DNA from: Syntrophorhabdales bacterium
GTDB taxonomy: Bacteria > Desulfobacterota > Syntrophorhabdia > Syntrophorhabdales > WCHB1-27
Length of the DNA: 51,845 nucleotides
Direction: 5' to 3'
Assembly: GCA_035541455.1 (NCBI GenBank)
Contig: DATKNH010000069.1
Coordinates: 1-51,845, forward strand
The notes under the pieces: model-generated
Seen by the model: the letters and a program-made list of their open reading frames with translations, nothing else
Databases searched by the model: none
What the model was told of the DNA's origin: nothing
Shown here: piece by piece, positions 1 through 51,845 of the stretch
Numbering within the stretch: the stretch's first letter is position 1
How the letters are laid out: each line of letters begins with the position of its first letter
Translations under genes and position numbers: made by a program

Positions 1-104
1 AGGTAGGTGACGACCGCTGCCGCAAGCGCAATCAAAACCCAGACCAGGGACTTCGTCTCCTGACCGGCGCCTGCCCGGGCCTTATTTTCAACAGCACTGC
101 TCAT
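1..104 (-). CDS. N-terminus of an unidentified membrane protein (truncated by window edge)
   Basis: Only the first 34 codons are inside the window. The ATG at 102-104 (read on the minus strand) is preceded by a strong GAGGAGG ribosome binding site. The peptide has a short polar start (MSSAVENKARAGAGQ) followed by a hydrophobic stretch (SLVWVLIALAAAVVTYL) that looks like the first membrane helix of a transporter. It is transcribed divergently from the IclR-type regulator at 344, which often controls its divergent neighbour. The family cannot be told from this fragment; a secondary carrier for an organic or aromatic acid would fit the setting but is a guess. Confidence 0.6.
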   Translation of the reverse strand, partial: MSSAVENKARAGAGQETKSLVWVLIALAAAVVTY

Positions 105-131
105 ATGCCCTCCTCTTTTCCTTAATATGCC

Positions 132-143
132 ATTTCATGAAAT
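132..143. promoter_or_regulatory. 12-bp perfect palindrome, possible regulator operator
   Basis: ATTTCATGAAAT reads identically on both strands. It lies in the expected 5' leader of the truncated minus-strand membrane gene, 28 bp from its start codon and downstream of its predicted promoter. IclR-family regulators bind short palindromes of this kind, so it is a candidate site for the divergent regulator at 344. Binding is inferred, not shown. Confidence 0.4.
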
Positions 144-175
144 TATTGTGCGCTCTCGCAGAGAAAATACCCCTA

Positions 176-205
176 ATGTTATAGGTCGCGGAAAATGGAT
201 GTCAA
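176..205 (-). promoter_or_regulatory. Sigma-70-like promoter for the truncated membrane gene
   Basis: On the minus strand a perfect TTGACA (200-205) is followed after 18 bp by TAACAT (176-181). Its -35 lies inside one arm of a 12-bp inverted repeat (200-211 and 261-272) whose other arm holds the -35 of the plus-strand promoter. Confidence 0.5.
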
Positions 206-266
206 GAAAAAGTGTGATCCTGTCTTCCAAGTCCTTCCTGTTCTGGATTCATGCTCCATATTTTTC

Positions 267-295
267 TTGACACTGCCATTTGCTGGTGCCATACT
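267..295 (+). promoter_or_regulatory. Sigma-70-like promoter of the IclR regulator gene
   Basis: A perfect TTGACA (267-272) is followed by a 17-bp spacer and CATACT (290-295). Transcription would start near 302, inside the 16-bp palindrome at 298-313, which suggests autorepression. Confidence 0.6.
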
Positions 296-297
296 CC

Positions 298-313
298 TTT
301 CAGTATACTGAAA
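298..313. promoter_or_regulatory. 16-bp perfect palindrome over the predicted transcription start
   Basis: TTTCAGTATACTGAAA is fully self-complementary and covers the predicted start site of the IclR gene. A repressor bound here would block the promoter directly. The first and last bases beyond it do not pair, so 16 bp is the full extent. Confidence 0.6.
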
Positions 314-343
314 CTTAGTTTATATATGTGAACTTGTTTTGCT

Positions 344-1132
344 ATGGCAACCGTCAAATCCGCTGACAGGGTAACCCAGATACTCGAGGCTGTCGGGTCC
401 AGAGATCAAGGTCTGACCCACAGTCAACTTTCCATGAACCTCAAAATCCCGAAGGGCAGCCTCTCTCTGCTTCTGTCCAACCTTGTTCAGCGTGATTACC
501 TCGCGTTCGACGGCTCGAGCAAGACCTATAGCTTCGGGCCGAAACTTCTTGTTCTTGCGGGGCGCTATCTTTCCCATCTCGATATTGTACATGCCGGCAG
601 ACCAATCCTGCGCGAGCTCGTGCAACAGATCAACGAAGATGCCGAACTCGCCATTATGAAGGGGCTTGAAATCCTCTTTGTTTGTAAAGAAGAGTGCTCG
701 CATCCCCTGAAGTTCTCGGTTGAGATCGGTGACCGCGCACCCATGTACGCCACTGGTGCGGGGAAAGCCATTCTGGCGCATCTTTCGGAGGATGATCTCT
801 CCCGGTATGTATCGGCGGTAAAGCTGTCCTCGACGACAAGGAACACTATAACCGATCGTGCGCTCCTGATGCGCGAGCTTCGGAACGTACGGACAAGAGG
901 GTTTGCGTACAGTCGTGAGGAATATCAGCAGGGTGTCAGCGCAATCGCCGCGCCTGTTTTCAATTTCTATGGGGATGTAGCAGGTTCCGTCACGGTTACC
1001 ATGCCGAGCATCAGGTTTAATGCCGGACAGAAGCGTTTTATCGAACCGCACTTGCGCAATGCCGCGGCCCATATTTCGCGGCAGCTCGGATTTGAACCGT
1101 GCGCCGACAAATCCAACCGTAAGGAAAGATGA
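344..1132 (+). CDS. IclR-family transcriptional regulator
   Basis: A 262-residue protein of normal IclR length. Residues about 4-60 form the winged helix-turn-helix (GLTHSQLSMNLKIPKGSLSLLL), and residues about 75-250 form the effector-binding domain with the typical ATGAGKAILA segment near 137-146 and a YSREEYQQGVSAIAAPVF-like core. Such regulators sense small aromatic or organic acids and often control a divergent catabolic or transport operon. The ATG at 344 lacks a clear Shine-Dalgarno. It is flanked upstream by a divergent membrane gene and downstream by the aryl-CoA ligase operon, so either or both may be its targets. The effector is unknown. Confidence 0.9.
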   Translation: MATVKSADRVTQILEAVGSRDQGLTHSQLSMNLKIPKGSLSLLLSNLVQRDYLAFDGSSKTYSFGPKLLVLAGRYLSHLDIVHAGRPILRELVQQINEDAELAIMKGLEILFVCKEECSHPLKFSVEIGDRAPMYATGAGKAILAHLSEDDLSRYVSAVKLSSTTRNTITDRALLMRELRNVRTRGFAYSREEYQQGVSAIAAPVFNFYGDVAGSVTVTMPSIRFNAGQKRFIEPHLRNAAAHISRQLGFEPCADKSNRKER

Positions 1133-1521
1133 GCCAATTTTACATATTACACAAATATGGAGTTCATAAGCAGTTTGGTAGAACCGGCATCACAAGGAAA
1201 GAAATAACGTCTAGCCTTTGCGCTCGCGGCGCAAGCTTCGCTCGGAACTGGCAGGACGGGTTTGATGTATATCGAGGCGCAAGGAATCGGACGAACCAAC
1301 TGCTTTCGCCGGGCACCCGCGGTCACCAGAACCTGCATTCGCGGGTGGCAAACACCGAGGAGTCACGATGACGCAGCGTGCGACCCGCGAAGAAAATTGG
1401 CGGCTTTCTATTTTTGAAGGTGGTCGCGAGTGCCCCGCTAAGTCAGAGAGTTGCGTGTTAGAATGGCCGCAAACTCTAGTCCTGGCAGCTCCGACGAACC
1501 GTTATTAACAAAGGAAGGGGG
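1133..1521 (+). promoter_or_regulatory. 389-bp gene-free leader with alternating hairpin arms upstream of the ligase operon
   Basis: No convincing gene is present. Three mutually complementary arms are visible: CACCCGCG (1314-1321), the middle arm TTCGCGGGTG (1338-1347) and ACCCGCGAA (1383-1391). The middle arm can pair with the left arm (8 bp) or the right arm (9 bp) but not both. A smaller hairpin, TTGCGC/GCGCAA, sits at 1218-1234. After the right arm the sequence runs into a pyrimidine-rich stretch ending in five T near 1412. The layout resembles an attenuator, but no function is established. A purine-rich ribosome binding site (AAGGAAGGGGG) precedes 1522. Confidence 0.35.
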
Positions 1522-3186
1522 ATGATGAATATGCCCATTGAAGGGTGCACACCTTATGCGAAGGAAGATATCGAAAAGTACGCAAGGATGCGCTGGTGGC
1601 TGGGAGAGACCTGGGGGGATCTCTTTAATAAGCACACGGATGTCTTTCCGGATAAGATCGGGCTCGTCGATCAGACAGGCCGCTGGACTAACAGGGAGAT
1701 TCGCACGGCTGTTGACAAACTCGCAATCGGCCTGATGAATATCGGAATCAAGCAGCGTGATCGTGTCTTTCTTCAACTCCCGAATTGGCACGAGTTCGTC
1801 TTTTCTTTTCTCGCCCTCCAGAAAATAGGGGCAATTATCGTCATCTTGATCCCGCGCCACAACCAGAGTGAAATCAATCACCTGAGTAAGCTCACCGAGC
1901 CAACGGCATGGATTCTGCCCTCGCAGTACGGCAAGATCGACTATCAACCGGTCATCGATGATGTGCTCAGGGAAAATGCTGGAATCAAGAATGTCATCCA
2001 GGTGAGAACAGGCGGCGCCACGAAGTATTATGCGTTAGAGAAACTGATGGAGCAGGCTGAGTTGACTCCATCTGCGCTGAAGGCTCTTGAGGAACGGCGG
2101 CCTGATCCTGACGAAGTCGCACAGATACTGCCCACGGGTGGCACTACAGGGCTCCCTAAGGTAAGCCCCCGGACTCATAACTGTTACATGAATAACGTGG
2201 AATACCATGGCTACCGGTGGGAGATAAGTAACCAGGATACAATCATGGTCATAACGCCTCTGGGCCACAACTTGAGCGTCCATTGGGGGATGGCGGCAGC
2301 GCTCTTCTTCCACGCGAAGCTGGTACTCCTCGATTCGGTTAAGCCCGAAGATATCTGCGAATGGGTGCAACGGGAGAAGGTAACCGCGATCCCCACAGTA
2401 CCCGCCCTGGTTGCCAGAGTGGTCCAAATGCCCGATCTCGCCAAATACAATCTAAGCTCTCTCAAGAAGATATCGGTGGGTGGCGCGCCCAGCACGCCTG
2501 AGCTGGTTAAGAGCGTCCACGATAAAATCGGTGCGCAGTTTGTCAACGGCTTCGGTTCTGTGGAAGGCACCTGCGCCAGTACAAAACTGGGCGACAGCAT
2601 CGATCTTATCTGCGGGAGCGTAGGCAAGGCTATCTGTCCGTATGATGAGCTGAAGATCGTAGACGCAGATGGGGGCGAACTTCCCATCGGTGTGGACGGC
2701 GAACTCGTCTCCAAGGGACCCGGCATCTTCACCGGCTACTTCAAATCCACAGCCGACAGGGCTCAGATGTTTACCGCAGATGGTTTTTTCAGAACAGGTG
2801 ATCAGGCAAAAAAAGATGCCGAGGGCAACATCTGGATCACAGGCCGTATCAAGGACATTATCATCCGGGGAGGAGAGAACATCAGCGCAGTCGAGATCGA
2901 AAGCCTGATGAGCGGTTTTCCGGGCCTTGTTGATTCTGCGGTGGTCGGAATGCCTGACAAGATACTGGGTGAAAGGACCTGCGCGTACGTCACGGTCAAG
3001 CCCGGGGCAAAAGTGGCGCTGGACGAGGTGGTTTCCTATCTGAAAGCCAAGGGCGCATCAGTCCTGCAACTGCCGGAGCGGATCGAGATAATCGATGAAA
3101 TACCCATGACCAAGGTAGGCAAAGTGGATAAGAAACTGCTCCGTGAAATCATAAAGAAGAAAATGGAGCAGGAAGGCAAGGCATAA
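1522..3186 (+). CDS. EntE-like aryl-acid AMP-forming CoA ligase
   Basis: A 554-residue ANL-superfamily adenylating enzyme. The phosphate-binding loop TGGTTGLPK is at 205-213, the NGFGSVEG (A5) motif lies mid-protein, the FFRTGD (A7) motif follows, and the catalytic lysine motif PMTKVGKVDKK near 528-538 puts Lys534 in position. The overall pattern resembles 2,3-dihydroxybenzoate-AMP ligase (EntE) and aryl-CoA ligases. Here there is no siderophore gene; the next three genes encode a molybdenum hydroxylase of the 4-hydroxybenzoyl-CoA reductase family, so activation of a hydroxybenzoate-type acid to its CoA thioester is the likely job. ATG at 1522 follows a strong purine-rich site; Met codons 2 and 4 are alternatives. 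Substrate is inferred. Confidence 0.85.
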   Translation: MMNMPIEGCTPYAKEDIEKYARMRWWLGETWGDLFNKHTDVFPDKIGLVDQTGRWTNREIRTAVDKLAIGLMNIGIKQRDRVFLQLPNWHEFVFSFLALQKIGAIIVILIPRHNQSEINHLSKLTEPTAWILPSQYGKIDYQPVIDDVLRENAGIKNVIQVRTGGATKYYALEKLMEQAELTPSALKALEERRPDPDEVAQILPTGGTTGLPKVSPRTHNCYMNNVEYHGYRWEISNQDTIMVITPLGHNLSVHWGMAAALFFHAKLVLLDSVKPEDICEWVQREKVTAIPTVPALVARVVQMPDLAKYNLSSLKKISVGGAPSTPELVKSVHDKIGAQFVNGFGSVEGTCASTKLGDSIDLICGSVGKAICPYDELKIVDADGGELPIGVDGELVSKGPGIFTGYFKSTADRAQMFTADGFFRTGDQAKKDAEGNIWITGRIKDIIIRGGENISAVEIESLMSGFPGLVDSAVVGMPDKILGERTCAYVTVKPGAKVALDEVVSYLKAKGASVLQLPERIEIIDEIPMTKVGKVDKKLLREIIKKKMEQEGKA

Positions 3187-3276
3187 GCGCAAGCTGTAGC
3201 GAACGTTACAATCTTGCGGTCAGGCGAATAAACCAGTCGTGTTTCATTGCGAGCGAAGCATTAAGAGGAGGAAAAG

Positions 3277-5580
3277 ATGCACAATGAAGAGTATGAAGTC
3301 GTAGGCAAACCCGTCGAGAGAACCGACGGCAGAGTAAAGGCAACCGGTAAGGCTAAATATGCGGGAGATTTGGTGGCGCCCGGCATGCTTTACGGTAAGC
3401 TGTTAAGGAGCCCTTTAGCCCACGCGGAAATTCTGAATATCGACACACGTAAGGCGAGCAGGCTTCCCGGCGTGAAAGCCATAATAACCGGAAAAGATTT
3501 TCCCGGCATTCCCTTTGGCACACGGGCCGACACAAGAGACCAGCTTCCCATGCCCGTCACCAAGGTGCATCACTTTGGCGAAGGTGTGGTTGCAGTGGCA
3601 GCAGTGGACGAGGATGCGGCTGAGGAAGCGCTCGATCTTATTAAGGTGGACTACGAGGAACTGCCCGTCGTTTTAACTGCGGAGGATGCTCTGGCGCCGG
3701 GCGCACCGCTGGTCAATGAATTCTGCAAGAGCAATATCGCCTACACCTCTGATTTTGTCTTCGGGGATCCGGAGGAGGGCTTCAGGCAATCGGATTATGT
3801 CAAAGAAGAAAAGTTCAGCTCACAACGGGTTGCTGTTGGCTTTATCGAACCGCACGCCTGCCTGGCAGAGGTAGATGCAACCGGCAGGGTGCTCCTGCAG
3901 GGATCGAAGCAGAGTCCCTATCCCACGTGGCGCCACATGTGCAGGGCATTGGATCTGCCCTTGTCTAAAATGCGCCTGGTGACACCCTTCGTGGGCGGCG
4001 CGTTCTCCGGCAAGCATGATCCCTTCGATGTGGATTTCGCAGCCGTGAAGCTGGCACAGATCACCAACAGACCGGTCAAGATCGTGCTCAATTACGATGA
4101 AGTGCTCGCCGGCTATCGCCAGCGCAATGCGATGAACGCAACGCTCAAGATGGGGCTCAAGAAAAGCGGAAAGATCATGGCGCTCAAAGCCGAGTGCGTG
4201 CTCGAAGGAGGCCCCATCGCAGGCATAGGACCGTTTAATATCTATTTCTTTGGTGCGTGGCTCAACCTTCCCTACAAGGTGCCTGCCATCGAATATCACG
4301 GCAAGCTGGTCTATTCCAACAGGGCGCCCTGCGGCACCGTGAGGGGACAGGAGATCGTGCTCGCCCAATACGCAGTCGACTCAATGATCGGCATCGTTGC
4401 CGAAGACCTCGGCATAGACCAGGTGGAGATCCGCGCCATCAATGCGATGACTGACAATTCTACAACCGCCAATGGCATCGTGGTCGACGTATCGGGACTT
4501 CCCGAATGCATAGACAAGGCTGCCGGGACGATCGGGTGGAAAGAGAGCAGAAAATCAAGGCCCAAGGGAAGAGGCATTGGTTTCAGCTGCGCGTCGCATC
4601 CTTCCGGTGTGCGCCTCGGCGGCCATTTCGGCTCTTCGGTCCTTCTCAAGCTGCAGGAGGACGGCAAGGTTATTCTTACGCACGGAGGCACCGAGATCGG
4701 TCAGGGCGCCAACACGGTATTCTGCCAAATGGCAGCCGAAGTCCTCGGCATTCCTTTCGAAGACGTGATTCAAGGACCAAGTGATTCTGACACAGCCATA
4801 CTCGATTCGGGCATGTTCTCCGACCGGTGTACCTTCTGGGACGGGAATGCTACTATTGCGGCTGCCAATGACCTCAAGCGCCAGCTCGCCGAAATCGCGG
4901 CGAAAGAGTTAAACGTGAATCCCGAAGATCTGGAATTCAAGAAGGGCCGCATCCATGTAAAGAGTGATTCAGCCAAAGGGATGGATATGCTGAAGGCAGT
5001 AAGGATTGCCTATTACGATATCGGCGCGCCACTCTATGGCCGCGGTTACTGGGCTGCCACAGATATTGATCTCGTAGACTGGAAGACAGGCCGCGGCAAC
5101 CTGGCGCATGGCATCGATTTTATAGCCACGGCAATAGAGATGGATGTGGACCGCGAGACAGGCCAGGTCAGGTTGATCAGAGCTGCTCACGGAGATGATG
5201 CCGGGCAGCCGATTCACCCGGTCATGCTCGAAGGTCAGGTAAACGGCGGGAGTGCCCACATGACAGGACACGCGCTTCTGGAAGACTCGCTCTACGATGA
5301 GAAGGGACGGATGCTCAACTTCACGTGGCGCGACTATAAACAGCCAACAGCCCTGGATGCGCCCGAATACATCGTGGAGCACGTACACACGCACGATCCT
5401 TACGGCCCCTTCGGTGCCAAGGGCGCGGGCGAAGCAAGCTCCTGTTCGAGCCTCGCGGCGATCGCCAATGGCGTCTACGATGCGGTCGGTGTACGCATCA
5501 GAGACCTGCCCATCACTCCTGAAAAGATTTTGGCAGCATTGAAAGAGAAAGATAAGAAGAATGAGAAGGGGGGAAAGTAA
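3277..5580 (+). CDS. Molybdenum hydroxylase large (molybdopterin-binding) subunit, 4-hydroxybenzoyl-CoA reductase/xanthine dehydrogenase family
   Basis: The 767-residue length is close to HcrA (about 770). The N-terminal domain carries the usual ATGKAKYAGD segment, the core has GGAFSGKHD and THGGTEIGQGANT cofactor motifs, and the C-terminal GAKGAGE at 713-719 provides the active-site glutamate (Glu719). These bind a monomeric molybdopterin cofactor and perform hydroxylation or, in HcrABC, reductive dehydroxylation at an aryl-CoA. There is no signal peptide, so it is cytoplasmic. It begins after an AGAGGAGG site and ends one base before the FAD-subunit ATG, so the three subunits are translationally coupled. 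The family is certain; the exact reaction is not, because the FAD subunit lacks a hallmark of true 4-hydroxybenzoyl-CoA reductase. Confidence 0.88.
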   Translation: MHNEEYEVVGKPVERTDGRVKATGKAKYAGDLVAPGMLYGKLLRSPLAHAEILNIDTRKASRLPGVKAIITGKDFPGIPFGTRADTRDQLPMPVTKVHHFGEGVVAVAAVDEDAAEEALDLIKVDYEELPVVLTAEDALAPGAPLVNEFCKSNIAYTSDFVFGDPEEGFRQSDYVKEEKFSSQRVAVGFIEPHACLAEVDATGRVLLQGSKQSPYPTWRHMCRALDLPLSKMRLVTPFVGGAFSGKHDPFDVDFAAVKLAQITNRPVKIVLNYDEVLAGYRQRNAMNATLKMGLKKSGKIMALKAECVLEGGPIAGIGPFNIYFFGAWLNLPYKVPAIEYHGKLVYSNRAPCGTVRGQEIVLAQYAVDSMIGIVAEDLGIDQVEIRAINAMTDNSTTANGIVVDVSGLPECIDKAAGTIGWKESRKSRPKGRGIGFSCASHPSGVRLGGHFGSSVLLKLQEDGKVILTHGGTEIGQGANTVFCQMAAEVLGIPFEDVIQGPSDSDTAILDSGMFSDRCTFWDGNATIAAANDLKRQLAEIAAKELNVNPEDLEFKKGRIHVKSDSAKGMDMLKAVRIAYYDIGAPLYGRGYWAATDIDLVDWKTGRGNLAHGIDFIATAIEMDVDRETGQVRLIRAAHGDDAGQPIHPVMLEGQVNGGSAHMTGHALLEDSLYDEKGRMLNFTWRDYKQPTALDAPEYIVEHVHTHDPYGPFGAKGAGEASSCSSLAAIANGVYDAVGVRIRDLPITPEKILAALKEKDKKNEKGGK

Positions 5581-6476
5581 TGTTTATCAGAAGACTACCC
5601 AAATTCGAATATCACACAGTGTCGTCGGTAGCGGAGGCACTTAAGCTCCTAAAAACCTATGGCACCAAAGCGAGAGTGCTCGCCGGCGGTACTGATCTGT
5701 TACTGGCCATGAAGAAGAGAGCGGTCACGCCTGAACATTTGATCAATATCAAGAATATAAAAGCCCTGAAAGGCATTTCGTACAACGAGAAGAAGGGGCT
5801 CAAGATAGGCGCACTCGTGACGTGCGCAGATCTCGAAGAATCTTCTCTCGTCCGCGAGAAAGCTCCTGCCCTCCGGGATGCGGCACTCGTCATGGCTTCT
5901 CCGCAAGTTAAGACATTGGCCACCATCGGGGGCAACATTTGCAGCGCCGTTCCATCCGCAGACACCGCACCGCCTTTGATTGTCATGGGCGCACAAGCCG
6001 TGCTTATCGGGCCCAAGGGCGAGCGCACGGTGCCCGTTGAAAAACTGTTCAAGGGTCCGGCGGAGACGAGGGTTGCAAGGAACGAGATCCTGGCGTACAT
6101 CCAGATTCCCAAACAGCCTGTCAACAGTTGCGCTGCCTATCTCAAGCTGATGCGGCGGGCTGCCCTTGACCTTGCCCTGGTGGGCGCCGCAGCCTACATC
6201 TGCCTTGACAAGGACAACAAGACTTGCAAAGAGGTGAGGATCGCACTGGGAGCCGTGGCACCGACACCTATACGAGCGCCGATGGCCGAAGAACTACTCA
6301 CCGGCAAGGAAATTACGGAAAGCGTGGTTGATGAGGCCGGCAAGGTAGCCGGCACCATCTGCAGTCCAATCAGTGATGTCCGGGCATCGCTCGGCTATCG
6401 GTGTGACATGGTCGAAGTCTTCACGAGGCGAGCGGTCATGGAAGCATTCAGACGCATCACAAATGGAACGAGGTAA
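5580..6476 (+). CDS. Molybdenum hydroxylase FAD-binding (medium) subunit
   Basis: 298 residues with the FAD motifs AGGTDL (35-40) and TIGGNI (115-120), as in xanthine dehydrogenase and CO dehydrogenase medium subunits. It passes electrons between the [2Fe-2S] subunit and its acceptor or donor. True 4-hydroxybenzoyl-CoA reductase beta subunits carry an extra loop of about 40 residues with four cysteines holding a [4Fe-4S] cluster; here only Cys121 lies in that area and no cysteine occurs between 122 and 183, so the loop is absent. Its start overlaps the last base of the large-subunit gene. The gene order large, FAD, Fe-S is normal for the family. Confidence 0.9.
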   Translation: MFIRRLPKFEYHTVSSVAEALKLLKTYGTKARVLAGGTDLLLAMKKRAVTPEHLINIKNIKALKGISYNEKKGLKIGALVTCADLEESSLVREKAPALRDAALVMASPQVKTLATIGGNICSAVPSADTAPPLIVMGAQAVLIGPKGERTVPVEKLFKGPAETRVARNEILAYIQIPKQPVNSCAAYLKLMRRAALDLALVGAAAYICLDKDNKTCKEVRIALGAVAPTPIRAPMAEELLTGKEITESVVDEAGKVAGTICSPISDVRASLGYRCDMVEVFTRRAVMEAFRRITNGTR

Positions 6477-6480
6477 AGCT

Positions 6481-6957
6481 ATGAAAAACAGAGTCGAGAT
6501 CACACTCAATGTTAATGGCGAAGAGTATCAGTTGGAGATTGAACCGCACCGGACCCTCGTTGAAGTTCTGCGCGAGACCCTTGGCTTCACAGGCACCAAG
6601 AAGTCGTGCAATGAAGGAGAATGCGGTGCGTGCACAGTCATCATGGATGGCAAACCGGTGGCATCCTGCCTGGTGCTTGCGCTCGATGCCCAGGGGAAAA
6701 AGATCCTGACCATCGAAGGACTTGCCAGGGGCGAGGAGCTTCATCCCCTTCAGGTAGCCTTCGTAAGAAAGGGAGGCATACAGTGCGGCTTCTGTACGCC
6801 CGGCATGATCATGTCGGCCAAAGCCCTTTTGGACAAGAACCCGAAGCCCACGACCACTGACGTGAGAAAAGCAATCTCGGGTAATCTCTGCCGGTGCACC
6901 GGGTATCAGCAGATTGTGGATGCGGTAATAAGCGCCGCTTATGAAATGCAGAAATGA
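6481..6957 (+). CDS. Molybdenum hydroxylase [2Fe-2S] (small) subunit
   Basis: 158 residues. The N-terminal plant-type ferredoxin domain holds Cys43, Cys48, Cys51 and Cys63 (CNEGECGAC motif) and the C-terminal helical domain holds Cys102, Cys105, Cys137 and Cys139 (CGFCTPG and CRCTGY), the standard eight ligands for two [2Fe-2S] clusters. The ATG at 6481 follows a GAGGTAAAG site four bases past the FAD-subunit stop. An in-frame ATG upstream at 6373 would add 36 unrelated residues overlapping the FAD gene and is rejected. It completes the three-subunit enzyme and ends the plus-strand operon. Confidence 0.93.
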   Translation: MKNRVEITLNVNGEEYQLEIEPHRTLVEVLRETLGFTGTKKSCNEGECGACTVIMDGKPVASCLVLALDAQGKKILTIEGLARGEELHPLQVAFVRKGGIQCGFCTPGMIMSAKALLDKNPKPTTTDVRKAISGNLCRCTGYQQIVDAVISAAYEMQK

Positions 6958-7075
6958 AAAGGCAAAAAATTGAATTTTATCGCAGATGTGCTCAGATGAA
7001 GGCAGAAGAGATGTAAGCAGATGAGTATGTGTGTGACGCTTCGCGAGTGATTTACCCCACCGGGGGCGTTGAAGA

Positions 7076-7112
7076 TTGGCCGGAGACGCCGCTTTATCAC
7101 AGCTCCGGCCAA
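7076..7112. terminator. 10-bp inverted repeat between convergent operons, possible terminator
   Basis: TTGGCCGGAG (7076-7085) and CTCCGGCCAA (7103-7112) are exact complements around a 17-base loop. It sits between the 3' ends of the plus-strand hydroxylase operon and the minus-strand TorD operon. No strong T-tract follows on either strand, so termination is uncertain. The rest of 6958-7176 holds degenerate repeated words (ATCGCAG, CTTATC) and no gene. Confidence 0.35.
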
Positions 7113-7176
7113 AGAAAAACCATCCACCTTATCGCAGTTCTTATCAGCTCTTATCTGTGGTAAGAAGCTCTGGTGT

Positions 7177-7860
7177 TCAAGCCCTGCGAACAACGCTCTC
7201 CAGCCATTTTTTTTCAGTACGTATGTAAGCATTGAGGATGAGTGCGAAGCCGCGAAAGAAATCTGTGGACGCATGTTTTTTCACTGCGCTGCAGAATTCC
7301 GAAATCCAGCTTCCCAGATGCACCCTGAGAAACTCCTCCTCCAGCGCAAGCACCGAGGCGATCGTTTCCCCGGCAGCGTTTTTCAAACGTAAGTTTTCTT
7401 CCCGAAGGCAGAGCTGTCTCATGAAGTCCAGTTCTACGCAAAGGTAGTCGACTGAATCCTTATTTGTTTCATCGGGCAGCAATGCTGCTTTGCGATAGAA
7501 TCGCTTGACCCCCAGCACAGAGTGCTCGAAGGCCCTGCCCTTCTTGTACAGTCCCTCATAGGGAGGCTTCATGTCAGTGTGGCCTGTGCCTCTCATAATC
7601 CTGGTCCGATCAACGGCTAAGTCTGTGAGCACATCTTCATCCGCTCTATCCCGTATATGGAAGCGATACTGACTAATCAGCTCCAATCCCGCGCCAAAAC
7701 CCTCCTCACCCAACCGCGAATAACTTTCGAGCATCCGCTGAAACTCACCATCTCTGATCTTTGCGAGAAGAAGCTGACCCGGTAGAAGCTCAAAAACAGC
7801 TACCAGGAGCTGGTAGAAGGCGGCCCTTCCTGACGCGATATCATATAAATTTGTCTTCAC
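7177..7860 (-). CDS. TorD/DmsD-family molybdoenzyme maturation chaperone
   Basis: 227 residues, mostly helical by composition. The family signatures PPYEGLY (99-105) and DYLCVELDFM (138-147), and a late EEEFLRVHLGSWISEFC helix, are clear. TorD-type chaperones bind the molybdoenzyme catalytic subunit and hold it until the bis-MGD cofactor is inserted. It is the last gene of the operon encoding the catalytic subunit, ferredoxin and NrfD anchor, from which it is separated by about 210 bp with a repeat. The start is a GTG at 7858-7860 with no good ribosome binding site, so the exact start is uncertain. Confidence 0.85.
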   Translation of the reverse strand: MKTNLYDIASGRAAFYQLLVAVFELLPGQLLLAKIRDGEFQRMLESYSRLGEEGFGAGLELISQYRFHIRDRADEDVLTDLAVDRTRIMRGTGHTDMKPPYEGLYKKGRAFEHSVLGVKRFYRKAALLPDETNKDSVDYLCVELDFMRQLCLREENLRLKNAAGETIASVLALEEEFLRVHLGSWISEFCSAVKKHASTDFFRGFALILNAYIRTEKKWLESVVRRA

Positions 7861-7938
7861 GTGTATATCTTTTGGGTGCCCGTCTAGTGCGCACCAGGGG
7901 TTAGTCTCTTACAGGCTGTGACTCAAATTCGAATATCT

Positions 7939-8034
7939 AAATCCTAAACAAGTTCCAATATCAAGTGCCCCAAACCTGGAAGTCCGAGATGCATTACGTT
8001 TTTAATTTTCATCATTCGATATTGTTTAGGATTT
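7939..8034. repeat. Intergenic inverted repeat between NrfD and TorD genes
   Basis: AAATCCTAAACAA (7939-7951) and TTGTTTAGGATTT (8022-8034) are exact 13-bp complements. Around them are echoing words such as CCAATATC (7955-7962) and GATATTGG (8036-8043). The tract fills most of the 212-bp gap 7861-8072, contains no gene, and would fold into a long imperfect hairpin in the operon transcript. Confidence 0.55.
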
Positions 8035-8072
8035 CGATATTGGGACTTGGAATTTGTCGTCCGGGCCGCCTC

Positions 8073-8966
8073 TTAACGTACCACAATCCGTACGCCCGAC
8101 CTGATGACGCTCAATCTCAACAACAGTCCGCCACAAAGCAGCAACAGGCTGGCCAAGCCGTCCATCAGGCGGATGAAAGGCGCATCAGACATATAGGCGC
8201 TGCAGATGTACATGGCAAGAGGTAGCAGCAACCCGGATAGTATGACTCCGCATATAAAGAAAGGGCTTGCGAGCAGGCGAACCGAAGCGGCTGCAGTCGC
8301 TCCAGACTGGCGCACTATTTCCATATACGCTCCAAGCGCGACCAGCAGTAAGACTATGAGGCTCGCATCGATAATCCCGAGGAGGTGAAGACCGTCCGTT
8401 CCGACAGCCGAAGGAATGACAAGAGACATAAGGACGAGAGTTGCCAATCCCGTATCCATTCCCGACAGAAAGAAGAGGGGAGGAAGCGCAGACGTGTTCC
8501 ACAACGGAATGCTCTTTATCACACCGAGCAGCAGGCCCGGGTAGACTGCAACTACCAAGGCAAGCAAGGCCGTCACGGTGCCCAGTGCCACTCCGAAACC
8601 CGATGTCTGCTCCCAGGGCAGCCAATCGAAAAGAGCAAAGCCGGGCAGCGCGTAAGCAAGACCGAGAATAATGAAAGCAGTAAGGATCCATGCGCCCCGT
8701 ATCATCCACGAAGTGAGGAGCGTAGCCGGCGTGGTGAAAAGCCTGTAAGCCCGTGTCACCGAGCCCAAGTCAAAAAGAAGCAAGGCGCTGCCCACCGCAA
8801 CCGATAACGGGCCTGCAAGCGCCCCAATTCGGGCCACGGCAGTATATTTGCCTATGAATATAAGGATAAAGCTGAAAACAAAAGCGCCGGCGCCCAACCC
8901 TGCAAGGAACACGTAGATGGCTATCAGCCAACCCCATTCCCTCTGGCCTTCCATCCGGTCCATCAT
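8073..8966 (-). CDS. NrfD/PsrC-like quinone-interacting membrane subunit
   Basis: 297 residues with about eight hydrophobic helices and almost no soluble domain. The WGWLIAIYVFLAGLGAGAF start and the IPLWNTSALPPLFFLSG segment are typical of NrfD/PsrC anchors, which exchange electrons with menaquinone. It follows the ferredoxin gene by 7 bp. Translation could start at the first ATG (8966) or the adjacent second one (8963), which is better placed behind GAGGGA. It should anchor the ferredoxin and catalytic subunit to the cytoplasmic membrane. Confidence 0.88.
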   Translation of the reverse strand: MMDRMEGQREWGWLIAIYVFLAGLGAGAFVFSFILIFIGKYTAVARIGALAGPLSVAVGSALLLFDLGSVTRAYRLFTTPATLLTSWMIRGAWILTAFIILGLAYALPGFALFDWLPWEQTSGFGVALGTVTALLALVVAVYPGLLLGVIKSIPLWNTSALPPLFFLSGMDTGLATLVLMSLVIPSAVGTDGLHLLGIIDASLIVLLLVALGAYMEIVRQSGATAAASVRLLASPFFICGVILSGLLLPLAMYICSAYMSDAPFIRLMDGLASLLLLCGGLLLRLSVIRSGVRIVVR

Positions 8967-8973
8967 TCCCTCG

Positions 8974-9579
8974 CTATCCGTTTATGTAATACACCGAAGG
9001 TTTCGTGCCCAGCTCTTCTCTCAGCACTTCACCCCGGAATACTGCTATCAATTCAGAGACCTCGCTTGCGGGATCGTCGAGGTCGCCAAAATGTCTCGCC
9101 TGAGCCGGGCACGTCTCCACGCACGCGGGCAGGCGCCCCTTTTCCAGTCTCTGGACGCAGAAATCGCATTTAACAGCGGTTCCCTTGTCGAAATCCTTTT
9201 GTTTCATCATCTCATACGGAGTCCTCGCGGCGAGTCCGTAATAGTTGTCGATACGCTTCAGATAGTAGCGCACCTCATACGGGCAGGCCAGAACGCAATA
9301 CCGGCATCCCATGCATTTGGTGTGGTCGACGAGGACTATACCGTCATCCCGCTTATACGTCGCACCCGTGGGACAAACCTCGAGACACGCCGGTTGCTCG
9401 CAATGCATGCATGGCATCGGACGGAATTTCATGCGTGCAGCAGGGTATTTGCCCGCTTCATATTTTTCAACCCGGTGGTAGAGTATTCCGGAAGGAGTGC
9501 CCTTTTCGGCCCTGCACGCGACAGTACAGCTGTTGCAGCCCGCACACCGTTTCAGGTCTATCACCATCCCGTATCTCAC
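8974..9579 (-). CDS. Four-cluster [4Fe-4S] ferredoxin subunit (DmsB/PhsB/NrfC-like)
   Basis: 201 residues with sixteen ordered cysteines: Cys12/15/18/22, Cys57/60/65/69, Cys89/92/95/99 and Cys138/141/153/157. This is the standard arrangement of electron-transfer subunits in complex-iron-sulfur molybdoenzymes, linking the catalytic subunit and the NrfD anchor. There is no twin-arginine signal. The start codon overlaps the stop of the catalytic subunit gene (ATGA at 9576-9579), so the two are translationally coupled. Confidence 0.93.
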   Translation of the reverse strand: MRYGMVIDLKRCAGCNSCTVACRAEKGTPSGILYHRVEKYEAGKYPAARMKFRPMPCMHCEQPACLEVCPTGATYKRDDGIVLVDHTKCMGCRYCVLACPYEVRYYLKRIDNYYGLAARTPYEMMKQKDFDKGTAVKCDFCVQRLEKGRLPACVETCPAQARHFGDLDDPASEVSELIAVFRGEVLREELGTKPSVYYING

Positions 9580-12260
9580 CGGCGCCCCTCCTTCCTGTAT
9601 ACCTTCACCGCAGGCGCCGTGTCCTGGCCGGCACTCACCCCATCAAAGGTCCTGGGGTCGATAGAAAGGAGGGCGTTGAAATTGGGCCCCAGGCAGTTCA
9701 ACGGGTTCGACTGACACGTGCCGAGACCATAACTGCCACCTATGCCGACAGTGTCAGGATGGAACAGTTCCGAAACTTTGAGCCGGCCTTCAATTCTGCC
9801 ATACCTCGACTCCACCACCACGGTCTCTCCGTCCTTCAATTTCTTCCTCGATGCCGTCGCCGGATTGAGCAGGATCACCGACTCCCACGGATCCTTCGCG
9901 TAAACCTCAGCAAGCCAGGGGTTGCCCGTAAGGTTGCCGGCATCGTTGGCAATATAGGGAGTTTTCCAGTTAATGGCCCAAAGGTCATAACCTTCGGCCG
10001 GTGCCCGGAACTCTGAAGTTTCCACCCAGTGCGGAATCGGCTGGTAGAGGTCAAGGATGTAGTCCATGTCGTCGATCATGGGGAAGGAAATCTTGTGCTC
10101 GAGCAGATTCTTCTTCAGACGGTCTCCCACTTCTTTGAGGCCCATCAGATAAAAAGGGTGCCGAGTCTTGTTGTCCGGGAAATAGTAGTAGAGGTAAAAC
10201 TCTTTTCTTTGTTTCCAGTATTCGATGTATCCTTTTTCTCGAAGTTCCTTAAGACCCTTGCCGCCGCCGTACGGCCAACCGCGTATCTGGCGATCGAAGA
10301 TCTCCTCCAACGAATATCTCCGGTTGAGATCGAGCTTCCACTCGCCGTTCATGTTGAGCCCGTCTTCTTTATCCACCCAGTCCAACCCATTATTCAGACA
10401 GTCATAGAGCCCGCCTTCGCCATAGAGAATACCGAGGCGATCGGCCAACTCCATGAAGATGTCGTCTGCATTCTTTGTATTGAAAAGAGTCGGCACCGGT
10501 TCTCTCAACTGGACCATCTTCAACCCGTTCACTTCATCATCAATCGATTGATGCTGGAGATAAAAGGGCACTACTCGTAACCTTTCCAGGGCGCTGTGCT
10601 CGGGAAGAAGCACGTCAGAAAGAATTGCAGGCTCGTCCATGTGGAAGGCGACGCTTACCACAAAAGAGAGTTTCTTGAATCCCTCCACGTATTTTTCCGG
10701 CTGTGCGTTTTGCCGGATAGGGTTTCCACCCACCGACAGCCACGCATCCACCCTGTAGGGAAGATAGCATTCCTCGGGGTGGAGAATAGAATTGAGCACC
10801 AAGTGTGGTGCCGTGTGCTGATGGGGGTAGAACTCCTGCAGGGTCGCGTGCTCAGGAGGAAATGCGAAAGGCCTTGGTATCGCCTCGTACCGCGGTGCCG
10901 ATGTGCCGTCTTCCGTCGGGCCCATAATGGGACCGCGTATACTGCAACTCAGACATCCTCCCGGCACTTCGATATTGCCCACTAGCAGGTTTATGATCTT
11001 TCCGACGAAGTCCGCATACGTTCCTCCACGCCGGTTTGTGACGTTGCGCTCCACGTTGAGTGAGACCGGCCGGAAGGGAAAGGTGAAGCCGTCGATCTCG
11101 ATCGTGCTGCCGATGCGGGCGTGCTCCACGAATTCCCTGGCCAGCCGCCGCACGTTCGCAGCCGGGACCGTGGTGATCTCTTCGGCCCATTCAGGTGTAT
11201 ATTGCGCGTACGCTGCCTTTACCAGTGTGAAGCCGGTACTGCAGGCCGCACCGTTCACCGTGAAAGAGCCTTCGAGGGCGATCTCTTTGAATTCGGCATT
11301 GTAAGGCTTTGACCTGTTGTCAACCGGATCCCACATCATGGGCTTGCCAGTTTGCGGATTCCTGCAATACTCACCTTGCGCGTCGATCAGGTAGGGAGCG
11401 TTGGTGCGGTTCTTGAGAAACCAGACGTCGAAAACTTTGATCTCGTGCAACATGACATGCGCCATGGCCAGCAGAAATGCCAGGTCTGTTCCGGGCCTTA
11501 TGGGAACCCATTCGCCCTTTGACGCCTCGTAAGAGCTTCTGGGATCAACCACAACGAGCTTCATTCCTCTCTCGATAGCCCTGGCGAAACGGCGCATGCC
11601 CGGCACAGCACCGAAATTCGGCCCCAGAGAGCGACCCATGGTTATATGGTACTGGCAATACTCCAGGTCAACAATAGCAACCGGATATCCGGAATGAACA
11701 AGACCTGACGGAAAATGGACCGTGCACAAGGCTCCGTGAGAACCTGTTTCATTCGGCGTTCCGAATGCTTTGCCAAACGGACCGCGCAGGATCGTGTCCC
11801 GCTGTCCCCAACCCTCACAGATCACCAATCCTCTCCGATCTTTCTCCCTCACCTTTTTCAAACCCTCGGCTGCATAGTCCAGGGCTTCATCCCACGAGAC
11901 CTCTTTCCATTTCGGGTCGACATCGAGACCTTTTTCCGGGTTGGTCCTGATCATGGGAGCTTTAATGCGGTAGGGGTTGTAGAGTGCCATGATCTCGGCG
12001 TTCCCTTTGGGACAGAGCGTTCCCCAGTTGGGTGGCGCTCCTGTATTGCCTTCCACCTTAACCACCACACCGTCCTCCAGATGCACGAGCGTGGCGCAAT
12101 CTCCCTGCATACACGCACGGCAGAGGCCGAAGAGCGTCTTCTTCTCTCCCTCGGAACCCGGCTCGACCTGCTTCCACTTGTAAGGAGAAAGCTCAGCCCA
12201 GCCTTCGGGCGGCTTCAACCCGCCCATGATCTCTTCGTATGAAGATCGCTTACTGCTCAT
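9576..12260 (-). CDS. Molybdopterin bis-MGD oxidoreductase catalytic subunit (DMSO reductase superfamily)
   Basis: 894 residues. The N-terminus carries a cluster motif, Cys47-x2-Cys50-x4-Cys55 and Cys83 (CPKG), then the large molybdopterin domains and a C-terminal dinucleotide-binding domain (NPATASRKKLKDGE). In the ETGSHGALCTVHF segment Cys179 is the likely molybdenum ligand, as in thiosulfate, polysulfide and arsenate reductases. Unlike most NrfD-linked enzymes there is no twin-arginine signal at the N-terminus (MSSKRSSYEEIMGG), so it appears cytoplasmic. It heads the operon with ferredoxin, anchor and chaperone. The substrate is unknown; sulfur compounds, arsenate-like oxyanions or a hydroxylated aromatic are all possible. 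Confidence 0.88.
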   Translation of the reverse strand: MSSKRSSYEEIMGGLKPPEGWAELSPYKWKQVEPGSEGEKKTLFGLCRACMQGDCATLVHLEDGVVVKVEGNTGAPPNWGTLCPKGNAEIMALYNPYRIKAPMIRTNPEKGLDVDPKWKEVSWDEALDYAAEGLKKVREKDRRGLVICEGWGQRDTILRGPFGKAFGTPNETGSHGALCTVHFPSGLVHSGYPVAIVDLEYCQYHITMGRSLGPNFGAVPGMRRFARAIERGMKLVVVDPRSSYEASKGEWVPIRPGTDLAFLLAMAHVMLHEIKVFDVWFLKNRTNAPYLIDAQGEYCRNPQTGKPMMWDPVDNRSKPYNAEFKEIALEGSFTVNGAACSTGFTLVKAAYAQYTPEWAEEITTVPAANVRRLAREFVEHARIGSTIEIDGFTFPFRPVSLNVERNVTNRRGGTYADFVGKIINLLVGNIEVPGGCLSCSIRGPIMGPTEDGTSAPRYEAIPRPFAFPPEHATLQEFYPHQHTAPHLVLNSILHPEECYLPYRVDAWLSVGGNPIRQNAQPEKYVEGFKKLSFVVSVAFHMDEPAILSDVLLPEHSALERLRVVPFYLQHQSIDDEVNGLKMVQLREPVPTLFNTKNADDIFMELADRLGILYGEGGLYDCLNNGLDWVDKEDGLNMNGEWKLDLNRRYSLEEIFDRQIRGWPYGGGKGLKELREKGYIEYWKQRKEFYLYYYFPDNKTRHPFYLMGLKEVGDRLKKNLLEHKISFPMIDDMDYILDLYQPIPHWVETSEFRAPAEGYDLWAINWKTPYIANDAGNLTGNPWLAEVYAKDPWESVILLNPATASRKKLKDGETVVVESRYGRIEGRLKVSELFHPDTVGIGGSYGLGTCQSNPLNCLGPNFNALLSIDPRTFDGVSAGQDTAPAVKVYRKEGRR

Positions 12261-12342
12261 ACCTCACTCCCGCATGCTGCGAGCGTTCGTTTGTCCACCG
12301 TAACTACTGCACAGGGCCACAGCCGTGTCACATATAGTTTAC

Positions 12343-12348
12343 ATTATA
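12343..12348 (-). promoter_or_regulatory. Possible -10 element of the molybdoenzyme operon
   Basis: A perfect TATAAT on the minus strand lies about 80 bp upstream of the catalytic-subunit ATG. No good -35 is visible 16-18 bp further up, so activator dependence or a false match are both possible. Confidence 0.3.
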
Positions 12349-12379
12349 TCGTGTTCCCAGAAAAGTACACGTAACATAA

Positions 12380-12417
12380 CAAGGCCCCTCGCTGTAATAA
12401 ATCGGCAAGGGGCCTTG
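12380..12417 (-). terminator. Terminator-like hairpin downstream of the LivK-like receptor gene
   Basis: CAAGGCCCCT (12380-12389) pairs exactly with AGGGGCCTTG (12408-12417) around an 18-base loop. It begins 20 bp past the receptor stop codon on the minus strand. The following minus-strand sequence starts TTATGTTAC, only mildly U-rich. Confidence 0.6.
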
Positions 12418-12436
12418 CTCAAAGCGCTCGCTCAGT

Positions 12437-13735
12437 CTACGATTTCGGTATGGGAAAAATAAGCTTGGCTGTTTTCTTTATCTCGGGATACTGGTTGTTT
12501 TCAACGATCTCCAGTTCCCACGGCCATTTCTTTCCTTTTACCCATTGTCCACCGACCATCGGTGTTTTGGAATAATTCTGGTTATTGAACTTAAGAGGGC
12601 CGACTATGGTAGTTAGATTTGTCTGGGCAATAGCTTCCCTCACCTTGTCCTTGTCAACGGTTCCGGCTCTCTTCAGGGCATCTATGGCCACTTCGAACGT
12701 GGCATAGGTGAAGCCAAGTATCTGGGTCCATTGCCTTCCGGTCTTCTCCGTCCAGGCATCGCAGAGAGCTTTGGAGCCGTACCCGGCCACGGATGACTTG
12801 AAAGGATGATAGGGACTCCACCAAACGCAGGTGGTGAGTCCATTGGGCAGGTTCCCTCCGATGGCCTGGACCGCAGACGGGAAGAGAATGGGCTTCCCGC
12901 CCGTACACATTTTCGGGATAAATCCTTGCTGAAAGCACTGACGCCACGCTGCCGCAAAATCAGGCGGAGGCTGAATGCTGGTCAGTATCTCGACTTTCTC
13001 TTTTTTCCAGAGATCAATGAAGGAAGTATAGTCCGGTGTCTTATTGGGGAACCTGCCGGCATCCACCACCTTGTAGCCTTTCTCATTCAATCGCTTGGTA
13101 AACATCTCCGCATAGGTCTTGCCGTCAGGATCGTTCGGCCACAGCCCGCCCACGACTTTGTTTGTCTTATCGGCAACACTGTCCCACATGGCAACAAAGG
13201 TGTCCACGATCTGCGGCACGGAGAAGAAGAAATGGAAGCTCCATTTATACGGGCCACCCGTGAGCCACGACTCAACAGGCGCATTCGAAGAGATGCACGG
13301 AATCTGATAGCGCTCGCACATGGCATCTACCGGGTTGACCGTGTCAGGCGTGTGCAGTGTGATCATGAGGTCGATCTCATCCTGGAGGATCAATTTGGAG
13401 GCCACGTCGCCAGCCTTGGTAGGATCACTCTCCGAATCCATCAGCTTGATGCGAACGGGCAGCTTCTTTCCCGCCTCCTTGATAAAAATCCCGCCGTCCT
13501 TGTTGATTTCCGCGAGTACGCGATCATCAACCCACGGCGTTGTCTCGCCGAAGGAGGAAAGAGCACCCGAGTTCGGGTTGACCCTCCCTATCAATATGAA
13601 ATCCCTTTTCTTCGCAGCAGAGGCACGTCGAGTGAGCGCTGGGATGCTCAAAGCCGCTCCTGCGATGGTCGTTTTCTGAATAAATTCTCTCCGCGTCATA
13701 CCTGACCGCCTGGTGACTGTCTCCTCGTCTCCCAT
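12437..13735 (-). CDS. Tat-exported LivK-like ABC substrate-binding protein
   Basis: 432 residues. The start holds a twin-arginine signal (TRREFIQK, then a hydrophobic AGAALSIPAL and a cleavage-type ASA near residue 40), followed by the periplasmic binding protein type 1 fold (IGRVNPNSGALSSFGE; LINLHTPDTVN-type segment). These receptors bind branched-chain amino acids, amides or aromatic and organic acids for Liv-type ABC importers. No permease or ATPase gene of that type is adjacent, so it is an orphan receptor here. It has its own promoter and a downstream hairpin, indicating a single-gene unit. The Tat signal implies folding before export, unusual for this family. Confidence 0.85.
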   Translation of the reverse strand: MGDEETVTRRSGMTRREFIQKTTIAGAALSIPALTRRASAAKKRDFILIGRVNPNSGALSSFGETTPWVDDRVLAEINKDGGIFIKEAGKKLPVRIKLMDSESDPTKAGDVASKLILQDEIDLMITLHTPDTVNPVDAMCERYQIPCISSNAPVESWLTGGPYKWSFHFFFSVPQIVDTFVAMWDSVADKTNKVVGGLWPNDPDGKTYAEMFTKRLNEKGYKVVDAGRFPNKTPDYTSFIDLWKKEKVEILTSIQPPPDFAAAWRQCFQQGFIPKMCTGGKPILFPSAVQAIGGNLPNGLTTCVWWSPYHPFKSSVAGYGSKALCDAWTEKTGRQWTQILGFTYATFEVAIDALKRAGTVDKDKVREAIAQTNLTTIVGPLKFNNQNYSKTPMVGGQWVKGKKWPWELEIVENNQYPEIKKTAKLIFPIPKS

Positions 13736-13795
13736 GCTAATACCCCCTTATTTAAGTTCTAAATATCCCACACAAAAACAGGCCTAACTGAGGCA

Positions 13796-13824
13796 ATCTT
13801 ATTCTGGGCATGACTATGTGTCAA
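13796..13824 (-). promoter_or_regulatory. Sigma-70-like promoter of the LivK-like receptor gene
   Basis: On the minus strand TTGACA (13819-13824), a 17-bp spacer and TAAGAT (13796-13801). The leader to the ATG at 13735 is about 55 bases and contains a G-rich ribosome binding site. Confidence 0.6.
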
Positions 13825-13942
13825 GATAATTACGCACGGATCAGTGTTTCACGAATAGATTCTCGGGGGAACCTATCTGGTGAGTACGGCGAGCGATAGG
13901 GGGACGCGAGGTTCAGAGAGGGAACACTGCGGGGCAAGATAG

Positions 13943-13977
13943 ACCGAACTCAAGGAAGCGGGCCCCTCGAGTTCGGT
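13943..13977 (-). terminator. Terminator-like hairpin downstream of the M24-fold gene
   Basis: ACCGAACTC (13943-13951) and GAGTTCGGT (13969-13977) are exact complements around a 17-base loop, 20 bp past the stop codon of the M24-fold gene that ends the ABC operon. No strong T-tract follows. Confidence 0.5.
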
Positions 13978-13997
13978 AGTTGCTGCTCAAGCAATTC

Positions 13998-15197
13998 CTA
14001 CAGTACCAGGACTTCTTGTGGCGTCTTGTGAATCGGCATGGCTTTCCTGTCGCCAACGATGTAGTTGTCACAGCAGAAGCCATACGCTTTGTCCGTCACC
14101 GCGATGGGATGAACTACAATGTTCATGTTGGTAGCAAGTGGCATGTTCTCATCTGCCCGCAGGGCGGGCCTCTCCACCAGGTCATAACCCTGGCCGTGCC
14201 CAAAAAGCCTCCCTTCGGCACCAAAACCCTTGCCGGTCATAAACTCATTGTGAGCCTTGAGCAGATCAGCAGGCCTGGCACCCGCGATCAGGCGTTCTAC
14301 TGTGCGGCGCTGCGCCTCCTTGGCAACTTCCCACACATCGAGCAGTTCTTTAGGCGGCTCCCCCAGGCAGAACGTTCTGCCCAGTTCGGCGTAAAAGCCA
14401 CCCGGCCCGTTCACCTCGATCATGAGAAAAAGCTGATCCCCTGGCTCTAGCGTCCGGTTGGTGTAGTAGTCGCTCCTCTGACCCGTAGGCTTGCCGGGAG
14501 GAGCAGAACCGATCATCAGCAGTTGTTCTTCGCTGCCCATATCCATCAGCATGTGGATGGCGGCTGAAATTATTTCGTACTCTTTCTTGCCAGGCCTCAC
14601 AATGGCTGGTATCGCAGCCATAGCAGCATCCTGGATGGCTGCTGTCTTCTTGATCAGTTCCAGTTCTTCTGGGCTCTTCACTGCCTTGATCGGATCAATC
14701 AGATCCGAGACTTCTACGATCTCCATCTGCCCGCGATTCTGTTGGATGTACTCGTAGGTCGGGGCCGACATGGAACCTTTGGCCACGATCCCAACTTTCT
14801 TTGCGCCGCGGGCTTTCAGTTGACTGACCACTGCCTCGGCGTCCATGGTGTTGGTGTAGTTGAGCGTCCGGAAATAGGGTCGGCCGATTCTCTCCCTGAC
14901 TCCCCGCACAGCCCACTCGGGCGGACCGGGCGGCAGGGGGGCTCCACCACTCGTGATCATCGTCATCTCGTCATCGACGGGAAAGATCACGGTTACGGGG
15001 TAACCCTCCTGGGCAGGAATATCGGTGAACCAGCGTACGTAGCCGCCAAGGTATTGATTACTGTTCTGCATCACGAGGCAATCGATGCCTTGCGTGGCCA
15101 TGGCTTTTCTAGTTACGGCCCATCGCCGCTCCAGTTCAGCCGTGGAGATCGGTTGGCGTATACTCTCAACAAGTGTTGAATTGAGCTTCACAAGCAT
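13998..15197 (-). CDS. M24-fold (creatinase/prolidase-like) protein with altered metal ligands
   Basis: 399 residues: an N-terminal creatinase domain (about 1-165) and a C-terminal pita-bread domain (about 175-399). Prolidase-type M24 enzymes use Asp, Asp, His, Glu, Glu to hold two metals. In the matching positions I read Glu261, Glu271, His334 (FGHGQG), His363 (VVHPIA in place of the usual TIEPG) and Cys376-Asp377 (CCDNYIV in place of IEDTVLV). Most ligands are therefore changed, arguing against an ordinary dimetal peptidase; a creatinase-like C-N hydrolase or a lyase is possible. The gene follows the receptor gene by 24 bp, so it probably processes the imported compound. Confidence 0.8.
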   Translation of the reverse strand: MLVKLNSTLVESIRQPISTAELERRWAVTRKAMATQGIDCLVMQNSNQYLGGYVRWFTDIPAQEGYPVTVIFPVDDEMTMITSGGAPLPPGPPEWAVRGVRERIGRPYFRTLNYTNTMDAEAVVSQLKARGAKKVGIVAKGSMSAPTYEYIQQNRGQMEIVEVSDLIDPIKAVKSPEELELIKKTAAIQDAAMAAIPAIVRPGKKEYEIISAAIHMLMDMGSEEQLLMIGSAPPGKPTGQRSDYYTNRTLEPGDQLFLMIEVNGPGGFYAELGRTFCLGEPPKELLDVWEVAKEAQRRTVERLIAGARPADLLKAHNEFMTGKGFGAEGRLFGHGQGYDLVERPALRADENMPLATNMNIVVHPIAVTDKAYGFCCDNYIVGDRKAMPIHKTPQEVLVL

Positions 15198-15221
15198 TCT
15201 CCTTTTCTGTTAGTGCCTATC

Positions 15222-16190
15222 CTATTGCAGGGGCATCAAATTAGTCGCAACAATCTCTTTCGCGTCGAATCCATTTTTGATGAAGCCGTATTTGGCGCAC
15301 TGGTCAATCGATACCTGGATCTCTTTTTTGTTGACCTTGGTATAGAATCTCGGCGGTACCACCTTTTTCAAAAGGTTCACGTCCATTTTTGTATATTTTG
15401 CTACTATGGCGGGTATCTGATCAGGGTTCTTGTTGATAAAATCCGTTGCCTTGTTCATGGCCTTGAGAAATCTGGTCAACTTGTCCTTGTTCTTCTCAAG
15501 AGATGCTTTCTTGGCAAACCAGCTCGCAGCCATCATGCGTTCAGCAACTTCAGGAGGATAGTATCCCGGTACAATCATCCGTATTATGCCTTCGGCCTCT
15601 GCGGCTGCTATGAAGGGCTCGGCAGCGTGGGCAGCGTCCACTGCGCCTTCCTTGATGGCTGGCATCTGGCTGGGCATAGGGATTTCAACGAATTTCATTG
15701 TCTTCGCATCAACGCCGTAGAAGTCTGCAAGCACGAGGACGCCCAGATGGTTTATGGACTGGAGGGCATTGATGGCAACCTTCTTGCCGGCCAGATCCTT
15801 CATGGACTGTATCGGGGAATCTTTCTTCACAACTATGCCGACGGTCTTCCGGTTAGTGCTGTCCACAAAAGACCCGGGTGCAATGAAGACAAAATCAAAA
15901 CCCTTCACGTATGCCTGTGAAAGAGGGACTACTGCAGTCCAACCCAAATCCACGGACCCGCTCTCCACGAGCGTCTGGCTCATGGATCCGGACTGGACAG
16001 TCTGCCCTTCCACCTTGAGTCCTTCCTCCTCGAGATAACCCTTTTCCCACGCAACATAAAGCTGCTGGCAATCCATGATGGGAATGTAGGAAACCTTCAT
16101 GGGAATGAGTTCCTTGGCAATTCCGGAGTCCGCTGTAGCAAATGCAAACATAAGAAAAATACCCACAAGCATTGCCGATACTTTTTTCAT
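15222..16190 (-). CDS. NitT/TauT-type ABC substrate-binding protein
   Basis: 322 residues with a Sec signal peptide (MKKVSAMLVGIFLMFAFATADSG region) and the type 2 binding fold of SsuA/TauA/NrtA proteins (YIPIMDCQQLYVAWEKGYLEE; KKVAINALQSINHLG). It captures a small anion such as a sulfonate, nitrile-type compound, aromatic acid or pyrimidine precursor in the periplasm. A strong GGAGGAG site precedes the ATG. It lies 58 bp downstream of the second permease gene and 24 bp upstream of the M24-fold gene, inside a five-gene operon. The ligand cannot be assigned. Confidence 0.88.
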   Translation of the reverse strand: MKKVSAMLVGIFLMFAFATADSGIAKELIPMKVSYIPIMDCQQLYVAWEKGYLEEEGLKVEGQTVQSGSMSQTLVESGSVDLGWTAVVPLSQAYVKGFDFVFIAPGSFVDSTNRKTVGIVVKKDSPIQSMKDLAGKKVAINALQSINHLGVLVLADFYGVDAKTMKFVEIPMPSQMPAIKEGAVDAAHAAEPFIAAAEAEGIIRMIVPGYYPPEVAERMMAASWFAKKASLEKNKDKLTRFLKAMNKATDFINKNPDQIPAIVAKYTKMDVNLLKKVVPPRFYTKVNKKEIQVSIDQCAKYGFIKNGFDAKEIVATNLMPLQ

Positions 16191-16248
16191 CTTCTCCTCC
16201 CGGATTTGGATTTATCACGGCCATGTGCAACCGCTGTCTGTACTCCTT

Positions 16249-17025
16249 TCACGTTATGGCTTCAAACTTTGCTTTATGCCAACCTATCAGGGTCTTGTTC
16301 AGGTAACGGAGCAGCGCATTGAGTGCATAGCCGACAATTGCAACGAGAAAGATGCCTGCGTACATCTCTGGAATATCAAACCTGCGCTGCATAAGCAAGA
16401 TAAATCGACCGATCCCATTGACGGCTCCCACCATCTCAGCAATAATATCCACAATCAACGCGATAGGCAAGGCGACTCTCCACCCTGTGAAAATCTGGTG
16501 CAGAGACGCAGGCAGAATCACCTGTCGGATGATCTCGTAGCGGCTTCTTCCGAATGTCTTTGCAGTATCAACGAGCGTGGGTTCAACACTCCTGACTCCG
16601 TCCATTGTGTTGATGAGGATCGGAAAAGAGCAGGCAAACCCGATCACGATGATCTTCATGGTCTCTCCGATACCCACAAAAAGCATCACCACAGGAATGA
16701 TTGCCGGAGGCGGCAATGGCCTCAGTAATTCGGTAAGCGGTTCAAACAGATTGCACACCGGCCTGAAGAGTCCCATGACGATTCCCAGGGGTACCATCAG
16801 GACAACGGCAAGAAAAAACCCGGCGAAGATCCTGCCAAGGCTCCGAATCAATTCAAAGGGTAATGTACCGTCCAGCATCAGTTGATAGAACGTTACCAGG
16901 TCCTTGGATATGGGAGGGAAATAGAGAGGCGAGATGAGCTTGTTTCTCGATACAATCTCCCAGAGAAGCGCAAGGCAGAGGAGAAAGCATACTCCTTTGA
17001 TCTTCGTCGAAAAAAATTCTCTCAT
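16249..17025 (-). CDS. ABC transporter permease (SsuC/TauC type), second of a pair
   Basis: 258 residues from the ATG at 17023-17025, which overlaps the stop of the preceding permease (ATGA), so coupling favours this start over one six codons upstream. About six membrane helices. The BPD_transp_1 coupling loop EMVGAVNGIG...and the preceding VDTAKTFGRSRYEI segment are typical. It is a diverged paralogue of the adjacent permease (shared ELLRPxP and YALN segments), so the importer probably has a heterodimeric membrane domain. Confidence 0.88.
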   Translation of the reverse strand: MREFFSTKIKGVCFLLCLALLWEIVSRNKLISPLYFPPISKDLVTFYQLMLDGTLPFELIRSLGRIFAGFFLAVVLMVPLGIVMGLFRPVCNLFEPLTELLRPLPPPAIIPVVMLFVGIGETMKIIVIGFACSFPILINTMDGVRSVEPTLVDTAKTFGRSRYEIIRQVILPASLHQIFTGWRVALPIALIVDIIAEMVGAVNGIGRFILLMQRRFDIPEMYAGIFLVAIVGYALNALLRYLNKTLIGWHKAKFEAIT

Positions 17026-17810
17026 ACAGATTTTGCGGTCCACCCTTTATGCCAGGCCATAAATCTCTCCTCTGCAATCATAAAGAGACGATTGAGAGCG
17101 TAACCAACCAGCCCGATCGTGATGATGCCGGAATACATCTGTGGAATGCGATAGCCGTTATACGTGTCCATGATAAAGAAGCCGAGTCCCTTAAAGCTTG
17201 CGAGCATTTCCGTGACCGTGACTATGATGATCGAAGTCGCGAGGCTTATCCTGAGGCCGCTCACGATGTACGGCAGGGCAGCGGGCACCACCACCTTCCT
17301 GAGCAGTTCAGAGCGCGTAGCCCCGTAGATCCTTGCGGTGTCAATCCATTGTGTGTCAACACTTTTCGCGCCCTCATACGTGTTGACAAGAATAGGCCAG
17401 GTGCAGCCGAAGGTGATGATCGAAATGTTATAGCTGTTGGACGTACCGAAAAGGAGAATGGCAATGGGAACCAAGGCAACCGAGGGCATAGGTCTCAAGA
17501 GTTCGATGGTGATCTCCAGCAAGTCAGAAACCCATCGAATGGTTCCTGTGAGTGTGCCCAGGGTAACACCAATAAGGATCGCAAGACAGTATCCGCAAAA
17601 CGCTCTGTAAATGCTGATGCTCGCCTGCTTGAGTATCTCTGTTGATCGAATTCCTTCAAAGAGGGCTGCCATCACCGTGGAAAAAGGGGGGAAATAGCGG
17701 GCGTACACAATACCGGAGCGGGGAAGAATCTCCCAAAGTACGATCAGGAATAAGAGAAGCAGAGCGCCGGAAGCGCGGGTCTCAAGGATCGCTCTCCTGA
17801 TGGTGTGCAC
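17022..17810 (-). CDS. ABC transporter permease (SsuC/TauC type), first of a pair
   Basis: 262 residues from a GTG at 17808-17810 behind AGGAT. About six membrane helices and the cytoplasmic coupling segment IDTARIYGATRSELLRKV that contacts the ATPase. It lies 26 bp after the ATPase gene and overlaps the next permease by four bases. Related systems usually use one permease gene as a homodimer; the two paralogues here suggest a heterodimer. Confidence 0.88.
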   Translation of the reverse strand: MHTIRRAILETRASGALLLLFLIVLWEILPRSGIVYARYFPPFSTVMAALFEGIRSTEILKQASISIYRAFCGYCLAILIGVTLGTLTGTIRWVSDLLEITIELLRPMPSVALVPIAILLFGTSNSYNISIITFGCTWPILVNTYEGAKSVDTQWIDTARIYGATRSELLRKVVVPAALPYIVSGLRISLATSIIIVTVTEMLASFKGLGFFIMDTYNGYRIPQMYSGIITIGLVGYALNRLFMIAEERFMAWHKGWTAKSV

Positions 17811-17836
17811 GGCTATCTATCCTGTCCCGCTTGCAC

Positions 17837-18652
17837 TCATTCCTCCTGACATACATCCCGACGCTCACATTTCTGTCCTTCTTCCCGTATCAAGGTGTAA
17901 ATGTGATGACGATATTCGATGAATCGTTTATCCTCTTTGGTGGTCAACTGATTCCGTGGCCGGCCCAAATCGATTTGTATCTCTTCACGGATTTCCGAAG
18001 GCCGCCCGCTCAGCACGAGAACTCTGTCTGCCAGATAAATTGCCTCTTCGATATCGTGTGTGACGAGAAGAATGGTCTGGGAAAACTTGCTCCAGATTTC
18101 GAGGATTGCATCCTCCAGATCGCTGCGGGTCTGGGCGTCCACAGATGCGAAAGGTTCGTCCATGAGCAGAATGTCAGGGTTAAAGGCTATCCCCCGGGCG
18201 ATCGCAACCCTTTGTTGCATTCCTCCGGAGAGTTCCCAGGGATAATGGTTCTCGAATCCGCTCAGGTATACCGCGGCCAGGGCCGACCTGGCGACATCGA
18301 CTCTTTCTTTCCTGGTCATGTTTTTCTTTTCAAGCACAAAAAGAACATTTTTTAATACGGTGCGCCATGGAAATAGAGAACGGCTGTAATCCTGGAAAAT
18401 CAGGATCATTTCTTTGGGCGGTCGGTCAATCGCTCTCTCATTGATAAAGACTTTGCCATCAGTCGGTTTTAAGAGGTGACAGATGCACTTGAGCAGTGTC
18501 GTTTTACCGCATCCCGAAGGGCCGACAATACAGACAAATTCCCCTTTATTAACTGAAAACGTGATGTTAGCGCAGGCAGGAACTTCTTGCCCATCCCTCA
18601 CATAGATTCTACGCACCTGTTCCGCACGAAGTAGGGGGGTCGTGCTTTTCAT
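17837..18652 (-). CDS. ABC transporter ATPase (SsuB/TauB type)
   Basis: 271 residues from the ATG at 18652, chosen because TTGAGG lies seven bases upstream; farther starts (18676, 18727) lack a site and add a non-homologous tail. Walker A GPSGCGKTT starts at residue 44, followed by the Q-loop (IFQDYSRSLFPWRT), the signature LSGGMQQR, Walker B (ILLMDEP) and the switch histidine (LLVTHD). This is the energising subunit of the NitT/TauT-type importer and the first gene of the minus-strand operon ATPase-permease-permease-receptor-M24 protein. Confidence 0.92.
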   Translation of the reverse strand: MKSTTPLLRAEQVRRIYVRDGQEVPACANITFSVNKGEFVCIVGPSGCGKTTLLKCICHLLKPTDGKVFINERAIDRPPKEMILIFQDYSRSLFPWRTVLKNVLFVLEKKNMTRKERVDVARSALAAVYLSGFENHYPWELSGGMQQRVAIARGIAFNPDILLMDEPFASVDAQTRSDLEDAILEIWSKFSQTILLVTHDIEEAIYLADRVLVLSGRPSEIREEIQIDLGRPRNQLTTKEDKRFIEYRHHIYTLIREEGQKCERRDVCQEE

Positions 18653-18757
18653 AATGGCCTCAAGTCTGACAAACATTCGGCAGCATGTCAAGAGTGAAAA
18701 GAATAAGAACCAGCGAGGTTCGTTCACTCTTTGACTTCAGAAAGATTTCCTTTGAGG

Positions 18758-18774
18758 TTGGCACCGGGTATGCT
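18758..18774 (+). promoter_or_regulatory. Sigma-54-like (-24/-12) promoter of the Bug receptor gene
   Basis: TTGGCAC-CGGGTA-TGCT matches YTGGCACGRNNNTTGCW at 12 of 14 defined positions, with the GG and GC pairs at the correct 12-base offset. Transcription would start near 18786, about 30 bases before the ATG and just upstream of an AAGGAGG site. Sigma-54 promoters need an enhancer-binding activator; none is encoded in the window. Confidence 0.55.
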
Positions 18775-18814
18775 AAGATTCGGATTTGAAGAGTGCCTAT
18801 CACAAGGAGGCCGC

Positions 18815-19792
18815 ATGAGGAGACCGAGTTTGTTAATCGTGACAATCGCAGTAGCTTCACTTCTTTGTGTACCATGGCCGATAAACGCGCAGACGTATCC
18901 CGCGCACCCCATTCAGCTCATCGTGCCTATGGCTCCCGGCGATACGGTTGATCTTGCCGGCAGGGCCATCGCCACTGAACTGGCGAAGATCCTCAAGAAT
19001 CCCGTGATTGTCAATAACAAACCGGGCGGCGGATCAACAGTAGGCGCCGATTTTGTAGTCAAGGGCAAGAAGGATGGCTACACCCTGCTCTTTGCGAATT
19101 CGAATATCTACTACGCACACGCCATGAACCCTGCTGATGTTCCCTACAACCCTTTGACAGACCTGGACCCCCTCTGCCTTGCCGTGTCTACGCCATTGAC
19201 CGTCGCAGTCAACACAGACGCCCCATGGAAAACTTTCCAGGAACTCGTTACGTACATGAAGAGCAACCCGGGGAAGGTCCGCGCGAGCTCCACCGGTGTG
19301 GGTGGAGTCGGCCACTTTAATCTCGAAGTCATCATGAATGAAACCGGGGCGCAGATCAACATGATCCCCTACAAGGGGGCCTCGCCCGCAATGACTGCGC
19401 TCATGGGAGGACACGTAGAAATGTCAGTGCTCTCGTTGAGCCTCATTCACCCACAACTGCAGGCGGGCAAACTGCGGGCGCTTCTGATCTCCAAGAAGAC
19501 GCCTGAGTTTCCCAATATCCCGACCATGAAGCAACTCGGCTACAAGAACGACATGTCTTCGGTACTCTTTGCCTTTTACGCTCCCATGGGCACACCCGAG
19601 TCAGTCAAAAAGACACTGGCCTCTCCTCTGGAAAAAGCCATTAAAGCCCCTGAGGTGGTCAAGGCAATGGAGCAGCTGGGAGCGGTCGAAGATTACGTGC
19701 CGGGCCCTGAGTACAAGAAGATGATGACAAGTGAGTACGAGATGGTGAAGAAGCTACTCAAGGGTGCGGGGTCAGCTGCTGCGACAAAGTGA
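18815..19792 (+). CDS. Bug/TctC-family tripartite tricarboxylate-type solute receptor
   Basis: 325 residues from the ATG at 18815, which has AAGGAGG four bases upstream; a farther in-frame ATG adds 28 unlikely residues. A Sec signal (RRPSLLIVTIAVASLLCVPWPINAQ) precedes the Bug fold with its YPAHPIQLIVPMAPG start and VVNNKPGGGSTVGAD motif. Bug receptors capture carboxylates or aromatic acids for TctAB permeases, none of which is adjacent, so it is an orphan. It diverges from the ABC operon and converges with the amidohydrolase gene 23 bp away. Confidence 0.88.
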   Translation: MRRPSLLIVTIAVASLLCVPWPINAQTYPAHPIQLIVPMAPGDTVDLAGRAIATELAKILKNPVIVNNKPGGGSTVGADFVVKGKKDGYTLLFANSNIYYAHAMNPADVPYNPLTDLDPLCLAVSTPLTVAVNTDAPWKTFQELVTYMKSNPGKVRASSTGVGGVGHFNLEVIMNETGAQINMIPYKGASPAMTALMGGHVEMSVLSLSLIHPQLQAGKLRALLISKKTPEFPNIPTMKQLGYKNDMSSVLFAFYAPMGTPESVKKTLASPLEKAIKAPEVVKAMEQLGAVEDYVPGPEYKKMMTSEYEMVKKLLKGAGSAAATK

Positions 19793-19815
19793 TCGGCGTG
19801 AGTCTCTTCTGATTA

Positions 19816-20820
19816 CTAAGTTATGCCGAACAAACGTTTGGCGTTGCTGTTGAAAATTGACTCTTTGTCAGCGGCGGGAATGTTCATCGCGTTGATGTTG
19901 TCGATGAACCATTTCTTATCCCTACCCGAGTGGAATTCCATAGGATAGTCAGTAGCAAACAAAATCTGTTCCGGAAGATAGGCGTTCACTGCCGCCTGCA
20001 TAGCCGGCATCCATCCGCAGGCACCTGCCGTGTCAAAATAGAGCTTGCTAAAAAGTTTATCAAAGTAAGGTATCGCACCGGTTGCCTCCAGTTCGTTCAA
20101 GGTTTTAGGCAGCGGGCGAATCTCTTCCGGATATTCCAGGTTGAATCCCAATTCGGGTGGTGGTTCAAAAAAAGCCATGACCCTCCCCTTCATCATGGGT
20201 AATACTCCCCCCATGTGGGGAAGAATGAATTTCAGATCGGGCCACCCTTGAAAGACCTTGTACATGATGCGCAGCGCCGCTCCCGAAATGTCGTAGGCTC
20301 TTGCAAGGGTGCGTCCGATAGTAAAGGCAGATTCGGCCCCCTTGGGCAGAAGCGAGGCGTGCATGACGATGGGCAGGTTCAGGCGCGATACTTCATCATA
20401 GAGGGGATACATTCTCTCGTCGTCCAGGGTGATGTCCAGAAATGATGAGAGAATCGCCCAGGCTTTCAACTCCATATCCAGTCCGCGCTTCAGTTCCTCT
20501 AATGAAGCCTTGGTGTCCTCAAGCGGTAAATGCACACAGCCGATAAATCTGTCCGGATGCTCCCTGACAACGCGCGCAATGCTGTCATTGATTAGCCGGC
20601 ACATCTCAGTACCTTTCAAGCTCCACTGCGCCAGGTTGAGCACCGCTATATCGATCCCCGCCTCATCCATATCCCGAAGCTGCTGGTCGATCTCGTAGAG
20701 CTTGTGGTAAAATGTGAACTCCAGAACGGGGTCCTGATAACGCCAGGTTGGTTTGCCCAATGCTCCGTAGCGCTCAAAAAGCTCCTTCGGCATGAAGTGG
20801 CGATGGACATCGATGATCAC
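19816..20820 (-). CDS. Amidohydrolase-2 family (ACMSD/resorcylate decarboxylase-like) metalloenzyme
   Basis: 334 residues with the metal-site residues of this clan: His6 and His8 (DVHRHF), His154 (VMHAS), His202 (LPHMGG) and Asp291 (FATDYPME). The family includes non-oxidative decarboxylases of hydroxybenzoates and 2-amino-3-carboxymuconate semialdehyde, and some hydrolases. In this aromatic-acid setting a decarboxylase or ring-fission hydrolase is plausible but not proved. The start is a GTG at 20818-20820 behind GGAGG. It has its own sigma-70-like promoter. Confidence 0.85.
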   Translation of the reverse strand: MIIDVHRHFMPKELFERYGALGKPTWRYQDPVLEFTFYHKLYEIDQQLRDMDEAGIDIAVLNLAQWSLKGTEMCRLINDSIARVVREHPDRFIGCVHLPLEDTKASLEELKRGLDMELKAWAILSSFLDITLDDERMYPLYDEVSRLNLPIVMHASLLPKGAESAFTIGRTLARAYDISGAALRIMYKVFQGWPDLKFILPHMGGVLPMMKGRVMAFFEPPPELGFNLEYPEEIRPLPKTLNELEATGAIPYFDKLFSKLYFDTAGACGWMPAMQAAVNAYLPEQILFATDYPMEFHSGRDKKWFIDNINAMNIPAADKESIFNSNAKRLFGIT

Positions 20821-20857
20821 GCTGCTACCTCCGTGCTTGGTGATAATCTGCGTCGAA

Positions 20858-20886
20858 ACGTTAGATTAAACCTGCACTCTTGTCAA
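20858..20886 (-). promoter_or_regulatory. Sigma-70-like promoter of the amidohydrolase gene
   Basis: On the minus strand TTGACA (20881-20886), 17-bp spacer, TAACGT (20858-20863). The leader to the GTG start is about 30 bases and includes GGAGG. Confidence 0.55.
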
Positions 20887-20915
20887 GACAAAGTTCGGAC
20901 CTGGCAGAAGCCAAA

Positions 20916-21851
20916 TCAGCCGCGAAGTCTTCTGATGATGTTACCGATGATGGAACTGCCCGGCTCTTCGGGCGCAGTGGCCACCTTTTCACTCACGTAG
21001 GGGAGGCTCTCGCTCTCGCCCCTGCCGGACATGGCATTGATCGCCTTTGAGACTTCTTTGAATCCAACCTTTGTAGCCTGGTAAGAGAAACCGACGAGCA
21101 GTGCAAGATCCGAGAGCGCAACGATCGTTCGCGGCAGCCCCTTCGAAAAACGGTAGATAATTTCAAGGGCCTCTGTTGTAAAAATATCACGCTCGTCATC
21201 CAGGCCGCTCTTTGAAAGCCTGCATTCTATGAGCGCCTTGGTATCTTGCAGGGTGAGCGGGATGAGATAGTATTTGACGGGGAGCCTCTGCCACAATTCA
21301 GGGATACCCTTCACCGTGTTCCACAGAGGCCTCTGGCCACAGAGGATTACCGTCACCAGGTACTCTTTACTGTGCGTCAGATTAAGGAGGATTCTCAACT
21401 CCTGGAGCACCTCCTTCCGGTCGCAGAGCAGCTGCCCCTCGTCAACGATAATGATCGCCCTGCCTCCGGATCTCTTTAAGTCCATCAGTGTGTCTTTGAT
21501 AGCGAGGAGATTCCTGAACTTGTCGTCCTCGGGTCGGGTGTTGGTCAAGCCTGCATGTATACTGGCAACCATCTGGGAAACAGTGAGCGTCGGATGGTCG
21601 ATCATGGCGTATCTCAGCCCCTCCCCGTGCTCTGTCCTGAGCTCACCGAGCAGCCGGAGGAGAATGGTTGTCTTTCCCAGCCCCGCTTCCTCCGAGACGA
21701 TTAAGGCGCCTCCCTTGTTAGTGTTGACTGCGTAGAGTAGCCTTTCGAAGCACTCGTAGTACTGTCCTCCGAGGTACATCATCTCCTCGTCGGGTGCGAG
21801 ATGAAAGGGTTCTTTGTCCAAACCCCAGTAACCGAGATACTCGGAGCTCAT
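20916..21851 (-). CDS. ExeA/GspA-like AAA ATPase with a degenerate Walker A
   Basis: 311 residues. The N-terminal YLGYWGLDKEPFHLAPDEEMMYLG opening is the ExeA signature, followed by an AAA_22-type ATPase domain with Walker B (IIIVDEGQ). The P-loop reads EEAGLGKT at 54-61, with the first glycine replaced by Glu54, while the functional GKT is kept. In type II secretion ExeA helps assemble the secretin, but no secretin or peptidoglycan-binding ExeB partner is adjacent and the C-terminus lacks a clear membrane helix or PG-binding domain. The partner is unknown. No good ribosome binding site precedes the ATG. Confidence 0.82.
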   Translation of the reverse strand: MSSEYLGYWGLDKEPFHLAPDEEMMYLGGQYYECFERLLYAVNTNKGGALIVSEEAGLGKTTILLRLLGELRTEHGEGLRYAMIDHPTLTVSQMVASIHAGLTNTRPEDDKFRNLLAIKDTLMDLKRSGGRAIIIVDEGQLLCDRKEVLQELRILLNLTHSKEYLVTVILCGQRPLWNTVKGIPELWQRLPVKYYLIPLTLQDTKALIECRLSKSGLDDERDIFTTEALEIIYRFSKGLPRTIVALSDLALLVGFSYQATKVGFKEVSKAINAMSGRGESESLPYVSEKVATAPEEPGSSIIGNIIRRLRG

Positions 21852-21938
21852 GACAGATTCATCGGCATGTTTCGATTTTTTCTTTAAAACTAAAGAGCGG
21901 ACGAATTGCGCATGAGAAGAGATTCAGCGGGTTCTTCC

Positions 21939-22556
21939 TCAGGGTTTGCATCTCTTGCAGGGTGTATAGCCTATTTTAATAGCGTCAAGCCGGTCTCTGA
22001 AGATGATTTTGTTTTTTTCAGGCACCTTTGCCGCGTAGGGGCAATCAGGCCTATGGAAGACATAGCTTCTCTTGTTCCCGACGTAATATGAAGCCGTGTC
22101 ACTCTTTTTCTCCTGCCAGAGACCAATCTCCTTTGACATAGCCTCATTCTGATATTTTACAAACAAGTCCTTGTACTTCACGTTGGGAGGCTTGATCAAG
22201 GCTTTTGCGTAACCACGCCTCACCAACTCGGCGTTCACAAATACATCCTTCACAAACACATAAGCAAGAAGCCTGCCGTACGAATCATGTCTCTCCTGGT
22301 CAAACTCAAGCCTCACCTTCTTCAGGAGCACCAGATGCTTGTTGAATGCCGCTGCCTCTCTGGCGTAGAACTGAGGCCCGCCTGCCTGTTTACCGAGTTC
22401 CGGCGCGTCAATCCCGATGTAACGCACCTGCTCACCGGTGTCGAGCAGCACACTGTCGCCGTCAATCACTTTGGTCACCGTGTATTCCTTGCTCAGGCAA
22501 GGGGTGTGAAGAATTGCGAGAAGAAGGAGGGGAAGCAAAAAAATGGATCGGCGCAT
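21939..22556 (-). CDS. Secreted thermonuclease-like (SNase) protein with Ada-type zinc-binding tail
   Basis: About 205 residues from the ATG at 22556; a TTG at 22574 is an alternative, and neither has a strong ribosome binding site. A Sec signal (RRSIFLLPLLLLAILHTPC) precedes the OB-fold nuclease domain, where Arg45 and Glu53 (VRYIGIDAPE) and Arg95 (DSYGRLLAY) match the catalytic residues of staphylococcal nuclease. The C-terminal 45 residues (HRPDC...TPCKRCKP) form a small zinc-binding domain like that in Ada. It would cut DNA or RNA outside the cytoplasm. The divergent neighbour encodes an outer-membrane protein. Confidence 0.87.
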   Translation of the reverse strand: MRRSIFLLPLLLLAILHTPCLSKEYTVTKVIDGDSVLLDTGEQVRYIGIDAPELGKQAGGPQFYAREAAAFNKHLVLLKKVRLEFDQERHDSYGRLLAYVFVKDVFVNAELVRRGYAKALIKPPNVKYKDLFVKYQNEAMSKEIGLWQEKKSDTASYYVGNKRSYVFHRPDCPYAAKVPEKNKIIFRDRLDAIKIGYTPCKRCKP

Positions 22557-22675
22557 TGAGAATTGATTGTACAATATTTTGCAGTTGTGATAAATAGCAT
22601 ACGGCTTTCCGATCTCTCTGGACTTGCAGCATGCGGCAGATTATATTTTCTAGATTTCTATCATGTGGAGGCCCC

Positions 22676-23203
22676 ATGAGGAACGTTCTGCTGACTTCTC
22701 TTCTCATAATCTTGCTGCTATCGGTCTGGCACCCGGTGGAAGCGGCTGACCAGGCGTTTTCCGTGGGTTACGGTTTTGGTCTCGGTAGTAGCGGCCATAG
22801 CCTGGGAAGGGTCTCGGAGGGATACTACAACTTCGTGGTGGCTTCCTACTCGTACGAGAAGCCGATCTCTCCAAAATGGCTTATCACTGCCGGGCCATTT
22901 CTTTCCTACGTGACGAATCCTACTGATGGGATGGACGTGGGTATAAACCTGGAGCTAAAGGTGTACCCCTTTAGTCGTGACCGTTCAGGCTTCTACATTA
23001 CAGCCGGCACTGGTGGCGCGTACAGCACACTCGGATTTGTCGAGCAGGGCACCCATGCCTTCTTCATTCTGCAGGGCGCTGCCGGCTATCGCTACAAAAA
23101 CTTTTTCATCGAAGACAGGTACAGGCATTACTCGAACGGCGGCACTTCCTGGCCGAACCAGTCCATTAACGCGAATATCATCAGTATCGGGATGTTCTTC
23201 TGA
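22676..23203 (+). CDS. PagL-like outer-membrane beta-barrel (lipid A deacylase family)
   Basis: 175 residues from the ATG at 22676 behind TGGAGG; an upstream ATG adds 15 non-signal residues. A signal peptide (about residues 1-23) precedes a small barrel with alternating hydrophobic strands, ending in a terminal phenylalanine as outer-membrane proteins do. The motif EDRYRHYSNGG places His151 and Ser153 where PagL has its catalytic His-Ser. The third catalytic residue of PagL, a glutamate about 12 residues later, is not evident (Asn165 there), so deacylase activity is uncertain. A strong terminator follows. Confidence 0.8.
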   Translation: MRNVLLTSLLIILLLSVWHPVEAADQAFSVGYGFGLGSSGHSLGRVSEGYYNFVVASYSYEKPISPKWLITAGPFLSYVTNPTDGMDVGINLELKVYPFSRDRSGFYITAGTGGAYSTLGFVEQGTHAFFILQGAAGYRYKNFFIEDRYRHYSNGGTSWPNQSINANIISIGMFF

Positions 23204-23204
23204 G

Positions 23205-23229
23205 ATGCGGCTGCGGCCGTGAGCCGCAT
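23205..23229 (+). terminator. Short GC hairpin just after the PagL-like gene
   Basis: ATGCGGCT (23205-23212) and AGCCGCAT (23222-23229) pair exactly around nine bases, immediately after the stop codon and 11 bp before the large terminator. It has no T-tract of its own and may protect the 3' end. Confidence 0.4.
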
Positions 23230-23240
23230 GCGTAACTGGC

Positions 23241-23281
23241 AATATAAAAAGGGAGCGGACATGCCGCTCCCTTTTTATATT
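23241..23281. terminator. Bidirectional rho-independent terminator, 18-bp perfect stem
   Basis: An 18-base arm (23241-23258) and its exact complement (23264-23281) flank a five-base loop ACATG. The GC core GGGAGCGG is bordered by five A on one side and five T on the other, so each strand yields a hairpin followed by a U-tract. It separates the converging PagL-like and DUF35 genes. Confidence 0.93.
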
Positions 23282-23297
23282 AAGTTCTTGCTATTGC

Positions 23298-23795
23298 TTA
23301 CTTATTCACCGGTTCGAACGCGAAGAAGACTCTTTCCTTCATCGCGACGCCCCCCTTCACGTCAACCGGGTGCGCCGGAACCGGGAAGATGACCAGTTGC
23401 ACTTCATCACCTTCTTTCAGCTTGCCTGCCGGACAGTTCACAATCTTGGTAACCATGCTCTTGATGGGGCTTCCTGCCGGGAACTCGATCGTTGCATGGA
23501 TGAGTGGAGAATCGTAGCCGAGCGGCACGCCCTTCAGCTCTTCAGAGAATACAAAAACCTTCGCCTTGGTGGGCAACTCCGTGTACTCCAGATCTTCACT
23601 GTAGCACTCGGGGCAGATCACTCGCGGCGGGTACGATACCTTGCCGCAGCCCTTGCACTTCGTCGTTGTAAACTTTCCCTGTTTCAGGTTTTCGTAAAAG
23701 GGCCAGACCCGGTTGAACTCCTTGCACTCGATCGGCCACATATCCATAGTTACCGGATATTTATCTTCCAATACGGGGATTCCTAATACTGCCAT
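23298..23795 (-). CDS. DUF35 zinc-ribbon/OB-fold partner of the thiolase
   Basis: 165 residues from the ATG at 23795, chosen for AAGGAGG upstream; an ATG ten codons earlier has no site. The zinc ribbon CKGCGKVSYPPRVICPEC has its four cysteines, followed by an OB-fold domain (about 80-160). DUF35 proteins bind and organise the active site of SCP2-type thiolases and HMG-CoA synthases, as in the archaeal thiolase/HMGCS complex and bacterial BbsAB. It lies 102 bp after the thiolase gene in the same direction, so a complex with it is expected. Confidence 0.9.
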   Translation of the reverse strand: MAVLGIPVLEDKYPVTMDMWPIECKEFNRVWPFYENLKQGKFTTTKCKGCGKVSYPPRVICPECYSEDLEYTELPTKAKVFVFSEELKGVPLGYDSPLIHATIEFPAGSPIKSMVTKIVNCPAGKLKEGDEVQLVIFPVPAHPVDVKGGVAMKERVFFAFEPVNK

Positions 23796-23816
23796 ATTCG
23801 CCTCCTTGTTATTAAT

Positions 23817-23856
23817 GGGGCTCACGTCGCCCCCTCCAGTGGCAAAGCCACATGGA
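23817..23856 (-). other. Two hairpins in the thiolase/DUF35 spacer
   Basis: GGGGC/GCCCC (23817-23821 and 23829-23833) and TCCA-TGGC/GCCA-TGGA (23835-23838, 40-43, 47-50, 53-56) lie in the 102-bp spacer 23796-23897. They could block exonucleases and tune the ratio of the two partner proteins. No T-tract follows. Confidence 0.4.
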
Positions 23857-23897
23857 GCCTCCCCCTCTCGCGGGCCGTGCTCGCTAGTGGGGATTCT

Positions 23898-25082
23898 CTA
23901 TCTCTTTACCGGCTCTTTGCCGTAGATGATGATGGTGTGCTCGACGTTCATGCCACTCAGGTTATGCTGGAGCGCGAAGACCGGATCTTTCACCTGGTGA
24001 ATCGCACGTCCCTGAAGCTGACGCATCAGCTCGCCACCCTGCCGGCAACCCGTGCCACCGAACGGATGGCCGCATGCAAGAAGGCCACCATCAGTGTTGA
24101 TGGGAACCTTGCCGCCCACAAGAATCTGCCCTGAAGAGGCGTAATCGCCACCCTCACCTTTTTTGCAGAATCCAAGCTCCTCTGCCTCGATTATTTCCGA
24201 GATTGAGAAACAGTCATGGGTCTGTGCGACGTTGATGTCCTTGGGGGCCAGCTTCGCGCGCTCATACGCCTTGGCGGCAGCGATACGGGTGTGTGCCCAG
24301 TCAGCTGCGTGCTCGCCGGGCCAGTTCGTGGAGACGCTGTGCTGAGCATACTGTGCATGGCCTCTCATATAGACCAGTGGCCGGTTGAATCGTTTCGCGA
24401 ATTCTTCACTCGCAATGACCACCGCAGCAGCACCGTCGGTAATCGGACAGCAATCGTACAGGGTAAGCGGCAACGTGACAACCGGCGCACTCATGGCTTC
24501 TTCCATGGTGAGTTTGCGCTGCATCTGGGCTTTGGGGTTGTCGCTCGCGTAGTTATAGTTCGCGACCGACACCGCGGCCAGATCTTCCTTCTTGCTACCG
24601 TACTTCTTGAAATGGGCTGAAGCTGTCATAGCAAAAACGGGCGGCGGCAGGCCAAGACCGTGCGGGGCATCCCAGTCATGGTCAATCGAGGCCAGCTCAC
24701 TGTAGAATATTTCCCATTTCTGGGGAGTATAGAGCTTCTCGCCACCGGCAACCATGACACAGTCGGCCATGCCCGATTCGACAAGCCCCTTCGCCAGGAT
24801 CATACCGGCGCTTCCACCTGCGCAGAGCACGTCCACGCGCGCGCAGATCGACGTGGGCTTCAAGCCCAGACGCTCGGCGATTACCGGCGCCGTGTTGACC
24901 TGGAACGAGCATCTTCCCGCGTACGATGTGGCCACAATTAACCCGTCAATGTCATTCTTGTTGAACCCGGGCAGATCCTCAACACAGGCTTTTCCTGCCT
25001 CCTGGAACACATCCACGAGGCTCGCTTCGCGCACGCCCCATTTGGACATGCCGGCAGCGATGATACACGCATTCCTTGCCAT
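23898..25082 (-). CDS. SCP2-type thiolase family acyltransferase
   Basis: 394 residues. The nucleophilic Cys87 lies in VLCAGGSAG, followed late by THDCFS and CGHPFGGTG, the usual second half of the active site, where HDCF replaces the NEAF of biosynthetic thiolases as in SCP2-type and BbsB-like proteins. It cleaves or forms a 3-oxoacyl-CoA using free CoA. The gene is preceded by crotonase and 3-hydroxyacyl-CoA dehydrogenase genes and followed by its DUF35 partner, so thiolytic cleavage closing a beta-oxidation route is likely. Acetoacetyl-CoA or an aromatic or dicarboxylic oxoacyl-CoA are possible substrates. Confidence 0.9.
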   Translation of the reverse strand: MARNACIIAAGMSKWGVREASLVDVFQEAGKACVEDLPGFNKNDIDGLIVATSYAGRCSFQVNTAPVIAERLGLKPTSICARVDVLCAGGSAGMILAKGLVESGMADCVMVAGGEKLYTPQKWEIFYSELASIDHDWDAPHGLGLPPPVFAMTASAHFKKYGSKKEDLAAVSVANYNYASDNPKAQMQRKLTMEEAMSAPVVTLPLTLYDCCPITDGAAAVVIASEEFAKRFNRPLVYMRGHAQYAQHSVSTNWPGEHAADWAHTRIAAAKAYERAKLAPKDINVAQTHDCFSISEIIEAEELGFCKKGEGGDYASSGQILVGGKVPINTDGGLLACGHPFGGTGCRQGGELMRQLQGRAIHQVKDPVFALQHNLSGMNVEHTIIIYGKEPVKR

Positions 25083-25108
25083 AAGTTCCTCCTTAGATGT
25101 TAGCTACA

Positions 25109-25891
25109 TTACTTGCCTTTGTAGCTTGGTTTTCGTTTCTCTATAAAGGCGCTCAAACCTTCGCGCCCGTCTTCCGACGCGTAGGCGATGACAAATGAGT
25201 TGCGCTCCAGCGTTAAGCCGGAGCCAATATCCATATTCATTCCGTTGTCCACACACTGCTTTATTAAGGACAGGGCAACTCTCGGTTTTGCTGATAGTTT
25301 GTTGGCCAGCGCCATCGCCTCTTCCATTAGCTTTTCACGCGGTACAACTTTATTGACCATCCCGATACGGAAAGCTTCATCAGCGCCAATGGTGTCACCG
25401 GTAAACATCAACTCTTTTGCTTTCGACGCTCCTATCAGCCTGGAGAGGCGTTGAGTGGCACCTGACCCAGGTATTATCCCCAGATTGATCTCAGGGAGAC
25501 CGAAGACGGCGTCAGACGAGGCAATGCGCAGGTCGCAGCAGAGGGCAACCTCGCTTCCGCCTCCCAGCGCAAGGCCAAAGACTGCTGCTATTGTCGGTTT
25601 CGCTATGCCGGTCAACTTTTCGAAACATTTCTTGGGAACGGTGTTCTGGAACTCGAGTATTTCCGCTACGCTCTTGTTTGCAACATCCTTGACATCAAGT
25701 CCGGCCGCAAAGGCCTTCTCTCCCGCTCCCGTAATGACGATGGCGGCCACCGAATCATCCTTTTCAAGTTCGCACAGTGCGTCATACAGTTCGAGGTACA
25801 GTCTTATATTGAGCGGATTTACAGGGGGACGATTCATCTTCAGGACTGCGACAGCGCCCTGTTTTTCGAGCAACAGTGTTTCGTAGCTCAT
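25109..25891 (-). CDS. Crotonase-family enoyl-CoA hydratase
   Basis: 260 residues from the ATG at 25891 behind GGGAGG; the longer reading frame upstream overlaps the dehydrogenase gene and has no homology. Oxyanion-hole segments are EKAFAAGLDVKD and FGLALGGGSE, and both hydratase glutamates are present: Glu114 (GGGSE) and Glu134 (FGLPEINLG). It hydrates a trans-2-enoyl-CoA to the 3-hydroxyacyl-CoA. It lies between the dehydrogenase and thiolase genes, which carry out the following two steps. Confidence 0.92.
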   Translation of the reverse strand: MSYETLLLEKQGAVAVLKMNRPPVNPLNIRLYLELYDALCELEKDDSVAAIVITGAGEKAFAAGLDVKDVANKSVAEILEFQNTVPKKCFEKLTGIAKPTIAAVFGLALGGGSEVALCCDLRIASSDAVFGLPEINLGIIPGSGATQRLSRLIGASKAKELMFTGDTIGADEAFRIGMVNKVVPREKLMEEAMALANKLSAKPRVALSLIKQCVDNGMNMDIGSGLTLERNSFVIAYASEDGREGLSAFIEKRKPSYKGK

Positions 25892-25905
25892 AGGGACCTC
25901 CCTCG

Positions 25906-26763
25906 TTACTTGTATTCGTACCAGCCGGCTCCGGTCTTTCTGCCGAGACGACCTGCTTTGACCAGATTCTTCAGCGTGTGGGAGGACTGCCACTTTGTTT
26001 CCGACTTCAGTTCTTTGCGCAGATACTCGTTTACATTCAGATTGATATCGAGGCCTGTCAGGTCCATTAATTCAAAAGGCCCCATCGGGTAATTCAGGCC
26101 CAGCTTTGCGGCCTTATCGATGTCCTCTTTGCTTGCGACTCCCTCCTCGAGGAGCGTCATGGCTTCAATGAAATGGGGGATCATCAGCCGGTTTACGATG
26201 AAGGCAGGCACATCCTTCCTGACTTCCACCCCCTCTTTCCCCAGCTTTTTCACCATGTCCATACAGATAGCCACAGTTGCATCGCTGGTAAAGTGACCCC
26301 TTACAACCTCCACAAGCCTCATGAGCGGTACAGGATTGAAGAAATGCATCCCGACCACCTTATCCGCTCTCTTCGTCGCTGTGGCGATTTCGGTAATCGA
26401 CATGGACGAAGTGTTTGTAGAGAGAATCACTTCCGGGCCACACATCTCGTCAAGTGCCTTGAATACCTCTTTCTTCAGGTCCATAACCTCGAGCACTGCC
26501 TCGACGATGAAATCGCAGGACTTCATATCTTCCAGCTTGGTCGTACCCTTGACACGTCCCATGACCGCATTCTTCTGGTCAGCAGTCATCTTGCCCTTTT
26601 CCACGCTCTTGGCGAGAAACTTGTCAATGCTCTTGAGACCGCCCTGTACGAATCTATCCTCAATGTCTCTCATGACGACGTTGAAGCCAGCCTGTGCGGC
26701 CACCTGCGCGATGCCATTGCCCATCGTTCCTGCACCAAGTACCCCTATTGTCTTGATCTCCAT
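25906..26763 (-). CDS. 3-hydroxyacyl-CoA (3-hydroxybutyryl-CoA) dehydrogenase
   Basis: 285 residues, the usual size for single-domain Hbd/PaaH enzymes. The NAD-binding GxGxxG is GAGTMG at 10-15, the catalytic histidine is in VGMHFFNPVPLM, and the C-terminal helical domain carries LGLNYPMGPFELMDLTGLD. It oxidises 3-hydroxyacyl-CoA with NAD. As first gene of the minus-strand set with crotonase, thiolase and DUF35, it fits conversion of crotonyl-CoA to acetyl-CoA, the shared end of anaerobic benzoyl-CoA degradation; this pathway link is inference. Confidence 0.92.
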   Translation of the reverse strand: MEIKTIGVLGAGTMGNGIAQVAAQAGFNVVMRDIEDRFVQGGLKSIDKFLAKSVEKGKMTADQKNAVMGRVKGTTKLEDMKSCDFIVEAVLEVMDLKKEVFKALDEMCGPEVILSTNTSSMSITEIATATKRADKVVGMHFFNPVPLMRLVEVVRGHFTSDATVAICMDMVKKLGKEGVEVRKDVPAFIVNRLMIPHFIEAMTLLEEGVASKEDIDKAAKLGLNYPMGPFELMDLTGLDINLNVNEYLRKELKSETKWQSSHTLKNLVKAGRLGRKTGAGWYEYK

Positions 26764-26852
26764 CTACCACCTCCAGTGAGATAATAAAAAAATTCACATA
26801 GTTTGCCAATCATAACTAATTCGGGCAACTTATGTCAACTGTTTTGAGGGTT

Positions 26853-26944
26853 GGACCGGAGCCTTTTTGCCGGGTCCGAAGATCAACGAAGTGGCTCGAC
26901 AAATCCGACTCGCCCGCTTCCCCCTTGCCTCCGCAGGGGGTTTT
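26853..26944 (+). promoter_or_regulatory. Leader region with two hairpins upstream of the first MBL-fold gene
   Basis: Hairpin one pairs GGACCGG (26853-26859) with CCGGGTCC (26870-26877) with one bulge. Hairpin two pairs CCCCCTtGC (26920-26928) with GCAGGGGG (26933-26940), loop CTCC, and is followed directly by TTTT (26941-26944), a weak intrinsic terminator. It ends about 90 bases before the MBL-fold ATG. Attenuation is a possibility only; the 273-bp gap 26764-27036 holds no gene. Confidence 0.35.
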
Positions 26945-27036
26945 CATGTATAACTTGCGGATCACGGCTTTTGACCTGTGTCCGGCCTATTTGCATACAA
27001 AGGGCAGCGCACAACCAACTGGTTCAGGAGAAAACC

Positions 27037-27969
27037 ATGGTGTTCGGCGGAACCGGCCTGGTAGAAAATGGACTCTACGTGTGCGGGATCCCCTGGTCCC
27101 CCGTCTATCTCCTCGATGCGGATCAGCCCGTGCTCTTTGAGGCAGGCTTTACATGCACCTGGCGGCTCTCCCGGCAGATGATCAGCTCGATAGTGGGGCA
27201 GAGGCACCCGGCAATGCTTTTCCTGACGCACGTTCACTGGGATCACTGCGGCGCAGCCGGCTATCTCCGGCGCGCTTTCCCGGGAATGTCCATCGGCGCA
27301 TCGGCCAGGGCGGCCGAGATAATAAAGAGGCCGAATGCGGTCACGTTGATTGCGGAACTGAACGCTCAAGTGACCGGCAAAGTAGCAGCCATTGAGGGCC
27401 TCGACGCCTCCGGGTTGAGCCGCGAACCCTTTCTTCCGTTCGACGTTGATGTGGTTCTTCAGGACGGGCAAGTGAGCATGCAGGGGGCTGGTATCACGGT
27501 TGAAGTGCTGGCCACCCCGGGACATACGCGGGACCACCTGAGCTATTACATACCTGAAAGAAAAATACTGATAGCTACTGAGGCAAGCGGCTGCATTGAC
27601 CGGGCAGGGCAGTTCATCACAGAGTTTCTGGTGGATTACGACGCCTATCTCGCCTCTCTTGACAGGCTTGCAAGCCTACCGGTAGAAATCCTTTGCCAGG
27701 GCCATCACTACGTCGTCTCCGGCGCGCAGGAGGTTAAGGATTTTTTCGCTCTGTCCAGGAAAGAAGCCAGGGCTTACGCGGCCAGAGTCCACGAACTTCT
27801 GGATGCCGAGGAGGGCTCTGTCGAACGCGTGGTCGCGCGAATCAAGGCTGAGCAGTATGACACGAATCCTCATGTGAAGCAGCTCGAGCAGGCCTATCTG
27901 CTTAACGTACAGGCTCAGGTCGCCCATCTGGCCGCGAGAAAAAAAGTAACAGAACGGAGTAAACAGTGA
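27037..27969 (+). CDS. Metallo-beta-lactamase-fold hydrolase, paralogue 1
   Basis: 310 residues from the ATG at 27037 behind AGGAG; a longer frame upstream lacks family similarity. Metal motifs are THVHWDH (His65, His67, Asp69, His70), PGHTRDH (His163) and GHHY (His223/224). The usual bridging aspartate is replaced: the expected position reads TEASG with Glu182. The C-terminal helical tail (about 230-310) is shared with the next gene, which is a tandem paralogue. Substrate is unknown; glyoxalase-II-type thioesterase, lactonase or phosphodiesterase activities all occur in the superfamily. Confidence 0.87.
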   Translation: MVFGGTGLVENGLYVCGIPWSPVYLLDADQPVLFEAGFTCTWRLSRQMISSIVGQRHPAMLFLTHVHWDHCGAAGYLRRAFPGMSIGASARAAEIIKRPNAVTLIAELNAQVTGKVAAIEGLDASGLSREPFLPFDVDVVLQDGQVSMQGAGITVEVLATPGHTRDHLSYYIPERKILIATEASGCIDRAGQFITEFLVDYDAYLASLDRLASLPVEILCQGHHYVVSGAQEVKDFFALSRKEARAYAARVHELLDAEEGSVERVVARIKAEQYDTNPHVKQLEQAYLLNVQAQVAHLAARKKVTERSKQ

Positions 27970-28110
27970 GTAGCGAACAGCGAATGAGCGAAGCCAATAG
28001 ATGCCCTATGCCCGGTGGATCCCCTGACGCTTCCGAACCCTTCTGTTCGCTGCTTGCTTTTCGCTGCTTACCGCTTACTGTTCACCGCTCACTTTGTACC
28101 GCTTACCGCA
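27967..28110. repeat. GTGAGCAG/CTGCTCAC-family intergenic repeat, copy A
   Basis: The stop codon of the first MBL-fold gene lies inside a unit reading GTGAGTAGCGAACAGCG; about 60 bases on, the opposite-strand form appears as TTCGCTGCTTGC, GCTTACTGTTCACC and GCTCAC (28045-28091). The two halves are imperfect complements and fill the gap between the paralogues. Confidence 0.55.
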
Positions 28111-28125
28111 CGCAGGTATCTTCAC

Positions 28126-29037
28126 ATGATTTCTAGCAAGACGGGCCACGTTTCGAAAGGATTATATGTTTGCGGTATTTCATGGTCACCCGTTTTTTTG
28201 ATTGAAGGCAGCCCGCCACTTATTTTTGAGACGGGTTTTGCGTGCGCAGCGCGGCTCTATGAAAAAGAACTCAAGGAATTCTCACGAGGGGGACAGCCTC
28301 ACACCATCTTTCTCACGCACGTGCACTGGGACCATTGCGGTGCAACGAGCCATATAAGGAATGTCTTTCCGCGAATCGAAGTCGCCGCCTCAGGCCGGGC
28401 AGCCGAGATCATCAGCCGGCCCAGCGTCCAGAGACGCATGACAGAACTTGGGAAGAGTGTCATCCCGGTCGTGGCAACATTTGACGGAGTGGACAGCGCA
28501 CTCTTGATCGATGAGCCTTTCAGGTCATTCGATGTGGATGTGGTGCTGCATGACGGCCAGGTGATCCGCGTGGACGAAAAGACGACGGTCGAAGTATTGG
28601 CAACGCCCGGGCACACCCGAGACCATCTCAGCTACTATATCCCGGAAAGAAAGATCTTGATAGGCGGTGAGGCTGCGGGCTGCCTGGAACCGTCAGGCAG
28701 TATCAGCGTTGAATTTCTGGCCGACTACGATTCGTACATCGCATCCATCAAGCGTCTGCTGGCTATCCCGGCTGAAATCTTTACGCAGGGGCATCATTAC
28801 GTGTTCGTGGGAAGAGAGGCTGTCCGAACGTTCCTTGAACAGTCACTCAAAGCATCCGAAGATTTTGCAGCTCGTGTGGAGGAGTTGCTACGTTCCGAGG
28901 GAGGCTCCATCGAGCGCGTCGTGAGTTTGATCAAGGCCAGGGAGCACGATCCAAAAACCGGCCTTAAGCAGCCCGATGACGCCTATCTGCTTAACCTCAC
29001 CGCTCAGGTTACGCACCTGGCGGCCAAGAAGCAGTGA
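28126..29037 (+). CDS. Metallo-beta-lactamase-fold hydrolase, paralogue 2
   Basis: 303 residues from the ATG at 28126, behind a weak AGGT site; longer in-frame starts read through the repeat and are rejected. It has the same motif order as its neighbour: THVHWDH, PGHTRDHLSYYIPERKI, a GGEAAG segment with Glu in the usual Asp position, and GHHY. Identity to paralogue 1 is high across the full length, showing a tandem duplication, with differences concentrated at residues about 30-60 and 95-130. Different substrates or redundancy are both possible. Confidence 0.87.
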   Translation: MISSKTGHVSKGLYVCGISWSPVFLIEGSPPLIFETGFACAARLYEKELKEFSRGGQPHTIFLTHVHWDHCGATSHIRNVFPRIEVAASGRAAEIISRPSVQRRMTELGKSVIPVVATFDGVDSALLIDEPFRSFDVDVVLHDGQVIRVDEKTTVEVLATPGHTRDHLSYYIPERKILIGGEAAGCLEPSGSISVEFLADYDSYIASIKRLLAIPAEIFTQGHHYVFVGREAVRTFLEQSLKASEDFAARVEELLRSEGGSIERVVSLIKAREHDPKTGLKQPDDAYLLNLTAQVTHLAAKKQ

Positions 29038-29062
29038 GCGGTGAGCAGAAACAGCGAAACGG
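29035..29062. repeat. GTGAGCAG-family repeat, copy B
   Basis: GCAGTGAGCGGTGAGCAGAAAC begins with the stop codon of the second MBL-fold gene. Only the left-arm form is clear; the opposite arm may be degenerate at 29085-29100 (GTTTCAGCGG). Confidence 0.45.
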
Positions 29063-29094
29063 AACCTGCGGACAATCTACGGTTCATTGGTGTT

Positions 29095-29961
29095 TCAGCG
29101 GGAGGTTTCCAGATAAGTCAGAAACTCTTTTTCAAACACAGGCAGATCTTCATTGAAGGCGGTGCGGAAGTTCCGAAGCCGATCCTCGGACTGTTTGAAC
29201 AAGCTGAAATAATGGAGAATCGACTGCACCCCATGTCTCTCCGCCAGAAGCTCGGTGGCCAGGAGGGACTCCCCATATACTGACGAGCCGCCGAGCCTCC
29301 CGCGCGATTTGGTGAAGTCCTCGAGCGTCACCAGGTCAGAAAGAGGTGCACAGGAAGAGCGACGCGCTGTGCCCTTGATGCGCGCAAGCAGGAGAGCCCG
29401 CCTCGACGACAGGCTGCCCATGTCAAGGGACTCCAGTACACGGTAGGCGATCCAGTCGGCAAAACCCTCACGCAGCCACTGGTCAGATGTACCGCGACGA
29501 CCGCCAGTCAGTCCGTACTGGACTGTGTGCACCAGTTCGTGCGCAAGTACACGGATCCGCTCCGGCCAGGAGACGCGTTCAAGAGCCTCCTCATTCGCAA
29601 GCACCATCTCGGGTGCTCCTACCGCCGCCGCCCACCCTGCCACCTCCCGAGCGTAGACAGGATCAAACCGTACTAGCTTGACGAGGTTTGACTCAAAGGC
29701 TTCACGACTTGAATAAAGAAAAAGCTTCGGCTGTGAAACAGGCAGTTCGAATTTTTCCCTCAGGATCGAGGCAAGTGCGGTCATGATTCGGTCGTAGTCT
29801 GCGGGGTGGACATGATTCCTGCTGACCGTCGGAGACAAGGATACCGTGCGGACGTCTGCAATCTGGCCCTCTGCGGTGGGGATACAGACAAAAAGCAGCA
29901 TCAGTCCTACGACAATGGCGAGGGCCTTTGCAGCTTTTTTCTTCGGACCGGCAGGACACAT
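29095..29961 (-). CDS. Peptidase MA-family (gluzincin-like) exported metalloprotease
   Basis: 288 residues. An N-terminal hydrophobic segment (about 11-32) is a signal peptide or anchor. The zinc motif HELVH at 141-145 and a downstream EGFAD (Glu165) are the gluzincin ligands. It resembles the peptidase MA-like domain proteins. It is a single gene on the minus strand, convergent with the MBL-fold pair, with a weak AAGG site before the ATG. Its target is unknown; cell-envelope protein turnover is a reasonable guess. Confidence 0.82.
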   Translation of the reverse strand: MCPAGPKKKAAKALAIVVGLMLLFVCIPTAEGQIADVRTVSLSPTVSRNHVHPADYDRIMTALASILREKFELPVSQPKLFLYSSREAFESNLVKLVRFDPVYAREVAGWAAAVGAPEMVLANEEALERVSWPERIRVLAHELVHTVQYGLTGGRRGTSDQWLREGFADWIAYRVLESLDMGSLSSRRALLLARIKGTARRSSCAPLSDLVTLEDFTKSRGRLGGSSVYGESLLATELLAERHGVQSILHYFSLFKQSEDRLRNFRTAFNEDLPVFEKEFLTYLETSR

Positions 29962-30189
29962 GGCCTTTTTCTTCGGGGCCCTCCTCCAGCTTCTGTTGCC
30001 CCAGAGGGGTGCCTGGCTCCTTATCGTCCGCGAGCAAGAGCATCTTGATAGCCCAAAGGGCTGAGGCTATTAAGCCTTTACCTTTATCGTTCGCCCGTCC
30101 GGGATCGCCTTGGCCCACCTTTATCCTCCCCGGCTTTTGTGTTATAGTATTCTGAACACATTCTCAAACAGGAGGTACCAGAACCTATA

Positions 30190-31215
30190 TTGGAGAACAA
30201 CTCAGAAGAAAACGTCCTGAGACTTTCTTTTGACGATACACACGTCGCTCGCAACCTGTTCGGCCCCAGAGAAGAAAACATCCGTCACCTCCGGAAATAT
30301 TTTAATGTCAAGACAAGCATTCGCGGCACCCACCTCACCCTGATCGGAGACAAACAAGAGGTCGAAAGCACCGGAAAGGTAATCAACGAACTCGCAACAA
30401 TCGTAAAGAAGGGGTTCGTCATCAGGCCTTCTGACATCGATCAGGCTGTAAGGTACGTCGCACACACGCAGAAGGGGGCCGATGAACTATACAAAGATCA
30501 GATATTTATCCCCCCCATGCGAAAGGTCGTCGTACCGAAAACGAAGAATCAGATTTCATACGTCGATGCAATACGAAAACATGACATTGTGATCGGCATA
30601 GGCCCCGCAGGAACCGGCAAGACCTACCTGGCCATGGCTATGGCCCTCTCGGCTTACTACAAGAAGGAGGTTTCGCGGATTATACTCGCGAGGCCTGCTA
30701 TTGAAGCGGGCGAGAAACTTGGTTTCCTTCCCGGCACCATGTACGAGAAGGTGAATCCCTATCTGAGGCCTCTGCACGATGCGCTCTACGACATGCTGGA
30801 CATGGACAGGGCGGGAAGACTCATGGAGAAGGGCGTCCTCGAAATAGCGCCTCTGGCATTCATGCGCGGCAGAACGCTCAACGACGCGTTTGTTATCCTG
30901 GATGAGGCTCAGAACAGTGCCTCGGAACAGATGAAAATGTTTCTGACACGGCTGGGGTATTCTTCCAAGTGTGTCGTGACTGGTGACATCACACAGATCG
31001 ATTTGCCCGACAAACGCTCATCAGGACTCGTAGAAGTGCAACACATTCTAAAGGGCGTGAAGGGTATACGATTCATCTACTTCACGGAACGGGACGTGGT
31101 ACGCCATCCACTGGTACAGAAAATCATCAGAGCGTACGAGAGAAGAGAGGCTTCGCGGGCGGAGAAGCCTCCCGGCCAAAAGAAAGAAAATCCAACAGAG
31201 AACGGCCAATCATAA
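30190..31215 (+). CDS. phoH: PhoH-family ATPase
   Basis: 341 residues. An N-terminal KH-like region (about 10-75) precedes the PhoH ATPase with Walker A GPAGTGKT (138-145), the RPAIEAGEKLGFLPG motif, Walker B (FVILDEAQN) and a GDITQIDLP sensor segment. It is linked with RNA handling and sits upstream of ybeY, its common neighbour. Translation appears to start at a TTG, since the only good ribosome binding site (AGGAGG at 30170-30175) lies 14 bases before it and no ATG is in frame nearby. Confidence 0.94.
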   Translation: MENNSEENVLRLSFDDTHVARNLFGPREENIRHLRKYFNVKTSIRGTHLTLIGDKQEVESTGKVINELATIVKKGFVIRPSDIDQAVRYVAHTQKGADELYKDQIFIPPMRKVVVPKTKNQISYVDAIRKHDIVIGIGPAGTGKTYLAMAMALSAYYKKEVSRIILARPAIEAGEKLGFLPGTMYEKVNPYLRPLHDALYDMLDMDRAGRLMEKGVLEIAPLAFMRGRTLNDAFVILDEAQNSASEQMKMFLTRLGYSSKCVVTGDITQIDLPDKRSSGLVEVQHILKGVKGIRFIYFTERDVVRHPLVQKIIRAYERREASRAEKPPGQKKENPTENGQS

Positions 31216-31267
31216 TCCCACTCACTCTCCCCGGTATCTACAAAACGGTTGCCCATAGGGACACGCA

Positions 31268-31717
31268 ATGGCGGTCTTCATAAAAAATTCCCAAAACCTG
31301 TTCACCGTGGACAGGGAACAGTTTCGAGCGATCACCCAGGATTTGTTGTCGTATGCCGGCCTGGATAGAGATCTGAGTATCCTGTTCACGGATAACAAAC
31401 GAATTCAACGGATCAACAAAATCTACTTCAACAGAGACCGTGCGACCAACGTCATATCCTTCTCCTATATGGACGGTTTACCTTGCGAAGTAGTAGGCGA
31501 TCTGGTAATCTCACTGGAACGGGCCCGCGAAGAAGCAGAGAATTCAGGCATACCCTTCTATGAACGGATTTTTTCTCTTATCATTCACGGGCTGCTTCAT
31601 GTTCAAGGCTTTGACCATGAAAAGGAAAAACGGGAAGCACAGAGGATGAGGCACAGAGAAAAGAAGCTGCTCACTTATGTCCGCAACCATCAACTTTATA
31701 AAGAGCCGACAGTTTAG
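31268..31717 (+). CDS. ybeY: Endoribonuclease YbeY (16S rRNA maturation)
   Basis: 149 residues with the zinc-binding motif HGLLHVQGFDH (His107, His111, His117) and the upstream RATNVISF segment. YbeY acts in 16S rRNA 3'-end processing and ribosome quality control. It is between phoH and lnt, the arrangement seen in many bacteria. Its last 41 bases overlap the start of lnt. The ribosome binding site is weak. Confidence 0.95.
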   Translation: MAVFIKNSQNLFTVDREQFRAITQDLLSYAGLDRDLSILFTDNKRIQRINKIYFNRDRATNVISFSYMDGLPCEVVGDLVISLERAREEAENSGIPFYERIFSLIIHGLLHVQGFDHEKEKREAQRMRHREKKLLTYVRNHQLYKEPTV

Positions 31718-33191
31718 CCTCCCGCTCGCCTCAGCGGTTCTGCTCGTAGCCTCACAGCCGCCAATTTCCCTCTTCCCGCTCGCATACGTCGCGCTCGTCC
31801 CCTTGTTGTTTTCGCTTGAAAAAAGCAAGCCCCGTGATAATTTCCTGGCAGGCTTCATCACAGGCATCATGGCCTACGCAGGTCTTGTCTACTGGGTAGT
31901 GATAGCCATGAACACCTATGGCGGGATCAGCATTCCCCTGGCAATACTCATTCTGGCGCTCCTTGTCCTCTACCTCGCTCTCTATCTCGGCCTTATCACA
32001 TGGCTCTGCCCTCTCGCTGAAACGGCAGCGAGGGTGCCTCTCTATCTGAGCGTACCTCTGTTGTGGGTCATTTGCGAATACTGGAGAGGTTGGTTTCTGA
32101 CAGGGTTTCCCTGGTCGTACCTCGCCCACTCGCAGCACAACTTTCTGCCCATGATCCAGATTGCTTCCCTGACAGGAACCTACTTTATTTCGTTTCTTAT
32201 TGCCGGGGTCAATGTTGTCATTTTCTCCTTTCTCCGTCGAAAGCCGGCACCTGCTCTCTTTACAGGTTCATTAGCAGTGCTCATTGTCGCATCCCTTCTG
32301 TTCGGTTACGTCCGCTTGCAGGATCAACCGGAAGGGGCCCTCAAGACCGCTATCATTCAGGGCAATATCCTTCAGGATGTCAAATGGGATGAGCCATTCA
32401 AGCTAAAAACCGTCGACATATACGCGCGACTCACGCTGAAGGAAGCGCATGGTGCTGACCTCATAGTATGGCCTGAGACAGCCATGCCTTTCGTCTTTGA
32501 TGCCGATCCCATCCGCAACGTGGTCAGCAAAGTTCCGGAGGCGCTTAACACTCGGCTACTTTTCGGGACACTGTACAGAGACGGACAGGGCAGATTTTAC
32601 AATGCGGCGTATGTCCTGGGGCAGAAAGGTCAAGTCGTAGGCCGGTATGAGAAAGTTCACCTCGTTCCCTTCGGGGAGTTCACACCGCTTCGGGATTACT
32701 TCCCCTTCCTCGAGAGGATCAGTGTTGCGACCGGTGATTTTTTTTCTGGAAGCGGTCACAACCCCCTCGCGACAGATCTCGGCAAGATAGGGCTTCTCAT
32801 CTGCTATGAAGGGGTGTTCCCTTACGTCACCGTCGATACGGCGAGAAGGGGTGCGCAGGTATTCGTCAATATCACCAACGATGCCTGGTTCGGCAGATCC
32901 TCAGCGCCGTATCAGCATCTGGCATTCTATACATTCAGGGCGATCGAAACCGACAGGTTTGTGCTCAGGGCTGCCAATACGGGCATAAGCGCAATAATTG
33001 ATCCCCGCGGCCGGATCACTGCACGGACCGATTTATTCACGAGAGGAGTCTTGCAAGGCACGTTCGCAATGAGAGATGGAACAACATTCTATGTCAAACA
33101 CGGGGATTACTTCGTTCTACTCTGCATTGTAGTGCTTTCCGGCCTCATCCTCAGAGGACTGCTCTCTCCGAAATCAGGAACTAAGCGGTAA
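31677..33191 (+). CDS. lnt: Apolipoprotein N-acyltransferase
   Basis: 504 residues. About seven hydrophobic helices (residues 12-215) precede the carbon-nitrogen hydrolase domain. The catalytic triad is present: Glu267 (VWPETAMP), Lys326 (YEKVHLVPFGEF) and Cys376 (LLICYEG). The enzyme adds the third acyl chain to lipoproteins in the inner membrane, as expected of a Gram-negative cell. Its start overlaps ybeY. A final hydrophobic helix lies at about 478-497. Confidence 0.95.
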   Translation: MSATINFIKSRQFSLPLASAVLLVASQPPISLFPLAYVALVPLLFSLEKSKPRDNFLAGFITGIMAYAGLVYWVVIAMNTYGGISIPLAILILALLVLYLALYLGLITWLCPLAETAARVPLYLSVPLLWVICEYWRGWFLTGFPWSYLAHSQHNFLPMIQIASLTGTYFISFLIAGVNVVIFSFLRRKPAPALFTGSLAVLIVASLLFGYVRLQDQPEGALKTAIIQGNILQDVKWDEPFKLKTVDIYARLTLKEAHGADLIVWPETAMPFVFDADPIRNVVSKVPEALNTRLLFGTLYRDGQGRFYNAAYVLGQKGQVVGRYEKVHLVPFGEFTPLRDYFPFLERISVATGDFFSGSGHNPLATDLGKIGLLICYEGVFPYVTVDTARRGAQVFVNITNDAWFGRSSAPYQHLAFYTFRAIETDRFVLRAANTGISAIIDPRGRITARTDLFTRGVLQGTFAMRDGTTFYVKHGDYFVLLCIVVLSGLILRGLLSPKSGTKR

Positions 33192-33316
33192 CCAGTGAGC
33201 AGTAGAATCAGATACAGCTGCGTATTCACCAGGTGCCGCTCATCGTGGAATCCGCTTTGCAGCAGCCTGTACCGGCTTTTCACTGCTCGCTGCTGACTGC
33301 TTACTGTCTGCTGTTC
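33186..33316. repeat. GTGAGCAG/CTGCTCAC-family repeat, copy C
   Basis: The left arm GCGGTAACCAGTGAGCAGTAG begins at the lnt stop; the right arm, TTTTCACTGCTCGCTGCTGA and following TGCTTACTG, is at 33277-33305. They are imperfect complements around about 75 bases and fill the gap between converging lnt and LarA-like genes, so they might also act in termination. Confidence 0.55.
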
Positions 33317-34558
33317 CTAACCCATTACCTCGCACGTGCTTGGCGACTGCCTGAAAACCTGAAGGGTGCCGTCCGGGATGACATGAACATCGGGAGTTTT
33401 CTTCTTGTATTCCTCGTCCAGGATACGCACAACTTCTGCGGCGTCCCGGCACCAGAACACGTCCTCTTTCTTGCCGAACCAGTATGTTGACGCCACATCT
33501 TTGTGCCGGGAAACCACGAATATCTTTCGCACGTTCTTTTCTTTCATGCGCTCACCGCGCCCGAGTCTGCCCCATAGGTCTCTTCCAAATCGTCCGAGCA
33601 GATAGTGAACGACCTGCCCTCTGGAAACATCCGCAAGCAGCACCACGTAACCGCCCTCCTCTTTCAGCAGGGCAGAAGCCTGAGAAAGGCCAATCGTTGC
33701 CTCGTTGCCTTTGGCAAACGTGTTGACAAAGAGAATATCCGCTTTCCATGGAACGGCCGCCCCGTAATGAGTGAGTGAACGCTCGGAAAATTTCGAATAT
33801 GAATCTTCAGCCGTGCCGGCCGAAATGGCCACAGCCTCAGCTTCACTGTTCACCAGTAGGTCTATCTTCGCGTGGAGCCCGGCTGTGCGGCCGAACTCCT
33901 TCACTTCCTCAAGGAGAGGGTTATCCCGGTAGCTGAGGGGTCTACACACCGAAAGGTTCTCCTGCAGAAGCTTGCCGTGGTGGTGTATGATCGCATCTAT
34001 GTGAGCAACCCCGGGCATGATAATCTTGTATCCTCCCCCAAGGCCGCAAAAGCCGTGAGGCACAAAAGAACCGATACCGATTCTCAGGTCGCAGCTCAAG
34101 AACTCCTTGTTGACCAGTACAGGGGTCCCAAGGCGCGTCCGGCCCAGATACTCACAGTTCTCGTAAGGGTTGTGATTGTAGACTGCGAATTGTTCCGGCA
34201 CCTCTTCGCCCAGTTTTCTCCTCAGGGCCGCATTATCAAGAGGTACGTGCGTGCCCAGCGCGCAAAGGAATCTCACCTGCTCATCGCGCACGGCGCATCG
34301 GTCGAACAGTTCAATCAGGTAAGGCGTGATACGATAGACGCGGGTGGGCCTCGAAGTGTCGTCGAAGACGATGCAGATTTCCTTCTTGCCCTTCAGCAAT
34401 CTCTCGAGCGGCGCAAGCGCCTTTCTGTAGCCGTCATCGTCGAGGAGCCTCTCGCGATCTCCTTCCATGCGAAGTACGTCCACATTCCAACGCTCAGGGA
34501 GGTCAAGTTCGAATGCGTCATCCTTTCCCCACAGATCATGTTTCAGCGATATTCTCAT
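33317..34558 (-). CDS. LarA-like nickel-pincer-dependent racemase/epimerase
   Basis: 413 residues. Residues corresponding to the nickel-pincer site of lactate racemase LarA are conserved at nearly the same spacing: His104 (LGTH), His168 (PHGF), Lys178 (GGGYK, the thioamide-forming lysine) and His194 (in HHH). The DDTSRPTR motif at 66-73 is also present. The cofactor-making larB, larC and larE genes are not in the window. It lies 17 bp downstream of a LivK-like receptor gene and is likely cotranscribed, so it may racemise or epimerise the imported hydroxyacid. The substrate need not be lactate. Confidence 0.88.
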   Translation of the reverse strand: MRISLKHDLWGKDDAFELDLPERWNVDVLRMEGDRERLLDDDGYRKALAPLERLLKGKKEICIVFDDTSRPTRVYRITPYLIELFDRCAVRDEQVRFLCALGTHVPLDNAALRRKLGEEVPEQFAVYNHNPYENCEYLGRTRLGTPVLVNKEFLSCDLRIGIGSFVPHGFCGLGGGYKIIMPGVAHIDAIIHHHGKLLQENLSVCRPLSYRDNPLLEEVKEFGRTAGLHAKIDLLVNSEAEAVAISAGTAEDSYSKFSERSLTHYGAAVPWKADILFVNTFAKGNEATIGLSQASALLKEEGGYVVLLADVSRGQVVHYLLGRFGRDLWGRLGRGERMKEKNVRKIFVVSRHKDVASTYWFGKKEDVFWCRDAAEVVRILDEEYKKKTPDVHVIPDGTLQVFRQSPSTCEVMG

Positions 34559-34575
34559 GCTGCGTCCAATAGCAA

Positions 34576-35790
34576 TTACTTGCGCAGCTTCATCATCTCT
34601 TCGCAGCTCGGCAGATAATCTTTACCAGCAATCGTTACCATATCAGATCCTATGAGGAAATCATATCCGGGCACCTTCTTGGTAACGCCGTAATACATGG
34701 GCAAGATCACCTGGTGGTCGCACGCGCGCATCTGCAGCTTGCCAATCGGACTGTCTATCGTTAGGCCCTCCAACGCGTCGATAAACTTCTCTTTGTCCAC
34801 CCTGCCGGCTTTCTGGTAAGCTCCCGCGATGAACATACCTGCAGTGTACCCGTAGAGTGCGGTAGAGCCCGGATACCGTTTGTAAAGTTTCCTGAAAGCT
34901 TCGACAAATGACTTGTTTTCAGGGCTTGCAGGGTAATAGAAGTGATAGCAGGAGCTTCCCATGATGCCTTCCGGGGCGTCGAGACCCAGAGGAGCGAGGG
35001 CGAGCTGGTCAGTCGCATAGTGCTGGTAAATGGGAATCTTTCCTTCAAGTCCGAGCGCCTTGACCGATTTCATGAAGTTGACGATGCCGCCTCCGCCCGA
35101 AGCACTGATGATACAGTCAGGTGCTGCCTGCATGACTGCGGTGAGATAAGGCGTCAAGTCTGTTTCCCCCACCTTCCTCCACGACTCGCCGAGAAGCTGG
35201 ACGTTTGGCTTAAGAACTTTCAGATTGCTCCAGATGGCCTCGGCGCATGCATGGCCGAACTCGTAATCCTCACCCATGATCCAGTATTTAACGTAAGGCT
35301 TCCGGGAGAGTGCCAGGGCAGTGGCTTTTCCGACCATCATGGTGTTTTCGTTGAGGTTGAAGACATAACGATGCCCCTGCTCACCGACTATCTTATCGCT
35401 CTTTGCATCGGTGACGAGGAAGGGGATCTTCTCCTTCTTTGCAAAATCGGACATGGCCAGAGCAGCGCCGCTGTTAGTCGAGCCCATGAGCAAGTCAACA
35501 TTTTCCCTCATTACCAGCTCCTTTGTCATGGTAAGCGCAATGTCCGGTTTGAACTTGTCATCCCGCGTCACGAATTCTATTTTTCTCTTCAGCACCCCAC
35601 CCTTTGCATTCACCTCATTGATAGCCATTTTGAAACCGTCCAGGACATCCATCGTGTAGGCAGTGGCTGGTCCCGAGTAGGTGTCGACTACCCCTACTTT
35701 GATGACAGCGGAAGCTGCATCAGCACAGGGCACATACCCTGCGGCCAGGCAAAACAGTATCATTAGGGAGAGCAGTACATTCTTCTTCAT
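34576..35790 (-). CDS. LivK-like ABC substrate-binding protein
   Basis: 404 residues from the ATG at 35790 behind AGGAGG; a longer frame upstream is not homologous. A Sec signal (MKKNVLLSLMILFCLAAG and following to ADA) precedes a type 1 periplasmic binding fold (IKVGVVDTYSGPATAY; LLMGSTNSGAALAMSDFAKK). No Liv permease or ATPase is nearby. It is promoter-proximal to the LarA homologue, suggesting a joint role in uptake and conversion of a chiral hydroxyacid. It is clearly diverged from the Tat-exported receptor at 12437. Confidence 0.88.
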   Translation of the reverse strand: MKKNVLLSLMILFCLAAGYVPCADAASAVIKVGVVDTYSGPATAYTMDVLDGFKMAINEVNAKGGVLKRKIEFVTRDDKFKPDIALTMTKELVMRENVDLLMGSTNSGAALAMSDFAKKEKIPFLVTDAKSDKIVGEQGHRYVFNLNENTMMVGKATALALSRKPYVKYWIMGEDYEFGHACAEAIWSNLKVLKPNVQLLGESWRKVGETDLTPYLTAVMQAAPDCIISASGGGGIVNFMKSVKALGLEGKIPIYQHYATDQLALAPLGLDAPEGIMGSSCYHFYYPASPENKSFVEAFRKLYKRYPGSTALYGYTAGMFIAGAYQKAGRVDKEKFIDALEGLTIDSPIGKLQMRACDHQVILPMYYGVTKKVPGYDFLIGSDMVTIAGKDYLPSCEEMMKLRK

Positions 35791-35818
35791 GCGACGCCTC
35801 CTGATTTTAATTAGTAGA

Positions 35819-35847
35819 TTTGTAACCGTAAACGTGCGCGATGTCAA
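35819..35847 (-). promoter_or_regulatory. Sigma-70-like promoter of the receptor-LarA operon
   Basis: On the minus strand TTGACA (35842-35847), 17-bp spacer, TACAAA (35819-35824). The leader to the ATG at 35790 is about 22 bases and contains AGGAGG. Confidence 0.6.
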
Positions 35848-35910
35848 ACAAAAACCGTGGCGTGGGCTCGCGGAGAAAACCGTCCTACCCGGCTCGTCTC
35901 CCCCCAAGGA

Positions 35911-37008
35911 CTACTGGCGGTCGAAAAATTCCTTGAAGCGGTCCTTTATGCCCTTCGCCTGTGTAACAGGACTGTCCCCATTCAGCTCCTTTGACAGCTC
36001 TTCAAGCAGGGTTTTCTGTTTGTCGGTAAGCTTCGTCGGCACCTTGCCATACACGTATACAATTTCGTCACCTCTGCCGTAGCCGTTGGCTTTAGGTGCC
36101 CCAAGCCCCTTGAGCCTGAAGCTCTTCCCCGGTTGGGTGCCGGGACCCAGCTTGATGACCGTCTCGCCTTCTACCGTGGGGACTCGAATCTCGCCACCCA
36201 GGCAGAGGAGCGGGAAATGTACTTCCGTATGCAAAACAACGTCGTCGCCTTCTCTTTCAAATACAGGATGTTCTTTGACCCTGAGGACAATGTAGAGGTC
36301 ACCGGGGACCGCATCATGTAACCCCTGAGCACCCTCTCCTCTCATCTTCAGCCTTACTCCGGTGTCAACACCCGCAGGAATGTTCACTTTGATATTTTTC
36401 GAATTTCTGACGTAACCGCGCCCTTTGCATGCCTTGCACGGATCCTTGATGATATGTCCCTCACCATTACAATATTCACAGGTCTTGTTGATCGTGAAGA
36501 ACCCCTGGCTGTACCGTACCTGGCCCCGACCGCTACAGTGTTTGCAGACTACGGGTTGAAACCCGGGCTCTACCCTCGATCCCTTGCACTGCGGGCAGCG
36601 CTCATCCTTCGGTATCTCGATCTCCTTTTCTGTTCCAAAAATTGCTTCCTCAAACTCGATGTCCAGGTTGTAGCGGAGATCTTCGCCTTTTCTCTGCCGC
36701 CTGCGCTGGGTGCCGCCGAAGAAATCACCAAGCAGGTCGCCAAAGATATCGTTGAAATTGCCGCCGAACCCGAAGTCAAAACCCGCTCCCGGTTCGGCCG
36801 TTCCAAAGCGGTCATAGGCCGAACGTTTTTCCGAATCGCCCAATACCGCGTAAGCTTCGTTTATTTCCTTGAATTTTTCTTCCGCGGTTTTGTCGTCGGG
36901 ATTCCGATCAGGGTGGTGGGTCAGGGCAAGCTTGCGATAGGCTTTCTTGAGCTCTTCATCGGTGGCAGTCCTTGGTACACCGAGTATGTCGTAGTAATCC
37001 TTCCTCAT
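35911..37008 (-). CDS. dnaJ: Hsp40 co-chaperone DnaJ
   Basis: 365 residues. The J domain carries His32-Pro33-Asp34 (HHPD), followed by a Gly/Phe-rich linker ([13 protein letters not shown]), four zinc repeats ([32 protein letters not shown]) and the C-terminal substrate domain, a complete type I DnaJ. It stimulates DnaK ATPase and delivers unfolded clients. It follows grpE by 12 bp with no dnaK between them, so its partner is encoded elsewhere. Confidence 0.97.
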
Positions 37009-37020
37009 GGCTGTGACGTC

Positions 37021-37608
37021 TTATTCTTCCCCGGGTTGTTTAGCTACAGTGACCATTGAAGGCCTCAGCAGCCGCCCGTCCATGATATAGCCCTTCTGAA
37101 GCTCTGTAACGACCGTTCCTGGAGCCTTGTCTTCGCATGCTTCCTGAGCAATGGCTTCATGGACGTTCGGATCAAACTCCTTTTCAAGCGCTTCCACCCT
37201 CGTCACTTTAAACTTCTCCAGCACTTTGAGGAAGCTGTTCAGGGTCAGTTCGACCCCTTCAACGATGGCCTTTGAATCATCGGTCTTGCCCCCGTGTTCT
37301 ATAGCCCTCTCAAGATTATCGATAACAGGCAACAGTTCTTTAACGAGTCTTTCATTGCCGTACTTAACTGCCTCATCCTTTTCCTTGGCTTTCAGTTTCT
37401 TGAAGTTTTCAAAATCAGCCTGCTGGTAAAGAAGCCGCTCCCTGAGTTCCCCGAGCTCTTTCTCTTTATTCTCCAGGCTCTGCTTGAGTTCCTCTATGAT
37501 CTCTTCCTTCTTTTTCTTCTTCTTGTGTTCCTCGTGTGCCTCAGAAGCTTTTTGCTCTGAAGGCAGGGTTTCGCTTTCTGGCGTTTTGCCGTTGCCGTCA
37601 TTCTGCAT
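37021..37608 (-). CDS. grpE: Nucleotide exchange factor GrpE
   Basis: 195 residues from the ATG at 37608, which has GAGG eight bases upstream; a GTG at 37620 overlapping the hrcA stop is an alternative. A long N-terminal coiled coil (about 25-85) precedes the C-terminal beta domain (DPNVHEAIAQEACEDKAPGTVVTELQKGY). GrpE releases ADP from DnaK. It is coupled to hrcA and directly followed by dnaJ. Confidence 0.96.
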   Translation of the reverse strand: MQNDGNGKTPESETLPSEQKASEAHEEHKKKKKKEEIIEELKQSLENKEKELGELRERLLYQQADFENFKKLKAKEKDEAVKYGNERLVKELLPVIDNLERAIEHGGKTDDSKAIVEGVELTLNSFLKVLEKFKVTRVEALEKEFDPNVHEAIAQEACEDKAPGTVVTELQKGYIMDGRLLRPSMVTVAKQPGEE

Positions 37609-37616
37609 GCTTGTCC

Positions 37617-38663
37617 TCACATTGTACTCAGAAGCTGTGTCACCATCTTCGCGGTCTCGTTGACAATGGGGATGATCCTGGAGTAATCCATTCTAACCGG
37701 ACCCATCACACCGAGTATTCCTCGGTTTCTTGAACCGATGCGGTAGACAGACGTAATGATGCTCACGTCACGCATCTCCTGGACGCCTGTTTCTGTACCT
37801 ATCATCACGTGTATCTCCTCATCCTCCAGGCTCCGGTCGAGAAGGCCGAGTAGTTTTTCCTTCTTTTCAAAGGCCTGGAACAATTCCCTCAACCGCTTGA
37901 TGTCTGAAAACTCCGGGACTCCAATAATCGTCGACGTACCCTCGATGTAAACATCCCTGTGGTCCTCGTCTTCGACGATCGTGTCAAGGACATCCAGCAC
38001 TTTTCGCATCAATGTGCTGAATGCCTCTTTATCGCGTCTTATGTCCTCGTAGATCTCTTTCTTGAGCGCATAGAAGGGCATGCCCTCACACCGCTCATTC
38101 ATGTACTGTTTCATGCCCTGCAGGAGCTGCGGGCTGAGGTTTTCCTCGGTTATCACAAGCCTGGAATGGACTATACCTGCCGACGTCACAAAAAGAACCA
38201 GGACCTTTTGGCCGGAAAGCTTCACGAATTCGATCTCTTTGAAAAACATCGTGTCCGCTTTTGGTTCAACCACTATCCCGGCATATTGCCCGAGGTTGGC
38301 GAGGACGCGGGAAGCGTCTTCCATGACCTGTTCAGTATACGGGTACTGGTGCTTAAAAAGAGCATCCATCACGCGCAATTCGTTCTGGCCCAGACCTCGA
38401 TACACCAAGAGACTGTTTACGTAGTACCGGAAAGCCTTACCGGTCGGGATTCTTCCTGCCACGACATGGGGCTTGAACAGGAACCCCTGCTCTTCAAGGT
38501 CAGACATGACATTCCTGATAGTAGCTGAACTCCACCGGTGTCCCAGAAGCTTTGAGAGCGTCCTTGAACCCACGGGCTCAGCCGACGTGATATACGACGT
38601 TACGATCAATTCCAGAATCTTGACTTCTCGCTCGTTCAATGCTTCCATAGCGCTACCAGACAT
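37617..38663 (-). CDS. hrcA: Heat-shock repressor HrcA
   Basis: 348 residues: an N-terminal winged helix (EPVGSRTLSKLLGHRWSSATIRN) and a C-terminal GAF-like domain. HrcA represses class I heat-shock genes through the CIRCE element. No TTAGCACTC-N9-GAGTGCTAA element is visible upstream, only an imperfect CCCCGG/CCGGG hairpin near 38675-38698. The ATG at 38663 or the one at 38648 may be the start; neither has a strong ribosome binding site. Confidence 0.96.
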   Translation of the reverse strand: MSGSAMEALNEREVKILELIVTSYITSAEPVGSRTLSKLLGHRWSSATIRNVMSDLEEQGFLFKPHVVAGRIPTGKAFRYYVNSLLVYRGLGQNELRVMDALFKHQYPYTEQVMEDASRVLANLGQYAGIVVEPKADTMFFKEIEFVKLSGQKVLVLFVTSAGIVHSRLVITEENLSPQLLQGMKQYMNERCEGMPFYALKKEIYEDIRRDKEAFSTLMRKVLDVLDTIVEDEDHRDVYIEGTSTIIGVPEFSDIKRLRELFQAFEKKEKLLGLLDRSLEDEEIHVMIGTETGVQEMRDVSIITSVYRIGSRNRGILGVMGPVRMDYSRIIPIVNETAKMVTQLLSTM

Positions 38664-38713
38664 CGGTCTATTCCCGGCCGTGCCTCAGACCGGGGTACTC
38701 TGACACCTGTAAT

Positions 38714-38742
38714 AAACTAATGATATCCGCCAGGTTTGTCAA
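38714..38742 (-). promoter_or_regulatory. Sigma-70-like promoter of hrcA-grpE-dnaJ
   Basis: On the minus strand a perfect TTGACA (38737-38742), 17-bp spacer and TAGTTT (38714-38719). A typical sigma-32 heat-shock promoter is not apparent. Confidence 0.5.
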
Positions 38743-38811
38743 GCCGGTTTTGCCCCATTTTACAGGGCTTTACGGGGCATTGGCTCGGCCCGGCGTCCTT
38801 AGCCGACAGAA

Positions 38812-40008
38812 TCACTCGTCGGGGGCGTACGAGGCGGGCAGTCCCCTTTGGTTCCTGAGTTCTTCTATCTTGTTCAGCGGCTTCTCAAGTTGTCGCCTGC
38901 GCGTTGTTGTGAGGGCCTCGTACTCCTTCTGGGTATCCTCAATGCGCTTCCCAAGAACTTCAAATTTCTTCTGAAACTCATCCCATTGCTTCTTGAAGCT
39001 TCCCAGGAGAGAGAGTATCTCGTTCGAGGTCTGCTCCAACGCGAAGGCATCCACCGCCTGACGGATTATTGCCAGCACGGCAAAGAGAGTTAGCGGCGAA
39101 ACGAAGAGCACCTTGCTTCGCAAGCTCTCGTCGACGATCATACTGTCGTGTTCGTAGATAAATGCATATATCTGTTCGTTGGGTATAAAAAGCAGGGCAT
39201 AATCAATTGTATTCTGTTCGGGGTTTATATACTCCCGCGTAGTGACCTCTTTTATTTTGGCCCTCACATCTTTCAGAAAGTCGCTTCGAAATCTTGACTT
39301 TTCCATATCGGAAGCAGCCTCAAGAAATCTCATATAGTTATCAAGGGGGAACTTGACGTCCATGTTCAACCGCAGATCCTTGGGGAGAAGAAAGGTAAAA
39401 TCGGGTCGCGACCCTATGCCCTCTATGGCTTTCTGCTTCACGTAATTGACGCTTTCGATAAATCCTGCCAACCGCAGTATGTCTTCTGCCATACGCTCGC
39501 CCCATTGTCCCCTCGCTTTTGTGCTTGCAAGAGCCTCCCTGAGCATGGCCGTGGTCTGGGCAAGCGTTGCGGTTTGTTCGCCGGCAAGTTTCAGATGCTT
39601 GCTCAGCTCTCCGAATTTCTCAACCCTGTCTTTCTCCAGAGAAGACATGAGAACCGAAACCGATTCCAGCTGGTTTGTCATTCTTTGCAGTTGCTGATCT
39701 ATAAGGCCTTTCTTGGCATCCAGTTCCTTTACACCCAGTTCACGCTCAGATTCCAGTCGCTGGTGGGCAAGCTTCAGAAATTCTTCGGTGGACTTGGCAA
39801 GCGCGTCCAGAGAGAGACAGCCAAAAGCGGCTTTCACGTTTTCCACTATCGCGTCGACATGGGCTTTTCGCTCACTCTCGCTCTCCCGAAAAAGCTCCCC
39901 GGCCAATTCGCGCGCAGTTCTGTTCTGTACGATCCGCAGCAGAAAAGCAGAGCCCAATCCGAGAACAAAACCTGCTACGAGAGCAACAACAACCGCCACC
40001 CAGTTCAT
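38812..40008 (-). CDS. rmuC: RmuC-family DNA recombination protein
   Basis: 398 residues from the ATG at 40008 behind GAGGG. An N-terminal hydrophobic helix (about 3-24) and a long coiled coil (about 30-170) precede the PD-(D/E)XK-like RmuC domain with GQWGERMAEDILRLAG and the DVKFPLDNY segment. RmuC limits inversion-type rearrangements in E. coli and is thought to process DNA structures. The upstream frame continues but is outside the family. Confidence 0.92.
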   Translation of the reverse strand: MNWVAVVVALVAGFVLGLGSAFLLRIVQNRTARELAGELFRESESERKAHVDAIVENVKAAFGCLSLDALAKSTEEFLKLAHQRLESERELGVKELDAKKGLIDQQLQRMTNQLESVSVLMSSLEKDRVEKFGELSKHLKLAGEQTATLAQTTAMLREALASTKARGQWGERMAEDILRLAGFIESVNYVKQKAIEGIGSRPDFTFLLPKDLRLNMDVKFPLDNYMRFLEAASDMEKSRFRSDFLKDVRAKIKEVTTREYINPEQNTIDYALLFIPNEQIYAFIYEHDSMIVDESLRSKVLFVSPLTLFAVLAIIRQAVDAFALEQTSNEILSLLGSFKKQWDEFQKKFEVLGKRIEDTQKEYEALTTTRRRQLEKPLNKIEELRNQRGLPASYAPDE

Positions 40009-40027
40009 AGATACATCCCTCTTTGCT

Positions 40028-40057
40028 ATTCTACCTTTTTTGGCTGCCCCGTGTAAA
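40028..40057 (-). promoter_or_regulatory. Sigma-70-like promoter of rmuC
   Basis: On the minus strand TTTACA (40052-40057), 18-bp spacer, TAGAAT (40028-40033). This leaves a leader of about 15 bases, including the GAGGG site. Confidence 0.45.
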
Positions 40058-40119
40058 CGCGACGTTCCCTTGCATATACTCAGCAGCGTCACTATATTTG
40101 GGTATAATGCCCGTGGCCG

Positions 40120-40170
40120 GCGAGCAGCGTTCAGCATAGACGTTACGCTGAACGCTGATGACTGCTCACT
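40120..40170. repeat. GTGAGCAG/CTGCTCAC-family repeat, copy D
   Basis: An exact 10-bp inverted repeat, AGCGTTCAGC (40126-40135) and GCTGAACGCT (40147-40156), is framed by GAGCAG (40122-40127) and CTGCTC (40162-40167). It sits in the leader of the CopZ-like gene, downstream of a TATAAT at 40103-40108, and would form a hairpin near its ribosome binding site. Confidence 0.6.
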
Positions 40171-40202
40171 GATCATCGGCTCCTTTTTTTCAGGGAGGAA
40201 TT

Positions 40203-40406
40203 ATGGCGGAAGCAATGATCAAGATTGAAGGCATGACCTGCCAGCACTGTGTGATGCGCGTGAAAAAGGCCTTTGAAACTCTTCCCGGCATATTATCGCT
40301 CGACGTCCAAATCGGTCGAGCCAGCCTCAGCTACGATGATTCGGTGGTCAAGCGGGAGGATCTCGAAGCAGCCGTTACGGCAGCCGGGTATCGCGTAGCA
40401 GCGTGA
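40203..40406 (+). CDS. CopZ-like heavy-metal-associated domain protein
   Basis: 67 residues, a single HMA domain with the metal site GMTCQHC (Cys13, Cys16) near the start and the usual beta-alpha-beta-beta-alpha-beta pattern. Such proteins carry Cu(I) or a similar soft metal to a P-type ATPase or repressor. A strong GGGAGGAATT site precedes the ATG. No copper ATPase is adjacent; the next gene encodes an exported molybdenum enzyme. Confidence 0.93.
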   Translation: MAEAMIKIEGMTCQHCVMRVKKAFETLPGILSLDVQIGRASLSYDDSVVKREDLEAAVTAAGYRVAA

Positions 40407-40438
40407 ACACCGGTTCATAGGTCGGGTAGCCGGGAGAA

Positions 40439-41179
40439 GTGCCTGCCGGGTCAGGCAGCATAGGGTTAACATTGGTGCGACAAATAGGCAGAAGGTTGTT
40501 TCTCAGGATTGCGGCTTGGAGCGCTCTCGCCGCGTCCGCGCCCTCGTGGGTGTGGGCGGTCTTTGTCGAAAAACTTCAAGTCAGGACTGTCGAGAAAGAT
40601 ACGTTCCGATTCAATCCCGTAACCGGTTCAATCCACTGGACGGATAAAAAGCGTGAAGAGCCTTACTACTTGCTGGTTGATGGACTTGTCCAGCAACCGC
40701 TTCGTCTCTCCTATGGAGAACTCAAAGCCTTGCCCCGAACAGAGCAGTCATCTGATTTTCATTGCGTCGAGGGCTGGTCGGTCAAGGCGCTGCGCTGGGG
40801 CGGTTTCCGTTTCAGTGAAATCATGAAAAAGGTCGCACTACGTCCCCCGGCAAAGTATGTGGTTTTTCATTCACTTGGAAAAACAGAGTCCCCTGCCGGC
40901 ACGCTCGATCACTATGTCGAGTCGTTTTCAATCGAAGAATTGCTCGATCCGAAGAAGGAATGCCTGCTCGCGTTGTCGCTGGACGGCAAGCCTCTGCCGC
41001 ACGAGCATGGCGCGCCTCTGCGCGTGGTCTCGCCCTACGACCTTGGTTACAAGGGAAGTAAATTTGTGGCAAGGATCGAATTCACCACTAAGAGAGAGGC
41101 CGGTTGGTGGACGCTCGCAAATCCAGTTTACCCTTCCGAAGCCCCGGTGCCGAAAAGCAGGCTGACAAAGAAGAATTGA
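40439..41179 (+). CDS. Tat-exported sulfite-oxidase-fold molybdoenzyme (MsrP/YedY-like)
   Basis: 246 residues from a GTG at 40439; a GTG at 40475 giving a shorter N-terminus is an equally possible start. A twin-arginine signal (GRRLFLRIAAWSALAAS) precedes the oxidoreductase molybdopterin domain. Cys109 in DFHCVEGWSV is the molybdenum ligand, and the HEHGAPLRVVSPYDLGYKG segment is typical. The fold binds a single molybdopterin. Substrates in the family include methionine sulfoxide and sulfite; this one is unassigned. It is smaller than E. coli MsrP (about 330). Confidence 0.85.
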   Translation: MPAGSGSIGLTLVRQIGRRLFLRIAAWSALAASAPSWVWAVFVEKLQVRTVEKDTFRFNPVTGSIHWTDKKREEPYYLLVDGLVQQPLRLSYGELKALPRTEQSSDFHCVEGWSVKALRWGGFRFSEIMKKVALRPPAKYVVFHSLGKTESPAGTLDHYVESFSIEELLDPKKECLLALSLDGKPLPHEHGAPLRVVSPYDLGYKGSKFVARIEFTTKREAGWWTLANPVYPSEAPVPKSRLTKKN

Positions 41180-41197
41180 GACTGCAACACGTCTCCG

Positions 41198-42727
41198 TCA
41201 ATGCATGGCCCCGACGTCCGTATGCGCCCCCCTCCTCAGAAAGTAGACCAACGGGATCAAGCAGACACCCATAATACCGAGCAGGTAGAAGGTGTCATTA
41301 AATGAGAGCATGGTAGCCTCCCTGATGAGGTTCTTGTACGTCATCCCCAGGATACCCTTATCCGCGAGCATTGTTCCGATGCCATGACTGCCAAAAATTG
41401 CCCGCCCTTTCTGGAGCATGAACTGATACGGTTGATCAAAGGGCGTGAGGTGTTCTACCAGACGTAGCTGGTGGAACTGCGCCCGCCGCGCCAGCAGGGT
41501 CGTCACGAACGCTACGCCAAAGCTTCCTCCGAGGTTCCGAAGAAGGTTAAATATGGCGGTTGCATTGGCCATATCCTCTTTTCGAACGGTGGAGAGTGTA
41601 AGATTGGTAAGAGGAATGAAGATGAACCCCATACCGAAACCGAGAATGATGCGGGGCCACATTATAGACTCAAAACTCGCCAGCAGGTTAAATCCGGACA
41701 TCAGATAAACCGACAGCGCCAGCATGAGCACGCCGAACAGAAGGATGGCCTTGGGATTGACTTTAGTTATGAGCGGCCCGGCGATCAACAAAGCGATGAC
41801 CGTCGCAAAACCGCCGGGTCCGAGAACAACGCCTGCCAGTGTAGCCGTGTAGCCCATGAGCGTCTGAAGATACAGGGGCAACAGCACGATACTAGAAAAC
41901 ATGATGAAAAATGCGAAGAACATGATGGTGTTGCCAGCCGAAAACGAGGCGTTCCTGAAAATCTTTAAGCTCACCACCGGCGCCTCTGCCCTGAGTTCTG
42001 CGAGGACAAAAAGAACGAGTGATACCACCGAGGTGACCGAAAGCCAGACGATGAGATTCGAGGCAAACCAGTCTTCCCGCTCTCCTTTATCGAGCACTAC
42101 TTGAAGGCAGCCCAGGCCGAGCACGATAAAGAGAAGGCCCAGATAGTCCATCTTCATTCTGATCCGCATCATGTAAGGCGGGTCTTTTATGACGAGGAAG
42201 GTCAATAGCAGAGACAGTACACCTATGGGGACATTGATAAAAAAGATCCAGTGCCATGACCAGTTGTCCGTTATCCAGCCGCCCATCAAGGGACCGACGA
42301 TCGGCCCGAACATAATGCCGAGGCCGAAGAACGCCATGGCGATGCCGTGCTGCCGGGGCGGAAAAGTCTCGAGAAGAATTGACTGCGAAATAGGCTGGAG
42401 CGCACCGCCGCCGAGTCCCTGGAAGATACGGAACACGATGAGACTTTCCAGGTTCCATGCAAGGCCGCAGAGAAGAGAACTCGCAGTGAACAGTGCTATA
42501 GAGAAAAGAAGATAGACCTTCCTTCCAAAGACACGGCTGAGCCACCCTGTTATAGGAATTATGATTGCGTTGGAGACGAGATACGTCGTGATCGTCCACG
42601 TTGATTCGTCAATGCCCGCAGAGAGACTTCCTCTGATGTGATCGAGGGCAACATTCACTACCGACATGTCCACGATCTCAATCAACGTGGGGATCATGAC
42701 GACAATAGCGACGATCCACTTATTCAT
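41198..42727 (-). CDS. emrB: EmrB/QacA-family drug efflux transporter (DHA2, 14 helices)
   Basis: 509 residues with fourteen hydrophobic helices. The MFS motif GWLSRVFGRKVY lies between helices 2 and 3, and the drug-exporter motif GxGxxxGPxxGG reads GLGIMFGPIVGPLMGGW. It extrudes hydrophobic compounds using the proton gradient, working with EmrA and TolC. It is separated from the emrA-like gene by a 322-bp repeat-bearing gap and may still be in the same transcript. Confidence 0.92.
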   Translation of the reverse strand: MNKWIVAIVVMIPTLIEIVDMSVVNVALDHIRGSLSAGIDESTWTITTYLVSNAIIIPITGWLSRVFGRKVYLLFSIALFTASSLLCGLAWNLESLIVFRIFQGLGGGALQPISQSILLETFPPRQHGIAMAFFGLGIMFGPIVGPLMGGWITDNWSWHWIFFINVPIGVLSLLLTFLVIKDPPYMMRIRMKMDYLGLLFIVLGLGCLQVVLDKGEREDWFASNLIVWLSVTSVVSLVLFVLAELRAEAPVVSLKIFRNASFSAGNTIMFFAFFIMFSSIVLLPLYLQTLMGYTATLAGVVLGPGGFATVIALLIAGPLITKVNPKAILLFGVLMLALSVYLMSGFNLLASFESIMWPRIILGFGMGFIFIPLTNLTLSTVRKEDMANATAIFNLLRNLGGSFGVAFVTTLLARRAQFHQLRLVEHLTPFDQPYQFMLQKGRAIFGSHGIGTMLADKGILGMTYKNLIREATMLSFNDTFYLLGIMGVCLIPLVYFLRRGAHTDVGAMH

Positions 42728-43049
42728 CTGAGAAGGGCGGCTTTGTCAAAAGTCCATCTGCGTCGTTGACTGCACCGCGCGTCGCTCCGACGTACCGCAA
42801 GGTACGCCTCCGCTCCTCGCGACTTGAGCGCCTGGCAGCTGGAGCTTTTTACTTTGCCGCCGCAAAGACCTCCTTATCCTGGGATAAGTGCGACTAGGAA
42901 CCTTTTTGCACGTGGCTCATAGCTGAAGGACTTAAAGCTGAATCCTGATAGCTTTGCTGGGTGACTTCCAACTCGTCAGTTCGCATTTGTCACCGCTCAC
43001 TGCTCACTGTCACGTTATGTTGTTCACCCGTCACCACTGACTGCCCGCT
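42728..43049. repeat. 322-bp repeat-rich gap between emrA- and emrB-like genes
   Basis: No gene is present. 42742-42845 resembles a repeat common between proteobacterial genes (TTTGTCAAAAGTCC, TGCGTCGTTG, CGCTCCTCGC) and holds an exact hairpin with a GNRA loop: CGTACC (42791-42796), GCAA, GGTACG (42801-42806). AGCTGAAGGACTTAAAGCTG at 42921-42940 is a shorter repeat word. 42987-43045 contains GCTCACTGCTCACTG and TTCACCCGTCACC, right-arm forms of the GTGAGCAG/CTGCTCAC family. Confidence 0.6.
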
Positions 43050-44138
43050 TTATTCTACGACTATGGTTGGCACGACCGACATGCCGACGCGCAATACGTG
43101 GTCACGGTTTGATTCTTTGTCCAATAGTATCTTGACCGGTATCCGCTGCACCACTTTCACGTAATTGCCTGTAGCGTTCTCGGGCGGAAAGAGTGAAAAA
43201 ACGGTCCCCGTTCCTGCCATAACGCTGTCCACAACCCCCTTAAACTTTCTGTCGGAATACATGTCGGCCTTTATGCTGACCTGTTGGCCACGCCTGACAT
43301 TTTTAAGCTGAGTCTCCTTGTAGTTTGCCACCACCCAGATATCATCCAGTGGAACCACGGCAAGAAGAGGCATTCCTACACTTACCTGGTTGCCGGTTTC
43401 GACCGATTTCTTCGTCACGTAGCCATCCACAGGCGCCAGGATCCTGGTATAGCTTCTGTTCAGGTCCGCCTGCGCAAGCATGGCTTCCTTGTTCTTGATC
43501 TGCGCCCTCTGGGTGGTAACCCCATTTTCAGCCTGCTTTACAACGGCTGTCTGAGTAGCAATGGCTGCTTCGGCTTGCTTGAGGCGCGCCCGCGCTGCTT
43601 CCAGTTGTGCTTCGGTTACTTTGAACCCTGTTGCCACCCGTTCATACCTCTCTTTGGAAACAGCGTCCTTCTTGTACAAGCCCTCATAACGAACAAGGTC
43701 TGTCCTTGACTGGGCGAGGTTTGCTTCTTCAGCGGCCAGATTGGCTCTTGCCGCTTTCAGCTGAGCCTCCAACTCAACCATTTGTTGCCCGGCTGCTTTT
43801 GCCTTGCTCTCCTGCTCGTTTAATTTCATCCTCTCTGCCTCGAGCGAGGTAGATGCTTCATTAACGCGGACGTCATAATCTATGGGATCGAGCTCCAGAA
43901 GCGTTTCGCCGGTTTTGACAAACTGATTGTCCTGCACGTTGACTTTTTTTACCGTGCCCACCACTTTTGAGGCTATACTGTGGATCCTGCCCTCTACAAA
44001 GGCATCATCCGTGCTGATATGCGTAGCCTTATACTTCACATAGAGCAAAATGGAGACAATACCTGCCACCATTATGAGACCGACAACAACGAACAGCTTT
44101 GTGCGGTGATTCCGGAAATTTTCCGATTGCTCTTTCAT
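43050..44138 (-). CDS. emrA: EmrA/HlyD-family membrane fusion protein
   Basis: 362 residues. One N-terminal helix (about 13-31) anchors it, followed by a barrel-sandwich lipoyl half, a long coiled-coil hairpin (about 80-230) and the remaining beta-barrel, ending near residue 350. It bridges the inner-membrane pump and TolC. Its start overlaps the TolC-like gene (ATGA at 44135-44138), so the two are coupled; the pump gene follows after the repeat gap. Confidence 0.93.
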   Translation of the reverse strand: MKEQSENFRNHRTKLFVVVGLIMVAGIVSILLYVKYKATHISTDDAFVEGRIHSIASKVVGTVKKVNVQDNQFVKTGETLLELDPIDYDVRVNEASTSLEAERMKLNEQESKAKAAGQQMVELEAQLKAARANLAAEEANLAQSRTDLVRYEGLYKKDAVSKERYERVATGFKVTEAQLEAARARLKQAEAAIATQTAVVKQAENGVTTQRAQIKNKEAMLAQADLNRSYTRILAPVDGYVTKKSVETGNQVSVGMPLLAVVPLDDIWVVANYKETQLKNVRRGQQVSIKADMYSDRKFKGVVDSVMAGTGTVFSLFPPENATGNYVKVVQRIPVKILLDKESNRDHVLRVGMSVVPTIVVE

Positions 44139-45436
44139 TGATAAGCTTCCCTCAACTCTCTGCCGATGGCGTAAAGATAGCCGGCCTCCGACCGGTAGTA
44201 ATCATACAGGGATTTGTAGTAGTTGGTTTCCGCCAGACTCTGCAGGGCAATGGCATCCGTAACATCCAACGCCAGCCCGACGCCTTCCGCGTATCTCGCC
44301 TTATTGATCCTGAGATTCTCCTCCGATTGTGCAATCGCACTCTTTGTTACAACGATCCGCTCCTTTGCGTTGGCACAATCGAGATAGTACTTCTCCAGTT
44401 CAAGCCTGATATCCTCCAGAAGCTTTTTCTTCTGAACTGCGAGGGTCATCTTGCGGGATCTGATCTTATCCAGTTCAGCCTTGGTGGCGCCTCCACTGAA
44501 AATATTGATGTTCATGAGAAGATTCACGGACCAGATGCCTTCGTACACCTGGTACCTATTCTCCGTGTAGTTATAGCCGCCCTGAGCCAGAAATCTCGGG
44601 TAGTATTCCGATTTGCGTGCTGTCTCCTCAAAGCCCAACCCCTTCATCGTGGTATCAACCATCTGGACCTCGGGTCGCTCTTTTTCAGCCTTATCGGCCG
44701 CAGCCTCAAGAGAAATCATTTCTCGGTCCGCGGCAGCCGGTTCCATCAGTTCTACGGGCATGGAAATGGAGCGTGCCAGCATCGTGTTTATTCTGGCTCC
44801 ATTGATCCTTCTTAAGTTTTGGGCCGTGAGCAACTTCTGCTTAGCGTCGGAGAGTTTCACCTCCGCCTGCAGAAGATCATTCTTGGTTATGACACCTGAG
44901 CTGTGCAGGTCGCGGGCAACCTGCAGATGGGCTTCCAGACTCTCCTTCTCCTTTTCCGCCACCGCAATCAACTTCTCCGACTCCAGAGCGTCAAAATAGA
45001 GAAAGGCAAAATCGAGCGCGACAAGGTTTCGCGTCCTCTTTGTATCCAGCCTCTTTGCGTCCAGGAGAGCCACACTTGCCTTATACTGGGAAGCCGTTCC
45101 CATGAAGTCAAAGAGAATCTGCTGCACTGCAGCGCTGTACGCATAATAATTTTCCTGGCTGATCGGGGCATGGACGTTATTCAGTTTCACTGACGGCGTA
45201 TTATTCAGATAGCTCTGGCCGGCCGAAGCATAGACATTGGGAAGGAGCCTTGCCCGCGCCACCAGCGTATCGGCTTCCGTAGTCTTCTCTTCCTGCTCCC
45301 GTATCTTTACCAGCCTGCTTTCGGCCGTGACCATTTTCAGCCCTTCCGGGAGGTAGAGCGGCTCTGCATACACGCGGCAGCACAAGATTACAAGCACTAA
45401 AGCATGCATCAACGAAAGGAGCGCGCAGCGAGACAT
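44135..45436 (-). CDS. TolC-family outer-membrane efflux protein
   Basis: 433 residues from the ATG at 45436, chosen for AAGGAGG upstream and because it gives a clean signal peptide (MSRCALLSLMHALVLVILCC, ending AEP). Earlier in-frame ATGs at 45457-45463 and 45541 are less likely. Two repeats of the TolC outer-membrane/helical domain are visible, with long coiled-coil regions (about 160-240 and 330-400). It forms the exit duct for the EmrA/EmrB-like pump encoded downstream. Confidence 0.92.
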   Translation of the reverse strand: MSRCALLSLMHALVLVILCCRVYAEPLYLPEGLKMVTAESRLVKIREQEEKTTEADTLVARARLLPNVYASAGQSYLNNTPSVKLNNVHAPISQENYYAYSAAVQQILFDFMGTASQYKASVALLDAKRLDTKRTRNLVALDFAFLYFDALESEKLIAVAEKEKESLEAHLQVARDLHSSGVITKNDLLQAEVKLSDAKQKLLTAQNLRRINGARINTMLARSISMPVELMEPAAADREMISLEAAADKAEKERPEVQMVDTTMKGLGFEETARKSEYYPRFLAQGGYNYTENRYQVYEGIWSVNLLMNINIFSGGATKAELDKIRSRKMTLAVQKKKLLEDIRLELEKYYLDCANAKERIVVTKSAIAQSEENLRINKARYAEGVGLALDVTDAIALQSLAETNYYKSLYDYYRSEAGYLYAIGRELREAYQ

Positions 45437-45555
45437 CGTCCTTTTCGCCTCCTTCATCATCATACGCCCAACGGGATTATTCGACTTTAACGAACCTAAG
45501 CCTACCACGTATGCTGCCCCTTTCAAAGCGAATACGTTCATTGGTCTTGTTTCTC

Positions 45556-45583
45556 GAGTGCTTACAATTCACGTAAAGCACTC
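45556..45583. promoter_or_regulatory. Inverted repeat upstream of the efflux operon
   Basis: GAGTGCTT (45556-45563) and AAGCACTC (45576-45583) are exact complements around twelve bases. It lies between the coaX stop and the TolC-like start, with no T-tract, so it is a candidate operator for a TetR/MarR-type repressor. The arms are in the opposite order from a CIRCE element. Confidence 0.45.
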
Positions 45584-45622
45584 ACCGATCAATTGAGATA
45601 TTTGGTTTCTGGAATTAGAGGC

Positions 45623-46405
45623 TTACTTGAACTTGTGCTGGTCCTTGTTTTTCTCATAAAGGATTTTGAGACCTTTAAGTGTGAGGAGCTCATCCACTTC
45701 ATCAATGGTCTCTGACTCTTTATAGATAAGGTTAGCCAGCCCACCCGTTCCGATCACGTAAGGATCAGTCTTCACTTTATCCTTCATGCGTCTTACTATG
45801 CCGTCTACAAGGCTGACGTAGCCATATATGATGCCTGCCTGCATTGCCGTGATGGTGTTCTTGCCGATTATCTCCTTCGGTTTTACAAGCTCGACACGCG
45901 GCAGTTTTGACGCCCTCTCAAACAGCGCTTCCAGAGATATCATCATGCCAGGCGCGATGACGCCACCCTGGTATTCACCCTTGGCAGTTACATAGTCAAA
46001 GGTGGTTGCCGTTCCGAAATCTACAATGATAAGCGGTTTCTTGTGCCGTTCGTAACCGGCCACGGCGTTGACAATCCGGTCGGCCCCAACCTCCTGCGGA
46101 TTATCGTAAAGAATGGGCATGCCCGTTTTTATGCCCGGTTCAACCACCAGGGGCTCTATACCCATATATTTCTTGCAGACCAGATGAAACGGAATCAAGA
46201 GCGGCGGCACCACGCAGGATATGATGGCACTATGAAAATCCTGGAGCCGCATCTTCTCAAAATAGATGAGGCTGTTCAGCAGGATGGCGTATTCGTCAAT
46301 GGTCTTCTGTATCGCCGTGCTCAAGCGCCAGTGGTTGACCAGTGTGTCATCCCTGTAAACGCCGAAGACGATATTCGTATTACCTATATCGATGACCAGA
46401 AGCAT
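45623..46405 (-). CDS. coaX: Type III pantothenate kinase
   Basis: 260 residues with the ASKHA phosphate motif DIGNTN at 6-11, [14 protein letters not shown] mid-protein, and the [10 protein letters not shown] second phosphate motif. CoaX phosphorylates pantothenate in the first step of coenzyme A synthesis, relevant in a cell relying on CoA thioesters. It starts 2 bp after the birA stop, the usual birA-coaX coupling. Confidence 0.96.
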
Positions 46406-46407
46406 GG

Positions 46408-47370
46408 TTAAAAAGAGACGTCCCCTGCAATTATTCTTTGCACCTTTCCTCGGTCGTCGAGAAGTAGAGCGCCGTCCTCACCTACCCCATGAGCAATTCC
46501 CCTAAAAACCTCTCCCTGCTGCGTGACCTCGAGATACTTCCCCTTGATCTTCGCTTTTTCCTCCCACATTCTCGCGAGCATCACCGGGCCTTTGCTCTTC
46601 AGAAGGTCGTAATACGACTCTATGTTGCCCAATAGCATGCCACAAACGCGGGCTCTTTCATAGACAATTTTCGTCTCCAGGTGCAGGGATGTTGCCTTTG
46701 ATCGTATATCGTCTTGCATCTCTGCTCTTTCCAAGTTCACATTGAGACCGACACCCACAACCACGAACCGGACAAGGTCGGCTTCCGTCGAAAGTTCAAG
46801 GAGTGTTCCGCAGATCTTCTTGCCGTTCACGAGCACATCGTTCGGCCATTTCAAACTTGGTTCAAGACCAAGCTCAACCAGCGTGTTATGAACTGCAAGA
46901 GACGACAAGAAAGAAACAGGGTAGACAAGAGAAGGGTGGAGTCGCGGCCGCAGAATCACCGACAGATAGAGGTTTTTACCGAAGGGCGAGAACCACGTTC
47001 TCTGCAGGCGGCCTTTGCCCGCTTTCTGCTCCTCGGCAATGACACAGGTTCCCTCGCCGGCGCCACCGAGAGCAAGCCGAAAGGCTAAGGCATTGGTGGA
47101 ATCGGTAGACTCTTTATACTCGATGTTCCGACCGATGCAGCGCGTGCGGAGGTAACGCTCCACTTCCCACGGATAAAGCCGATCGGGTGCGCTCTTGAGA
47201 CTGTAACCCATGCCTTTGAGCGTATTAATGGCATAACCCATCTGCCGGAGCTGCTTTACATATTTCCAGACAGCTGTCCTCGTGAGACCCAACCGGGATG
47301 ATATGTAGTCCCCGGAGACATACTCGTCCCCCTCCGTCAGGAAACCAAGGATCTCACCAAGCCTATTCAC
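46408..47370 (-). CDS. birA: Biotin-protein ligase/biotin operon repressor BirA
   Basis: 320 residues from a GTG at 47368-47370 that overlaps the fusA stop, with AAGG about eight bases upstream; the length matches E. coli BirA (321). An N-terminal winged helix ([23 protein letters not shown]) precedes the catalytic domain with [19 protein letters not shown] and KWPNDV, and the C-terminal SH3-like domain. It biotinylates carboxylases and can repress biotin genes. A longer upstream frame inside fusA is rejected. Confidence 0.95.
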
Positions 47371-49405
47371 TTTCGACCTTGTCGTAATGAGAGAAGAACA
47401 TCGTAAAAGAGGCTCTTCCCTGGGAAAGAGAGCGTATATCCGTGGAGTAGCCAAACATTCGGGTGAGAGGGGCATCGGCCTCGACAATCGTGATCTTGTC
47501 TTGCGGCTGTACGTTGTTGATCTGACACTTTCGCATGTGCAAGTCGGCTATTATCTCTCCCAGAAACTCGTTCGGTGTGGTCACGGTGAGGGACATGAGC
47601 GGTACAAGGAGTATTGGTCCGGCATCGAGGCAGGCTTTTTTGAAGCCATCGTATGCAGCCATTTTCAGTGTGAGGCGGGCAAAGTCAGGATTGTTGAAGG
47701 AGGCATTATGCACAGTCACCTGCACGTCTGTCAGCGGAAACCCCCGGATAACCCCCATCTGAGACCCTTCAGTCACTCCCTCTTCTATAGCCGTGATATA
47801 TGGGAATTCGGGCTCCTTTTTCAGTATATCGGGAATAATCATGATGCCCTTACCCCGCCCGTTAGGCGCAAGCGTCAGGGTCACCGAGCCCCGATACAGC
47901 GTGCCGTTGATCACTTTCTCAAACAACTGCTCGACCATAGCTGCACGCTCTATAGATTCCTTGTAGACTACCTGCGGTTTGCCGACCAGGACTTCCACGC
48001 CGAACTCTTCTTTTATTCTCCTCATGACCACGTCAAGGTGAAGCTCCCCCATTCCCGAGACCACGGTCTGAAAGGAACTCTCATCTGTCTTGACGACAAA
48101 CGTGGGATCTTCCTCCGCAACTCTCTGCAAGGCAAGAAGGAGTTTCTCCTGATCAGCATTCTTTTTCGGCTCAACCGCCATGGAGATGACCGGCTGGTAA
48201 AGCTCTATCGGCTCCAGCAGGATGGGCTTCGTCTTCGTCAGCGTGTGGCCCGTCGAGGTCTCTTTTAAGCCGACGATACCGACGATGTCACCGGTCCGGG
48301 CTTCGTCCATCCTCTCCCTGTGGTTAGCGTGAATCTTGTAAACCCTCGACACTTTTTCTTTTTTCTGGAGGTTCACATTGTAAATGTCGTCGCCTACTTT
48401 GAGAGAGCCTGAGTAGATCCGGATGTAGACGAGCTTCCTGCCTTCAGTCACCACGACTTTGAAGGCAAGGGCACAGAGGTCTTCGTCGGGGTCCGCCTCG
48501 CGGTATGCCTTTTCGCCGGTAACCGGGTCACGCCCTTCCGTCGGGGGGACATCCAGCGGCGACGGGAGATACCAGACGATTGCATCCAGAAGGGGCTGGA
48601 TACCTTTATTTCTGAGAGCCGCACCGCAGATCACAGGAACGCACTTCAATTCCACCGTCGCTTTTCTTATCGCGTCACGGATGGTCTGCTCCTCTATATC
48701 TTTTCCGTCCAGGTAAAGCTCCATAAAACTGTCATCGAGCAGGGAAAGTTTTTCAAAGAGTTTCTCGCGGTAGCTCCTGACTGTCTCTTTTACCTCCTCG
48801 GGCACGGCGATATAGTGGAGCGTTGCACCGAGATCTTCCTCGTCCCACACTATGGCCTTCATTGTGATAAGGTCGACTACCCCGTAGAAGTCATCCTCTC
48901 TCCCCAGGGGTATCTGAAGGGGCACCGGGTTAGCCCCGAGTTTTTCAACCATCATGTCCAGCACATGAAAGAAATCTGAACCTATCCTGTCCAGCTTGTT
49001 GATAAACGCGAGCCTCGGGACCCTGAACTTGTCCGCCTGGTGCCAGACGGTTTCCGACTGCGGCTCGACACCCTCCACCCCTGAAAACACCGCGACCACG
49101 CCATCGAGCACGCGGAGAGATCTTTCCACTTCTATGGTGAAGTCCACGTGCCCCGGGGTATCGATAATCTGGATCTCGTGTTCGTCCCAGTAGCACGTGG
49201 TAACGGCAGACGTGATGGTAATGCCCCTTTCCTGCTCCTGCGGAAGGTAGTCCATGGTTGCGGTGCCTTCGTGCACCTCACCAATTTTATAGGTCTTGCC
49301 GGTGTAGTAGAGTATTCGCTCGGTGACGGTAGTCTTGCCTGCGTCAATGTGCGCTGCTATGCCTATGTTCCTGAGCTTCTTCAGCCGCTGCATTTCCCGT
49401 TTCAT
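47363..49405 (-). CDS. fusA: Translation elongation factor G
   Basis: About 680 residues from the ATG at 49405; the longer in-frame N-terminus (to 49498) is not part of the family. GTPase motifs are [16 protein letters not shown] and NKLD, followed by the EF-G domains II-V ([30 protein letters not shown]). It drives ribosomal translocation. No ribosomal protein genes flank it, so it is away from a str operon and may be a second EF-G. It is followed by birA and coaX with overlap. The promoter predicts an almost leaderless transcript. Confidence 0.95.
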
Positions 49406-49414
49406 TGCCGTAAG

Positions 49415-49443
49415 AATATGTACAATAAGCGCCGAAAAGTCAA
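49415..49443 (-). promoter_or_regulatory. Sigma-70-like promoter of fusA
   Basis: On the minus strand TTGACT (49438-49443), 17-bp spacer, CATATT (49415-49420). Transcription would begin near 49408, only about three bases before the ATG at 49405 and about 15 before a second in-frame ATG at 49393. Confidence 0.55.
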
Positions 49444-49543
49444 CATCGCGGGCAGAGCCGCCTGCCGCGATTCGCTTTCCGGTTTGTATACAGACCACGC
49501 AGCAGCCTCACCCGGGCTACGTGCCCGAATTCCGCTGCTTCGA

Positions 49544-49572
49544 TTGACAAAAACGGCCTGAAAACGTATATT
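49544..49572 (+). promoter_or_regulatory. Sigma-70-like promoter of the MoxR/VWA operon
   Basis: TTGACA (49544-49549), 17-bp spacer, TATATT (49567-49572). The predicted leader is about 58 bases and contains the CTGGAGG site before the ATG at 49637. It diverges from the fusA promoter. Confidence 0.65.
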
Positions 49573-49636
49573 ATTCACTGAGATTTTCGGTTTATAACGA
49601 TTTCGCTCAATTTCCCTTTGAATCTGGAGGCGTGTT

Positions 49637-50488
49637 ATGAGCAAAGCAGTGGAAGGATATCATGGGAGCGCTGATTACATAGCGTCAAAGCCTCTCATGG
49701 AGATTGTCAACGTGGCTGTTAACCTTGCCAAACCTTTGGTAATCAAGGGCGAGCCAGGCACGGGCAAGACCCTGCTTGCCCACAGTATATCCGAGGCACT
49801 CAACAAGAAGCTTCTGATCTGGAATATCAAATCAACAACAAAGGCGCGGGATGGCCTCTATGTATACGACACGGTCCAGCGGCTGAATGATGCGCGCTTC
49901 AAGGATAAGGACATATCGGACATCCGGGCGTACATCAAACTCGGCAGGCTCGGACAGGCCTTCTCCTCGGATGAGCAGGTGGTGCTCCTTATCGATGAAA
50001 TCGACAAGGCGGACATCGAGTTTCCCAATGACCTTCTCAATGAACTCGATGAGATGTCCTTCCACATTACCGAGTTGAACGAAGAGGTAACCGCCAAGCA
50101 GCGGCCGATCGTTGTCATCACCAGCAACTCTGAAAAGGAGCTGCCCGACGCGTTCTTGAGACGCTGCATCTTTTACTACATCGAGTTCCCCGACGAAGAG
50201 ATGATGGAGAGGATAATCAGGGTACACTACCCCGATATCCACGATAAGCTGGTAAGAGAGTGCATCAAGAAGTTTTACTGGATACGCCAGGTGGACGGCT
50301 TGAGAAAGAAGCCCTCCACGAGCGAGCTTCTCGACTGGATAAAAGCGCTTTCCATGGGAGGCGTAAACGTGGACAGGATCTCGTCCGAACTTCCTTTCCT
50401 CGGAACGCTCCTGAAGACCGAGCAGGACACGGAGAAGGTCGGAAAAGTAGCGAGCGGCGCATCCACCGGGTTCAGAAGGAGATTCTGA
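49637..50488 (+). CDS. MoxR-family AAA+ ATPase
   Basis: 283 residues with Walker A GEPGTGKT (38-45), Walker B LLIDEIDKAD (about 117-126), sensor 1 (VVITSN) and an arginine finger region (PDAFLRRCIFYY). MoxR ATPases act as chaperones that insert metal cofactors or assemble complexes and pair with a VWA protein. The ATG follows a CTGGAGG site. The partner VWA gene starts 10 bp downstream. Close relatives are the CoxD-like group linked with molybdenum hydroxylases. Confidence 0.92.
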   Translation: MSKAVEGYHGSADYIASKPLMEIVNVAVNLAKPLVIKGEPGTGKTLLAHSISEALNKKLLIWNIKSTTKARDGLYVYDTVQRLNDARFKDKDISDIRAYIKLGRLGQAFSSDEQVVLLIDEIDKADIEFPNDLLNELDEMSFHITELNEEVTAKQRPIVVITSNSEKELPDAFLRRCIFYYIEFPDEEMMERIIRVHYPDIHDKLVRECIKKFYWIRQVDGLRKKPSTSELLDWIKALSMGGVNVDRISSELPFLGTLLKTEQDTEKVGKVASGASTGFRRRF

Positions 50489-50498
50489 AGGGTAGAAC

Positions 50499-51716
50499 AT
50501 GTTCATAGATTTCTTCTATAAACTTCGCAGAAAGGGTGTTCCCGTTTCTATCACTGAATGGATGTCTTTCACCGAAGCCATCTACAAAGGTTTCATGGGC
50601 ACCAGCCTCAACCAGCTCTACTATATCGGCCGCGCCTTTCTCGTGAAAAGCGAAGCCTATTACGACCAGTTCGATCTCGCCTTCAATGAGTATTTTGGAG
50701 GCATTTCGACAGAGCCTCTTGATCTGGAGAAAGTAACCGAGTGGCTTGAGAACCCGCTCAACAAGCTTCCCAGATTGAGCCCCGAAGAGCTTGAGGAGAT
50801 GAAAAGGCTGCTGGAGGAAATGAAAGAGAAAATGGGGCTCGAGGAAATGCTGAAGCAGTTCAGGGAAAGACTTAAAGAGCAGCAGGAACGACATGACGGC
50901 GGGAGCAAGTGGATCGGGACCGGTGGCCGGTCTCCTTTTGGCGCATACGGCTACTATCCGGGAGGCATCAGGGTCGGTGGAGACGGCTGGATGGGTTCGG
51001 CGGTCAAGGTGGCGCAAGAGAGGCGTTTCAAGAACTACCGGCATGACCTCATCCTCGACGTGCGCCAGACAAAGGTTGCCTTGAAGAAACTGAGACAACT
51101 GCGGCGGGAAGGGGCCGAGGAAGAACTGGATATCGACGAGACCATCGACAAGACGGCAAAGGAAGGCGGCGAGATAGAGCTTGTTTTTGCAAAGTCCAGA
51201 AAGAATGCGATCAGGCTTCTTCTTCTGATGGATACAGGCGGCTCTATGGCACCGTATGCCGATCTTTGTGAAAGGCTTTTTTCGGCTGCCGTGCAGAGTG
51301 AACATTTCAAAGACCTCAAATACTTCTTTTTTCACAACTGTATCTACCAGGATCTCTACGAAGATATCTGGAACGCAAAGCCGATCCCCACGGAGAAAGT
51401 GCTCGCGACCTATCACAGCGGCTACAAGGTCATACTCGTAGGCGACGCGAGAATGGGGCCCGGGGAGCTCTTCGACAAGTACGGGTGCATCGACTACTAC
51501 TATTCCAATGAGATAGCAGGAGCGGACTGGCTCAAGCGTATCAAGAATCACTACGAGTACAGTGTCTGGCTCAACCCCACGCCAAAGGAATACTGGCGCC
51601 ATCCGACTGTTGATGCGATCAGCCGCCTTTTCCCCATGTACGAGCTGACGCTCGATGGCCTCAAAGAGGCGATCAAAGCGCTGACTTCTAAGGTCAAGAG
51701 GGCATCCGCCGCGTAG
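50499..51716 (+). CDS. VWA-domain protein (CoxE-like), MoxR partner
   Basis: 405 residues. A helical N-terminal region (about 1-90) and a charged coiled coil (about 95-132) precede a glycine-rich linker (GTGGRSPFGAYGYYPGG) and the VWA domain. The metal-ion motif reads DTGGS (245-249), the Asp-x-Gly-x-Ser variant of the canonical DxSxS. It probably works with the MoxR ATPase in complex assembly, as in CO dehydrogenase maturation. The targets are not known; the two molybdenum enzymes in this window are candidates by family association only. Confidence 0.9.
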   Translation: MFIDFFYKLRRKGVPVSITEWMSFTEAIYKGFMGTSLNQLYYIGRAFLVKSEAYYDQFDLAFNEYFGGISTEPLDLEKVTEWLENPLNKLPRLSPEELEEMKRLLEEMKEKMGLEEMLKQFRERLKEQQERHDGGSKWIGTGGRSPFGAYGYYPGGIRVGGDGWMGSAVKVAQERRFKNYRHDLILDVRQTKVALKKLRQLRREGAEEELDIDETIDKTAKEGGEIELVFAKSRKNAIRLLLLMDTGGSMAPYADLCERLFSAAVQSEHFKDLKYFFFHNCIYQDLYEDIWNAKPIPTEKVLATYHSGYKVILVGDARMGPGELFDKYGCIDYYYSNEIAGADWLKRIKNHYEYSVWLNPTPKEYWRHPTVDAISRLFPMYELTLDGLKEAIKALTSKVKRASAA

Positions 51717-51756
51717 CACCGATTCGCTTTTGAGCGTACACGTTTCATTGCGGCAC

Positions 51757-51798
51757 AAAAAAATCCCGGTCCGGGAACATCTACGCCCCAACCGGGAT
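51757..51798 (-). terminator. Rho-independent terminator of a minus-strand gene beyond the right edge
   Basis: On the minus strand ATCCCGGT (51791-51798) pairs exactly with ACCGGGAT (51763-51770), followed at once by T7 (51757-51763). The sequence from 51799 to the edge has no recognisable coding end and is likely 3' untranslated sequence or the tail of an unseen gene. Confidence 0.75.
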
Positions 51799-51845
51799 AG
51801 GTAAATTGCGCAACCGAATCAGTCGTGTTCTGTTACATGTGCCGA

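Follow-up and report, generated by a model that had tools for sequence, protein, structure and literature searches.

Rebuilt active site and putative catabolic function of an unnamed M24 subfamily encoded beside importers in a Syntrophorhabdales bacterium

What does a member of the M24 peptidase family do when most of its metal ligands have been replaced and its gene closes an importer operon? The question is raised by P0001, a 399-residue predicted protein encoded at 13998-15197 (minus strand, stop codon included) of a 51,845-nucleotide stretch, here called the window, from a 3.9-Mb Syntrophorhabdales assembly of 173 contigs (G000). It matches PF00557 (peptidase family M24) at 85.3 bits, where the cut-off is 23. 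A sequence-only reading of the window had described an M24-fold protein with altered ligands that acts on a molecule brought in by a NitT/TauT-type importer, through creatinase-like hydrolysis or lyase chemistry. This proved largely right: the observation was confirmed and the interpretation is partly supported.

On the minus strand, genes for an ATPase, two permeases and an NMT1-type binding protein follow one another closely in this order, and the M24 gene closes the series 24 bases downstream of the binding-protein gene. The features of the locus are as follows.

7177..7860, minus strand, TorD/NarJ-type chaperone (PF02613)
8073..8966, minus strand, NrfD-type membrane subunit (PF03916)
8974..9579, minus strand, 4Fe-4S subunit of the molybdopterin enzyme
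9576..12260, minus strand, molybdopterin oxidoreductase (PF00384)
12437..13735, minus strand, orphan branched-chain-amino-acid-type (HAAT) binding protein (PF13458, 135.6 bits)
13998..15197, minus strand, M24-fold protein P0001, last gene of the importer run (PF00557)
15222..16190, minus strand, NMT1/SsuA-type substrate-binding protein (PF09084, 106.8 bits; TIGR01728, 120.9 bits, below its cut-off of 163.5)
16249..17043, minus strand, NitT/TauT-type permease 1 (PF00528)
17022..17810, minus strand, NitT/TauT-type permease 2 (PF00528)
17837..18727, minus strand, ABC ATPase of the importer (PF00005)
18731..19792, plus strand, TctC (Bug) binding protein (PF03401, 198.5 bits), divergent from the importer-M24 run at its ATPase gene

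No importer substrate could be assigned by equivalog, as the binding protein, permeases and ATPase were under every cut-off among the matches listed. The HAAT binding protein lies between the M24 gene and the molybdopterin enzyme, and its link to the former is weak. The genes at 7177-12260 form a PsrABC/PhsABC-like set (molybdopterin, 4Fe-4S, NrfD, TorD); by eye, its catalytic subunits have no obvious Tat signal, so they may face the cytoplasm.

The catalytic domain of P0001 is predicted to adopt the pita-bread fold. Residues 165-399 were modeled together with three orthologs and 22 viral-contig M24 sequences, with a cut before a long insertion, and the result had a mean pLDDT of 87.4 and a pTM of 0.85; the full-length model made with the three orthologs had a pLDDT of 46.4. 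Superposition of the domain on the Xaa-Pro dipeptidase (prolidase) 3q6d_D gave Z 29.9 with an rmsd of 1.9 over 231 residues. The Z values were 27.0 for ectoine hydrolase, 26.7 for creatinase, 25.6 for Escherichia coli methionine aminopeptidase and 25.5 for Spt16. P0001 shares with the prolidases (M24B; 3q6d, 1pv9) the catalytic-domain fold (Z 28.9-29.9) and the GHG histidine, and the best profile match of the subfamily is 1pv9 (122 bits). It differs from them in four of the five metal ligands, in the missing loop histidine and in its neighborhood of importers and dehydrogenases.

The canonical Asp/Asp/His/Glu/Glu set reads Met259, Glu271, His334, His363 and Cys376 in P0001. These columns were identified from solved prolidases, from the genome's own intact prolidase (C27b) and methionine aminopeptidase (C95), and from a profile of 24 members. 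All alignments gave the same reading, with the GHG histidine His334 as the only dimetal ligand retained. The predicted strands 255-263, 269-277, 358-362 and 372-380 (domain numbering plus 164) bear or flank the ligand columns. Glu271, His334 and His363 had been named correctly from the sequence; Glu261, named for the first Asp, lies two residues past a column that holds Met259, in a hairpin with one extra residue. Cys376 or Asp377 had been offered for the second Glu, the column of which holds Cys376. Conservation was counted in 37 subfamily rows, one of them incomplete at its end, which leaves 36 at some positions.

14415..14417, minus strand, Glu261 codon: two residues past the first-Asp column; E in 37/37 rows
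14385..14387, minus strand, Glu271 codon: second-Asp column; E in 35/37 rows, H in 2/37
14196..14198, minus strand, His334 codon: GHG histidine, the one ligand kept; H in 37/37 rows
14109..14111, minus strand, His363 codon: first-Glu column; H in 36/36 rows
14070..14072, minus strand, Cys376 codon: second-Glu column; not conserved, with C in 30, T in 4 and W in 2 of 36 rows

The proposal of Cys376 as a conserved new ligand is thereby contradicted. Asp377 itself is kept in 35 of 36 rows, with Glu in the other. Position 259 is always hydrophobic (Leu in 23 rows, Met in 14), Glu342, Arg343, Asn378 and His390 are each found in 36/36 rows, and Arg248, Arg330, Arg343 and Glu342 are invariant or nearly so. 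The two rows lacking Glu271 (L038 and L077) have His there, and both adjoin a gene of the isopropylmalate-dehydrogenase type (the two M24 genes lie at L038:9939-11192 and L077:7173-8369).

With four of the five ligands gone and their replacements conserved, the suggestion that P0001 has no peptidase site is supported. The dN/dS of P0001 was 0.067 against L001 and 0.072 against L002; three ortholog pairs allowed the calculation and gave 0.067-0.075, and synonymous sites were saturated against L003. Such values indicate purifying selection, and the protein is therefore not a product of chance or decay. Low dN/dS together with conserved replacements indicates that the site was remodeled and then maintained rather than lost.

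The subfamily is coherent. In the tree, from which C95 was left out and which contains several long branches, its 24 rows formed one clade with support of 100/100. G000 carries seven copies, the window's own and six others at 42-50% identity; the nearest relatives of P0001 (L001, L002 and L003) are 78-84% identical to it, and members outside these orthologs 36-51%. Its distribution is sparse: members were found in 4 of 46 genomes of the order (E <= 1e-50), in 4 of a sample of 297 from the phylum (E <= 1e-60) and in 9 of 85 genomes of the class of G293. Three alphaproteobacterial members from plasmid records (37-39% identity) are annotated as "M24 family metallopeptidase". In the viral contigs scanned, neither subfamily members nor relatives of the genome's prolidase were found. 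NCBIfam holds no model naming the subfamily, and P0001 is far under every cut-off; over 24 members only peptidase and ectoine-hydrolase models gave matches, with cut-offs compared for P0001 alone. A literature search by title found no paper on the subfamily or its gene neighborhood. We regard the group as a conserved M24 subfamily, as yet unnamed, whose active site has been rebuilt and whose function is putative.

The subfamily is part of a wider expansion. M24 proteins number 22 in G000, 21 in G329 of the same genus, 9 in G177 of the same order and 2-6 in each of the order's remaining 43 genomes. The full ligand set is present in 6 of the 22 in G000 (C27a, C27b, C33, C70a, C70b and C95). The other 16 are altered: the seven subfamily copies, eight further His-type proteins, in which His replaces the first Glu and Gln the second Asp, and C161b, in which the histidine is lost too. 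The eight fall on the subfamily's side of a branch with 98/96 support, which separates them from C161b and the intact enzymes. The 22 loci include L021-L033, L039 and L040.

An expansion of TctC (Bug) binding proteins coincides with it: G000 has 52 matches and G329 has 59, and the rest of the order 0-8, so the TctC expansion in these two genomes is lineage-specific. A lineage-specific expansion of such proteins, with many TctC genes in one genome, is reported for Rhodoplanes (PMC5994714); in G000 and G329 the comparable expansion goes together with that of M24 (22 and 21). By eye, from the listed coordinates, a TctC gene lies within 5 kb of 10 of the 16 altered M24 genes of G000 (7 of 12 contigs) compared with 1 of the 6 intact ones; at that distance the 52 TctC genes together could take in no more than about 13% of the genome. 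G317, with 8 TctC matches and only 5 M24 proteins, argues against a strict link between the two.

Is the NitT/TauT importer the defining partner of P0001, as had been assumed? The closest orthologs say otherwise. L003 has TRAP genes upstream of M24 and molybdopterin, 4Fe-4S, NrfD and TorD genes directly downstream (its homolog of the window's molybdopterin oxidoreductase scores 1799 bits). L002, also seen as L082, has TRAP genes and a downstream flavoprotein; the L001 locus begins at the edge of its contig. The NitT/TauT operon was accordingly rejected as a conserved unit. The molybdopterin complex was likewise rejected as a constant partner: it is present at the window and at L003, two of the four loci, no homolog of the window's protein was found downstream of M24 in L001 or L002, and across the subfamily the complex occurs at 6 of 36 loci. 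What is constant among the orthologs is some importer, not the NitT/TauT type. As the importer class changes between orthologs, a single substrate for the whole family is unlikely.

Neighborhoods were compared at 36 loci including the window, some of them on short contigs; the ortholog L001 (G329:C418) and the partial copy G393:C940 were left out. Genes were called by a longest-ORF script, and TctA, TctB, DctQ and LivH/LivM permeases were labeled from size, position or plasmid annotation rather than by Pfam. An importer was found within five genes at 25 of the 36 loci and belongs to one of five classes (TTT at 13 loci, TRAP at 7, HAAT at 6, NitT at 2 and TAXI at 2, some loci having two); 11 loci, some of them on short contigs, have none. 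This bears out the more general suggestion that the protein acts on an imported molecule. A D-2-hydroxyacid dehydrogenase (PF02826) was found within five genes at 15/36 loci and directly adjacent on the same strand at 11/36. Strong matches to PF02826 (above 100 bits) are listed seven times in G000 and four times in G177, and well under one such neighbor per genome is estimated to arise by chance. Observed are 3 of 7 subfamily copies in G000 and 3 of 4 in G177, in two clusters each; the probabilities calculated for this are too small, since tandem copies were taken as independent and gene totals of 3,700 and 2,500 were assumed. No PF02826 dehydrogenase was found within five genes of P0001 at the window locus. 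Further neighbors are dehydrogenases of the malate/lactate, isopropylmalate, aldehyde and short-chain types, a fumarate-reductase-type flavoprotein and Amidohydro_2 proteins, and at the plasmid loci fumarylacetoacetate hydrolase, 3-keto-5-aminohexanoate cleavage protein and ring hydroxylases. The neighborhoods point to enzymes that act on imported small organic acids.

The best explanation, which we consider evenly balanced between right and wrong, is that P0001 is a non-peptidase catabolic enzyme for an imported small carboxylate, perhaps using a single metal coordinated by two His and two Glu residues. In the rebuilt dimetal site a hydrophobic residue takes the place of the first Asp and Glu261 follows two residues later; Glu271, His334 and His363 occupy other ligand columns. 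These two Glu and two His would hold a single divalent metal, which may activate water or the substrate carboxylate. A small carboxylate from the neighboring importer would then be hydrolyzed or lysed, and the product would pass to a dehydrogenase. The invariant Arg330 and Arg343 are candidate carboxylate binders. The fold, the replacement of ligands, their conservation, the single clade and the neighborhoods of importers and dehydrogenases are all supported by sequence and model; catalysis, the single metal, the carboxylate substrate and the type of reaction are what we infer. The exchange of Glu for His at position 271 fits a metal ligand better than an acid-base group. Several points count against this reading, among them the changing importer class, the 11 loci that show no importer and the lack of a nearby PF02826 dehydrogenase at the window locus. 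Glu261 is off the canonical first-Asp column and its reach into the site is a prediction; aligned aminopeptidases guided the model, so the Glu261 register is not provable from it. Nine further M24 proteins of G000 have other altered sets, which indicates that the fold persists with fewer possible ligands.

The main rival, on balance unlikely, is a hydrolase that needs no metal, similar to creatinase or ectoine hydrolase, in which His363, His334 and Glu342 would serve as acid-base groups and the conserved arginines would bind a carboxylate. Creatinase works without a metal. Creatinase (1chm, 7yto) and ectoine hydrolase DoeA/EutD (6twk, 6yo9) use the M24 fold on non-peptide small molecules, and at Z 26-27 they superpose nearly as well as prolidase. 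The ectoine-hydrolase models match 22 and 14 of the 24 members, and the near-invariance of Arg248, Arg330, Arg343 and Glu342 is as this rival would have it. However, P0001 is far below the DoeA cut-offs (41.2 of 575 for NF038259 and 37.7 of 613 for TIGR02993) and differs from both enzymes in having His for the first Glu; its sequence matches to the creatinases 7yto and 1chm are weak. The conserved replacements are moreover all metal-capable, with Glu and His alternating at 271, and the loop histidine of the intact prolidase, which we take to mark the place of the catalytic His of creatinase, is not retained. Creatinase-like hydrolysis by P0001, one of the chemistries first suggested for it, is possible.

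A non-catalytic pseudoenzyme with a binding or regulatory role is improbable. The proteins to compare are Spt16, which has the M24 fold with lost ligands, and Ebp1/PA2G4. Most catalytic ligands are lost in P0001 as well, and the Spt16 domains superpose well on the model. An M24 pseudoenzyme, LmaPA2G4, has been described (PMC3888471). Against this, residues of the pocket vary little or not at all in a family so divergent outside the orthologs of P0001, and its genes lie in clusters of importer and catabolic genes that include several dehydrogenases, whereas Spt16 and Ebp1 are eukaryotic and regulatory and have no such context.

Could the standard ligands be present at shifted positions, with Glu261 standing in for the first Asp and Asp377 for the last Glu of a dimetal enzyme? 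Conserved acids do occur, two residues past the first-Asp column and one past the last-Glu column, and DddP has an extra ligand, Asp297, two residues past the first Asp, Asp295 (PMC4108388). But the first Glu is plainly His in 36/36 rows, and Asp377, one residue on in the predicted continuous strand 372-380, should face the other side, which leaves this reading quite improbable. DddP had also been put forward as a model for the lost ligands. The DMSP lyase of Roseobacter denitrificans does combine the M24 fold with a non-peptidase reaction; it retains the M24 dimetal ligands with both Glu (Asp295, Asp297, Asp307, His371, Glu406 and Glu421; PMC4108388), whereas P0001 has both Glu columns replaced. 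DddP structures are absent from the 50 structure matches listed for the model, which carries no weight either way. DddP-type chemistry is unlikely for P0001.

That P0001 is an ordinary prolidase or aminopeptidase P and its substitutions are noise is scarcely credible: Pfam and NCBIfam matches are only to M24 families, but the PepQ equivalog NF040821 gave 62 bits against a cut-off of 630, the replacements are fixed across the clade, and the genome carries separate intact M24 enzymes.

If the non-peptidase reading is true, the subfamily would be a third exit of the M24 fold from peptide chemistry, beside the creatinase and DddP types. The name "M24 family metallopeptidase" is given in public records to members without a peptidase site, and would be misleading if they are catabolic enzymes. 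A broader proposal is that a new mononuclear two-His/two-Glu site arose in an unnamed family that diversified with importers, above all TctC, into an organic-acid catabolic toolkit, 16 of the 22 M24 proteins of G000 being non-canonical; we put this forward tentatively and lean somewhat against it. If the members are catabolic enzymes, the recurrent partnership of D-2-hydroxyacid dehydrogenase and importer would offer a concrete route to substrate and reaction.

Two further loci deserve mention. In G177, L034:8053-11628 holds three tandem M24 genes, two of the subfamily and one of another class, adjoining a D-2-hydroxyacid dehydrogenase and a molybdopterin enzyme. At 344-6957 on the plus strand of the window lie an IclR regulator, an AMP-dependent ligase and three xanthine-dehydrogenase-type molybdenum hydroxylase subunits, a cluster suggestive of aromatic-acid catabolism.
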